Source: Phorcus lineatus | Lineage: Eukaryota; Mollusca; Gastropoda; Trochida; Trochidae | NCBI GenBank assembly: GCA_921293015.1 | Contig: OV121086.1 | Location: 25,220,254-25,284,253 of the forward strand | DNA length: 64,000 nt | Reading direction: 5' to 3' | Shown here: positions 1 to 64,000 of the stretch, one piece after another | Numbering within the stretch: the stretch's first letter is position 1 | Layout: the number at the start of each line of letters is the position of its first letter | Translations under genes and position numbers: made by a program | Notes under the pieces: model-generated | Told to the model about the DNA's origin: nothing | The model's input: only the letters and a program-made list of their open reading frames with translations | Databases searched by the model: none

Positions 1-2102
1 TGTTTGTAAACATGCCAGCCCTGCATTCGATAACTCTATTCTTCCTATTTTAGGTTGACAGTTCTGCGATCCTTGAGTTGATAGTCTTGAAAATTCGGGT
101 TCAAATTATCTTAAGATTTTTTTATGTACAATCATTACGAAAACTTTGCACTGTGATTATTATTAATGTACTAATGCCTATATGAACCAAATGCAAAGCT
201 CTTGTCAAATGTCTTTGAATTAACCACGAATACAACTATCAAAAATTAGATTTAGTTTTTTGGGGAGTTTTTAGCAATTCCTGGATGAATTTCCCTATAC
301 CGTAATAGTTTGTTATTATTATCAGTTGACATTTTTTAATACCTAAGATTGCCTTATTTTCTATAAATTCATGCTTATACACTTAAATCAGTCTAGTTGA
401 AGGAAATTCAAAATACATAGCGACTATTTCACATTATCGAAATGCAACAATTGGGTGTAGTGATCTTAACAGAGATTTATATCTTCTTTTTTTTTATATT
501 ATAGATTTATATCTAATAGCCCCGACATGTATGTAACTGTGGCTATCACTTTAAAGTCGCGTTGCATTTCCTTTCCACCTGTCCAAATTTTAATGACAGA
601 AGACTAAATGCATATTTCTTTCAAAAAGGGTTTAAAGAGCCAAAAGCCAAAAAGGATGTTGATACAAATTAGAAAATAGTGCCAAAAATACATCTCGTTC
701 AAAGATCTTTCCATACTTTTTCGTCAATTTTTTAGAGCCCAAATAAGCCAAGAAATCTAACTAATTAGTAATGGTGTTTCCCGTGTCTATAAATAGATCG
801 ACTTTACTTTTTTATTGCGCAAAGTATTGTGGTCGTAGTTGGCTCCCAACCTTGAAACAAAGATAACCACGTGGGGACGGAAAAGAGTAACAGAATACAG
901 TTAAAACGACGATAGACCAGAAGTTGGTCGACAAAAGGAAAGTCAAAATGGCGAAACACATTTATGATTTATTTTAAAGTCAAACTCGCTTTACTTTGAG
1001 TTTGATTCGTTTTAATATGGGCGGAATACTTGACTATTCATATTGAGCGCGCCCTTTGAACGTTGTTTTCAATTAAATACATCATTACCAGTTTGATGGC
1101 GAAGTAACTCTTGTAAACCTTTTGGTTTCCATAGAGCAAGGCGAAATAATTCTTCGACGAAACAACGAAAATCCGCGTAATGACATCATAATTCAGTAGC
1201 GTGCGCTACTCGTGCGGGTGAAATATAATTACACCAACTTGTCGTGGTATATATACTATTTCTCACATATCATGTTGTAGCTGAATCAATTATCTACCGA
1301 TTGATATAATTTTTAGGCGTTTTTGAAAAAATGTTGTATTAGAAACACTAACATACTCAATGGCCCTTTAATCTGTCATCAATTCTATTTGGTCACCCAG
1401 GTTCATCACAAGAGGATAACCTTGAACTATTGAAATCTGTTCATAATTTTGTAACTCTAACATCAAAGAGATTTTTTAAATTCAATTAACGTTTTTCTAT
1501 GTGCCTTGCCTTGCTACATACATCAGGTATTAAAAAAACGTTTGTTAACATTATTTTTTTTATATAAAGTGTCCAACATAATCATGCTTCTATAATGTTC
1601 TGCTTACTGTATGTGTATTCATTCGTCCATATGTACGTCACTTTTTATGTAATTGTATATTTGTTAGGGAGCGGCATTTATATAAGCATGTATTTGCTTG
1701 TTTGCCAATCCTGTTTCAATTTTGACGAAATAAAATATGTTTAAACCAAATGCAACAATTGTGCGAGCTAAGAAGTAAGAAGCAGCCTCTGCCTTAGTTT
1801 GGATTTGAGTAGGTCATAGGTTGTATGCATGCATAAATATTGAGAATCTCCTATGGTTTATTATCATAATATTGTACAATAAGTCAACAAATATCGCCTT
1901 TTTTCATGTAATTTAAATGAAAACATGATGGCGGACAGGATGCCAATTGGTCTGGCTCTTTAACTTTAGAGCGAGACTACGTCCACATCATTATCAACTC
2001 AGGCTAATAACCGGCAGGGCAAGAGCGTTTGTCTGAAATAGTCTCATTTAGTTTAAACATATTTTTATTTCATTAAATGAAATTAGGATTGGTGAACAAG
2101 CC
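1..2102. other. Intergenic stretch, no gene seen
   Basis: AT-rich sequence without a convincing coding region on either strand. The only recognisable item is a LINE-like 3' tail near 1,640-1,745, listed separately. A single CACGTG lies at 868-873 but has no gene context. Confidence 0.5.
1640..1745 (+). repeat. LINE-like 3' tail remnant
   Basis: The segment ends in a run close to AATAAAATATGTTTAAACC. A very similar ending follows the LINE C-terminal fragment at 38,061-38,790 (ATAAAAATATGTTTAAACC). I infer a short 3'-terminal stub of that LINE type; no coding part is visible here. Confidence 0.4.
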
Positions 2103-2106
2103 TTAA

Positions 2107-2684
2107 AGTCATAGTCTCATTTTTGCAAGGCAACTAAAATGAACTAATTATTCTTCACGAACAAAATCTGATCACTAACACAAATATTTCCTGTCGCATT
2201 TGCAAAGATCTTCATTTTTATGCCCGTTTTACAGTTTTGGATGAAGCAGCTTATTGTCGTGGGCCGTTTCAGACCGATGAGGTACCGAATCAAGTGCAAT
2301 CCCATCGCGAGTACGAAACACAGGAAATCTAGTCATCGCAGCGCCGATACTTATGACAGACGCATTCTTCACTGACTTTACCACCTTTTTGTTATTTCTG
2401 TATTTGAAAAAGCATAAGCTATTGGCTATTTTCATTGGATATTCAGCTGGGAAATTTTATGTGTTCTTCGTCACGGCCTTAGCGAAATGACGTGGTAAGG
2501 ACTAACGCTCGCAAAAAACATAATATTCGGGTAGGGTAGGGTAGTTTGAACTTCATTATTGAGGGCTAGAATGCCTGCAGAGTTCTGAAAATTGTTGCAA
2601 ACGTCAGGGGAAAGATTTCTGTGAGTGGTGAACTATTTGTCTGGCATTTATTACAATTTGCCTTGCAAAAATGAGACTATGACT
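2107..2684 (-). mobile_element. MITE with TTAA target site, family 1, copy 1
   Basis: Perfect terminal inverted repeats of about 27 bp begin AGTCATAGTCTCATTTT and are flanked on both sides by TTAA (2103-2106 and 2685-2688). The interior has no coding capacity. A diverged copy in opposite orientation lies at 34,223-34,703. TTAA duplication is typical of the piggyBac and Kolobok groups; the terminal bases do not settle which. Strand is given relative to the second copy. Confidence 0.85.
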
Positions 2685-2688
2685 TTAA

Positions 2689-3282
2689 AGTTTATTTGAA
2701 CACCGCTCCACAGATACATAAAAAAAGCTGGACCCAAAAACAGAAAATATAACAAATGAAAACACCATCTTTGTAATCAAATGCAAATGTGAATTTGAAA
2801 ATGTCATAAGGTTGTAGGGGATTGTTAAAGTCTGGTTGCGCTTTTTGAAAGATGTATGCAATTGTACATTATTATAATTTCAAAGAAAGCGGTTACTTTT
2901 ATTCATAAACTGGTGTAGAGAGATAAGGATATTGCGGTTGGTTGAGCTGTTCAAAGATTAGTAATCAGACAATACTGTCTCATTCCTATTGTGGAAAAAT
3001 TTGCTTTAAGCACTTGTCATTGACTGTTTATAACACCTCAGTGCATAAAAATGGATTAATTGGATTAATTCATATTATGTGTCAATTCCGATTTTTCATT
3101 TTTAATCGTTTTTAGCAAAAATTAGAATAGAAAAGCATTACGAAAAGCATGTTATGAGAAATAAGAAAGATTAAAAAACAACATTTTCGAATTTTGTGAA
3201 GTGTTCGTTGTCATTGATTAGTTAGAAATAATTGACCGACTCTTCGGTCGGAATCCACTCCATCCATTACATAAACATAAGC
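2689..3282. other. Intergenic stretch, nothing recognised
   Basis: AT-rich sequence with no credible coding region and no repeat structure that I could match elsewhere in the window. Confidence 0.4.
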
Positions 3283-3945
3283 TATGAAGAATTAGAAGAA
3301 GAACAAGTTGCTATGGATAGTCAACTTCTTTATTATTTTTTTTTATAACTTTATATTAATTTTTGTTCATGTACATGTACAACTTCTTTATTGTACAAAT
3401 TGGAACATTTCGGTGTGGATACTATCACCGTTATCAAGCAAGTGATACATATGATTCCATGAAGGCAAATATATACATAAATGATGGTGTCTTTTGTGGA
3501 TTTTGAATCTTTCTTCTGTACAGAGGTCTGGTGCTCTTGGATTCCAAGTTGAAGAGGGCGGGATGTGTCCGCCATATCAGAACACACCCAAGCCCACCCT
3601 ACCACCACATCCTTTGGAAGATCAGCATCCAACCATACAAGATAAGAAGACACTAGAAGCAATCAGTATTAAACATCTTAATTCCTCTTTGAACAGAGAT
3701 CAAGGATAAATTTCCCGACAGCTTATCATCATCTCATTAACAGCAATCAGCAGCTTTCATCATCTGTTAACTCAACATATGATATCCTGTACATCAACCT
3801 TGTTTATTGTATAAACTACTTCCCAATATTGTACATCAAACCATTTAATTGTAAAACACTAGTCCAGCATGCTAGACGTCTTCCTTCGTCAACATCAGCC
3901 TATTTTATTTGTAGCAGCTTCCCGACGAATTTGATCGCAAAAAAA
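3283..3945 (+). repeat. Dispersed repeat, inverted-pair copy 1
   Basis: Blocks at about 3,283-3,320, 3,420-3,490 and 3,895-3,945 each match, as reverse complement and in the expected order, blocks at about 4,466-4,510, 4,380-4,450 and 4,280-4,325. The best block (about 70-80 bp) looks roughly 90% identical. This is one copy of an unclassified dispersed element; the partner is shorter. Small open frames here have no recognisable domain. Confidence 0.55.
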
Positions 3946-4279
3946 TTTGAAGTCTAAGTCAATAAAACCGAAACATCTGACTTGAACAGACACATGGATG
4001 GAAAGATAAACCTTTTGACTATTATATGCAATTGAAATCATATCTTAGAAATTTTTTTTTTTTTCTTCAGCAATATTGAATTCACGACTACCCCCCTCCT
4101 TTATGACACCATTGATAGACCCCCATGTTGGGTAGGGGATAGCGATGCACTCATTGCCACTAAATAAAAAAGAAAACTTGTTTGTCATAGTAATCAAAGG
4201 GCTTATCTTTTTATCCATATGTTGATTAAAGTTACACAGTTTTGTTTTTATTGACTTACAATGAAAAACCCATCCCAAT

Positions 4280-4510
4280 CAAAATCGTCGGGAAGTTGCT
4301 AATGATAAAATAGGCTTCGCAGTATTAACTTCGGGTGCCATCGCACATTAACCGATGTTTATATTATCTGAAATAGTAAAACACCATGTCATTTATGTAT
4401 ATATTTGCCTTCATATAATCATATGTATCATTTGCTTGATAACGGTGTTAGTATCTAGATCTTATTCTTGTAACAACGTGTTCTTCTTCAATTCATCATT
4501 ACAGCTTCTT
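4280..4510 (-). repeat. Dispersed repeat, inverted-pair copy 2 (internally deleted)
   Basis: This is the inverted, shorter partner of 3,283-3,945: the same three blocks in reverse order with less sequence between them. The two copies face each other across about 330 bp of unrelated sequence. Confidence 0.55.
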
Positions 4511-4785
4511 AAAATACCCCTTAAAGAAGATATGAAGAATTATATCGCAAAGCTAACTAAAAACTCACTTCACAACTTTTCCATATTTCGCAAATATTTT
4601 ATGCATGTCATTATTAGTGAGAGAAAATGGCAAATTCGACACGTAAATTGTGCTTTTGCTCGGAGCTAATCCTCCACTCATTTTTGTGTGATTATCAGAG
4701 TTATCTGCTCTTGTTCCGCTTGGTCAACAGACTGGTTTTCAGCCAAAATTGCGAATGCGCTTTTGCCATGCTGCTCTCTCGTCGT

Positions 4786-4809
4786 AATATAATAATAATA
4801 ATAATAATG
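4786..4809 (+). repeat. (AAT)n microsatellite, 3' tail of the LINE
   Basis: An AAT run on the + strand forms the 3' terminus of the - strand LINE. Such 3-bp tails are characteristic of CR1/L2-group elements. Confidence 0.8.
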
Positions 4810-4988
4810 AGTATTTATAAAGCGCTATATCCATACACAAGGTGCATGCTCAAAGCGCATATACATGTTAGAATAAAGGGTAATGATGTGAAGTATTGGC
4901 ATGAATAAAATCAAAGAGAAAAGTATGAGTTATAACATATGAATAAATATAGTACACAAAGTCAGATAATTCCGTCAGTGGGAAAAAT

Positions 4989-7935
4989 CTAGGAATAATA
5001 GCTTGAAAAAAGATAAGTTTTGAGTTTTGATTTAAAAACAGTCAATGAAGGCGATATCTTGAGGACATGAGGAAGTTGATTCCAAAGTCGGGGAGCAGCA
5101 TAACTGAATGATTTCTGTCCATAACTGGTATGATTAGAGTTTGGTATCTTGAGAAAGTTCAAATTCTGTGAACGAAGAGTTTTTGCAGGGATGTAGTCAT
5201 TTAACATCTTTGAAAGGTATAGTGGTGCAGAATTATTTCGACATTTGTATGCCATGCAGAGGACTTTAAACTTGATTCTTGCTTCAATTGGAAGCCAGTG
5301 CAGATCCTTAAGTACAGGTGTTATGTGACATGATTTAGAAGTTCTAGTCACTATTCTTGCTGCAGTGTTCTGAACTTTCTGAAGTTTGTATAGTTGACGT
5401 TTACTGATTCCTATCAGCAAACTGTTACTATAATCAAGTCTAGAATGAACAAGCATTTGTGCTAGTATTTTTGCAGCATCTCTTGTAATAAGATGACGTA
5501 TTTGACCGATGCAACGGAGATGGTAATAACAAGTTTTACAAAGTTTATCTATTTGTGGTTCCATTGTTAGTTCTGAATCAATGATGACGCCAAGGTTTTT
5601 AGCTCGGTCAGCGAAAGGAATTTCAGCACTTCCGACTTCAACAGAGCTAAACGGAATGTTACGCAAATTACGCTTAGTGCCTATTAACAAAGCCTCTGTT
5701 TTCTCATCATTTAGCTTCAGTTTATTCAAAGACATCCAGGACTTGATATCAGATGTGCAATCAGTTGTTCGTCGCAAAGCTATTTGGACATTTTCTGGCT
5801 TGAAGCTGTCAATCAGTTGACTGTCATCAGCATAACATTGGTGTTGAATGTTATTATTCTCTATCACTCTACCAAGACTAGTAGTATAAAGCACAAACAG
5901 CACAGGGCCAAGGACGGATCCTTGAGGAACTCCACACGATAGTGAATAGTGTTTAGATTCAACCTGATTAATGACCACGGTTTGTGATCTATTTTTCAGA
6001 TAAGACTCAATCCAGTCAAGCGCAACATTTGTTATACCCATCTCTAGCTGAAGTTTAGAGAGTAGCAGATTGTGATCCACTGTGTCAAATGCTGCCGAAA
6101 GATCTAAGAGTGTTAACGAAGCAATATTCCCATCATCCACTTGACTTCTCAATTCATTCATAACTCGCAGTAAAGCGGTTTCTGTACTGTGATTGTCACG
6201 GTAGGCAGATTGAAAATCATCCATAAGCCCATATTCTTTGAGATGATCTTTGAGTCTTATATTGACTGCCTTTTCGATGATTTTTGAGATAAATGAAACA
6301 TTAGACACAGGTCTATAGCTACTTAGACTGTCAGGATCTAGGTCACTTTTCTTGAGAAGAGGTTTCACAATTGCAGATTTAAGGGAGTCTGGAAAAACTC
6401 CTGTAGATAAACTTAAATTCACCAAATTTGTAATGAAAGGAAGAAGTATATCTAAGTAATCTATCAACATATTTGTGGGAATAGGATCCAGAGAACAAGT
6501 TGTTTTCTTAGATGACCTTATAATCTTCTCAACTTCTTGTTGGGTTAAAGGTTCAAAATAGGAAAGTTCATTGCAAGTTAGTGCGTCAAAATTCGCACAT
6601 TGACTTGACTCACTTGAAGTATTTTTCAGATCACGTTGAATGACTTTAATCTTAGTGTCAAAATATTCCGCAAAGTCATTGGCAAGAACTTCATCAGAAT
6701 CGTGTACAGGATACCTAGCTTTGTCATTCTTACCAAGGAGTTGGTTTATGAATGTATATAACTTAGCCGAGTTACCTTGCGTTTCCAATATTTTATGATT
6801 ACAATAGTCAGCTTTGGCTTTCCTAATGACTTTACTGAGTTCTTGTCTTTTCTGCCGATATATTTGTCGATGTATCTCAAGTCGAGATTTTCGCCATTGA
6901 CGTTCCGCCACTCTGCACTCTCGCTTTGCTTGAAGTACCAAGTCATTATACCAAAAGGTATCCGGTCTCATCCGAACATTTTTTACCTGAACAGGAGCAT
7001 GTTTATCAAAAAGAATCATCAAAGTTGAATTATACATGTCAGTCAATACGTTTGGATCTGTTGATATTTCACTGAGCAATGGAGAATTCAGAATATCCAA
7101 CTTGAACTTTTCTTTGTCAATGCTTCTTAAATTCCGACATTTGATTTGCATAGGTTTTAGTTGAGGTTTGAACATGTTCCATGTCATGCTTACGCAGCTG
7201 TGATCAGACATCTGTTTATCAATTACTTTGACATCAGTTACTAATGATATTTTATCAGAAGTAACCACCCAATCCAGTGTATGACCAGACTTATGAGTAG
7301 GTGCAGACACCAGTTGAGCAAGGTTGTGTGTGTTCAACAACTTTACTATCTTCTCTCTTTCTGCACAATGATTATTGTCAAAATGTACATTAAAGTCACC
7401 CAAATATATTGAGTTGGTCTTTGAATTTGATTCAAGAAGTCTTTCAAATTCATGTAAAAAGTCAGAACGAGTGATTTTGTTCTTTTTAGACGGGGGTGGT
7501 CTGTAAATACACATAACTTTGACACTAAGTTTGTATGAAGTAACCTTTGTAGTAACTATCTCAAATGATTTAAATCCATCCAAATTTTGGGAACTTTTTA
7601 GAAATTCGACTCGAAGAGAATTCTTGTGAATAACTGCAAGTCCTCCGCCTTGAGAATTATATCTGGGTTGATGAAAGAAAGAATAATTAACTGGCGTAAG
7701 TTCTGCTATGACTGCTTCATCTCCATGTAGTTTTAACCATGTTTCAGTTAGATACAAAATATCAAAATCATTTTCTTGTATGAAGTCAGATATCTAGGGT
7801 TTTATTCCTACTTGATTGGGAGTTCCACAGACCCACTTTAAGACAAGTGGAAACGGGTTTGACTTGAGGGTGATTATTATTTGACTTAGTAGCGCGTTGC
7901 ATGCGCATTTCCTTTTTTCCAAGTGTAACAGTCAT
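4989..7935 (-). pseudogene. LINE ORF2: endonuclease-reverse transcriptase (one frameshift)
   Basis: ORF2 copies the element's RNA into DNA at a nick made by its own endonuclease. A continuous frame of 922 codons runs from 7,757 to the stop at 4,989. It holds the APE-type endonuclease motifs YLGDFNVHFD (near residue 119) and SDHS (near 182). It also holds the reverse transcriptase blocks AFDTVDH (near 556), PQGSVLGP and the catalytic YADD (near 640). The true start appears to be the ATG at 7,935, six bases past the ORF1 stop. From there about 50 codons ending in WNSQSSRNKTLDI run into TGA at 7,786-7,788, where a small deletion shifts the frame. The large frame itself has no ATG at its head. 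Downstream of the reverse transcriptase the frame is intact to the C-terminus. A single visible lesion in about 980 codons suggests a young copy. Confidence 0.9.
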
Positions 7936-7941
7936 AATGTG

Positions 7942-8520
7942 TTAACAATAAAACGGATTACTGTAACCCCAGGCTTGTCTTTGGACGGGGAAGCCTCCAT
8001 ATGCATATGGGTAGTTGATAAATGGCAGGTGGACTCGAGATTGACTTTGTTGGTTCAAATAAGAGTTGTGCAGATCATTTCTGAAGTGGTGTCTTGGTGG
8101 TAGTGGAATCATTGGATCCTGAGCTGCAACTGATGCAGATGGGTAGGTTTGTTCATGACTTTGATGTTCAGCACAGGAGACTGACTCTACTATCAGCCTA
8201 CTCAGGAGTTTAACACCAACACGCGACAAGTGAATTCTATCCTCAATGAGTACATCGCGTGGCTTCATTGACATCATATGCTTAAATATGTCAATGTATG
8301 TCATCTGCTTGGCACAGCACATTTCCTCTACTGCCTCGTTTATTTGTTTAGACTTACTGTTGTACCACGAAGGTGTCTGGCGAGGAAGAATAGAGCACAC
8401 ATGCACATGCGCGTTAGTGATCTTAGCCGTTCCATTCAGCAGTGTGTCGAACTCTTTGATAGTTTCCTCCATGGACTGCTCAGTTACATTGTGACGAAGT
8501 GAGTGAAATAAATAAGTCAA
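7942..8520 (-). pseudogene. LINE ORF1, SGNH/GDSL esterase-like C-terminal part
   Basis: About 190 codons with no usable ATG at the 5' edge end just before ORF2. Recognisable pieces are VTEQSMEETIKEFDTLL, VHVCSILPR and the closing block DRIHLSRVGVKLL. That block fits the D-x-x-H block that ends SGNH hydrolase folds. ORF1 esterase domains are known in CR1/L2-type LINEs. The catalytic serine block should lie further 5' and is missing, consistent with 5' truncation. The tail is rich in Q, N, P and H, probably low-complexity RNA-binding sequence (inference). Confidence 0.7.
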
Positions 8521-10200
8521 TGTGCATAGTAATCCTTTAGCAGATGTTATCGTTGATATATCAGCTAATTTCTTAAAGGTTTTGATTTATTTACGAGCTG
8601 GAGACGCTATTTGTCAGGAATAAATGGTGATTAAATTGCCCCCTTTTCAAGAACAACACAATTGAAAGGTTTACATGTTTATTGAAGTTTGGCAAAATCG
8701 TAGGCCTGGTTACATTGTGCCTACGATGATATTGTAAAGAGTATATATGTATAAATATTGCAAGTTGATGAATTGGTAGTTACATGAAATATATATTTTG
8801 CCAGTTAAAAACACGAGCAAATACTAAGAGTTGCCATGGACAGCAAGTAGCAAGGCCTCAGAAAGGCAAATTGCAACAATATAAATTATGTTTTTGTAAA
8901 TTAAATGTATGAAGCTTAAAATATATATACCTACAGCAGGCAAAGCCTAATGCTGATCTGAATAGGAAGGCGGCATATTACAATGCGAAATAAATTTGAA
9001 ATCGGATGGGTGGATGGGAAAGTTAAAACGACTACCTCCTCGTGTGAGGTTTAACTACCAAGTGAGCAAGACTGCGCGCAGTGACCCAGATTTGCGCAAA
9101 GGTAAAGGTCAGATCAAAGGTGGGGTCACAGAGAAAATAGTGCCAATTATGAATTTTTTAGGAACAAATTTGTACATGATGAGTGAGAGTTGATAGTTTA
9201 AAATTTTTTTTAAGGTTTTGTTTTATTCTTTTTAATGGATATACTTATAAAATACGAAAGTGGATATTTGTCTATAGATGTCCCTGCGCTCCTGATTAAA
9301 GTGAAAAGATCCCTTACAGATGATCAATAAAAATCATAACGGTACGAATTGAAAAATTACTTATAGCCCTGTAATCCACATATTACATATAAAAAGGTTA
9401 GAAATGTTATTGTAGCCGAGGACGGTCGGAATCGAGGACATAAAGTGTCCCCGACGTTTCCCGATACAACTCAGAAACTATGTTAGTAACTTTAGTAACT
9501 AACTGTTAGTAGGTTTTAAATATATATATACTTCGATTGTAAAGGACCGAACAATGTCAAAAGGCAAATCTTCACATCATAGGGATTAAATTATCAAATT
9601 TCATAACATTTAAACTATTAATGTCTGAGTTTGTTTTACACAAATTAAAACGTCTTCATCAAGTCTGTAGCACAGGAAATCTATAGAATTTTGAAGTTAC
9701 ATGACATATAGCTATATTAAAGGCGCAACTAGGAATCATAGAAATTACATATGTTATATTTATTACATGTTACATAATATTTAAAAATTAGTGTTTGAGG
9801 TCATGAGAGAAAAAAAGGAAGTATGGAAGCTGAGGTATGAATTTTTGTAATATCAACATTGGACTTTAATCATCTAAATATGCATTTTAGTATTTTTTAA
9901 AGTATGACTTTATTTAGAAATTTGAACAAATCAAGGCATCTGCTTAAGTGTTCAGTTTTCATAAATTTGTATCATTGAGAAAGATTAGTATTATCGTTCA
10001 ATATTAATAATTTGACTAGCTGTTTTAACTGTATGAGTCTATTTGGTATCAAATATGCATATATGTTGTATAGAAAAATATGGCAAACAGTTGCAAACGC
10101 CTTATATATATTATTATTATTAACTGATTGTACATGTATGCTTGTTCAACAGAACTCCTTTTTTCATAAGTTCTATAAGTATAAAGAACAATGGAGAAGG
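8521..10200. other. Intergenic stretch, no gene seen
   Basis: AT-rich sequence. A 65-codon frame at 8,996-9,193 has no recognisable domain. The stretch ends at the left boundary of the tandem duplication (10,201). Confidence 0.4.
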
Positions 10201-10877
10201 CAGAGAACACATTGCAAGATGGCGACCAAAACAGTACGACGGTGATAGGTCTCTGATTCCATTCAATGACCATTGCTCGTTTCTCCTAATTGTCGAGGTT
10301 AAAATGGTTAAATTTAACTGAGAATAGTCAGGATATGAATAAGCAATCTATTGGTGCAGGTGTAATGGACCCAAAAAATGATTTAAGTGGCATTGTACAT
10401 GAATCATTGAAGACATAATTAAGGTTGGAACTACGAAGTTGATGTCTAATACGAATTTTTTTTAACTGTAAATTTGGACACACAAACATTAATTCGAATC
10501 TAGTCGTGCAAAGGGAAACTATTTTTATATCCGCGGCGCAACGCTAAACTTTGCCTGTGGCTGGTTCGTTAACACAAAAACACATCAAGGGAGAAACATA
10601 CCCTATTCCAAAAATAAAATAACAAACGAAAACCACTATACCTTTCTGTATTAGAGCATCAGCATCTTTTTATACTAGTTACAATCTACGGTATTCAATG
10701 AGTTTTTAAGATCAACAACCAAGACAGTCAATATAATAAAAAAATGTCGACACTGAAGACATTAGTAACACAATGACCCCGGTCATGTACAGCTTGTATC
10801 ATTCACGATAACTTGAAATGTATACGTGTCATATCAGTTTTTTTAAATCCCTTATTGTAGATTAACCTATTAACTTT

Positions 10878-11910
10878 CAGGGTGCGAAATCGTCATTTAA
10901 ACACTGCACCAGTGCAGGTGAAAATCGTCTTGTGCAGTCTAAATTAGTTACTGGACTGCACCGGGTGCAGTTTGAAAAATAACATATTTTCAAATACCTT
11001 TCGCATATAACTGTTCCAATCATGAATGTTTTTCTTAAATTTCACAAACAGCTTTAATCATTCCAATATTTTATAAAGGGAAACTTCCGAGAATCGTCAG
11101 TGACGATCGCCATGTTGATATTTTATGCTCTTACTATTTACTCCCTCTGTAAATTTCCCATTCTCCGGCATGCTGTTGACAGTTATGAGTTTGTTTAACG
11201 AGGGTGGCAAAAAGAATAGCCCCTCAAATATGCCATGTGCTCTGTCGAAGTGTAAACAAAAAGTTCTATCGGCATTTCAAGGGTATAACAAAATTTTGTT
11301 GACTCTAAAAATACACTATATGTACTATGACTGCTTGGAATAAATGATAAGATCGTAAGTTTTTTAATTTTACTCTGCATTTTACAATTTTGCCATCGCT
11401 ATTGAAAATATCAACATCGTTTGACTTGGTCTATATATTCGTTTCTGGACTGCAACCAGTTTGAAAGATCAGCTTATTTCTTATTTCCAAGATTAGTTTT
11501 AACTTTATTCAATTGAAAACGATAACAAAAAGATTTAAAACGTTTGCAACACCAAAACAGTGATTTACTTCCGCATTTTAACAAAAATAGCTAAATTCAG
11601 ACTCTTCGGATATTTCCGTGAGAACTCGTTTTTAACTTCAGTGAAAACATTGTCGCTTAGCAACCATATCGTCCTGCTGTCACACGTGGCCAAGATGTCA
11701 AAACAAGCTGGTCAATCGAAACTCTTACAGTTTTTTACGAAGACGAATAAAGATAAACAACAAAAGAGATATTGTTGATATTTTAATATGTAAAACTAAG
11801 TCACCCATTGTGATGATCTTTGGTGCAGCCAGAGAGACACAGGTGCAGTCTGGTAAAATCAGTTGACTGCACTTGGTGCAGGGCATGAAAAAAAACGAAT
11901 TCGTACCCTG
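10878..11910 (+). mobile_element. hAT-like non-autonomous DNA transposon (1,033 bp)
   Basis: The termini are CAGGGTGCGAA and TTCGTACCCTG, imperfect inverted repeats, with ACTTT duplicated on both sides (10,873-10,877 and 11,911-11,915). Copy B keeps the empty site with one ACTTT at 19,689-19,693, which proves the boundaries. Sub-terminal CTGCACC/GGTGCAG motifs occur near both ends. CAGGG termini fit the hAT group; a 5-bp duplication is unusual there (8 bp is the norm) but I recall hAT subgroups with 5 bp. An open frame at 11,695-11,778 resembles a transposase N-terminus; the rest of the transposase is absent. Confidence 0.85.
11695..11778 (+). pseudogene. Transposase N-terminal remnant with PIP-box-like motif
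   Basis: The first 27 codons from an ATG, beginning MSKQAG, contain QSKLLQFF, which matches the PCNA-interacting pattern Q-x-x-[LIM]-x-x-F-F. Short basic N-termini ending in a hydrophobic pair of phenylalanines are common in hAT-related transposases. The frame stops after YC, so this is either a relic or a first exon. Confidence 0.45.
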
Positions 11911-12219
11911 ACTTTGAAATTCACTTAAATTTGAACATATTGCGTCATTTAAGCCTATAGAACCGGGCTTGGAACCCATGATTTCGTGAACTGAATTTAC
12001 CGCATGGTCTGACACTCGGAACTCTTATTGATTTTACATACATTTGAAACTTTAAGACAAAGTTTGGAAACAGATATATATATAGCCGTCGGCTTGGACA
12101 TATAAAAATCTATGGTTAGCTGTGCACAAAACGGACAAATTATTGACACTTTGGAACGACTGAGCTAGTATCGTGTGCAGCTATTGAATTTACCTAAACT
12201 CTGAACTGAGAACAAATCA

Positions 12220-12560
12220 TATAATATGTTTTATGAAAGCAATAATAACACAGTATTAGCATTCTTATTAGATTTACCATAGCGGCTGCCGTTTCCGCTT
12301 TTCTGGTTATGAGCAAAATCTTAATATTTCCGATATCGTTGTTCATGCGGATTTATTGTAACGTAACATTAAATACTTTCGGCCTTTTAAAAATCAACTT
12401 TACTACCTGAATACGTAAATATTTGTTAAATAACTTACGAGGTAGATTACTTGAGTGAGGATAGTGAGTAATATCGAGGGATATGCAGTATCTGTGCATT
12501 CGTTGTGTTTACGAAATATTGGCGTGCACTAGTGCGTTTAAAGTAACCTTAGTGCAATGT
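12220..12560 (+). repeat. Diverged direct repeat R, left copy A
   Basis: This matches 32,230-32,600 in the same orientation, roughly 75-80% by eye. Shared blocks include ATATTTGTTAAATAAC, GAGGTAGATTAC and GTGCACTAGTGC. An almost identical copy at about 19,998-20,338 is due to the recent duplication. No coding content was recognised. Confidence 0.65.
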
Positions 12561-12615
12561 TAAAGGATGGGAGTTAGGTTAACCTTAGTAAAGTTGCTTT
12601 GTGAAAGGACTACAG
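12537..12615 (+). repeat. Fragment of the CTTTCACAAA-type MITE
   Basis: It contains AAAGTAACCTTAGTGCAATG and ends TTTGTGAAAGGA. Both match, as reverse complement or in direct sense, the MITE that is split up at 34,198-37,069. The duplicated counterpart lies at 20,315-20,393. Confidence 0.5.
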
Positions 12616-12812
12616 AAGTACAAAAAAAACAACTGTCGCGGTCTCACCTCCTTCAACAATAGAAAAAAGATAACAAGAAAATGTGAAACTAACCATTGAA
12701 AATACAATCAATTTTCAGACATAAAATATATTATCAATGAAGCTATTAGATATTGATAATCATCGTATAAATACATAGCCATTATAAATTGTCAGTGTTA
12801 ATAGAATTTACA

Positions 12813-13046
12813 ATAAATTCAGCCTGTGATCCTGTACAATTTGATAACGAACCCATTGAAATTGTAAGTGAATATAAGTATCTTAGAACTATCATTGACA
12901 ATCGACTAAACTTTTCTGCATCGTATCTACAAAAAGTGTCAACAACGTATGTATTTTTTTAGAGGATTAAGATATTTTAATATTGATAATTCGATTATGA
13001 ATATGTTTTATAATTGCTGCATCCAATCTATTTTATCACGTCATCG
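12813..13046 (+). pseudogene. LINE reverse transcriptase C-terminal fragment (copy A)
   Basis: The + strand frame reads IVSEYKYLRTIIDNRLNFS and, after a frameshift near 12,950, RGLRYFNIDNSIMNMFYN. This is the thumb region found after the reverse transcriptase palm in several LINE clades. It belongs to a different element from the - strand LINE next to it. It is cut off at the microsatellite at 13,049. Confidence 0.7.
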
Positions 13047-13048
13047 TC

Positions 13049-13051
13049 ACC

Positions 13052-13098
<47 letters not shown>

Positions 13099-13100
13099 TA
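13049..13100 (+). repeat. (CATTAT)n/(TAT)n microsatellite, copy A
   Basis: A run of CATTAT units passes into TAT units between two LINE fragments. It may be the 3' tail of the - strand LINE. The second copy is at 20,827-20,878. Confidence 0.9.
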
Positions 13101-15419
13101 CAACCAATTAACCGAACCTGTCATGTTGTGTCAACTTTGGGCTATTTGATTTCAATCAATCTTTATTCAGTACTCAAAAGGCCTCAGCTACATATTTATC
13201 ACATTTATGAAACAATTCGGTTTTTGTATAACGATGCGTAAAATATATACATGGACAGGTTTTCAATTTCTTAATTATTTAAACTATTTAAAAGTTTTGA
13301 GAATTTAGCATAGTTGGATGTACACAGTTTTTTTCTTTGATATATGTTTTAAGAATGTCAGTGTAGATAGAACATACAAGTAAAAAGTGATATTCATTTC
13401 AATTCATTTGACTGGCATTATTGGCAGAATCTATGTTCTCTCCTTATATTTAAATATCTACCTTTCTCAATAAACAGCTCATGCGAAGAACAAACGTGCT
13501 AGGCTGATTCTATTCTTTTTAACATTCAAACAAGATAGGTAGTATTTGGTATGGATATTGCTTTTAAACATGACGTCGGTGTCACATTTGCTTGAAGTAA
13601 ATGTTTTTGCTTGAAGTAAATATTTTTACTTGCCAATTTTCAAAATACGTATCTTTTAGTCTTTGAGTAAATGATTTACGAAATCGGGATAAATTCCAAT
13701 TTTCTGGTTGTACCAAATATTTCCAAAACCAGTTGAGAACAATAATTCTTCACATCTGACACCCTATTCTATGTCCATTTCGATCAAATAAAAGCATGAT
13801 ATTTTAGCATTTCTTTTGCGATATGACGGCATGTGTAATGGCTTTATCCAGTATCGAATTACTTTACAAAAGGAATAAATATATTACCTGCCACATTCTC
13901 CATAAATCATTACACTCGGAGTGTTTAACACACAAAATAAAACCTTTCCAGGCAAACATGTAGATGTACCGTTTCTGGGTTAACAAATGTATTTAATCCG
14001 CATATTTCTGCCCTATATAAAATAATGGGATTTATCTATACATAAAATATTTTGAAAATGAGTTCATATCTAAGACTTGCTAGCAATACTGATTTGCTTG
14101 CACAGCTGCATACTTTGCATGTAATGACCATTATATGTGACTTGTGATACACCAAGATATTTTTAGTATCAAGTTTGCAATTATTATAGAACCATTATTC
14201 ATTTGCTACTTGTCCACAATTTTTAAATACCACTACCTTTGTTTTCTTTAGATTTATTGTTAATTTTAACTGTATAAAATAATTCTCCAGTTCATATATT
14301 TGCTTGTGTAAATCAATAATAATGCTTGATATCAAGACAATATCATAGGCAAAAAGTAAAAGAAATAGTTGGAAAACATCTCGATGTAACTGTATGCCAT
14401 GTGTACAATTATATTCGACCTGGCTGGCTAACTCATTATATATAGAAGGAAAATAAGATGGCACTTAATACACAACTCTGTCTGACACCTATTAGTATCT
14501 CAAACGATTCTGATAAAATATTCTTGTTTCTCAAACATGCTTTTACATTTTCATACATATGTCTTAAAAGGTTACACATTTTTGCGCTAAGACCTCGTAC
14601 GAATGAAGCATAACATTTACCATCTTTAACATTTAGGTATCCCTGGACATTACTTTGTAAGACAAACATATTATCAATGATTGTGTATCCTTGTCTGAAA
14701 CCTGCTTTGCATTCAGTAAGCTGATCCATTGTTTCTCCCCTAAATAATAACCTCTTGTTGATAATTGAAGTGAACATTTGGCAGAAAACACTGAGAAGTG
14801 TTATCCCTCTTTAGTTATTTTCATTGTTTATATCACCATTTTTGTGCAAGAGGATGATTATTCCCATTGACCATTCTTTCGGAAAAATACCTGTTTAAGT
14901 ATCAAGGTGAATAATAAATCTAGATATGGAATCGAAAGATCAGATGAATATCTAAACAATTCAGGTATCAATCCATATTGTGTACTTCTTGAGATTTGTT
15001 TAGTTTCAGGTATACTCTCTGCTATATCCCCTCTAGTTATGGGCGAATCAAGTATCTGTTCTGTTAGTTCAAACTTTACGTCCGAATGTTGATGATTTAC
15101 CTCAGCTTCGCCTTCATTAGGTTCACCTTCTCCTAGGTTTTCACTCGAAAATAAACTTTGGAAGCGATCAAACCAGCATTTTGTTTCAATTTTATTAGCC
15201 TTCATAGACTTTTAGTTTAGACGTTTAAACTCATTTCAAAATCTGTTTGAATCATTTATGCTATTTCAATTATGAATTGTTTGCTTCTATAATATTCTAT
15301 GCGTTTTCGTTTACACAATGCGTTATACACATTTCTTATCTTATTATATTTATCAAGTGAGCTAGAATCTTTGTATTTTCTGAATTTATTTACGATCCAC
15401 AGCGATCAACTTTCATTTG
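13101..15419 (-). pseudogene. LINE reverse transcriptase and C-terminal region, copy A (degenerate)
   Basis: This is the 3' half of a LINE read on the - strand. From 5' to 3' it contains FDTECKQMK and a linker (KRIEYYRSKQ), KCWFDRFQSLFSS (15,205 down), then ECKAGFRQGYTIIDNMF and RQSCVLSAILF. The catalytic box reads FAYDIVLIS where FADD is expected. Further on are NLKKTKVVVF, IRILKIGK, RISLARL and a C-terminus ending MYIFYASLYKNRIVS with a stop at about 13,205. An AATAAAGATTGATT-like tail follows. Several stops and frameshifts break it. The 5' half (endonuclease) lies at 31.1-32.2 kb beyond the tandem array. The clade is not settled. Confidence 0.8.
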
Positions 15420-18400
15420 TTTACATTCCGTATCAAACCAGTCATTTACAACTGTTTTTGATTATCTAATATTTGTCTTCATATCATATGCAGCTAGACT
15501 CAGTGCATCAACAATATATTAACTACTCCTATCAATGTTTACATTCCGTATAAAACTAGTCATTTACAACTGTTTTTTGTTTCCTAATATTTGTCTTCAT
15601 ATCAGACGCAGCTAGATTCAGTTCTCCAACAATATATTAACTACTCCTATCAATGTTTACATTCCGTATAAAACCAGTCATCTACAACTGTTTTTTGTTT
15701 CCTAATATTTGTCTTCATATCAGATGCAGCTAGATTCAGTGCTTCAACAATATATTAACTACTCCTATCAATGTTTACATTCCGTATCAAACCAGTCATT
15801 TACAACTGTTTTTTGTTTCCTAATATTTGTCTTCATATCAGACGCAGCTAGATTCAGTGCTCCAACAATATATTAACTACTCCTATCAATGTTTACATTC
15901 CGTATCAAACCAGTCATTTACAACTGTTTTTGGTTTCCTAATATTTGTCTTCATACCAGACGCAGCTAGATTCAGTGCTCCAACAATATATCAACTACTC
16001 CTATTAATGTTTACATTCCGTATCAAACCAGTCATTTACAACTGTTTTTTGTTTCCTAATATTTGTCTTCATATCAGATGCAGCTAGATTCAGTGCTCCA
16101 ACAATATATTAACTACTCCTATCAATGTTTACATTCCGTATCAAACCAGTCATTTACAACTGTTTTGGATTATCTAATATTTGTCTTCATATCAGACGCA
16201 GCTAGATTCAGTGCTCCAACAATATATTAACTACTCCTATTAATGTTTACATTCCGTATCAAACCAGTCATTTACAACTGTTTTGGATTATCTAATATTT
16301 GTCTTCATATCATATGCAGCTAGACTCAGTGCATCAACAATATATTAACTACTCCTATCAATGTTTACATTCCGTATCAAACCAGTCATTTACAACTGTT
16401 TTGGATTATCTAAAATTTGTCTTCATATCAGACGCAGCTATATTCAGAGCTTCAACAATATATTAACTACTCCTATCAATGTTTACATTCCGTATCAAAC
16501 CAGTCATTTACAACTGTTTTGGATTATCTAAAATTTGTCTTCATATCAGACGCAGCTATATTCAGAGCTTCAACAATATATTAACTACTCCTATCAATGT
16601 TTACATTCCGTATCAAACCAGTCATTTACAACTGTTTTGGATTATCTAATATTTGTCTTCATATCATATGCAGCTAGACTCAGTGCATCAACAATATATT
16701 AACTACTCCTATCAATGTTTACATTCCGTATCAAACCAGTCATTTACAACTGTTTTGGATTATCTAAAATTTGTCTTCATATCAGACGCAGCTATATTCA
16801 GAGCTTCAACAATATATTAACTACTCCTATCAATGTTTACATTCCGTATCAAACCAGTCATTTACAACTGTTTTGGATTATCTAATATTTGTCTTCATAT
16901 CAGACGCAGCTATATTCAGAGCTTCAACAATATATTAACTACTCCTATCAATGTTTACATTCCGTATCAAACCAGTCATTTACAACTGTTTTGGATTATC
17001 TAATATTTGTCTTCATATCATATGCAGCTAGACTCAGTGCATCAACAATATATTAACTACTCCTATCAATGTTAACATTCCGTATCAAACCAATCATTTA
17101 CAACTGTTTTTTGTTTCCTAATATTTGTCTTCATATCAGACGCAGCTATATTCAGTGCTCCAACAATATATTAACTACTCCTATCAATGTTTACATTCCG
17201 TATCAAACCAATCATTTACAACTGTTTTGGATTATCTAATATTTGTCTTCATATCATATGCAGCTAGACTCAGTGCTCCAACAATATATTAACTACTCCT
17301 ATTAATGTTTACATTCCGTATCAAACCAGTCATTTACAACTGTTTTGGATTATCTAATATTTGTCTTCATATCATATGCAGCTAGACTCAGTGCATCAAC
17401 AATATATTAACTACTCCTATCAATGTTAACATTCCGTATCAAACCAATCATTTACAACTGTTTTTTGTTTCCTAATATTTGTCTTCATATCAGACGCAGC
17501 TATATTCAGTGCTCCAACAATATATTAACTACTCCTATCAATGTTTACATTCCGTATCAAACCAATCATTCACAACTGTTTTGGATTATCTAATATTTGT
17601 CTTCATATCATATGCAGCTAGACTCAGTGCATCAACAATATATTAACTACTCCTATCAATGTTTACATTCCGTATCAAACCAGTCATTTACAACTGTTTT
17701 GGATTATCTAATATTTGTCTTCATATCATATGCAGCTAGACTCAGTGCATCAACAATATATTAACTACTCCTATCAATGTTTACATTCCGTATCAAACCA
17801 ATCATTTACAACTGTTTTTTGTTTCCTAATATTTGTCTTCATATCAGATGCAGCTAGATTCAGTGCTTCAACAATATATTAACTACTCCTATCAATGTTT
17901 ACATTCCGTATGAAACAAGTCATTTACAACTGTTTTTGATTATCTAATATTTGTCTTCATATCATATGCAGCTAGACTCAGTGCTCCAACAATATATTAA
18001 CTACTCCTATTAATGTTTACATTCCGTATCAAACCAGTCATTTACAACTGTTTTGGATTATCTAATATTTGTCTTCATATCATATGCAGCTAGACTCAGT
18101 GCATCAACAATATATTAACTACTCCTATCAATGTTAACATTCCGTATCAAACCAGTCATTTACAACTGTTTTTTGTTTCCTAATATTTGTCTTCATATCA
18201 GATGCAGCTAGATTCAGTGCTCCAACAATATATTAACTACTCCTATCAATGTTTACATTCCGTATCAAACCAGTCATTTACAACTGTTTTGGATTATCTA
18301 AAATTTGTCTTCATATCAGACGCAGCTATATTCAGAGCTTCAACAATATATTAACTACTCCTATCAATGTTTACATTCCGTATCAAACCAGTCATTTACA

Positions 18401-19017
18401 ACTGTTTTGGATTATCTAAAATTTGTCTTCATATCAGACGCAGCTATATTCAGAGCTTCAACAATATATTAACTACTCCTATCAATGTTTACATTCCGTA
18501 TCAAACCAGTCATTTACAACTGTTTTGGATTATCTAATATTTGTCTTCATATCATATGCAGCTAGACTCAGTGCATCAACAATATATTAACTACTCCTAT
18601 CAATGTTTACATTCCGTATCAAACCAGTCATTTACAACTGTTTTGGATTATCTAATATTTGTCTTCATATCATATGCAGCTAGACTCAGTGCATCAACAA
18701 TATATTAACTACTCCTATCAATGTTTACATTCCGTATCAAACCAATCATTTACAACTGTTTTTTGTTTCCTAATATTTGTCTTCATATCAGATGCAGCTA
18801 GATTCAGTGCTTCAACAATATATTAACTACTCCTATCAATGTTTACATTCCGTATGAAACAAGTCATTTACAACTGTTTTTGATTATCTAATATTTGTCT
18901 TCATATCATATGCAGCTAGACTCAGTGCATCAACAATATATTAACTACTCCTATCAATGTTTACATTCCGTATCAAACCAATCATTTACAACTGTTTTTT
19001 GTTTCCTAATATTTGTC
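15420..19017 (+). repeat. 118-bp tandem satellite array, copy A (about 30 monomers)
   Basis: About 30 head-to-tail 118-bp monomers; spacing of the TTTACATTCCG block is exactly 118 where checked. Read on the - strand, one monomer translates as part of the LINE linker: YIVEALNLAASDMK, then RKQKTVVNDWFDTECK. The two monomer halves come in variant types (GTTTCC or GGATTATC after the TTTT run; several forms of the CAGCTAGATTCAGTG block). 118 is not a multiple of 3, so the frame shifts at each junction. The array ends mid-monomer at 19,017 where copy B of the duplication begins. Confidence 0.97.
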
Positions 19018-19997
19018 AGAGAACACATTGCAAGATGGCGACCAAAACAGTACGACGGTGATAGGTCTCTGATTCCATTCAATGACCATTGCTCGTTTCT
19101 CCTAATTGTCGAGGTTAAAATGGTTAAATTTAACTGAGAATAGTCAGGATATGAATAAGCAATCTATTGGTGCAGGTGTAATGGACCCAAAAAATGATTT
19201 AAGTGGCATTGTACATGAATCATTGAAGACATAATTAAGGTTGGAACTACGAAGTTGATGTCTAATACGAATTTTTTTTAACTGTAAATTTGGACACACA
19301 AACATTAATTCGAATCTAGTCGTGCAAAGGGAAACTATTTTTATATCCGCGGCGCAACGCTAAACTTTGCCTGTGGCTGGTTCGTTAACACAAAAACACA
19401 TCAAGGGAGAAACATACCCTATTCCAAAAATAAAATAACAAACGAAAACCACTATACCTTTCTGTATTAGAGCATCAGCATCTTTTTATACTAGTTACAA
19501 TCTACGGTATTCAATGAGTTTTTAAGATCAACAACCAAGACAGTCAATATAATAAAAAAATGTCGACACTGAAGACATTAGTAACACAATGACCCCGGTC
19601 ATGTACAGCTTGTATCATTCACGATAACTTGAAATGTATACGTGTCATATCAGTTTTTTTAAATCCCTTATTGTAGATTAACCTATTAACTTTGAAATTC
19701 ACTTAAATTTGAACATATTGCGTCATTTAAGCCTATAGAACCGGGCTTGGAACCCATGATTTCGTGAACTGAATTTACCGCATGGTCTGACACTCGGAAC
19801 TCTTATTGATTTTACATACATTTGAAACTTTAAGACAAAGTTTGGAAACAGATATATATATAGCCGTCGGCTTGGACATATAAAAATCTATGGTTAGCTG
19901 TGCACAAAACGGACAAATTATTGACACTTTGGAACGACTGAGCTAGTATCGTGTGCAGCTATTGAATTTACCTAAACTCTGAACTGAGAACAAATCA

Positions 19998-20338
19998 TAT
20001 AATATGTTTTATGAAAGCAATAATAACACAGTATTAGCATTTTTATTAGATTTACCATAGCGGCTGCCGTTTCCGCTTTTCTGGTTATGAGCAAAATCTT
20101 AATATTTCCGATATCGTTGTTCATGCGGATTTATTGTAACGTAACATTAAATACTTTCGGCCTTTTAAAAATCAACTTTACTACCTGAATACGTAAATAT
20201 TTGTTAAATAACTTACGAGGTAGATTACTTGAGTGAGGATAGTGAGTAATATCGAGGGATATGCAGTATCTGTGCATTCGTTGTGTTTACGAAATATTGG
20301 CGTGCACTAGTGCGTTTAAAGTAACCTTAGTGCAATGT
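19998..20338 (+). repeat. Diverged direct repeat R, left copy B
   Basis: Duplicate of 12,220-12,560 at offset 7,778, nearly identical (one C/T difference was seen near 20,042). Confidence 0.65.
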
Positions 20339-20590
20339 TAAAGGATGGGAGTTAGGTTAACCTTAGTAAAGTTGCTTTGTGAAAGGACTACAGAAGTACA
20401 AAAAAAACAACTGTCGCGGTCTCACCTCCTTCAACAATAGAAAAAAGATAACAAGAAAATGTCAAACTAACCATTGAAAATACAATCAATTTTCAGACAT
20501 AAAATATATTATCAATGAAGCTATTAGATATTGATAATCATCGTATAAATACATAGCCATTATAAATTGTCAGTGTTAATAGAATTTACA

Positions 20591-20824
20591 ATAAATTCAG
20601 CCTGTGATCCTGTACAATTTGATAACGAACCCATTGAAATTGTAAGTGAATATAAGTATCTTAGAACTATCATTGACAATCGACTAAACTTTTCTGCATC
20701 GTATCTACAAAAAGTGTCAACAACGTATGTATTTTTTTAGAGGATTAAGATATTTTAATATTGATAATTCGATTATGAATATGTTTTATAATTGCTGCAT
20801 CCAATCTATTTTATCACGTCATCG
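20591..20824 (+). pseudogene. LINE reverse transcriptase C-terminal fragment (copy B)
   Basis: Exact counterpart of 12,813-13,046 in copy B, with the same frameshift and truncation. The lesions therefore predate the duplication. Confidence 0.7.
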
Positions 20825-20826
20825 TC

Positions 20827-20829
20827 ACC

Positions 20830-20876
<47 letters not shown>

Positions 20877-20878
20877 TA
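20827..20878 (+). repeat. (CATTAT)n/(TAT)n microsatellite, copy B
   Basis: Same length as in copy A. Microsatellites usually change length quickly, so the identity supports a very recent duplication. Confidence 0.9.
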
Positions 20879-23197
20879 CAACCAATTAACCGAACCTGTC
20901 ATGTTGTGTCAACTTTGGGCTATTTGATTTCAATCAATCTTTATTCAGTACTCAAAAGGCCTCAGCTACATATTTATCACATTTATGAAACAATTCGGTT
21001 TTTGTATAACGATGCGTAAAATATATACATGGACAGGTTTTCAATTTCTTAATTATTTAAACTATTTAAAAGTTTTGAGAATTTAGCATAGTTGGATGTA
21101 CACAGTTTTTTTCTTTGATATATGTTTTAAGAATGTCAGTGTAGATAGAACATACAAGTAAAAAGTGATATTCATTTCAATTCATTTGACTGGCATTATT
21201 GGCAGAATCTATGTTCTCTCCTTATATTTAAATATCTACCTTTCTCAATAAACAGCTCATGCGAAGAACAAACGTGCTAGGCTGATTCTATTCTTTTTAA
21301 CATTCAAACAAGATAGGTAGTATTTGGTATGGATATTGCTTTTAAACATGACGTCGGTGTCACATTTGCTTGAAGTAAATGTTTTTGCTTGAAGTAAATA
21401 TTTTTACTTGCCAATTTTCAAAATACGTATCTTTTAGTCTTTGAGTAAATGATTTACGAAATCGGGATAAATTCCAATTTTCTGGTTGTACCAAATATTT
21501 CCAAAACCAGTTGAGAACAATAATTCTTCACATCTGACACCCTATTCTATGTCCATTTCGATCAAATAAAAGCATGATATTTTAGCATTTCTTTTGCGAT
21601 ATGACGGCATGTGTAATGGCTTTATCCAGTATCGAATTACTTTACAAAAGGAATAAATATATTACCTGCCACATTCTCCATAAATCATTACACTCGGAGT
21701 GTTTAACACACAAAATAAAACCTTTCCAGGCAAACATGTAGATGTACCGTTTCTGGGTTAACAAATGTATTTAATCCGCATATTTCTGCCCTATATAAAA
21801 TAATGGGATTTATCTATACATAAAATATTTTGAAAATGAGTTCATATCTAAGACTTGCTAGCAATACTGATTTGCTTGCACAGCTGCATACTTTGCATGT
21901 AATGACCATTATATGTGACTTGTGATACACCAAGATATTTTTAGTATCAAGTTTGCAATTATTATAGAACCATTATTCATTTGCTACTTGTCCACAATTT
22001 TTAAATACCACTACCTTTGTTTTCTTTAGATTTATTGTTAATTTTAACTGTATAAAATAATTCTCCAGTTCATATATTTGCTTGTGTAAATCAATAATAA
22101 TGCTTGATATCAAGACAATATCATAGGCAAAAAGTAAAAGAAATAGTTGGAAAACATCTCGATGTAACTGTATGCCATGTGTACAATTATATTCGACCTG
22201 GCTGGCTAACTCATTATATATAGAAGGAAAATAAGATGGCACTTAATACACAACTCTGTCTGACACCTATTAGTATCTCAAACGATTCTGATAAAATATT
22301 CTTGTTTCTCAAACATGCTTTTACATTTTCATACATATGTCTTAAAAGGTTACACATTTTTGCGCTAAGACCTCGTACGAATGAAGCATAACATTTACCA
22401 TCTTTAACATTTAGGTATCCCTGGACATTACTTTGTAAGACAAACATATTATCAATGATTGTGTATCCTTGTCTGAAACCTGCTTTGCATTCTGTAAGCT
22501 GATCCATTGTTTCTCCCCTAAATAATAACCTCTTGTTGATAATTGAAGTGAACATTTGGCAGAAAACACTGAGAAGTGTTATCCCTCTTTAGTTATTTTC
22601 ATTGTTTATATCACCATTTTTGTGCAAGGGGATGATTATTCCCATTGACCATTCTTTCGGAAAAATACCTGTTTAAGTATCAAGGTGAATAATAAATCTA
22701 GATATGGAATCGAAAGATCAGATGAATATCTAAACAATTCAGGTATCAATCCATATTGTGTACTTCTTGAGATTTGTTTAGTTTCAGGTATACTCTCTGC
22801 TATATCCCCTCTAGTTATGGGCGAATCAAGTATCTGTTCTGTTAGTTCAAACTTTACGTCCGAATGTTGATGATTTACCTCAGCTTCGCCTTCATTAGGT
22901 TCACCTTCTCCTAGGTTTTCACTCGAAAATAAACTTTGGAAGCGATCAAACCAGCATTTTGTTTCAATTTTATTAGCCTTCATAGACTTTTAGTTTAGAC
23001 GTTTAAACTCATTTCAAAATCTGTTTGAATCATTTATGCTATTTCAATTATGAATTGTTTGCTTCTATAATATTCTATGCGTTTTCGTTTACACAATGCG
23101 TTATACACATTTCTTATCTTATTATATTTATCAAGTGAGCTAGAATCTTTGTATTTTCTGAATTTATTTACGATCCACAGCGATCAACTTTCATTTG
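20879..23197 (-). pseudogene. LINE reverse transcriptase and C-terminal region, copy B (degenerate)
   Basis: Counterpart of 13,101-15,419 with the same stops, frameshifts and FAYD box. The translated fragments at 21,973-22,242, 22,214-22,555 and 22,636-22,983 are identical at protein level to those in copy A. In the original layout this half continued 5' through one linker segment into the endonuclease part at 31,098-32,170. Confidence 0.8.
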
Positions 23198-26100
23198 TTT
23201 ACATTCCGTATCAAACCAGTCATTTACAACTGTTTTTGATTATCTAATATTTGTCTTCATATCATATGCAGCTAGACTCAGTGCATCAACAATATATTAA
23301 CTACTCCTATCAATGTTTACATTCCGTATAAAACTAGTCATTTACAACTGTTTTTTGTTTCCTAATATTTGTCTTCATATCAGACGCAGCTAGATTCAGT
23401 GCTCCAACAATATATTAACTACTCCTATCAATGTTTACATTCCGTATAAAACCAGTCATCTACAACTGTTTTTTGTTTCCTAATATTTGTCTTCATATCA
23501 GATGCAGCTAGATTCAGTGCTTCAACAATATATTAACTACTCCTATCAATGTTTACATTCCGTATCAAACCAGTCATTTACAACTGTTTTTTGTTTCCTA
23601 ATATTTGTCTTCATATCAGACGCAGCTAGATTCAGTGCTCCAACAATATATTAACTACTCCTATCAATGTTTACATTCCGTATCAAACCAGTCATTTACA
23701 ACTGTTTTTGGTTTCCTAATATTTGTCTTCATACCAGACGCAGCTAGATTCAGTGCTCCAACAATATATTAACTACTCCTATTAATGTTTACATTCCGTA
23801 TCAAACCAGTCATTTACAACTGTTTTTTGTTTCCTAATATTTGTCTTCATATCAGATGCAGCTAGATTCAGTGCTCCAACAATATATTAACTACTCCTAT
23901 CAATGTTTACATTCCGTATCAAACCAGTCATTTACAACTGTTTTGGATTATCTAATATTTGTCTTCATATCATATGCAGCTAGGCTCAGTGCATCAACAA
24001 TATATTAACTACTCCTATCAATGTTTACATTCCGTATCAAACCAGTCATTTACAACTGTTTTGGATTATCTAAAATTTGTCTTCATATCAGACGCAGCTA
24101 TATTCAGAGCTTCAACAATATATTAACTACTCCTATCAATGTTTACATTCCGTATCAAACCAGTCATTTACAACTGTTTTGGATTATCTAAAATTTGTCT
24201 TCATATCAGACGCAGCTATATTCAGAGCTTCAACAATATATTAACTACTCCTATCAATGTTTACATTCCGTATCAAACCAGTCATTTACAACTGTTTTGG
24301 ATTATCTAATATTTGTCTTCATATCATATGCAGCTAGACTCAGTGCATCAACAATATATTAACTACTCCTATCAATGTTTACATTCCGTATCAAACCAAT
24401 CATTTACAACTGTTTTTTGTTTCCTAATATTTGTCTTCATATCAGATGCAGCTAGATTCAGTGCTTCAACAATATATTAACTACTCCTATCAATGTTTAC
24501 ATTCCGTATGAAACCAGTCATTTACAACTGTTTTTGATTATCTAATATTTGTCTTCATATCATATGCAGCTAGACTCAGTGCATCAACAATATATTAACT
24601 ACTCCTATCAATGTTTACATTCCGTATCAAACCAATCATTTACAACTGTTTTTTGTTTCCTAAAATTTGTCTTCATATCAGACGCAGCTAGATTCAGTGC
24701 TCCAACAATATATTAACTACTCCTATCAATGTTTACATTCCGTATCAAACCAATCATTTACAACTGTTTTGGATTATCTAATATTTGTCTTCATATCATA
24801 TGCAGCTAGACTCAGTGCATCAACAATATATTAACTACTCCTATCAATGTTTACATTCCGTATCAAACCAATCATTTACAACTGTTTTTTGTTTCCTAAA
24901 ATTTGTCTTCATATCATATGCAGCTAGACTCAGTGCTCCAACAATATATTAACTACTCCTATTAATGTTTACATTCCGTATCAAACCAGTCATTTACAAC
25001 TGTTTTTTGTTTCCTAATATTTGTCTTCATATCAGATGCAGCTAGATTCAGTGCTCCAACAATATATTAACTACTCCTATCAATGTTTACATTCCGTATC
25101 AAACCAGTCATTTACAACTGTTTTGGATTATCTAAAATTTGTCTTCATATCAGACGCAGCTATATTCAGAGCTTCAACAATATATTAACTACTCCTATCA
25201 ATGTTTACATTCCGTATCAAACCAGTCATTTACAACTGTTTTGGATTATCTAAAATTTGTCTTCATATCAGACGCAGCTATATTCAGAGCTTCAACAATA
25301 TATTAACTACTCCTATCAATGTTTACATTCCGTATCAAACCAGTCATTTACAACTGTTTTGGATTATCTAATATTTGTCTTCATATCATATGCAGCTAGA
25401 CTCAGTGCATCAACAATATATTAACTACCCCTATCAATGTTAACATTCCGTATCAAACCAATCATTTACAACTGTTTTTGGTTTCCTAATATTTGTCTTC
25501 ATATCAGACGCAGCTATATTCAGTGCTCCAACAATATATTAACTACTCCTATCAATGTTTACATTCCGTATCAAACCAATCATTTACAACTGTTTTGGAT
25601 TATCTAATATTTGTCTTCATATCATATGCAGCTAGACTCAGTGCTCCAACAATATATTAACTACTCCTATTAATGTTTACATTCCGTATCAAACCAGTCA
25701 TTTACAACTGTTTTTTGTTTCCTAATATTTGTCTTCATATCAGATGCAGCTAGATTCAGTGCTCCAACAATATATTAACTACTCCTATCAATGTTTACAT
25801 TCCGTATCAAACCAGTCATTTACAACTGTTTTGGATTATCTAAAATTTGTCTTCATATCAGACGCAGCTATATTCAGAGCTTCAACAATATATTAACTAC
25901 TCCTATCAATGTTTACATTCCGTATCAAACCAGTCATTTACAACTGTTTTGGATTATCTAAAATTTGTCTTCATATCAGACGCAGCTATATTCAGAGCTT
26001 CAACAATATATTAACTACTCCTATCAATGTTTACATTCCGTATCAAACCAGTCATTTACAACTGTTTTGGATTATCTAATATTTGTCTTCATATCAGACG

Positions 26101-29100
26101 CAGCTATATTCAGAGCTTCAACAATATATTAACTACTCCTATCAATGTTTACATTCCGTATCAAACCAGTCATTTACAACTGTTTTGGATTATCTAATAT
26201 TTGTCTTCATATCATATGCAGCTAGACTCAGTGCATCAACAATATATTAACTACTCCTATCAATGTTTACATTCCGTATCAAACCAATCATTTACAACTG
26301 TTTTTTGTTTCCTAATATTTGTCTTCATATCAGATGCAGCTAGATTCAGTGCTTCAACAATATATTAACTACTCCTATCAATGTTTACATTCCGTATGAA
26401 ACAAGTCATTTACAACTGTTTTTGATTATCTAATATTTGTCTTCATATCATATGCAGCTAGACTCAGTGCATCAACAATATATTAACTACTCCTATCAAT
26501 GTTTACATTCCGTATCAAACCAATCATTTACAACTGTTTTTTGTTTCCTAATATTTGTCTTCATACCAGACGCAGCTAGATTCAGTGCTCCAACAATATA
26601 TTAACTACTCCTATCAATGTTTACATTCCGTATCAAACCAATCATTTACAACTGTTTTGGATTATCTAATATTTGTCTTCATATCAGACGCAGCTAGATT
26701 CAGTGCTTCAACAATATATTAACTACTCCTATCAATGTTTACATTCCGTATAAAACTAGTCATTTACAACTGTTTTTTGTTTCCTAATATTTGTCTTCAT
26801 ATCAGACGCAGCTAGACTCAGTGCATCAACAATATATTAACTACTCCTATCAATGTTTACATTCCGTATCAAACCAGTCATTTACAACTGTTTTGGATTA
26901 TCTAATATTTGTCTTCATATCAGACGCAGCTATATTCAGTGCTCCAACAATATATTAACTACTATCAATGTTTACATTCCGTATCAAACCAGTCATTTAC
27001 AACTGTTTTGGATTATCTAATATTTGTCTTCATATCAGACGCAGCTATATTCAGTGCTCCAACAATATATTAACTACTCCTATCAATGTTTACATTCCGT
27101 ATAAAACTAGTCATTTACAACTGTTTTTTGTTTCCTAATATTTGTCTTCATATCAGACGCAGCTATATTCAGTGCTCCAACAATATATTAACTACTCCTA
27201 TCAATGTTTACATTCCGTATCAAACCAGTCATTTACCACTGTTTTTGGTTTCCTAATATTTGTCTTCATATCAGACGCAGCTAGATTCAGTGCTCCAACA
27301 ATATATTAACTACTCCTATCAATGTTTACATTCCGTATCAAACCAGTCATTTACCACTGTTTTTTGTTTCCTAATATTTGTCTTCATATCAGATGCAGCT
27401 AGATTCAGTGCTCCAACAATATATTAACTACTCCTATCAATGTTTACATTCCGTATCAAACCAGTCATTTACAACTGTTTTTTGTTTCCTAATATTTGTC
27501 TTCATATCAGATGCAGCTAGATTCAGTGCTCCAACAATATATTAACTACTCCTATCAATGTTTACATTCCGTATCAAACCAGTCATTTACAACTGTTTTT
27601 TGTTTCCTAATATTTGTCTTCATATCATATGCAGCTAGATTCAGTGCTTCAACAATATATTAACTACTCCTATCAATGTTTACATTCCGTATCAAACCAG
27701 TCATTTACAACTGTTTTTTGTTTCCTAATATTTGTCTTCATATCAGACGCAGCTAGATTCAGTGCTCCAACAATATATTAACTACTCCTATCAATGTTTA
27801 CATTCCGTATCAAACCAGTCATTTACCACTGTTTTTTGTTTCCTAATATTTGTCTTCATATCAGACGCAGCTAGATTCAGTGCTCCAACAATATATTAAC
27901 TACTCCTATCAATGTTTACATTCCGTATCAAACCAGTCATTTACCACTGTTTTTTGTTTCCTAATATTTGTCTTCATATCAGATGCAGCTAGATTCAGTG
28001 CTCCAACAATATATTAACTACTCCTATCAATGTTTACATTCCGTATCAAACCAGTCATTTACAACTGTTTTTGGTTTCCTAATATTTGTCTTCATACCAG
28101 ACGCAGCTAGATTCAGTGCTTCAACAATATATTAACTACTCCTATCAATGTTTACATTCCGTATCAAACCAGTCATTTACAACTGTTTTTTGTTTCCTAA
28201 TATTTGTCTTCATATCAGACGCAGCTAGATTCAGTGCTCCAACAATATATTAACTACTCCTATCAATGTTTACATTCCGTATCAAACCAGTCATTTACCA
28301 CTGTTTTTTGTTTCCTAATATTTGTCTTCATATCAGATGCAGCTAGATTCAGTGCTCCAACAATATATTAACTACTCCTATCAATGTTTACATTCCGTAT
28401 CAAACCAATCATTTACAACTGTTTTTTGTTTCCTAATATTTGTCTTCATATCAGATGCAGCTATATTCAGTGCTCCAACAATATATTAACTACTCCTATC
28501 AATGTTTACATTCCGTATCAAACCAGTCATTTACAACTGTTTTTTGTTTCCTAATATTTGTCTTCATACCAGACGCAGCTAGATTCAGTGCTTCAACAAT
28601 ATATTAACTACTCCTATCAATGTTTACATTCCGTATCAAACCAGTCATTTACAACTGTTTTTTGTTTCCTAATATTTGTCTTCATATCAGACGCAGCTAG
28701 ATTCAGTGCTCCAACAATATATTAACTACTCCTATCAATGTTTACATTCCGTATCAAACCAGTCATTTACAACTGTTTTTTGTTTCCTAATATTTGTCTT
28801 CATATCAGATGCAGCTATATTCAGTGCTCCAACAATATATTAACTACTCCTATCAATGTTTACATTCCGTATCAAACCAGTCATTTACAACTGTTTTTGG
28901 TTTCCTAATATTTGTCTTCATACCAGACGCAGCTAGATTCAGTGCTTCAACAATATATTAACTACTCCTATCAATGTTTACATTCCGTATCAAACCAGTC
29001 ATTTACAACTGTTTTTTGTTTCCTAATATTTGTCTTCATATCAGATGCAGCTATATTCAGTGCTCCAACAATATATTAACTACTCCTATCAATGTTTACA

Positions 29101-31097
29101 TTCCGTATCAAACCAGTCATTTACAACTGTTTTTGGTTTCCTAATATTTGTCTTCATACCAGACGCAGCTAGATTCAGTGCTTCAACAATATATTAACTA
29201 CTCCTATCAATGTTTACATTCCGTATCAAACCAGTCATTTACAACTGTTTTTGGTTTCCTAATATTTGTCTTCATACCAGACGCAGCTAGATTCAGTGCT
29301 TCAACAATATATTAACTACTCCTATCAATGTTTACATTCCGTATCAAACCAGTCATTTACAACTGTTTTTTGTTTCCTAATATTTGTCTTCATATCAGAC
29401 GCAGCTAGATTCAGTGCTCCAACAATATATTAACTACTCCTATCAATGTTTACATTCCGTATCAAACCAGTCATTTACCACTGTTTTTTGTTTCCTAATA
29501 TTTGTCTTCATATCAGATGCAGCTAGATTCAGTGCTCCAACAATATATTAACTACTCCTATCAATGTTTACATTCCGTATCAAACCAATCATTTACAACT
29601 GTTTTTTGTTTCCTAATATTTGTCTTCATATCAGATGCAGCTATATTCAGTGCTCCAACAATATATTAACTACTCCTATCAATGTTTACATTCCGTATCA
29701 AACCAGTCATTTACAACTGTTTTTGGTTTCCTAATATTTGTCTTCATACCAGACGCAGCTAGATTCAGTGCTTCAACAATATATTAACTACTCCTATCAA
29801 TGTTTACATTCCGTATCAAACCAGTCATTTACAACTGTTTTTGGTTTCCTAATATTTGTCTTCATACCAGACGCAGCTAGATTCAGTGCTTCAACAATAT
29901 ATTAACTACTCCTATCAATGTTTACATTCCGTATCAAACCAGTCATTTACAACTGTTTTTTGTTTCCTAATATTTGTCTTCATATCAGATGCAGCTATAT
30001 TCAGTGCTCCAACAATATATTAACTACTCCTATCAATGTTTACATTCCGTATCAAACCAGTCATTTACAACTGTTTTTGGTTTCCTAATATTTGTCTTCA
30101 TACCAGACGCAGCTAGATTCAGTGCTTCAACAATATATTAACTACTCCTATCAATGTTTACATTCCGTATCAAACCAGTCATTTACAACTGTTTTTTGTT
30201 TCCTAATATTTGTCTTCATATCAGATGCAGCTAGATTCAGTGCTTCAACAATATATTAACTACTCCTATCAATGTTTACATTCCGTATCAAACCAGTCAT
30301 TTACCACTGTTTTTTGTTTCCTAATATTTGTCTTCATATCAGACGCAGCTAGATTCAGTGCTCCAACAATATATTAACTACTCCTATCAATGTTTACATT
30401 CCGTATCAAACCAGTCATTTACCACTGTTTTTTGTTTCCTAATATTTGTCTTCATATCAGATGCAGCTAGATTCAGTGCTCCAACAATATATTAACTACT
30501 CCTATCAATGTTTACATTCCGTATCAAACCAGTCATTTACAACTGTTTTTGGTTTCCTAATATTTGTCTTCATATCAGACGCAGCTAGATTCAGTGCTTC
30601 AACAATATATTAACTACTCCTATCAATGTTTACATTCCGTATAAAACTAGTCATTTACAACTGTTTTTTGTTTCCTAATATTTGTCTTCATATCAGACGC
30701 AGCTAGATTCAGTGCTCCAACAATATATTAACTACTCCTATCAATGTTTACATTCCGTATCAAACCAGTCATTTACAACTGTTTTGGATTATCTAATATT
30801 TGTCTTCATATCAGACGCAGCTATATTCGGTGCTCCAACAATATATTAACTACTCCTATCAATGTTTACATTCCGTATCAAACCAGTCATTTACCACTGT
30901 TTTTTGTTTCCTAATATTTGTCTTCATATCAGATGCAGCTAGATTCAGTGCTTCAACAATATATTAACTACTCCTATCAATGTTTACATTCCGTATCAAA
31001 CCAGTCATTTACAACTGTTTTTTGTTTCCTAATATTTGTCTTCATATCAGACGCAGCTAGATTCAGTGCTTCAACTATATATTAACTACTATCAATG
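23198..31097 (+). repeat. 118-bp tandem satellite array, copy B (about 67 monomers)
   Basis: The monomer is the same as at 15,420-19,017. The left part (to about 26,900) mixes GGATTATC and GTTTCC types in recurring multi-monomer blocks. The right part (about 26,900-31,080) is dominated by GTTTCC monomers, many with TTACCACTG in place of TTACAACTG. One monomer near 26,950 lacks TCC in CTACTCCTATC. The array passes directly into LINE coding sequence on both sides: TGTAAA then CAAATG on the reverse transcriptase side, and GCATTTACGTG then CATTGATAG on the endonuclease side (- strand sense). Confidence 0.97.
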
Positions 31098-32170
31098 CAC
31101 GTAAATGCGTTGTCTACTTGTGGTTCATAGACAACATTAGATAAAAGATTTTGTCTAAACTGTTCCAATTTGTCCATATCCCAGATAAACTTAAACCCAG
31201 TCTTGCTCTCAATATCACACACATCTGCTTGTTGTGTATGAAGCGCTTGTAGTTTCAACGTGACCGGAAGATGGGATGACTCGGCTCTGGTTGGTATGTC
31301 GAAGTCATCAACAAAGTCGAATAATAATAATAATAATAATGAGTATTTATAAAGCGCTATATTCATACACAAGGTGCATGATGATATTATATAACCAATC
31401 ACGCTCGCACAATTTGAACCGATATATGTTAAATTTCCAGTTTCTGAGTCACAGCCACATCGTCCCTTCATAATATGGATATTTAGTAAAGAACATAAAT
31501 CTAGTAAGTATTTACCGAAGTTGTTTACTATCTTGTCAACGGAGAATCGGTTAAAATCGTTAAAACAATCAAAAATAGTTTCAATAAATGCGTAATTTTT
31601 ACCTGTGAATTCTAATTTTACATTTTCAATAAAATCTGACCTCGTCCCAGTTCTTGCATTAAAATCACCCCCGCACAACATGTAAACATCTGGTAATCCA
31701 GGTAATATATCTAATAAGGTATCTCGGAAAATAGTGATTCCATTTTTACATTCTAGATGAGATTGACTATACCAAGTAGATGCTTCTGGGTGAATATGAG
31801 AACTCTCTAAATTTATTTCTAATCCAAACTGTAATTCCACCAGAGAGCCACCCAGAATTTGATATTTTATCTGCATGTTTGGTAATTGCATGATAAATAA
31901 TCTGGAAAATATTTCTTGATGTTTCGGTATAAAATATTTTAACATGTTCTATAAAATCTTTTTCAAGTAATTTCTGTTTCAAACCAGATACATTCCAAAA
32001 TATGAAATTTGTAAACTTGTTTAAGTATGTATGGTAATCGTTCTTTAATTCTGTATGATTTATGAATGGTTTGATGCTTCGAGATAGCGATGAACCTTAA
32101 GATAAGGCCTTCTTTGCAGTTCTCTGTCGACAAACTTACAAGGATCTAACTGTCCACACTCAAACGTACA
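31098..32170 (-). pseudogene. LINE endonuclease half (5' part of the array-split LINE)
   Basis: The - strand frame carries an APE-type endonuclease. Upstream is KQKLLEKDFIEHVKIF, then SGGITVWIRNKFREF, then YMLCGGDFNARTGTRSDFI (catalytic GDFN block). These are followed by VNNFGKYLLDLCSLLNIHIM, RAESSHLPVTLKL and FKFIWDMDKLEQFRQNLL, after which it runs into the 118-bp unit. Frameshifts separate the N-terminal block (31,767-31,982) from the main open stretch (31,082-31,945). A pre-endonuclease region with CGQLDPCKFVDRELQRRP extends to about 32,170. The stretch is interrupted by a LINE tail stub at 31,321-31,380. Confidence 0.8.
31321..31380 (-). mobile_element. 3'-terminal stub of the CR1/L2-like LINE
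   Basis: About 60 bp matching the 3' end of the LINE at 4,786-8,520, including (AAT)n and AGCGCTATATTCATACACAA on the + strand (one mismatch against 4.8 kb). It sits inside the endonuclease frame of the other LINE without breaking it. Typical extreme 5'-truncated insertion. Confidence 0.8.
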
Positions 32171-32229
32171 TTACATTTACCACCAAAGAGACACTATTGA
32201 TATTCTATCTGAATTTCACGTGCATATGC

Positions 32230-32600
32230 ATCTGAAACAATGTTTATCAAAGCAATCTCATTACTCAACCGATTAAAATAGTGTAGTATAAGCATGGCTA
32301 TTACATAAGATAGCGACTGCCGTTTTCGCTCTTCTGGCTGTAAACAAAATTTGAATATTTCTGACATCGAAGTTAATATGTAACGTTGCATCAAACACTT
32401 CCGGTTTTTAAAACCTTTTCAACTTTATAAACTTAATCCGCACATATTTGTTAAATAACATAAGAGGTAGATTACCTGAGTGTGGATCTTTAATATTATC
32501 GAGAGATATATGCATCATCTGGCCATTCGTTGTACTATGCACGAAATATTGGTGTGCACTAGTGCTTTTAAATAATCTTTAAAAACAACTCCATCTCTCT
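32230..32600 (+). repeat. Diverged direct repeat R, right copy
   Basis: Same orientation as 12,220-12,560. Shared blocks include ATATTTGTTAAATAAC, GAGGTAGATTAC and GTGCACTAGTGC, with many substitutions and small gaps. It lies just outside the 5' end of the array-split LINE, so copies of R bracket the whole LINE/satellite complex. Confidence 0.65.
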
Positions 32601-32939
32601 TTTCTACCTGCTTTAGTTAAGTTTTCAAATGACGTGCCTAAATGTCAGGTTTCAATCAGAATCGCGACTTTATACCTGTGTATTGTCACTGTACTCCTAG
32701 ACCGATTAGCTAATGATCCATTCACAACAACCGCCAGTACTTCTCGATAAAATGACATACTCCAACAACTTATACAGAATTTCTCTTAGCATGTCCTTTG
32801 TAAAACTAAATTGATGCATTTTGTGTGACCGTGACACAGATATACAAACATGTATATGAACACGTTTGTATGTATGTACATTCGTATATTGTCTGTGAAG
32901 TCTTTCAGCACATGTCTGTCCAACGTTGTCGGCGGACAA

Positions 32940-33597
32940 ATATAGCGACCAATGAGCGACAGGGCTGATACAAGCTAGCCGCATTGGAGTACACGTGACA
33001 AGCGCCTTTGGGCAGATGCGGCGTTCATTAACATGAAACTATCGGAAAAATTTTATTATGTTAAGTATACTTAAAAATACCAAAGCCTATCGCTTTCATA
33101 AAACCATCTTATATATTGTTTTATACATTTTATAATGTTTCTAAATTAATTATCTCGGGTAAATTAGGATATAAATTTTACGGTTTAAGAGTGGTTAAAT
33201 TAAGGCCAGTGCGTTATAAACAAGCCTACGTGACCAAATACGAGATTGGGTCCAACCTAACCCATCAATCCTCGGGTGGATTTCTCTAAAAACGGAATCG
33301 GTAGGGGTTAATGTTTTACATGCACTCTAGAGACTCCGAAGCGAAGGCACACAATGCACGGCTGGTGTACAGTATACATGTACGTACAGTGTCCAACGAC
33401 AGTACGGAGCGCTGTAATCGATCAAGTCGCACGTGTCCCCTTCGCGTGACTGGAACGTCAGAGCATGGCAGTACACGTGAGGCCGTTTCGAACGTTCGAT
33501 GTGTGTATACCAGTATGCTTGGACATTAAGCACTTCACGTTAGAAGGATGGATGTAAATTGTCTATATGAACGAAGTTTATTGTAAATAAGCTCTAA
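32940..33597 (+). promoter_or_regulatory. Candidate cwo promoter with three CACGTG E-boxes
   Basis: This stretch is richer in G+C and CpG than its surroundings. It holds canonical E-boxes at 32,992-32,997, 33,430-33,435 and 33,474-33,479; two share TACACGTGA. A CCAAT sequence lies near 32,949. It directly precedes the proposed exon 1. CACGTG is the CLK/CYC (BMAL1) target, and cwo proteins bind E-boxes themselves, so clock and feedback control would fit. No TATA box or start site was identified. Function is inferred from position and motif only. Confidence 0.5.
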
Positions 33598-33659
33598 ATG
33601 GACCGACACTCAAAGGAAGCTAGGAATTCGTTGTTTAGAGGCGAAGACGGCGGAATGAG
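33598..33659 (+). CDS. cwo: cwo exon 1 (proposed first coding exon)
   Basis: It begins with ATG directly after an in-frame TAA (33,595-33,597) and ends with GAATGAG before the donor gtgagc, with phase 2 at the end. It encodes [19 protein letters not shown] and the start of the next residue pair. A second in-frame ATG lies at 33,655 and a third in exon 2 at 41,328, so the true start may be any of these. Support is phase agreement and the CpG-rich, E-box-bearing setting, not a known homologous N-terminus. Confidence 0.55.
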
Positions 33660-36600
33660 GTGAGCTTGTCCTTGTTTACATCCTGTCCCCTATTTCACTG
33701 CCTGTACTGTACTGTACTGCAATGGTGTACGTTGGTTGGGTATCGGGATATCTCTCTGCTGGTAAATTTTTAAAGATGCAAGCCAAATGGATAGGTAATA
33801 CTACCCTGTAATAAGTAACAACAAAAGTACTACAGCTGTAGGCATAAACTATATTGATGTGAATGCAAGTGACATAATTTTGCCAAAACAGTTGATGTAT
33901 GTGTTACAATGTGATATGTGATATGTTGTTTGTCTTCTCTCTGTTATCTTATCTCCCTCATATCTTTTCATGATAATCTATGCTGCTTACCTTCACAGCA
34001 TCCATTTATCTAACTGCACAGTGAGACGACTTGGTGGCAGAACGAGTCTGTGACAGTGCAATCTCATTAAAAATCGGTTCAAACATCACTCATAATTCAC
34101 AGCATTTCAGGGGGTTGTTGCACAAACTAAGGTTAGCTGCAGTGCCATTCTTTAACATTGAATTAAGGCTACCTGTGTGGTTTAAGGATCCTGGTCTGGG
34201 CCTCCTTTCACAAAGCAGTTAAAGTCATAGTCTCATGTTTGCAAGGCAAATTGTAATGCACGCCGGACAAATAGTTCATCACTCACAGAAATCTTTCCCC
34301 TGACAGTCCTTACCACATCATTTCGCTAAGGCCATGACGTGGAACACATGAAATGTCCCAGCTGAAATATCCAATGAAAATAGCCAATAGCTTACCTTTT
34401 TTCAAATACAGAAATAACAAAAAGGTGGTAAACTCAATGAAGAATGCATCTGTCATAAGTATCGGCGCTGCAATTTCTAGATTTCCGATATTTCATACTC
34501 GCGACAGGATTGCACTTGATTCTGTAACTCTTCGGTGTGAAACGGCATACGCCAATAAGCAACGTCTTCTTAAATTTTAAAACGGGTTTAAAAATGAAAA
34601 TCTTTGCAGACGTGACAGGAAATATTGGTGTAAATGATCGGATTTTTGCTCCTGAAGAATAATTAGTCCAGTTTGGTTGCCATACAAAATTGAGACTATG
34701 ACTTTAACCTTTACTTAGGTTAACCTTAAAGAGCCACTCCGTGAGTTGTTGGAGTCATATATGCCAAACTTAATAAATGGTGTCATTTGATCGCGAAGTA
34801 TCGACTGTTACCAAAACAAAATAATTTTAAAGCTAATTTGTTTTGTACAGAGACAATATGAAGGTAGAACGTCGCAATTATGATCGAAAACTGGACAGTG
34901 GTGTGCGTCAAATAGTCAAACGTAATTTTGGTGACTTGTCTAAAACAGCCAGAAGGGCAGTTAGGAGTTGATAGTGTTTGTTAGGTTATATAACTAGTAT
35001 ATGGACGTGATATCTACACCTCTCTGCACTTATAAGGCTGTTTTTAGATTTTCATGGAAAACCAGTATTTGTCATATATGACTTTTGGACATGAAAAGGT
35101 TAAGAAGTTTTGATTTTATATCACCACATATGACATTTAGGTTCGTATCAAAGGTAAATAATATGTTATAAAAATCACAGAGTAGCTCTTTAACTTCCAT
35201 TCTTTAACTCATTAACGCCTGGACACGGTTTACGGCTCAACACCTGGGCCTGTCACCACTGAAGCTGTACGCTGTAGCGAGACTGATTAGCTCAAAACAC
35301 TGGTCATTTAGTGAGAGGGTTTAGGGGGCCGATATGAATGGAAACTGTCTAGCCATGAACCATAAAGCCTCGGCTGTTTTATTGTTTCATGAAGATCAAA
35401 CAGGAAATAGAGGGACTGAACACTGATAACTTACAGAAACACCACCTGTGATTATTCTTTAATGATTTCTTTCTTTATGACGTTAATTAAGGGGTTTGTC
35501 CGTTTCCAATTAAAAATATCTGCTTGGATCTTTATAAGTTACAAAATAGTAAATTACCTTGCGTCAATCTTCATTTCAGAAAATGTCCTTTTCAATTTAC
35601 AATTCAAGTGATTTGATGACGGCATTTTGTTTACTCTTTTGCAAGTACCAACTATGTTATCTTTCATTATGATTTGACAAGCATTTTCATTTGAAAATAG
35701 AATTACGACATGTCTAAATACTATGTGAAGCAAATACAACGTTTGGTATTCCAGTTGTAAATGGTAATTAAGCCATGTATTTCATATGAAGATGTTACCT
35801 ATATTGGACGAGGCCAGATTATCATTTTTGAATAATCAATATAATTTGTTGGTGCGGTATCAACTCTAAATATGATATCATCACAAACTATGGTCTTACA
35901 AAATGTGTAAATATTGTAAATTAAACGAAAGTTGCCGTCTTTTGTTTGAGCTCAAACGAATAGAAATAGCATATTAGCAAAATAATTAATCTTTATATAG
36001 AACTGCGAGATGCATGAATTACAATTTAGGGTGAAACTTTTCGGTCCAATGATATAATATTAACTTTGATAATAATAAACAATAAATTGTTACATGACAA
36101 AGAATAGGGGCGTGTATATAGGTTTTATTCTACAGGATTGTTATTTCATGGTATTAGAGTTGCCCAAATTTAACGTTAAGTAATGAACGGATTGCATGAA
36201 TATTCAAACGATTATCAACACTGTGGGTAATTCTCCTTGTACTGTGTATTTATCTAAAGGGACTTACTTGATTTAGACTTATTTATTGAGTCGAATACGC
36301 AAGATCTTGCAGTTTAGTGATGTGAACGACCTGGTTCTTTGATAAATAATAAATGCAAGAGAGATTCATGAATCACAGTTGTGTATCATTATGTAATTAT
36401 TTCACAACAGACATGGGCGTAGTTCAATAAAGCATATTGTCTAATAATAAAAAAATCATGTACCTGTTTATTCTGTTTGTCTGCTTATTCTTTTCATAGC
36501 CACAAATTATTCACGAAGAAATGTAATTAATAACGTTTCCTCTCTAAGGTATTTTATTTCGATGCTTTTAACAGGTAAACTATATCTCAGAGTGTTAGAA

Positions 36601-39337
36601 AAGTGATAAATCAATCTTCACAAGACTACAATCATTACATCATGTTTAAAACTATATATTATCAAGTGTTCATCTGCCTAACTTGTTATATTTTATAGTA
36701 AATACTGGTAATTTCCATCAAAACACCATAAATGATTCCTGTCATGAAGACTATGGGAATCTTCACAATTAAGATACGCTAAATTTTATGGATTGATACT
36801 AAGATGATTGCACAAATTGAGTTTATTGTAATACTATAGGACGGACGCACATATGTTGCTCTCGCTGAATAAGAGGTGCTTTCAATTAACGCACTTAAGG
36901 GTCTCCCGCTGTGAGAAACTGCTAATTAACGGATGCTTATATGCGCCTCTCGCTGTGAGGATCTCATTATTTTGACGCATATACGCGGCTCTCGGCGTTA
37001 ATGAGTTAACATTGCACTAAGGTTACTTTAAGGACTTACGGTCACCTTAGGGTTTGTGAAAGGAGGCCCAGGATACTAATCCTTAGAGGTTGTGTCAAAC
37101 CCTTTCACCATTGATTGAAACAATCAGCAAGAGGCCCTCTAAACCTGAAATAATGCTGATGGCTTTTTAACTTCTTCGCTGATTGATGTGGTTGCAAAGG
37201 TCAGTTGACATGACCTTTATTGAGCAGTATGTAGATCAGAAGTTACAAAGTACAAGTGGTAATTTTGACCTGACTTAAATGAGATTGGTGAAATAATTCA
37301 TAACTAATGCATCTCAAAATTTGCCCATGTCGTCAATTTTGACTGCCACTTTTATCCAGTACTCGTGTATATTGAGATTTAAAATTTTTTGTTGTTGTTT
37401 ATATAGACACCCCAGTTGTTGAAATAGTTAGTTTTGTCAATCTGCCTGTTAAAGAGTGATATAAATAGAAATATCTTTTTGTTGGTAAGAAAGCTGCAAA
37501 TTGGCATATCTATAAGTTTTTTCATTATGGGTATTATGAGATGGAAAAATCAGCTGTCTTTTATTTGACTTAACTTACTTGATAATTAGTACAAAAGTGG
37601 ATCATTTGTTTGTAGTTATCTAACGTATCTTGTTATCTAATATTACATATCACACCGTGTGGCTATGTCTCTGTCTTTAAATGTTACAATCAATGATATA
37701 ATAAAATACCTGGCGCAGGCGTTAGAAACATCCTAAATAATCAAAAAGAATTTTGGTAACCGATAAACTTTTTAAAATGATTGTCATCATCAGTAGAAAA
37801 GCATGAAACCAATCTCCTCTTAATTCATTGGTTGAATTTATATTCTACAATTTCATTGGTTCATAATGATTGTACGTTGTAACAATATACTAAGTATCAA
37901 TCAAATGACATGAGGTACACCCTTTCACATCTACCGGTTGTAACCAACAGGTCCAAGGTGTGAAAATCCAATAGGTGTTTTTGGAGACAATTGAATTAAG
38001 AATTGATTTTGATGTTATATGATTACATAATGGGCACCTGTTTCTCATAAAACAGAAGACTTGTTAATCAAGTCTGATCTCCAAACAATAAACTGTAGGA
38101 CAAAAGTCTATGAAAATTTATTCTTACCAGACACAATTAAAATGTGGAACTCATTACCTGACAACCTCACAAATGCCAATACAATAAGTGAATTTAAATC
38201 TCTTTTAACAAACTCTGAATCACTAAATAGTCATGATTTAAACTACAGTAGCAGATTTTGTCAGATTGACCACACTTGCCTCAAGCTTGGCTGCAGTGAT
38301 CTAAATGCGGATAAAGTCAACAGATATATATCGACTAACGCTGAATGTGCATGTGGATATCATGATGAAGATATTATTAATTATCTTTTCATATGCAAAC
38401 TTTCTACAGATATAAGACATAATTCTTATTTTTATATAAACGGTCACAGCCTCCAAACAGTGTTATACGGATTACCATCAACTACCAGTAGTGAAAATAA
38501 AAAAATCTTAGAATCATTACACCAATATATTTGCAAGAGCAAGCGATTTGAAAGGTAAAATGAATTGATTATCATAAAAAGCAACTGCGAGTGTTTTGTC
38601 ACCTAGTTTTGTACCCATACATATTAAGTCATGTTGAATTTTTCTTGTATTTTGTTCTGTTTTATTTGTCTTGTTCTTGTGAACTTTGCTTATTACGTTT
38701 TGTACTGGTGAGGTATTCATAAAAGCAAAGCCTTGCTTGTTTACCAAACCAGATTCTTATATGAATAAAAATATGTTTAAACCAAGTCTGATCATCGTGA
38801 CAATTTGTGCAGACGTTGTAATTGCTGTACACATGCTGTAGGATAGTGTGCTTGATGTCATATGAAAGCACTGTCTTTCACTTGGAACAATGCAAATTGC
38901 TAAAGATATGTTAGATTTCAATTGATCTAAGGTTTGAGGTGTTTGGATTACTTTTGATATTCTAAACGCTGGTTAAAACAGCGAGATTTGCTGTTCGCAC
39001 GACAGGACTCAGGCTTCAATGACCACAGGCCCTCTCAGTTCTGTTAACTGGTTCTAATTATCTGGTGTTTTAAAAAAGCTTTATGTTTTTTACGGACCGA
39101 TTTCAGAAAATTTGAAGATCAGTCAATGTCAAAATCAATTATATTTTAAAGAAAACAAAATTATGGGGCAATTCAGTAGATATTTATGATACCGTAACAC
39201 ACCAGACTGACAAAAGACTTACCTGTCTGTTATGGTAAAAAATGAATTTATAATTATGTTAGTAAAAAATCTACCCAACCACCGGACAGGTTACTTTGGA
39301 AATTTGACAGTCCAACATGAAAACTTGCATACTCGGG

Positions 39338-39370
<33 letters not shown>

Positions 39371-42300
39371 GTGTTCTATGCTGTGATAGGTTGCTCTGGT
39401 TTATGTTAAACCTTTAAGATCTGTCTTTTTCAAGTTCTTTGATTTATTAAGCAAGAAAAGATTTTTGCTGAATTTTTTAACCATTACAATATAGTTGAGT
39501 AATTATTGGCAAAATTTCTGGCAGTGAGTAAATGGGCCTTGATGATATTCCATATCACAGATCTTCTGGTAACTTTTGTAAGAACAGTAAAAGGTATCTC
39601 ATGTCATATTCACTCCTTTATTGGAGAAATTGAGTGTGTTCAATTCCACATCATAATGATAAGGAAAATAGACTGTCATGACAACATCATTATACCATTC
39701 TCCCTTCAAATTCTAAGCTTAATGCTTTAATTCGGGAGCATAGTTTTATTTCGGTACTTTTTACCACATCCTGCCTGAAAGGCCTGATGTGCTTATGCCA
39801 TGTAGTAAGTCTCCTTAGCTGATGATAGCTGATAGCTGATAGCTTGATTTATAAATTTGGTGTCCCTGTGAACCCTAATATGGGCCATAGGGACAACACC
39901 CTCAAAACCTGTTATCATCTTCTTCTCCAGAGGCAAGAGGCATAAAAAGCTGAAACCTTGTGTACAGACTCCTTAGCTGATAGGGATTCTAATCTATAGA
40001 TTTAGTGATCCTCTTGACAATCCCCTAAAAACCTGTTTTCATTTTCTTCTCCAGAAGCAAATTGCCTAGAAAGTTAAAATCTTGTTTACCGACTCCTTAA
40101 GTCATTGGGATTATGATAAATAGATTTTGTGATTTTGTTGCCCCAAAATGGTAATCCTGTGACTTTTTGTGAAATAATTTGTAGATAACCTGATGAGCTA
40201 CAGAGACAATGGTTCTAATTTTTTATTGAATCTAAGATTTGTAGTTTATAGTTGTTACAGAAGTATATTAGTAATAGTACATTATTATGAAACAAAAGTG
40301 GTGCATCATTGTCAGGATATTATAAATTCTCAATTCTCTTGTATGGTAATGGGTATCAAAACAAGTCCTATTTCATTGCAATAGCACCATTAATAGATAG
40401 ATGAAATACTTAGAAACTTTTGTGCACTGACTCAGTGTTCTTCTCTGCCCAAACAGAGCAACTGACCGCAGTGTGACCCCTGTATATTGATGGTCAGGAG
40501 CATGGCAGGCAAATTGCATAGTGCTTTTCATCAGGAATTATCAGTGCATATGGGCCACTGAGTTGATTGCTCATCAGTAATTTAAACTTATTATTTGTTA
40601 ATTTATGTTTAATAAATGAAGAGAATATATCTTTTATATATATTGTTATAAATATGTAAATATCTTATCAAGTTTCAAAGTCAATAAATGTACAGTGTTC
40701 TCATGAATTTATGTAGGGAGTAAAAGAGTATTTCACTGTTGTGCTTAGAGGAGACTGCATTATGATTAAGTTATGTAGGGAGTAAAAGAGTATTTCACTG
40801 TTGTGCTGAGAGGAGACTGCATCATGATAAAGTTATGTAGGGAGTAAAAGAGTATTTCACTGTTGTGCTTAGAGGAGACTGCATTATGATCAAGTTATGT
40901 AGGGAGTAAAAGAGTATGTCACTGTTGTGCTTAGAGGAGACTGCATTATGATAAAGTTATGTAGGGAGTAAAAGAGTATTTCACTGTTGTGCTTAGAGGA
41001 GACTGCATCATGATCAAGTTATGTAGGGAGTAAAAGAGTATTTCACTGTTGTGCTTAGAGGAGACTGCATCATGATCAAGTTATGTAGGGAGTAAAAGAG
41101 TATGAGAGGAGACTGCATTATGATAAAGTTATGTAAGTAGTAAAAGAGTATTTCACTGCTGTGCTGATAGGAGACTACAATGTAGATGAAATCATGCAAG
41201 AAGTGAAAGATAATTTCACTGTTGTGCTGTTAGGAGACTACAATGTAGATGAAATCATGCAAGAAGTGAAAGATAATTTCACTGTTGTGCTTCCAGGAGA
41301 CTACATTGTGATGCTGTCAATGACAAGATGGGAGGATTGGATGAAGAAGATAGCAGGTATCTTTTCAAAGCTTTATTATTGATTCTATAGATTTTCTCTT
41401 GAAATTGAGATACCATCATTACGCTTGGTAGTATCAGTGAATGAATGTTACATCATTTACTTAAATAGTTTATTATTGTAATGTAAAGCAAATGTTATTC
41501 CAATTTGGACCATGATCTTGATGTTTATACAACAAACTCTTGTAATGTTATGCAATGTAAGAAAATGTAATTTAGGTTCATTGGAGAGCGATTTATATAG
41601 GTAAGCATTATTGCTTGTTTCCGATCCAGCTGTAGAAATGTTTAATCCAACTGGGGATTTTTTGTGTAGAAGTAGTGTGATGTCAGAGTGTAGACAATTC
41701 CTTGTTACTAACCATACCAATGCTGTTCTGAGAAGTATGGTCTACAGCATGATTGGTTGTTTTAATAAAGGTAGCCGCGCTTTGGTAAGGTAAAGAGAGG
41801 TTCTGCATATGATGTTTGCCAAAATTCTGTTTATCTTCCAAAATGATTTTCATCATGTTGCCCTATGAAAAATGTACATTTTGGAAGACTGCTGTACCTT
41901 AGAATCCCTGTCATAGCATTTTGATGATGGAGAACAGTTGTGCACTCCCTCCTGGATTCCGCGGAGGAATATTAAGAACTGCGGAATTGCAGAATCCAGG
42001 AGGGACTGGTTGTGGTGTCATGTATGGTTGCAGAGCATTGTTATATAGCATTTACTGTTGAAACTATATCCCCTTTTCATTGATAAAGAAGGTACCGGTA
42101 GCTGTGGCCATGTGTTATTGTGGCTATAACCCTTTATCTGCCCAATAAGTATGCATATTTATAATTAAGCATTAAAAATTCATTGAAATCTAAGTATTTA
42201 AGATATTTGATGAATACTTAGCTTACTGAAGAAGTTTTGAGACCAGCTATGCCTAATTGGTGCTAAGTCTCCAGTCATCCACCCTGGCTGTCATGTTGCA

Positions 42301-45300
42301 GATGAGTTGGCCCTGACATGACACTGAAAGATGTGCACCATGAGTTGGCCCTGACATGACACTGAAAGATGTGCACCATGTGTTGGCCCTGACATGACAC
42401 TGAAAGATGTGCACCATGAGTTGGCCCTGACATGACACTGAAAGATGTGCACCATGTATTGGCCCTGACATGACACTGAAAGATGTGCACCATGAGTTGG
42501 CCCTGACATGACACTTGACTGGTGTCCGCCATGAGTTAGCCCTCACATGACACTTGATAGGTGTGCACCATGAGTTGGCCCTCACATGACACTTGATTGG
42601 TGTGCACCATGAGTTGGCCCTAACATGACGCTTGATAGGTGTGCACCATGAGTTGGCCCTGACATGACACTTGATAGGTGTGCACCATGAGTTGGCCCTG
42701 ACATGACACATGATAGGTGTGCACCATGAGTTGGCCCTCACATGACACTTGATAGGTGTGCACCATAGTCTAGCTTAACTGTGCTGACATCTTGCTAGCC
42801 TCTCTTAATTCTCTTCCCAATTCAAATCTGTCTTGCATAATATATTAGTATATTTTAGTTTACGTTCAATCATTCTCTCCCGACAGAGGTAGCTCCGTCA
42901 TAAATTCCTATACAACCTCTGTCTTAATTTGAAGATTTCTTGTGCACGAAATGTAGAAAGCTGATTTGATGCAATCAAAGTTAGTTGTGCAATCAGCGAC
43001 GCAGTTTCATAAGTTATCATTCAAATCGCCTAAGTGGTTTAAACAATATTTATGCCTAAGTTATTTCCGTAAGCTTTCCAAAAGCTAAACTTTATTGGTA
43101 TATGCACCTTGCACTTTGAGGCGTCTTTACCAAACAAATTTACACGCCTCATTTTCCGGCTGTTTCATTGCACAGGCCTGTGTGATATCAAATATGTTAT
43201 TCATGCATTCGTTGTTTTCATTGCCTGAAATATAGCCAGTTTGTTTAAGTTGCAATATTGACCCGCCAGGGGAAAGTGCCGGCAGGCCGAGAAAACTTTC
43301 GTATAAGACAGGTTGTATAGGAATTTATGACGGTCCTACCTCTGTTTGGAGAGAATGACTTTTGATTAGTTTAATAAATTTTCGATAATGTTCATGTTAA
43401 AAGCTTGGATTTGTTTATGAATGCTGCTTGTTTAATTTTGAAAATAACTGATGGTTTTGAATGCCTTGTGTAGACACCTGAGTTTCAACAATGGGGAGGA
43501 TGGGGACATGAAGACAAGCCACAGGAGCAAGACACCTCGGGTAGGGATATTGATGCAACCATTACAATTTGTCAATGCCGCGTGTGCAGTATTGTAATAA
43601 GTGTTTGTGAAACATTTTTTTGTTTGACAAATTAGTGATACGGCTATTGTAAAACCATAAAATATTTGTCTTTCTTTTCATGACATTGATATCAATAGAT
43701 ATTATTGATAATGTTATCAGATTTCATTGAAAGTATAGTAAAGATTATTGTTGAACCTATATGATGTGTATGTATTTCTATGGTTCCAGGATCCTCTGTC
43801 CCACAGAATAATTGAAAAGAGACGGCGTGACCGGATGAACAACTGTTTAGCGGACCTGAGTCGTCTCATTCCTCAAAGTTACATGAAGCAGGTTAGTATG
43901 AGCTCCTAAAGTGGTCAGTAATAGTTGTGAGAGTGAGAGAGTTGACATGTCTTAGTTAAACGTGTACTCAGTTGTCAGAGAGAGAGTTGACATGTCTTAG
44001 TTAAACGTGTACTCAGTTGTCAGAGTGAGAGAGTTGACATGTCTAAGTTAAACGTGTACTCAGTTGTCAGAGTGAGAGAGTTGACATGTCTTAGTTAAAC
44101 GTGTACTCAGTTGTCAGTGGGTCAGACATGTACATGGTATGAGTAACAAGTGGACACAATGATTGAAGTAGAGAGTGTAGACTATTGAGTAAGAAGTGTT
44201 GACTGTGGTTTGAGTATGAAGTGTAAACAATGGTTGGAGTAGGAAGTTTAGACTGTGGTTTCAGAAGGAAATGTTGACTGTCATTGGAGTAAAAAGTGTA
44301 GACTAGTGAGAGTAGGAAGCGTAAACTGTGAAGAGAGTGGGAAGTGTAGACTGGGGAGGGAGTGGGAAGCGTAGACTAGGGAGGGAGTGGGAAGCGTAGA
44401 CTGTGAAGAGAGTGGGAAGCGTAGACTGTGAAGAGAGTGGGAAGCGTAGACTGTGAAGAGAGTGGGAAGTGTAGACTGGGGAGGGAGTGGGAAGTGTAGA
44501 CTGGGGAGGGAGTGGGAAGCGTAGACTGTGAAGAGAGTGGGAAGCGTAGACTGGGGAGGGAGTGGGAAGCGTAGACTGTGAAGGGAGTGGGAAGTGTAGA
44601 CTGGGGAGGGAGTGGGAAGCGTAGACTGGGGAGGGAGTGGGAAGCGTAGACTGGGGAGGGAGTGGGAAGCGTAGACTGTGAAGAGAGTGGGAAGTGTAGA
44701 CTGGGGAGGGAGTGGGAAGTGTAGACTGGGGAGGGAGTGGGAAGTGTAGACTGTGAAGAGAGTGGGAAGTGTAGACTGTGAAGAGAGTGGGAAGCGTAGA
44801 CTGGGGAGGGAGTGGGAAGCATTGACTGTGTTTTGAGTTGGAAGTTTAGACAGCCTTATTGAGTAGGAAGTGTAGATTATTGTTGGAGAAGAAATTGTGG
44901 ACTATGGTGGGAAAAGGAAGTGAGGACTGTGGAGGAAGTAGGAAGTGTAGACTGTGGCTGGAATAAAGGGTACAGACTGTAGTTAGAGTAGGAAGTGTAC
45001 ACTGTGGTAAGAGGAGGAAGTGTTCACTGTGTTTATAGTTTGAAGTGATAACTCTGAATGTAGTTGGAAATCTAGTGTAGAAACTTCTTAGCTAATGGGT
45101 ATTATGGCGTATAGATTTAGGGACCTTATAGTCACTTATATGATACATAAATAAGGCCTGTCATAGGACCATTCAAATGATTTCATTGTCTATGAACTTT
45201 TCACATTTTGAACTTCTCTTGAATTTGAAATATGGGCATGGCAGGTTTTTTTTTTATAACTTGAAATAATCTTCTCCAAAACTGATTTGAATAGGAGGCC

Positions 45301-48300
45301 AACATCATAAGAGTTACATCTTTTTTACATGGAAACTTAATTTTGTAACATTAGTAAATGACCCCCCCTTCACATATGGGTGTGGCAAGGTGTCCAACCT
45401 CAAATTTTCTTTCGTCTATTCTTCAGAATTTTCATCTTTGTTTAACCAGGGCTTAATGTTCCAATACTCTTCACAATCACCCCTGGGAAACGTCATCAGG
45501 AAATTCTGTTCTGAAATTACCTGCCCTTGATTTGTTTAAACCAATGAAACTTGTTAGTTGATTGGACATGTGAGCATTTCAAAAGACCGGTTACAACATG
45601 CTATATATTTGCGTTGAAATAAAATTACAAAACCAGTTCTTAGCTCACACTTTCGTGTTCACAGCCAATTAGGAGGGTACGTTTTCTTTGAAATTTCAAA
45701 CTCAAATTTGTGACCCTGCGCTTGAAGGGACTTGTTTGATCTCAGCATTATAAAACACATATTTTCACATCTCGTATCAAGTTGTTTCATTTGGTTTCTG
45801 ATTGATGACAAAATTCAAGGTTGTGTTATTTCAGTTCATATTTTCCTGATGAAGTTTCATGGGGTGATTATGAAGATAATCAGAACATAACCCCCTTGGT
45901 TATGAAGGATGCAGAATCTGTGAATGCTAAGAATCTCAAATTTTGAAAATAAAGTCTTCGAAGGATGAAGACTATGATGTGTCAATTCAATGGTCCTGCT
46001 CCCAATTACAGGGGAGGGCCGGGGTGCATATATAGGGTGATTCACAAAAACTTGTTGGCATAGGAAGCTCATATTTTCAGAATAACATCTTTGTTACATG
46101 AAGATTAAAGTTGGTTGATTCGGTCTTGACTCCCTCTTCAAATATGGGCGTGGTAGAGTACCCATCCTCAAACCTCCTGTTTTTATTTTTTCTTAGACAC
46201 AAATCATGCTCAGAATAAAATATTTTGTAAAAAAAAATCTGTATAGGGTGGAGACTGAGATTGGATAATTATCCTACCTCCAAAAATAAGGGTCGGGCAG
46301 GGGCCCATTTTATCTCTGTTAGGTCTTTTACTTTTTTTAGGATCATTAATGAACAGTCAAATGTGGATAGGGATGATATTTCTAAAGAGTTTTAAAGAAC
46401 TTTATGCCTTTAACATAAAGCAAAAAGGAAGATAAATGGATATTTAAATGCCCACTAAGTGTTGTCATCCCCCCTTCAAATGAAACAAAGCCCCTTGCCA
46501 GGGTTACTTTGGTAATTTTGGATGGACGGGTGGCGGAGTCCCAATGCAAGGCCGGCAGCTGTAACATGAGATTGAAGATACACATGATCCTTGGTACATA
46601 AGCCTTTGATTTACAGATTTTTTAGAGAATACATGGTGCATAAAAAGGGAACAATTCAGGGATCAAATTGCGCTTAAAGCACTTTTTTTGCTTACTGCAT
46701 GTTTGACATCTTCAATGTCCCTACTGTAGACCTGACACTGAACTTTGTAGTATATCTACCTTTCACTTATAGGTGTTCAATATTTGGTCATTTGGTCAGC
46801 AGATACATAACACTTTGATTTTGGGATTCAATGAGTATGAAAATCTCAGATATTTTTGTTGTCCATGTTCATTTTTTGAGATCCAAAAATTAGAAGAAAA
46901 TTTAACCTTGAATTGAATTTCAAGTAAAAATAAGGGTGATGTTAGAAATGATGTTTTTTATATTTTTATTACTGTCTTATTTTCATCTTCTCAGGGACAA
47001 GGCCGCATAGAAAAAACTGAAATAATAGAGATGGCTATATCACTGATCAACTCTTTGACAGAGAAGGTTAATAAACTTGGTAAGTACAAATTGTTATTAA
47101 ATGATTCTTCATTGAAAGTATGAGTGAACTCTTGAGTATCCTTGAAAGTATGAGTGAACTCTTGAGTATCCTTGAAAGTATGAGTGAACTCTTGAGTATC
47201 CTTGAAAGTATGGTTGAACTCTTGAACATCCTTGAACCTTGGATGAGAGTGAATACTAGTTATATGGGGTGAGAGGAAATGCCTGATTTTCTATTGACTT
47301 GTTATGTCTCCTGCAAAGATTGTTTTCGCCTGGTATGTGGTAAGTTCTGGTGGTGGAGTGATGCCTTATGCTACTTCTGTTTTTCTGGTTGTTATATTTT
47401 TCCTGGTTTCTATGAAACAATTTGGACTTAGTGCACATAAAGGCTGGAAATGATGTCAACCCCCTATCTCAAAGTCTATTCAGTATTAATTTATGAGAGT
47501 TGATGAGATTTAGTGGTGGAGTGGTGCCTTTTGTAACAAAGGCTATTCTGAATATCTAGCCCAGGCCCAATGGGGGCATGGCATGACATGGCGTCCGGCA
47601 TCAGGTCGTCCGTAAACTTTTCACTATTTCATGTTCTTCTCCAGAACCATTGGCTCAGAAAAACTTAAATCTTATGTACAAACTCCTTGACTAATGAGGT
47701 TTTTAAGTCATAGATTTTGTGACTATGTGGCCACAGGCGTCACATCTTAAAAACTTATTTTCATCATCTTGTCCAGAAGCAAGAGGTCTAGAAAGCTGAA
47801 ACCTTGTGTGAGGTCTCCTTAGCTGATGGGAATTTTGATTTATAAATTTGGTGACCCTGTGACCGTTACGTTTCCGCCACAGGGACCACGCCTTAAAAAC
47901 CTATTTTCATCTTACAAAGTTACAAAAACTACAAAGCCAAGGGCTCTATTATTTATTTTTTCTGGTTTCAATGGAAACAATTTGAACTTTGTGTATTGAG
48001 GATTGGGACCTTGTGCTTTTGTTTCCGGGCCATTACTAAAACAATGTAAAATTATTTTTTTTTATACGAAAAACTTGGTATGTGGTTAGACCTAGTGGTG
48101 AAGTGGAGTTTTTGGCTGTTTTCGTTTTTCTGGTTTATATTTTTGGCTTCCATGGAAACAAGTTAATATTATTGCATATAGAAGGAAAGCATTATTCTTT
48201 CGTTTCTAGGCAATATCACTAAAGTAGCTCAATATTTCTGAAACTGGGTATTTGGTTAGACTGTGGAGTGGTGCCTTGTGCTACTTTAATCATTCTGATT

Positions 48301-51300
48301 TTTTTTCTGGTAACCAAAGAAACAAGTTGGATTTAATGTTTATGGTAGGGACATTATCTGGCCTCTATCTCAAAATTGGTTCATTATCATCTGAAGAGAC
48401 TGTGTATGTGATAAGACTTTGGGAAGGAGTGACACCGTTACTACTTTAGTTATTCTGATTTCATTCTGGTATCCATGGAAACAATTTGAACTTGGCATTT
48501 ATGGAGGGTAGGCACCTTTTCCTGCCTCTATCTGAAAATTTATGTAGTAGTATTTTTATGATACTTGGTATGTGATTAGACATATAAAATTGGATCCATG
48601 GAAATTGTTGCATAAGTGGTAAATAAGTTTATGATGGATAGGTTGGTTTCAAAGTTGTGGCCGGGGACATCACAGTACATCACTTGCACATATTTCTAGG
48701 TCTGTGTTGGTTTCAGAGAAGGGAGGGACAGTGGAGACCAATGACAAGGGACCCAACTCCTGCTGCATGTCGCAGCTCTCTCTGGGCTTCCATGAGTGCA
48801 AAGACGAGGTGATGCGCTTTCTCATTGAGGGCGAGGGTATGTGCACCACTGACAGCTTCTGTGAACGCATCATGGCCCACCTGCAGACTGCAGGAGGCAA
48901 ACTCATGGTCTCAGGTACAGTCTCATTTACCTTTCTTCCCCTTACTCTAATTACAAGATATAAATCTCTGAGCCTCTAAATGAGCTGAAGCATCTTGTGG
49001 ACCTTTAGGTGTTTACATCCATTGCTACCTAACTCATTTGAAGTTTTGGTTTTCAACAGGCACGTTGGGGGGCAGGGGCAGAGTTTCTGTGTACAACAGG
49101 CACAGGGAGGGCAGAGTTTCTGTATGGGCAACAAACTGCCCATATATTGTTGGTAGCAGGGGTTTGATCTCGCAGAGTGAAGTTGGCAATTTTAAGGTAT
49201 TCAGGCCTGTTAGGCTATATGGGCTTATTACATGGCACTTTGTCCTGTGTCTGTCTGGCATCTCTCAGGCGACAGTCTGTAAATTTTCTTCTAAAAAACT
49301 ACTTAACCCCTAAACCTGAAATGCTGTGGGGATGTATTATGACCTAAAGGATCAAAGTTTGTAGATTTGGGCCACATATAAGGACGAAGCAGGCATCATC
49401 CCGTAAACATTTGGATGACCAATTGACATAGTAAGCTAAGATTTTCAGAATAACATCTTTGCAACATGGAGATAAAATTTTGAAGTTTTGATCTTTAGCC
49501 ACCTTCAATAATGGGGTTGGCAGGTTGTCCAACCTCAAATCTTGTGACAATTCCTCTACAGAAACAAGTAGTGCTAGGAAGCTAAAATTTTGGAATATTA
49601 TTTCTGTAGGATGGTGACAGAGAATTAAAAAATTCATTGTCACACTCCCGAAAAAATAGGATGGCAGGAGAGAAACCATCGTAATGTGATTCAAGTAAAA
49701 GCTCAAATTCATGTCTGTGGCACGCAACAGTAATCGAAAAGATGCAGCTCTTGTAATTCCAAGTCACTTAGTCTTCTTCTTTGTTCTTCAAAGAGCAAGC
49801 TGAATCTAATTTTACTGTTATTACTGTTGATTGGCAGTCAGGTGAGGTAGGAGGGAGGGGGATAAGCGGGTTGTTTAGTAGAGCTAGCATATACTTGAAG
49901 CTGCTATTTGTAACTCTAAAAATACAAATGTGTAAATGAGGCATGTTTGATTGGATGCAAGGGTCTAACATACTATTCATCCATCACACCCAGAATCATA
50001 GCCCATTGATTTTCTTCTGAAAATTTCTGTTTTTGTTTTCACTGAGTTGCAGGATTGTTAATTGAATTCTTTAGAATTGGCAGGTGTGTGTTTGGTGTCA
50101 CCAGTGGTGAGTGGTGTGGTAAGTAGTGAGCAGGTAACCCTTCCCTATCCCAACTCCAGTTGCTGGTGTATGTGGGATACAGTTCACGCCTTTTACTTAA
50201 GCACACAGATTAATCCATATGTTAATTTTCTTGAGAATTCTTTTTTTATTCAAATAGCTGAACTGAATGTTATACATATATCTTTCATTTCTTAACTACA
50301 GTTCAACAAAGAGGTTATTTTACCAAGATTTCAGTAAGATTTCAGAGTCTAATTTATGGTTTCAAACACAAAACTGGATTGGCAATAGGAAATTTCCCTT
50401 TGTCTTGTGATATCATTTGAATCCAAGGTGAGGTTCTGCAATTGTTGGTGGGATATGTCATCTTTGAGAGAGTCTTTTAATAAGGCATTATGTTTGATTA
50501 AATGTCACCACATGCTTATATAGAGCTGTACACATAAAGCATTTAAATAACACTCCTAGTTCATCTCACTTTATATGAAAGTGATCTAATCAAAATGTCT
50601 GATAGTACCTTGAGTTATGAATATCTGCCAAATCTGTGGAACAATTCACATTATAACTTGCTGGATGACTTGTTGTATAATTTGTCATTTACATGTCAGG
50701 GAGGGATATTTGTATTTTTGATTTTGTGGAATAACAAAACAGGTTTTTGAGGGAAACTTATTTTCGCTTCCATTCTACAACTTTTCAAAAGGACCCTTTT
50801 AAAGTCAGACCCTGTTTATCCGCACAATATGTTGTTATATGATTCAAACAAGTATTTACCTAAGTAAAACAACAATGTTAATGATTTGATTCCTGATTAT
50901 GTTTAGAATATTAAATTTATGATTCAGTAAATGATAGTGTATCACTTTATATCACTTTATTTTATAATGTGTCTGTAATAATTCTTTGCTACTCTGGTTT
51001 TATGTGTGTGTTGATGGTTAAATTACCAACAAGAAATTCAAGTCAAATTGATGCACATCATCTGAGTTTAAACAACGGGGTAGACATCAAAGGACAGTCT
51101 TGAATAAACCAACTCTGTGTAGTAATCTGTTTTTGCTTTACATGGTCCGGTTATCCCTCATACAGTTAAACGATGTTAATTATTCAATTGAAGAATCTTG
51201 ATGATAAATTTAAGTTTCATAAAAGTAGATGTTAACATTTAATCTGAATATTTTCTGTGATCCACTTTCATATTGAAATTTGGCATATTTGAGTCATAAA

Positions 51301-51715
51301 TATGAATTACTGAAGAAAGGCATATAGTTGACTACAGCCAGGTTGTAGCAGATAGGTAAATGAAGGTAGATAGTGTGCAGGGCATTGAGTACACGTGTGA
51401 CAGACACCAGTGTGTCCGGGTGTCTGGAGTCCAGGGTCTGGCAATGTGTCCAGTGCGCTACTGTACAGGTCTCGAGCTTCTCCCTGTCAAGCTCAACCAG
51501 CAGGGAGCCAGTGACACTGTGCTAGTGGTTATGCTCTAGATTAAGGAGTGCTCTACATTTCTGGGGAGCCCAACATAATTTGTCTCTTTTTAACACAAGA
51601 AGACTGGTAAGACTGTAACAGACAGGATGAACAGACAGAATCAAGGTCACAGATCAATGTTTGAACATACAGATAGACAGACAGACAGACATACAGACAT
51701 GAAGGCAGCTCGGCT

Positions 51716-51746
<31 letters not shown>

Positions 51747-54700
51747 TGATACATGTCATCTCGTCTTACCTCTTCACTTTTCCTCAAAGCACACAGGTAA
51801 ACTTGATGTTGTTCACCCTATCATTCTGTCTTCAATTGAAACATGATTTGTTTGTAACACATTTGAATGAAGTTTGTAGAATGATTACAAAATGCATGCT
51901 TGTCACTATGTCTTTGTAGGCTCATTAGACCTTAAAGGCCAAATGGGCTAATGCCATGGGCAGGCATCTATTCGGTATCATCCGTAAATTTTCACATTAT
52001 CAACTTCTCTCCCAGAACTAATTGGCTTCTCTTCATGTGGGGCAGGAAGGCAAAGTTAATGTAATAGGTAATTGATAAAAATCTCTAAGATGGTAAATAG
52101 AGATCATCATGTGAGAGTCTATTAGGATACTTAAAATCTTGCAATAGGAATAAACATCGTATTTTGTAAGTGTTCCAATTGATTGCGAAGGTAGCTCTTG
52201 TATCATTTCATTTTGCTTTGATTCGTTCAAACCATCTTACTCATCTTGCATATTCATCCTTAAATGCAAGATATATGACATTTTCGATATTGTATGAAAA
52301 TAATGTATAATATTCTAGTTATATGACCAATTTAACACTACAAACACATAGTTGTCATTTTGTCTGTAATTAATAAATTTTGGAAAACCACATTTGATAG
52401 TTTTTGCACTTAAGACATAGTACAGTATCAACCTTTCAATATAAAAAGCATTACTCAGACCTCTGTATTATCACTATTGACTACATTGAAATTAAGGCTG
52501 GGGCAGGTAACCCAGATACCCGAGACGGGTGGGTTGAGAGTTCGACCCGGGTACCCATCTCATTACCGGATCCGTTTAGATCACATGACAGATAAGTGAA
52601 GAATCTATTAAAGTGTCAATGTATGTTATATTTTCATTCACAAGGATTTTGATAATAGTCCTTGCAATTTAATAACGTTTGTATTGTGTGAAAAATCGTT
52701 TTGATCCAAATACATAAAACTGCAGGAAGCCATGCAGGTATTTACGTCATCGTGTTATAACATTGGAATCATGGCCAAAACTTGCACCAACACTGTCCAC
52801 TCCTCATACTTGATTATATTTTCTCATAGTTGAATAGACTGTAAGCTTGTAAACCTCAGTAATGTACATACCGTATTCGACTTAATAACCGCCCACTCCC
52901 CTATAAGCGCCCACCCACCACGTTTTTGACTGAACAATATGAGTCCTGATTTAGCGCCCACCTCTCAACATTGCTTACCTTGCATGCTGATTCATTGAGT
53001 GAGGTTTTTCAGTCTTGCAATAAGTCTTTTAATTACTTCCACTAAAGTGAAGAATACAGGGTATTTCAAGACCCCCAGCCACAATCAAAATGATAAAAGT
53101 TATAAAACCATATTTCAAAGACATATGTATCATAAGAAACCACTTTCAAGACTAAACTTGAGGACAATTTTTATCGTTTTAATTAGCGCCCCCTTTTACC
53201 ATTTTTTAAGCGCCCCGGGCGCTTATCACGTCGAATACGGTACACGTTTTTCATTCATCTATGAATATACACTGAACAACAAAAGAAACGTCGCACACAT
53301 ACTAGGTTGAAAATGGTTTATTTACAGATGGCCATTATGTTGATTAGAGTTGAACATTTTCTTAAACATTTGCGCTTTTACAATGTATCACGTGATGCTG
53401 GCATACCCTAATATGGGGAGATGAACTCGATACCTTGTATGCCCACCATTTGGGTTGATTACCGCTATACATCTTCGGTACATTGAATGCACCAAACGAT
53501 TGATGAAGGCCATGGGGACGGCAGCCCATACTCTGTGGAAACTTGCAATAAGTTGTGCAGCAGTTATCGGTCTTGGTCTAATGTCATTCAATCTTCTTTG
53601 GATTTGGTTCCACAGGTTCTCAATTGGATTCAAATCCGGACTTAGAGCGGGCCAGGGCAATGTGCGGATGTTGTGCTACTGGAAAAAGTTAGTGGTTACT
53701 CTGGCAGTGTGGGGGCGCGCGTTGTCGTGCTGGAACACATGATTTGGGTGTCGGACAAAATGCGGCAATATGTGAGGCCTCAATACTTGGTCAATGTAGT
53801 GGACAGCAGTTACCCCATATCCGCGTCCTGGACCAATGTTCTGGAAGACCAAGGGTCCAAGTTTATGGTTTAGTGCTAAACCATCCCTAACCATGATGCT
53901 CTGTCCTCCCCATGGATCTCTCTCGACAACACAGCCGTCATTGAAGCCTTCCCCTCTTCTTCTCCACACTCTTGCCCTTTCATCGGCCACGGATATCGAT
54001 ACCGACTTTCGTCGGAGAAGACTTCAGTCCTCCACTGTTGATAGCGCTAGTGTTGACGTTGCTATGCCCACTGCAGACATTGCCCTTGATGTCGATCTGT
54101 AAGAATAGGGCCCGAGCTGGACGTCAACAAGTCAGGTTGAAATTTCTAAGCCGGCTGTGAACTGTTTGTGCACTAGTTAGTCTCTGGTGAGTGCCTATGG
54201 TCTGTCTAGCAGATTTCAAAGCCTTGCGAAAGCGACCCAACAAGTGTTGTCGGTGTAGGTGCCGGTCCTGACGTGCTGTTGTGACTGTCGGTCTACCACT
54301 ACGGGACTAGCAGGAAACGAATGACAGACTGGCAATTTTGGGTGCCTCTTATACCCAATAAGGCAACATTTTGCATGTGCATCATGCTTTTCAAAAAGCG
54401 TTCATGAGCATCACCGTCATCAACAGAAGGTGACAAGTGTAAACCCATGGTTAAATCTTGTGTTAACAAAAAAGAGTTGTTTTGGATGTCTATGACATCT
54501 TCTTAATGTCCAATTATCTTGAAATAATTGAAAAAGAACAATCGTAATAATGTGTTTAAAAAATATACACTTATTAAAACTATGAAGTATCTTTTGTTGT
54601 TCAGTATATTTCAATGTCTATTAATTCGAGCAGGATTAGCTCAATTTATGTTATTTTTCAAGCATTTGATAACCAAAAATGAGGTGAGATGTAAATAAAT

Positions 54701-57700
54701 TATGTTTCTGGTTTAAATCAAAGAAATATTACAAGATATCAAATTTAACATGCACTTGAATAGATATCAGACCTATAGCTTTTTGCTGAAAATAAAAAAA
54801 CATCTGAATTCCTCTAAAAAGCAAAAGGTAATGTCGCGAGGAGAGCTTTTCATCCAATCAGCAGAGTTTATATATGACACAACGATTGATATCGAGAAAC
54901 ATTGGAAGGGATTTAGGGTTTCCGTGAAGATTCTTATCAAATTCATTATAGGAATAACAAACAAACAATTTGCTGCACACTACGTCTTAAAAACAACGTA
55001 CAGGCAAAACACAATTGAAGGCATCAATGTGTAATGTTATGCTGCTATTTGAATGTTGTCAAGTGTTTGTTATCCAAAATATTTCACATCGACAATTTGC
55101 CACATCCTTTTAGGCAGAACTAAGCCTATGACAAAATATATTTATTCTGGCCTGATGAATTATTTAAAAAAAAGTGTAATATCGGGTATCAGGGTCGGTT
55201 AGGGTCGGGTAACAAGTGGTTGGGTACCTTGGTAGGAAATTTAGACTCGTATGGTTTTTCGAAATGGTATTTTAAGCAAGTCATTATATCTTGATTTGTA
55301 AAACCATTTAGAATGTTGCCCAAACAACACACATGCCAATTTTCATTAGCATTTTTAGACCACTGAAGGTTGATACAGGTAAATGAATATAACTCAAACG
55401 GTTCACTTGGTCAATTTCAACTCCGTATCAAAGTACTTTGCACTGCTTAATACAGTGACCTAACTTCTTAATACTTTTTTGTCCTTTTTTAGAATTTGTG
55501 GTAATGCATTTATCGTCTATATTTTATTATTTTGTTGTTAAAGATGATTTTGGTAAGCAAATGAAATATTGAATTTCTTTAAAAGTTGGGGCACTTGACC
55601 TCTGTAAATTTTATTAATATGTATCATGTCTCCATGACCTTTTAACTTGCATCAGTATCCATGGTGAACCGTTCAAGTGTATTAATTATCAGTAGGTTTT
55701 GCTGGTGGGAAAACTACATATTTTCATCAGTTGAATTCAGTCATCCTAAATATGTTTTCAATGTCACAGATAGGATGTTGGTATTTACAAGACCATTTCA
55801 TGGATTTTCTACAAATTAAGTGTTTTTTTAACGAATGAGAATATGAAGTAAGTACTCAAGTATTGATTTAAATATTTGATTTCAAACCATACAAAGCATT
55901 ATTATTATTTACAGAGGTCATGGCTTAGCATTGCTTTGCTTGTGTTTTGGAGTGAATAATGAACATTTAGAATTGTGTTTTTCATTGTTTTTGTTAGTCG
56001 ATCTACAAGTATCCACTAAATATTTATTGTTTTATTTGATGCAAGATTTTATGTCATGTGGCCAAAAATACCAGATGGATTTATGGTATGGACAATTGTC
56101 TATAGTGCGTCTTGTGGGATTTTGTCTGTTGTCTGTAAACTGTTTACATTGTCAATTTTTCTGAGTAACTGCTACACCTTCATAGCTGAAGTTATGTCAG
56201 GTGATAATCTAAGGGATCAAAGTTATTACATTTTACCTTCAACCTCAAAATGACCACTTCTCCAAAAGCAACTGGCATATGGAGCTAAATTTTTTAGTAT
56301 AACATCTTTGTTAAATAGTAAGTAAAGTTTGTAGATTTGATGTAATCTATTTCTAAAATAGGTGTGAACCCCCAAACCTTCTTTCAGCAGTTCTCCAAGA
56401 ACCAGTAATGCTAGGAAGTTTAATAATCAGAATATAATCTTTGTTTTTGCTTTCTGTTCCCATCCCCAAATATAAGGGTGCACTTAATTCTCATCTCATG
56501 AATGATTTAGAATCATCTTTAAACTTCAGTTGTAAGTCATGCTAAGACTGGTGAGGTACAGAGCCAATGGTTCTCTTTGCATGTTTGTGTCGGATGTTTT
56601 CATAAGTCAACAAATTAGTTTGGTCAAGTTGTTGAGGTTCCTGAATAGATGGGTGGACATTGTTTTGACCATTGTGTTATCGGATGTGTTAAGCATAGGT
56701 GTTGAACTGCTCTGACTGATGCTTTGTTAGTGATAGTGAGGAGAGAAAAGTATCAACTCATTGAAAGTTCCTAAGATAAGATTGCAATGTTCTTGGCATG
56801 ATGAAGTATTAAAATGATGAGGAGATGCTTCCCCTTTCCAGCTACTAAAGACAGGTGTATGAGCTATAGCTTGTGTCGATCCCGCTGCAGAGAGCGTGAG
56901 TGCTGAACTGTCCTCGTTGGAGGCCACGGTAATGTCAAACCCTTGTTGTCTTAAACTATGAGGAAAGTCATGGCATCAACGCTTGAATGGTAACCAACAA
57001 CATAGATGCAGGACATCATTATATCTTTTTGAAATTGATATCATTTAAAATGAAGAATTTCAAAGTAAGGCATGAATCCGGAACTTTCAAGAGTAATGAC
57101 AATGTGAGAGATCATTCAACCAAGTCTTCTTGCACCCCCTATTTATCGCTCCTTACAAGGATGATGATCTGAACAACTGCTCAACTTATTTCAAAATTTG
57201 GGTATAGATGGCTGCTTTAAAGTTTTTTTTATTCATTATTATAAAATTTAGTCAACATATAACCACTAGAACACTGGCGCCCCCTACTGCTTAAGCTTGA
57301 CATTTTTCAAGTATGACTTCTGACAGTTGCTCTATCTTTTGCAGCTTCCAGACGCTTGCAAGAAGACCAGCCAGAGGACAAGGTGACCGCCTTTGCCCCA
57401 GGGACTGGTCCAGAGTTTGGGCCCCAGTTATTGCCAGGCCAGACGATTCTGTCAGACCAGCACTTAAAGCAGAACCTTGAGAACACAGACCAGGACCTGA
57501 AGCTTGGCCACAGCAGCGCAGAGTCTGTGGGATCTAACCTGACACATGCCTCTCTAGCACTCCCCTACACAAGAGCAGATTGCCCCTATTCCACAAACTC
57601 CAGTGATGGCACCTTCACTGAGTTCATCAGGCCTGATGGGGACATTGGCAGTCAGTGCAGTGGTCAGGGAACAATATACAAGTTCAAGCATAACATCACC

Positions 57701-58270
57701 AAGAGGTTTTCACAAGAGAAGAATGGAAACAACCCTAGTGATACAAGTAGCTGTTCAAGTAGTTCACGGGAAGATGCTGGAAAACTTCAGAGGAGAAAAT
57801 TGACACGTGCAAAGGGAAGAAATCAAGCATCCAGAATGAGCCCATATCCAAGCTCTAGTGACATTAGTTCTGGGAATACATCGAATGGAACTAGTTCTTA
57901 TCAGGGGGATGTCTCAGGACAGAGAAGTGACTCAAGCAACAGTCCTCCAGACTCTAGTATCAACTTGCAGTCCAACATTCCACTGCCTGGCTTTGTGCTG
58001 CATCCTGCAGGAACACACTACTTTCCAGTCTCCATTCACCCAAATATCATTCCCAAGTGCTTCCGTCAGAACACATCCATATCTCCTGGCATGGGGTTGT
58101 TCCACCCAATATCCATTCCTGTGCAGTTCTGTGGCCCCTACATCTCAATGGGAGAGCGCAGCACTGAGCGTGGATCAGGACAGTCTGTGTGTTCGGGAGA
58201 GGAGTTTCAGCTACCTGGCACAGACAACAAACAAACTTGCTCAAAGGAGGACCCAGGATCTGGTTTGTAG
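33598..58270 (+). CDS. cwo: Clockwork orange-type bHLH-Orange transcription factor
   Basis: Seven exons join in phase to a 499-aa frame: 33598-33659, 41297-41356, 43474-43540, 43790-43891, 46995-47079, 48717-48914 and 57345-58270. All introns have GT-AG ends. A bHLH domain spans about residues 64-125, opening [17 protein letters not shown] and continuing [15 protein letters not shown], which is the cwo signature as I know it from insects. The basic region has R where HES proteins have P and HEY proteins have G. An Orange domain ([14 protein letters not shown] to IMAHLQ) lies at about 146-182. A Ser/Asn/Pro-rich tail follows, with no WRPW or YRPW at the C-terminus. In insects CWO is a nuclear repressor that binds E-boxes and sharpens the circadian loop. 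A HEY/DEC-like relative is the alternative name. The core exons are very likely; exons 1-2 are less certain. Confidence 0.9.
34223..34703 (+). mobile_element. MITE with TTAA target site, family 1, copy 2
   Basis: Termini AGTCATAGTCTCATGTTTGC and its near reverse complement, flanked by TTAA at 34,219-34,222 and 34,704-34,707. Diverged inverted copy of 2,107-2,684. The 75-codon frame inside is a chance frame shared in antisense with the other copy. Confidence 0.85.
34730..35189 (+). mobile_element. MITE with TTAA target site, family 2
   Basis: Termini AGAGCCACTCCGTGA and (reverse complement of the right end) AGAGCTACTCTGTGA, flanked by TTAA at 34,726-34,729 and 35,190-35,193. 460 bp, no coding content. 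Confidence 0.75.
35208..37005 (+). mobile_element. TTAA-flanked element, family 3 (1.8 kb)
   Basis: Perfect 12-bp termini CTCATTAACGCC flanked by TTAA at 35,204-35,207 and 37,006-37,009. The right sub-terminal region repeats motifs like CTCTCGCTGTGAG. I see no transposase frame in it, so it is probably non-autonomous. Confidence 0.7.
38040..38790 (+). pseudogene. LINE ORF2 C-terminal fragment
   Basis: A 165-codon frame (38,061-38,558) reads [20 protein letters not shown], then [18 protein letters not shown] and a cysteine cluster [17 protein letters not shown]. The order 'FLP-T-WNSLP', 'LGCSxLN' and C-x-C-G is known from the far C-terminus of several LINE reverse transcriptases. A 3' UTR ending ATAAAAATATGTTTAAACC follows to about 38,785. 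It is 5'-truncated, so the endonuclease and reverse transcriptase are absent. It lies in intron 1 of cwo, same strand. Confidence 0.75.
39335..39369 (+). repeat. (GGCA)n microsatellite
   Basis: About nine GGCA units in intron 1. Confidence 0.95.
39780..40100 (+). repeat. Dispersed intron repeat, two tandem diverged units
   Basis: Shares phrases such as CTCCTTAGCTGAT, GATTTATAAATTTGGTG, TCTTCTCCAGA and AAAGCTGAAACCTTGTG with 47,570-47,940, and more weakly with other intron segments. Ancient dispersed family; no coding content. Confidence 0.6.
40710..41296 (+). repeat. 62/63-bp tandem array of splice-acceptor-like units
   Basis: About six 62-bp units (consensus includes GTAGGGAGTAAAAGAG, TTTCACTGTTGTGCTTAG and AGGAGACTGCAT) are followed by one shortened unit and then two diverged 63-bp units. 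Each unit carries a TTGTGCT-N-AG-GAGACT block. This equals the 3' end of intron 1 plus the first bases of proposed cwo exon 2, and the real acceptor is the last in the series. The 63-bp units are open in one frame (21-aa repeat [16 protein letters not shown]). Confidence 0.85.
41297..41356 (+). CDS. cwo: cwo exon 2 (proposed)
   Basis: Acceptor cttccag, donor gtatct. It reads [20 protein letters not shown] across the exon 1 junction and continues in phase to exon 3. ATG at 41,328 has a good context (AAGATGG) and would give a shorter protein if exon 1 is non-coding or absent. Confidence 0.65.
41944..42007 (+). repeat. Perfect-ended hairpin in intron 2
   Basis: ACTCCCTCCTGGATTC is followed about 33 bp later by its reverse complement GAATCCAGGAGGGA; the inner arms (CCGCGG, CTGCGG) can pair too. 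It could be a very small MITE or a structured RNA element. Confidence 0.6.
42302..42766 (+). repeat. 38/39-bp minisatellite (about 12 units)
   Basis: Consensus GAGTTGGCCCTGACATGACA plus a tail ending GTGTGCACCAT. The left half has 38-bp units (CTGAAAGAT type), the right half 39-bp units (TTGATAGGT type). Antisense frames of up to 162 codons across it are products of the repeat. It lies in cwo intron 2. Confidence 0.95.
42871..43357. mobile_element. MITE with about 55-bp terminal inverted repeats
   Basis: The left end CATTCTCTCC, ACAGAGGTAG, ATAAATTCCTATACAACCT is mirrored at the right end by AGGTTGTATAGGAATTTAT, CTACCTCTG and GGAGAGAATG. About 490 bp, no coding content, in cwo intron 2. The target duplication is not clear, so the superfamily is not assigned. 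Confidence 0.8.
43474..43540 (+). CDS. cwo: cwo exon 3
   Basis: One base completes the split codon, then 22 codons beginning [19 protein letters not shown] and ending at the triplet before the donor gtaggg. Phase 0 at the 3' end joins exactly to the bHLH exon. It gives the basic stretch just before the bHLH domain. Confidence 0.85.
43790..43891 (+). CDS. cwo: cwo exon 4: basic region and helix 1
   Basis: 34 codons from [17 protein letters not shown] through [17 protein letters not shown], acceptor tggttccag, donor gttagt. It contains the DNA-contacting E-K-R-R-R-D-R stretch. Confidence 0.95.
43924..44118 (+). repeat. 47-bp minisatellite (about 4 units)
   Basis: Units read GTTGTCAGAGTGAGAGAGTT then GACATGTCTTAGTTAAACGT; they differ by one or two bases or a short deletion. 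In cwo intron 4, immediately after the exon 4 donor. Confidence 0.9.
44160..45060 (+). repeat. 25-bp minisatellite with decayed edges (core 44,286-44,830)
   Basis: The core consensus is GAGTGGGAAGCGTAGACTGT with alternating tails GAAGA and GGGAGG; about 20 core units. Both edges hold older, diverged units (AGTAGGAAGTGTAGACTGTG types). A 148-codon antisense frame is a repeat translation with a 25-residue period (3 x 25 bp). In cwo intron 4. Confidence 0.95.
45060..46330 (+). repeat. Dispersed intron repeat, diverged copies
   Basis: Segments at about 45,070-45,460 and 46,040-46,320 share phrases such as TTTTCAGAATAACATCTTTG and CAAATATGGGCGTGG with 49,320-49,690 and 56,190-56,520, and the 'tagctaatgggtatt' phrase with 39,780-40,100. 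No coding content. Confidence 0.5.
46995..47079 (+). CDS. cwo: cwo exon 5: loop and helix 2
   Basis: 28 codons plus one base, [15 protein letters not shown] to LTEKVNKL; acceptor cttctcag, donor gtaagt. [11 protein letters not shown] is the cwo/HEY-type helix 2 start. Confidence 0.95.
47112..47237 (+). repeat. 30-bp minisatellite (about 4 units)
   Basis: Units TTGAAAGTATGAGTGAACTC plus TTGAGTATCC, the last diverged. In cwo intron 5, about 30 bp after the donor. Confidence 0.9.
47255..48560 (+). repeat. Old tandem or dispersed repeats in intron 5
   Basis: Several diverged units share GTATGTGGTTAGAC, GTGGTGGAGTGGTGCC, CTACTTTNGTTATTCTG and CCATGGAAACAATTTGAACT, at roughly 170-200 bp spacing. 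A copy of the 'CTCCTTAGCTGATGGG' dispersed repeat lies inside at 47,570-47,940. Confidence 0.55.
48717..48914 (+). CDS. cwo: cwo exon 6: Orange domain
   Basis: Acceptor gtttcag, donor gtacag, phase 1 on both sides. It encodes the Orange domain ([19 protein letters not shown], then [11 protein letters not shown]), which lies after bHLH in HES/HEY/cwo proteins and supports dimer choice and repression. The acceptor at 48,716 is the only nearby AG that keeps the frame. Confidence 0.92.
49320..49690 (+). repeat. Dispersed intron repeat copy
   Basis: Phrases CCGTAAACATTTGG, TTTTCAGAATAACATCTTTG, GGCAGGTTGTCCAACCTCAA and AGTGCTAGGAAGCTAAAATT are shared with copies at 45-46 kb and 56 kb. Confidence 0.55.
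51671..51747 (+). repeat. (ACAG)n microsatellite, interrupted
   Basis: Two blocks of ACAG/AGAC units separated by about 25 bp. Confidence 0.9.
52871..53240. mobile_element. TA-flanked MITE with GCGCCC motifs (370 bp)
   Basis: Ends CCGTATTCGACTTAATAACC and (reverse complement of the right end) CCGTATTCGACGTGATAAGC, flanked by TA on both sides. GCGCCCAC and GCGCCCC motifs lie next to both ends. A TA duplication fits a Tc1/mariner-dependent MITE. Confidence 0.85.
53270..54606 (-). mobile_element. Tc1/mariner-like transposon (1.34 kb)
   Basis: Terminal repeats containing ACTGAACAACAAAAGA face each other, with TA at 53,268-53,269 and 54,607-54,608. The transposase frame runs on the - strand. It lies in intron 6 of cwo, 29 bp from the neighbouring TA-flanked MITE. 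Confidence 0.9.
53388..54300 (-). pseudogene. Tc1-like DD34E transposase, broken
   Basis: It would cut and paste the element through a DDE active site. From 5' to 3' there is a helix-turn-helix part ([15 protein letters not shown], about 54,270), FSDESRY with the first Asp, [13 protein letters not shown], then [11 protein letters not shown] with the second Asp and [11 protein letters not shown] with the Glu. Counting between the second Asp and the Glu gives 34 residues, so DD34E. Lesions are a frameshift between FSDESRY and ADERARVW (near 53,995), an in-frame TAG at 53,676-53,678 and at least one more stop in the N-terminal half. Not functional. Confidence 0.9.
56190..56520 (+). repeat. Dispersed intron repeat copy
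   Basis: Phrases CTAAGGGATCAAAGTT, AGTATAACATCTTTGTT and AACCAGTAATGCTAGGAAG are shared with the copies at 45-46 kb and 49 kb, same orientation. Confidence 0.55.
57345..58270 (+). CDS. cwo: cwo exon 7: long C-terminal region
   Basis: Acceptor tcttttgcag joins in phase (Ala-Ser-Arg-Arg-Leu). 308 codons rich in Ser, Asn, Pro, Gly and Gln end PGSGL with TAG at 58,268-58,270. No folded domain and no WRPW-type Groucho motif are visible; long disordered tails are usual in this family. A hydrophobic/aromatic patch ([19 protein letters not shown]) may be a conserved short motif. The overlapping 167-codon frame at 57,858-58,361 is a shadow. Confidence 0.93.
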
Positions 58271-61200
58271 CAATTTGTTGCTGAGAAGTCATCATCAATT
58301 GGAGTTACTCTGGGAAAACTGGTTCATCTCATTGCTGCTTGAATACATTCTGCCAAAATGATCAATATTATTAGTTTGGCTTTGTTTCATCATTCATTTG
58401 GATGTTAAACAGATTGAATTTTATTGACAGATATATTTAAATGGCTGTTCCCATCAGTGGAAAAATCCCTTTTTTCAGTTTATAGTGGTAATACTACAGG
58501 GTTCTATTGTGCCAGTAACATTTGATATGAAGATCAACATAAATAGTGTTTTTTTTAAATAGTGTTATTTCAAGGAGACATGCATATTTTATTTGAATAC
58601 AGCTTAAAAATTTGCCATGATTTATTTGTGTCAAGTTTTTGCAACAAAATATGACCATCCATTTGCAAGAGGCATCTGTTCATTATAAATGAAATAGCTT
58701 TGACTAGTAATTAGGGACAAAGCTTCCTATAAATTTAAAAAAAAATGATCCCAGATTTTTTGTTTTTGAGCAAACCAGTTTAAGTAAATGTGAAGCTGAT
58801 TAGGAAGTGCTGAGGCATGCATGAACAATTTCAGAGAGGATGAGGACTGGCACTTAGCATGGTTAGGGTGCTTTCAGCCAGGGAAGTGGTAACTCCAGCA
58901 GTATATGTTCACACTGTGACAGACTCAGGTGCAAGGGAGCACAATAGACGCAAAGTGCAGTGAAGTTGACATCAAATACCTAATGATCACAAAGCCTCTC
59001 AGCTAGGTTGGATGTTATGATAAAAGTTGAAGCTGATTTGTTGACAAATGTCAACTGCAATTCCTTCAATTTATGATTTCATTCCAGGGTCAATGTTGAC
59101 AAAAAAGTGCTTGTTATTTTCAATATAAAAACATTGTTGTTATTGTTGTTACTTTCTAATTGTGATATGTGTAAATAAGAAAAATTATGCCCCCACTCAG
59201 AAGGAAGTGGGTGTATACAGAACTGAGTCTGTCCGTCCACCCACCCATCCATCACTCAGATTTCAAGCCCATTGCTCTCCCCATCAATTCCTTTCAGAGA
59301 GTCTGTACATAATACTAACACTTTGACTTTCACTATACTTTATTTACATGGTTTTCCTATTTTGTTTGCAGTTCCTATCTAAAACAATAAAACAGCCATC
59401 AACTATGAAAGCTATCAATGCTATTTTAGGATTCAGTGTTTTCATGAGAGCTTGTTCCTGGAGTTAAATGTGTAACTTTTTAAGACTGTAACTGAGGCCA
59501 AAGAGGTCACACCCTTAAAAGCTATTTTTAACTTCCTTCTTGGAAAACAAAAATTGTACACAAAGAAATTGCAGTTTTAAAGTGTAAATGTGGCGACTGT
59601 CAGAACCGTAATAGCAACTACAAGGAAAGTGCTTTATTATTTCAAATGTTTGTTATCAGCCTTTGAAACGAGAAGAATGAAATATCTGATGAGCTACAGA
59701 CCTAATGGCCCTATTTTTTAAAAAATCATATCAGATATCATTTGCTAAGATGTCTTATATCATTTGGTTCCAATCAACAAATTACAGTGGGGTCATGTTG
59801 ACTGTGCTAACTTTTGCCTAGGTAAGGAGAATCTGATGAAGTGATTTTGCTTCCAAAACTGAGCGCAACTTTCTTCAATTATCTTAGTTAATATAAGAGC
59901 ATCTAACAGAATATGCTGCCAGGTGTATGAAGTTATGAAAGAATGCTAGAAAAGAATGATACTACAGGTTTTTAGCGCTACCTGAAAACCCTAAATACAT
60001 ATGTTTTTCTGTCTGTGTCACAACTCAATTTAACATGACAGATTAGCTGGGTCAATTCTCAATGGCATCAATGATAAGAATAAGATTTTAATTTGGGATC
60101 CAAGTTAAATGCTGATGTCTAATGTGCAACAGATAATCAGAATAATGGGTGGAGCAGCTTGTCAGCTGAACAGTGGGCGTCTTCAGCAATTTCATGATTA
60201 AGTAGATAAATAACTATTTCCTGATAATGTCCATATTTTGTTTGTACAATTGTTAAATTAATAGGTATATTTTGCTTATTGTTGACTATTAAATTGTGTT
60301 AAACAAAAATCTGTTTCCTGTTTTCTTTTAAGGCAAATAGAGAATGCAGTGAAGGGGATAGGTCTATTGGCATACAGTTAAATTCTCTTTTAGCTGACAA
60401 GTGTTTCAGATCAAAAAGACTCAAATGGCCTCAAAGACAAAATGGTTACAGACCCCATAGTCCACAGACCCCTTAATTTTAATTATGTCTAATATTGGAT
60501 AATTGAATATAATGTGCATTTTTCATAACATACTGTAAGAGATCATTTTCCAATTTTAATGATGGTATTAAATTAAAAGACGAATAGATAAGAAACACTG
60601 CACAACGGAGAAGAACAATTAATTAAATACATTTCAAAACAGTTGTTCATCATGCACTAGAAATTATCTACATTTCATGCTTCATTACAATACATCATAA
60701 TCTTGTTTCAAAATGTAGATATTTAAAATTATAAATACATATTATCAATATTGAAATTATGGTTAACATCATAATACATCTTATTTAATAAGTAAACGCA
60801 TAAAATGATACTAAAGAAATCTCATCATCAAGCATAGTTCCTGTTAGAGTTGAAATACCAAGTTGAGAAATTTATGTTTGTATAATAGCCTTTGTGCAAA
60901 AGAATATTGTCATGTGCTAACTCGGCTAATCTTCATTTATCCATATTTGTAATCTTAACACCCTAGACTAGTCAACGCCCTCTCTAAATACTGATTGCTA
61001 CAATTTCAAATCTATGCAAGATAGATTTCAGCTGTAAAAATATTCCTGAATATTAGTAAGTATAACATCTCTTGGTTCAATACCTTGTTGTGGTGTGGTT
61101 TGAGTGCTTCAGAGACCCTGAGACCTATGCCTGTCGGAATACACAAGCTCCTTGTAGGGTCACCCAAGCTCGACAGGTCGAAGGATGGACGACAGATCAA

Positions 61201-62010
61201 AATTGAGTTATTCTAAAACATGCTGTCTTTCTTTCTACATGCCTTTCTTCTGTCTTTTCTTTAACACTTTGATCCTTTTCTTCTTGATCTATCCCAATTT
61301 GAATGATTAATATAATGGAACTACTGATGAAACCAAGCTCACTCCCTAACTATGTTTAGTTTGCATGTCAATTTTGACTGTCATTTTGCAATTTTTACAT
61401 GTGCCACTATTTCCAATTCAAAATGCTTCTATATGTAAACTTTCTTCCTTCACACAACAAAATGATATTGTTCTAGCTACCTTCAAACAAGTTTTAGTAG
61501 TAATCAGGAAAGAAAGCAGAGTGTCAGGAAACAGTTTTTCTTTAATTAATAAGAAGACATATAAACATATTGTTTTAGGATTTTATGAGTATTTATTAAT
61601 TACATTATTTATAACGTTACATTCGCTTAGCGATTTTCATGAACTGAATGTTGCTGATGCTTCTGCCAATCCTTTTCTTCTGAAATGAAAAAAAAGGCAA
61701 ATGAGCATGTACTTTAAAAATATTTAAAATCTTTCAAGATATGGCCTAGAAACTAAAGCATAAGTTCCCTACACCCATATTCACTTAGTTGAAATTATTT
61801 CAATGTAGAAACCAGGAAAAAATATAAGAAACAGAATAACCATAGAACAAGTAGCAAGAAGCACCACTCCACCACTTCGTCTAACCACAAACCAAGTTGG
61901 GTAAAAAAGACCTTGAAAATGTGTTTAGATATAGTAAGTCATATGGTGACAAGTTATTTTTACACAGAAACAAAAGCTTCCTGTGAGTATTTTTTAGATT
62001 CCATAAAAAC
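58271..62010 (+). other. cwo 3' UTR and intergenic sequence
   Basis: No further coding exon recognised. It contains one AATAAA candidate at 59,386 and a dispersed repeat near 59,190-59,300 (ACTCAGAAGGAAGTGGGTG followed by GTCTGTCCGTCCACCC). The extent of the UTR cannot be fixed. Confidence 0.5.
59386..59391 (+). terminator. Candidate polyadenylation signal for cwo
   Basis: AATAAA about 1.1 kb after the stop codon. Other A/T-rich variants occur nearby, so this is only a possibility. Confidence 0.25.
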
Positions 62011-62939
62011 TCACGCCTCTTTAGAGAAAACGTCGTAAGAAATTCTGTCTATGTCTGCACCAACTGGTTCCTCGTCAAACCTCTGTATTCCCAAGGTTGT
62101 AAGTGCTGAATCAAATTCAAAATTACATTGCTAAAGACATTTATATCCAGAAATAAAACAAGACATGCTCACATTAGCTAGAAAATTAGACATACCAATA
62201 CTGAAGAACAAGCGCAGGAGAAATGGTATGGTAGAGGCACAGCCATGTTATCATGCCTCATGAACAAAATTTGATCACTGAATGATTGGTCCACGTGAAC
62301 ATGAATAATATAAGAATTATCAACAAGATCAGAGGAAGTATGGATTATCTGTCTACAGTAGATTGTTGTGATAAATTCTGCAGTTTAGCAAAGAATTTAT
62401 CACAATATTTATTATTATTTTTATTTTATATTGTGAGATCTATATACAGGTGGGTGTTTAACTAAAGGGGGGAAGTTCTGGTTAAGCTAATGTTTGAAGA
62501 CTGCAATTCCTAGAATTTTGCATGACAAAGTCGGGGATAGGGAAAGGTAGGGGCCATGGGCCATTTGGCACATTGGAAGAAAAAATGGCCTATTCATATT
62601 GAAATTTTTTTATTGCTACAAAGGGAAATTACCTGTTCAAAATTCTGAAAATGAGTAAAAGCCGTTCAAATGGCCCATGGTTGAAGGTGTCTTTCCTAAT
62701 CAATCCAAAGCCAAATTACTGAAATGACCACCCCAAGGGTACGGTCAATGGTTACTTGTCTATTGTGAATGTACCTTCTTTGTACTGTTGCAAGGTTATA
62801 TAGCCCCGGTTTGTTGGATCCAGCATTCCAAAGACAGAATGTATATTTGACTCATCAAACAAGCAAGGATGATCAAGCCTGGTGTTGCGTGATTTCTGCA
62901 ACTTTTCCAATATGTCAATGACATATTTCTTTGGTTCCT
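62011..62939 (-). CDS. EFCAB10: EFCAB10-like EF-hand protein, last two coding exons (partial)
   Basis: Two exons on the - strand, 62939-62775 and 62105-62011, join in phase (acceptor ttttgcag; donor gtacat; acceptor gattcag) and end in TGA. They encode 85 residues starting EPKKYVIDILEKLQKSRN, then FDESNIHSVFGMLDPTNRGY (one EF-hand-like helix-loop-helix), QQYKEALTTLGI across the splice, and ISYDVFSKEA at the end. The FGMLDPT-x-x-GYIT...YKEAL-x-TLG pattern is what I know of EFCAB10, a small protein with an N-terminal RIIa/DPY-30-type fold tied to cilia. The loop has D, N and G but lacks some canonical acidic positions, so calcium binding is uncertain. The N-terminal exon(s) were not found in 62,940-64,000. 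Tail-to-tail with cwo. Confidence 0.72.
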
Positions 62940-64000
62940 CTGCAAAACAAATATGACACAAATTTGTAACTTCAAAATGTCATCTCAAATAAGTGATAAT
63001 CTGATTTATCAAATTTCTCTGATCAATTTAAAATTCCACCCTGATAGCGCTGAATATTTGTCTCTGATTGGTGAATTTTACTTAGCATAATATTCAAATC
63101 ATAGATGATTGAACAAGTGAACTACTTTAATACAGCAGTAACAATACCACACGTTTTTATTTCAGAACACACTAACTTTATCTCCTAAAACCATTAACAC
63201 ACAAGTGTTAGTCAAGGCCTTTTCATGCAGTCTGTGCTTGAAGCCATTCAAATTTCAATTTGGTTGCGGAGACAAACCATGCCTCTTTTATGAAAAATGA
63301 GACATTTCCAAGACAAGTATTGTAGGCCTACAGTGGTGTGCCATGTTATTTAGTTTCAATTAATTTTTTGAGATATATCTATTTATATTATTGTCAAACT
63401 TTGCAAGTAGAATGAATAATATCCCACTCTGTAGTACATGATTTTAATCAAATATTCAGATGACTATTTAACTTAATACATCACTTAAAATTGTACAATG
63501 TTTGAAAGGGAGGTGTATGATAAGCTGCCACATTCCCAGCAGGCATCTGATGTCATTTCGACGTCGAAATTTTGTTGATTTTAGATCAGGACGTCGATCA
63601 ACCAATTTTCGACGTCGGAACAACGTTTTTTAACTGACGTTGAAATTTGGTTGGTGTTTTGACGTTGTTTCAACGTCATCAGAACAACTTAAAACTGACA
63701 TGTCATTACTTTTATAACATTTCATTATTATTAATAACATCAAATGAGTTACGGATTGTTTTAAAGAATGAAATAAAAAATGCAAAAACGAACAGCTATC
63801 CTCGACATTTAAAAGTGTTATTGATATTGGATTTAGATGAATAAAGGTTTATTTCTTTCAATTTCACAATAAAGGGAAGAAACTCTGTCCTTATGTCTAA
63901 TTAGAATAAACAAGGTATATGGTATTTTTCAACAGTTTTTATATTTTCAGTTATGTTCACAACTGAAAACATAAATTTTTGATTTGCATAAATTCAGTAG
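62940..64000. other. Upstream intron or flank of the EFCAB10-like gene
   Basis: AT-rich sequence with no exon recognised on either strand. The acceptor at 62,940 shows that an upstream exon must exist, here or beyond the window. Confidence 0.4.
63541..63690. repeat. Short repeat cluster with ACGTC/ACGTT motifs
   Basis: Seven or so GACGTC/AACGT-type motifs spaced about 15-35 bp, each beside GAAATTTTG or GGTTG sequence and partly self-complementary (TTCGACGTCGAA). It looks like a degenerate tandem or foldback repeat; no function assigned. Confidence 0.6.

What the first reader, a model, noticed from the sequence alone, without database searches (positions are those of the whole stretch)
15420..31097. 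A 118-bp satellite that is a piece of the LINE it sits in
Seen: each monomer, read on the - strand, encodes YIVEALNLAASDMK...RKQKTVVNDWFDTECK. The array runs directly into LINE coding sequence at both edges: endonuclease (HLPVTLKL, DKLEQFRQNL) on the right, and ECKQMK then reverse transcriptase on the left. One monomer therefore equals the natural linker between the two domains. Inference: a single LINE copy suffered an internal tandem duplication (junction TGTAAA/CATTGATAG, with CA as 2-bp microhomology), which then grew to about 67 copies. This catches a satellite at its birthplace, with the parent element still flanking it.
Basis: partly seen in the sequence, partly recalled or inferred. 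Interest (0 to 1): 0.85.

Follow-up and report, generated by a model that had tools for sequence, protein, structure and literature searches.

The report
Tandem array inside a dead LINE
A short stretch in the middle of what looks like a dead LINE retrotransposon appears to have multiplied in place into a long tandem array, and the locus turns up twice in the sequence, so it is a clear example of a known way that satellite-like DNA begins.

Summary
The core observation holds. A 118-bp tandem array lies inside a decayed, LINE-like minus-strand element, with endonuclease-side sequence at its right edge and reverse-transcriptase-side sequence at its left. The unit reads in the element's frame at both edges and carries an in-frame stop in all 97 units examined. 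The 2-bp CA at the junction is there too.

A1 (15418-19017, 30.5 units) and A2 (23196-31090, about 67) are separated by a second copy of the left flank. Flank copies differ at 4 of 3507 bases, and a 677-bp block is identical. Copy 1 carries a 1033-bp transposon-like insertion that copy 2 lacks. A1 stops mid-unit at a 1-bp junction. This is either a recent direct duplication or two haplotypes assembled in series; I cannot tell which.

The arrays match best at their shared ends but differ inside, more than the flanks do. In-situ growth from one LINE linker is the best explanation (about 0.85). No intact copy of this LINE was found, and arrays elsewhere in the genome could not be tested. TE-derived satellites, including ORF2-like ones, are known. 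Interest is moderate to low.

The parts
31094..32009 (-). endonuclease-side remnant of the LINE (decayed); holds a 60-bp piece at 31321-31380 that also occurs at 4789-4848
   Evidence: Open frame 31082-31945. Motifs GGDFNARTG, IGSNCASVIGYI and SSHLPV in order, recalled as APE-endonuclease-like; no Pfam hit. NFIFWNVSGL at 32009. 60-bp match at 98%.
23196..31090 (-). array A2, about 67 units of 118 bp, in the EN-RT linker position
   Evidence: Tandem Repeats Finder; units and types
20930..23195 (-). reverse-transcriptase-side remnant of the LINE, copy 2 (3' limit placed by eye)
   Evidence: In-frame continuation ECKQMK; RVT_1 weak and collinear (E 0.02 and 0.057); motifs at 22935, 22642, 22128, 21726
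15418..19017 (-). array A1, 30.5 units, cut mid-unit at its right end
13152..15417 (-). reverse-transcriptase-side remnant of the LINE, copy 1 (3' limit by offset from copy 2)
   Evidence: 11911-15417 matches 19689-23195 with 4 of 3507 differences
10201..19017 (.). copy 1 of the duplicated block
   Evidence: Self-BLAST; 677 of 677 and 3503 of 3507 flank bases identical to copy 2
19017..26559 (.). copy 2 of the duplicated block; right limit computed from the A2 unit that best matches the cut end of A1
   Evidence: tail of A1 fits A2 units 21-28 best
10878..11910 (.). 1033-bp transposon-like insertion in copy 1 only, inverted ends beginning CAGGGT, flanked by ACTTT direct repeats; empty site at 19689-19693

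Best explanation
A single decayed LINE copy suffered a short internal tandem duplication covering the linker between its endonuclease and reverse transcriptase (unit 115-118 bp, 2-bp CA at the junction). The repeat then grew in place by unequal exchange, conversion and block duplication to at least about 67 units. The left flank and the left part of the array appear a second time in direct order, either through a real duplication of about 7.5 kb or because two haplotypes were assembled one after the other. Shown: the array, its frame continuity at both edges, a stop at the same codon in the 97 units examined, mosaic units, the second copy, and the insertion in one copy only. Inferred: the founding event, its mechanism, and that the unit was once single copy in the parent LINE.
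For: The unit reads in the element's frame at both edges, with EN-side sequence right of the array and RT-side sequence left of it. One unit gives linker spacing close to that of another LINE in the window: 92 vs 85 codons, and 192 vs 191 by coordinates (motifs paired by eye). The CA junction is present. A stop at the same codon is in 97 of 97 units, edge units included (95 by pattern, 2 by eye), so the LINE was probably already disabled when it amplified. Units: 45 distinct of 97. Among the 95 units of 118 bp, 27 of 118 sites vary, 9 at each codon position, and 65 of 190 informative site pairs show all four combinations, a sign of exchange between units. Mean pairwise differences in A2 by thirds from the RT side to the EN side are 7.55, 6.3 and 3.5, which suggests recent local growth on the EN side.
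Against: No intact copy of this LINE was seen. The endonuclease part gives no Pfam family at E 0.1 nor, in two pieces, at E 10, and no PDB match. The RT hits are below Pfam's cut-off. The linker peptide does not match the other LINE better than shuffles do (533 of 2000; BLASTP E 3.8). BLASTP of EN and RT pieces to that LINE is not significant (best E 2.5 and 1.1). Two bases of microhomology are common by chance (my own estimate, about 0.16 for two or more).
Confidence: 0.85

Rival explanations
1. An older satellite inserted into, or was captured by, the LINE, so the LINE is host rather than parent.
For: No other copy of the LINE is available to show a native single unit, and the unit does not match another LINE's linker above shuffles. 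LINEs do associate with satellites in other ways, for example by preferred insertion into CUS-TR24 in Cuscuta (PMC8091179, passages seen).
Against: The unit continues the element's frame at both edges, and without any unit the linker would be about 39 codons shorter and lack its W position relative to the other LINE (inference). A target-site duplication round the array was not tested for.
Confidence: 0.08
2. On the second copy (compatible with the best explanation): it is an assembly artefact, two haplotypes joined end to end, so in the animal there is one array per chromosome, of different length on each.
For: The copies differ as alleles do: 4 of 3507 substitutions, one insertion present in one copy only, array units changed. 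False duplications of this kind are known in assemblies (PMC9516828 and PMC10548655, search listing with start of abstract only).
Against: The junction at 19017 is abrupt, mid-unit, with one shared base; a join made from overlaps would be expected to show a longer overlap (inference). The window has no N runs.
Confidence: 0.45
3. On the second copy (compatible with the best explanation): it is a real direct duplication of about 7.5 kb with breakpoints at 10201 and inside the array; a transposon then inserted into copy 1 and the arrays diverged by unit exchange.
For: Abrupt 1-bp junction and clean empty site in copy 2; the cut end of A1 fits A2 units 21-28 best (7 differences, next best place 18).
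Against: No read evidence; the amount of difference equally fits alleles.
Confidence: 0.5

Closest known systems
Ogre-retrotransposon-derived satellites of Lathyrus sativus (PMC7004042; abstract and discussion read)
   Same: Short tandem arrays inside a retrotransposon occasionally expand in length, and various stages of expansion were seen.
   Different: There it is an LTR retrotransposon and the repeats lie in the 3' UTR; here it is a LINE-like element and the unit is derived from coding sequence. Expansion at many genomic sites was shown there, not here.
Satellites linked to LINE ORF2: PROsat (Phodopus), Pvc 20 (Phoca vitulina), HinfI/SCR1 (chicken CR1), as tabulated in the review PMC9659126 (abstract and sections 4, 8 and 14 read)
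   Same: Part of a LINE open reading frame is found in the tandem unit.
   Different: As the review describes them, they rest on similarity between a satellite and a LINE; here both halves of the likely parent flank the array. I did not read the primary papers.
LINE-rich CUS-TR24 satellite of Cuscuta europaea (PMC8091179, passages seen)
   Same: LINE and satellite intermingled.
   Different: There LINEs insert into a pre-existing satellite by target preference; here the array splits one element between its domains and reads in its frame.

Membership tests
TE-derived satellite or satellite-like array | head-to-tail tandem units | tested here: met
   30.5 and about 67 units, 118 bp.
TE-derived satellite or satellite-like array | unit derived from a part of a transposable element | tested here: inconclusive
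   In frame at both edges and spacing fits, but no independent copy of the LINE and no significant similarity to another LINE's linker.
TE-derived satellite or satellite-like array | high copy number at many loci, or arrays free of the parent element | not testable with these tools
   No genome held; within the window the unit's core is found only in A1 and A2.
non-LTR retrotransposon (LINE), APE-endonuclease type | reverse transcriptase domain | tested here: inconclusive
   RVT_1 E 0.02 and 0.057, below cut-off, matching collinear profile parts 5-133 and 155-193; shorter pieces E 0.11 and 0.018; weak PDB matches to R2 proteins (best E 0.012) and L1 ORF2p (E 0.97).
non-LTR retrotransposon (LINE), APE-endonuclease type | APE-like endonuclease upstream of the RT | tested here: inconclusive
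   No Pfam family at E 0.1 or, in two pieces, at E 10; no PDB match at E 1. Motifs GGDFNARTG, IGSNCASVIGYI and SSHLPV in order are recalled as endonuclease-like.
non-LTR retrotransposon (LINE), APE-endonuclease type | 3' tail and target-site duplication | not tested
   Ends of this LINE were not delimited.

The most novel reading that the evidence does not exclude
The two copies of the locus, differing at only 4 of 3507 flank bases, give a direct view of array turnover right at a satellite's birthplace: unit-level reshuffling and change of unit number far outpace point mutation while the parent element is still in place.
Probability: 0.35. Interest if true: 0.5.

Novelty: new member of a known kind. 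Interest (0 to 1): 0.32.

Why it matters
Many claims that a satellite came from a transposable element rest on similarity after the fact. Here both halves of the likely parent still flank the array, and a second near-identical copy of the locus, whether paralogue or allele, lets one compare how fast the array and its flanks change. It is a useful worked case rather than a new principle.

Tried and rejected
Searching for relatives led nowhere. Two linker-motif patterns and one RT-motif pattern in viral contigs gave 0, 1 and 0 hits. The single hit lies near the end of an open frame that shows no LINE feature that I could see by eye. The linker motif in genome contigs gave 5 hits; in 5 of 5 the frame has stops on both sides of the motif within the 120 to 142 residues printed, so I take them as chance. 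An RT piece in viral contigs gave 5 pattern matches and no confirmed relative. A C-terminal piece against plasmids gave none. These collections hold few or no eukaryotes, so this says little.

A unit-level alignment of A1 to A2 with affine gaps collapsed to a trivial solution, and a base-level one scattered. With linear gap costs the result depends on the cost: at cost 7, 28 units pair, 13 identical, 60 differences, 4 units unmatched; at cost 3 a path with 20 pairs, 9 identical, 22 differences and 11 unmatched ties with one that ends at A2 unit 28, and at costs 4 and 5 it wins. I therefore rely on the head and tail anchors. Head: 7 units fit the start of A2 with 9 differences, next best 28. 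Tail: 8 units (the last a half unit) fit A2 from unit 21 with 7, next best 18. The order of units in A2 matters: score 77 at cost 5 against a minimum of 109 in 200 shuffles.

The linker similarity test against the LINE at 4989-7757 failed (one search stopped with an error after printing the spacings). BLASTP of EN and RT pieces to that LINE was not significant. NCBIfam gave only weak, unrelated hits (E 0.14 and 0.041).

I considered coding function for the array and rejected it: a stop in every unit examined, a unit length not divisible by 3, and variable sites even over codon positions.

Papers opened but not relied on: passages of PMC6947457 and PMC10294476. Searches on WaluSat (1 paper) and on false duplications (10 of 149 listed) were seen as listings only.

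Full report
What is there. Tandem Repeats Finder reports two 118-bp arrays, 15418-19017 (30.5 copies, 94% matches) and 23196-31090 (66.9 copies, 95% matches). A 20-base core of the unit matches 98 times in the window with up to 3 mismatches against 0.01 expected, 31 in the first array and 67 in the second.

Link to the LINE. On the minus strand the EN-side frame runs into the right-edge unit without a shift (...VDNAFTCIDSS*YIVEALNLAASDMKTNIRKQKTVVNDWFDTECK), and the left-edge unit runs on as ...DWFDTECKQMK towards the RT side. The junction between units is TGTAAACA/TTGATAG; the left flank has TGTAAACAAATG and the right flank GTGCATTGATAG, so CA is shared. With one unit counted, SSH to W is 92 codons against SDH to W 85 in the LINE at 4989-7757. 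From the coordinates, W to the RT motif is 576 nt (192 codons' worth, across frame changes) against 191 codons there, the motifs being paired by eye. The similarity of the unit to that LINE's linker is not above shuffles (533 of 2000), so the frame and the spacing carry the argument, not a sequence match.

How sure is the LINE label. The RT pieces hit RVT_1 weakly (E 0.02 and 0.057, below the cut-off) but in collinear order; shorter pieces give 0.11 and 0.018. Six PDB sequences match the first RT piece at E up to 1, best an R2 retrotransposon protein (E 0.012), last L1 ORF2p (0.97). The endonuclease part hits nothing in Pfam or PDB; its label rests on motifs that I recall as endonuclease-like. 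BLASTP to the other LINE in the window is not significant. The element is badly decayed, with stops and frame changes.

The array is not coding. The unit length is not a multiple of 3. Of 97 units (30 full ones of A1, 67 of A2), 95 have the stop by exact pattern and the other two, read by eye, have TAA and TGA there. In the 95 units of 118 bp, 27 of 118 sites vary, 9 at each codon position, and 65 of 190 pairs of informative sites show all four combinations, as exchange between units would give. There are 45 distinct units among 97. Because the edge units share the stop, the LINE was probably already disabled before the array grew. The right-edge unit and one A2 unit lack 3 bp, so the founding unit may have been 115 bp. 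The EN-side third of A2 is the most uniform.

The second copy. Self-BLAST shows 10201-10877 repeated at 19017-19693 and 11911-19017 at 19689-26795. The first block is identical over 677 bases, and the flank differs at 4 of 3507. Copy 1 has 1033 extra bases (10878-11910) with near-matching inverted ends beginning CAGGGT and ACTTT on each side; copy 2 has a single ACTTT, an empty site. I would call it hAT-like from recall; no call names it. A1 stops inside a unit and joins the 10201 sequence with one shared base. In register, the arrays differ at 170 of 3600 bases, but the first six units differ at only 2 bases and then the register breaks. The head and tail of A1 each fit one place in A2 best, so I take the arrays as copies of one another with a changed interior. 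Paired units differ more than the flanks under either alignment (60 differences in 28 pairs, or 22 in 20 pairs). Which units were gained or lost is not settled, since the alignment depends on the gap cost. Whether this is a real duplication or two haplotypes in series cannot be decided without reads.

What it works like and what it is. The best account is in-situ growth of an internal piece of one dead LINE. A capture of an older satellite is unlikely because of the frame at both edges and because the linker would be short without a unit; it is not excluded, since no intact copy was seen. Known parallels: retrotransposon-internal arrays that expand in Lathyrus (PMC7004042, abstract and discussion read), and satellites linked to LINE ORF2 tabulated in the review PMC9659126 (abstract and three sections read). 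The reverse relation, LINEs inserting into a satellite, is described in Cuscuta (PMC8091179, passages seen). Among the papers listed in my searches on this (20 of 153; 20 of 74; 2 of 2; 9 of 9; 15 of 21; 2 of 2; 3 of 3) I saw no title about an array grown between the endonuclease and RT of a LINE still in place. Only open-licence papers are held and I judged by title and start of abstract, so this is a weak negative.

Verdict. It is a new member of a known kind. Confidence in in-situ origin is 0.85.

Noticed in passing
10878-11910, empty site 19689-19693: A 1033-bp insertion with inverted ends beginning CAGGGT and 5-bp ACTTT repeats, present in one copy of the block only.
   Followed up: partly
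12252-12550, 20030-20328 and 32285-32579: A direct repeat of about 300 bp, 75% identical, lies on both sides of the array-bearing LINE in the same orientation. It may be an older dispersed repeat or part of a larger element.
   Followed up: partly
4989-7757 (-): An open LINE reading frame of 922 aa with RVT_1 (E 4.3e-32) and endonuclease (Exo_endo_phos_2, E 1e-11) domains.
   Followed up: partly
31321-31380 and 4789-4848: A 60-bp piece at 98% identity, lying downstream of the LINE frame at 4989-7757, also lies inside the endonuclease remnant of the array LINE, as a very short truncated insertion would.
   Followed up: no
40703-47240: Several other tandem arrays lie close together: 62-bp, 39-bp, 47-bp, 25/50/75-bp and 30-bp units. 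This stretch seems prone to tandem growth.
   Followed up: no
2103-2688 and 34219-34707: An inverted pair of dispersed repeats, 86-93% identical.
   Followed up: no
20580-20820 (+): Plus-strand sequence reads by eye like the C-terminal part of another LINE RT (sequence; label recalled), next to an ATT microsatellite.
   Followed up: no
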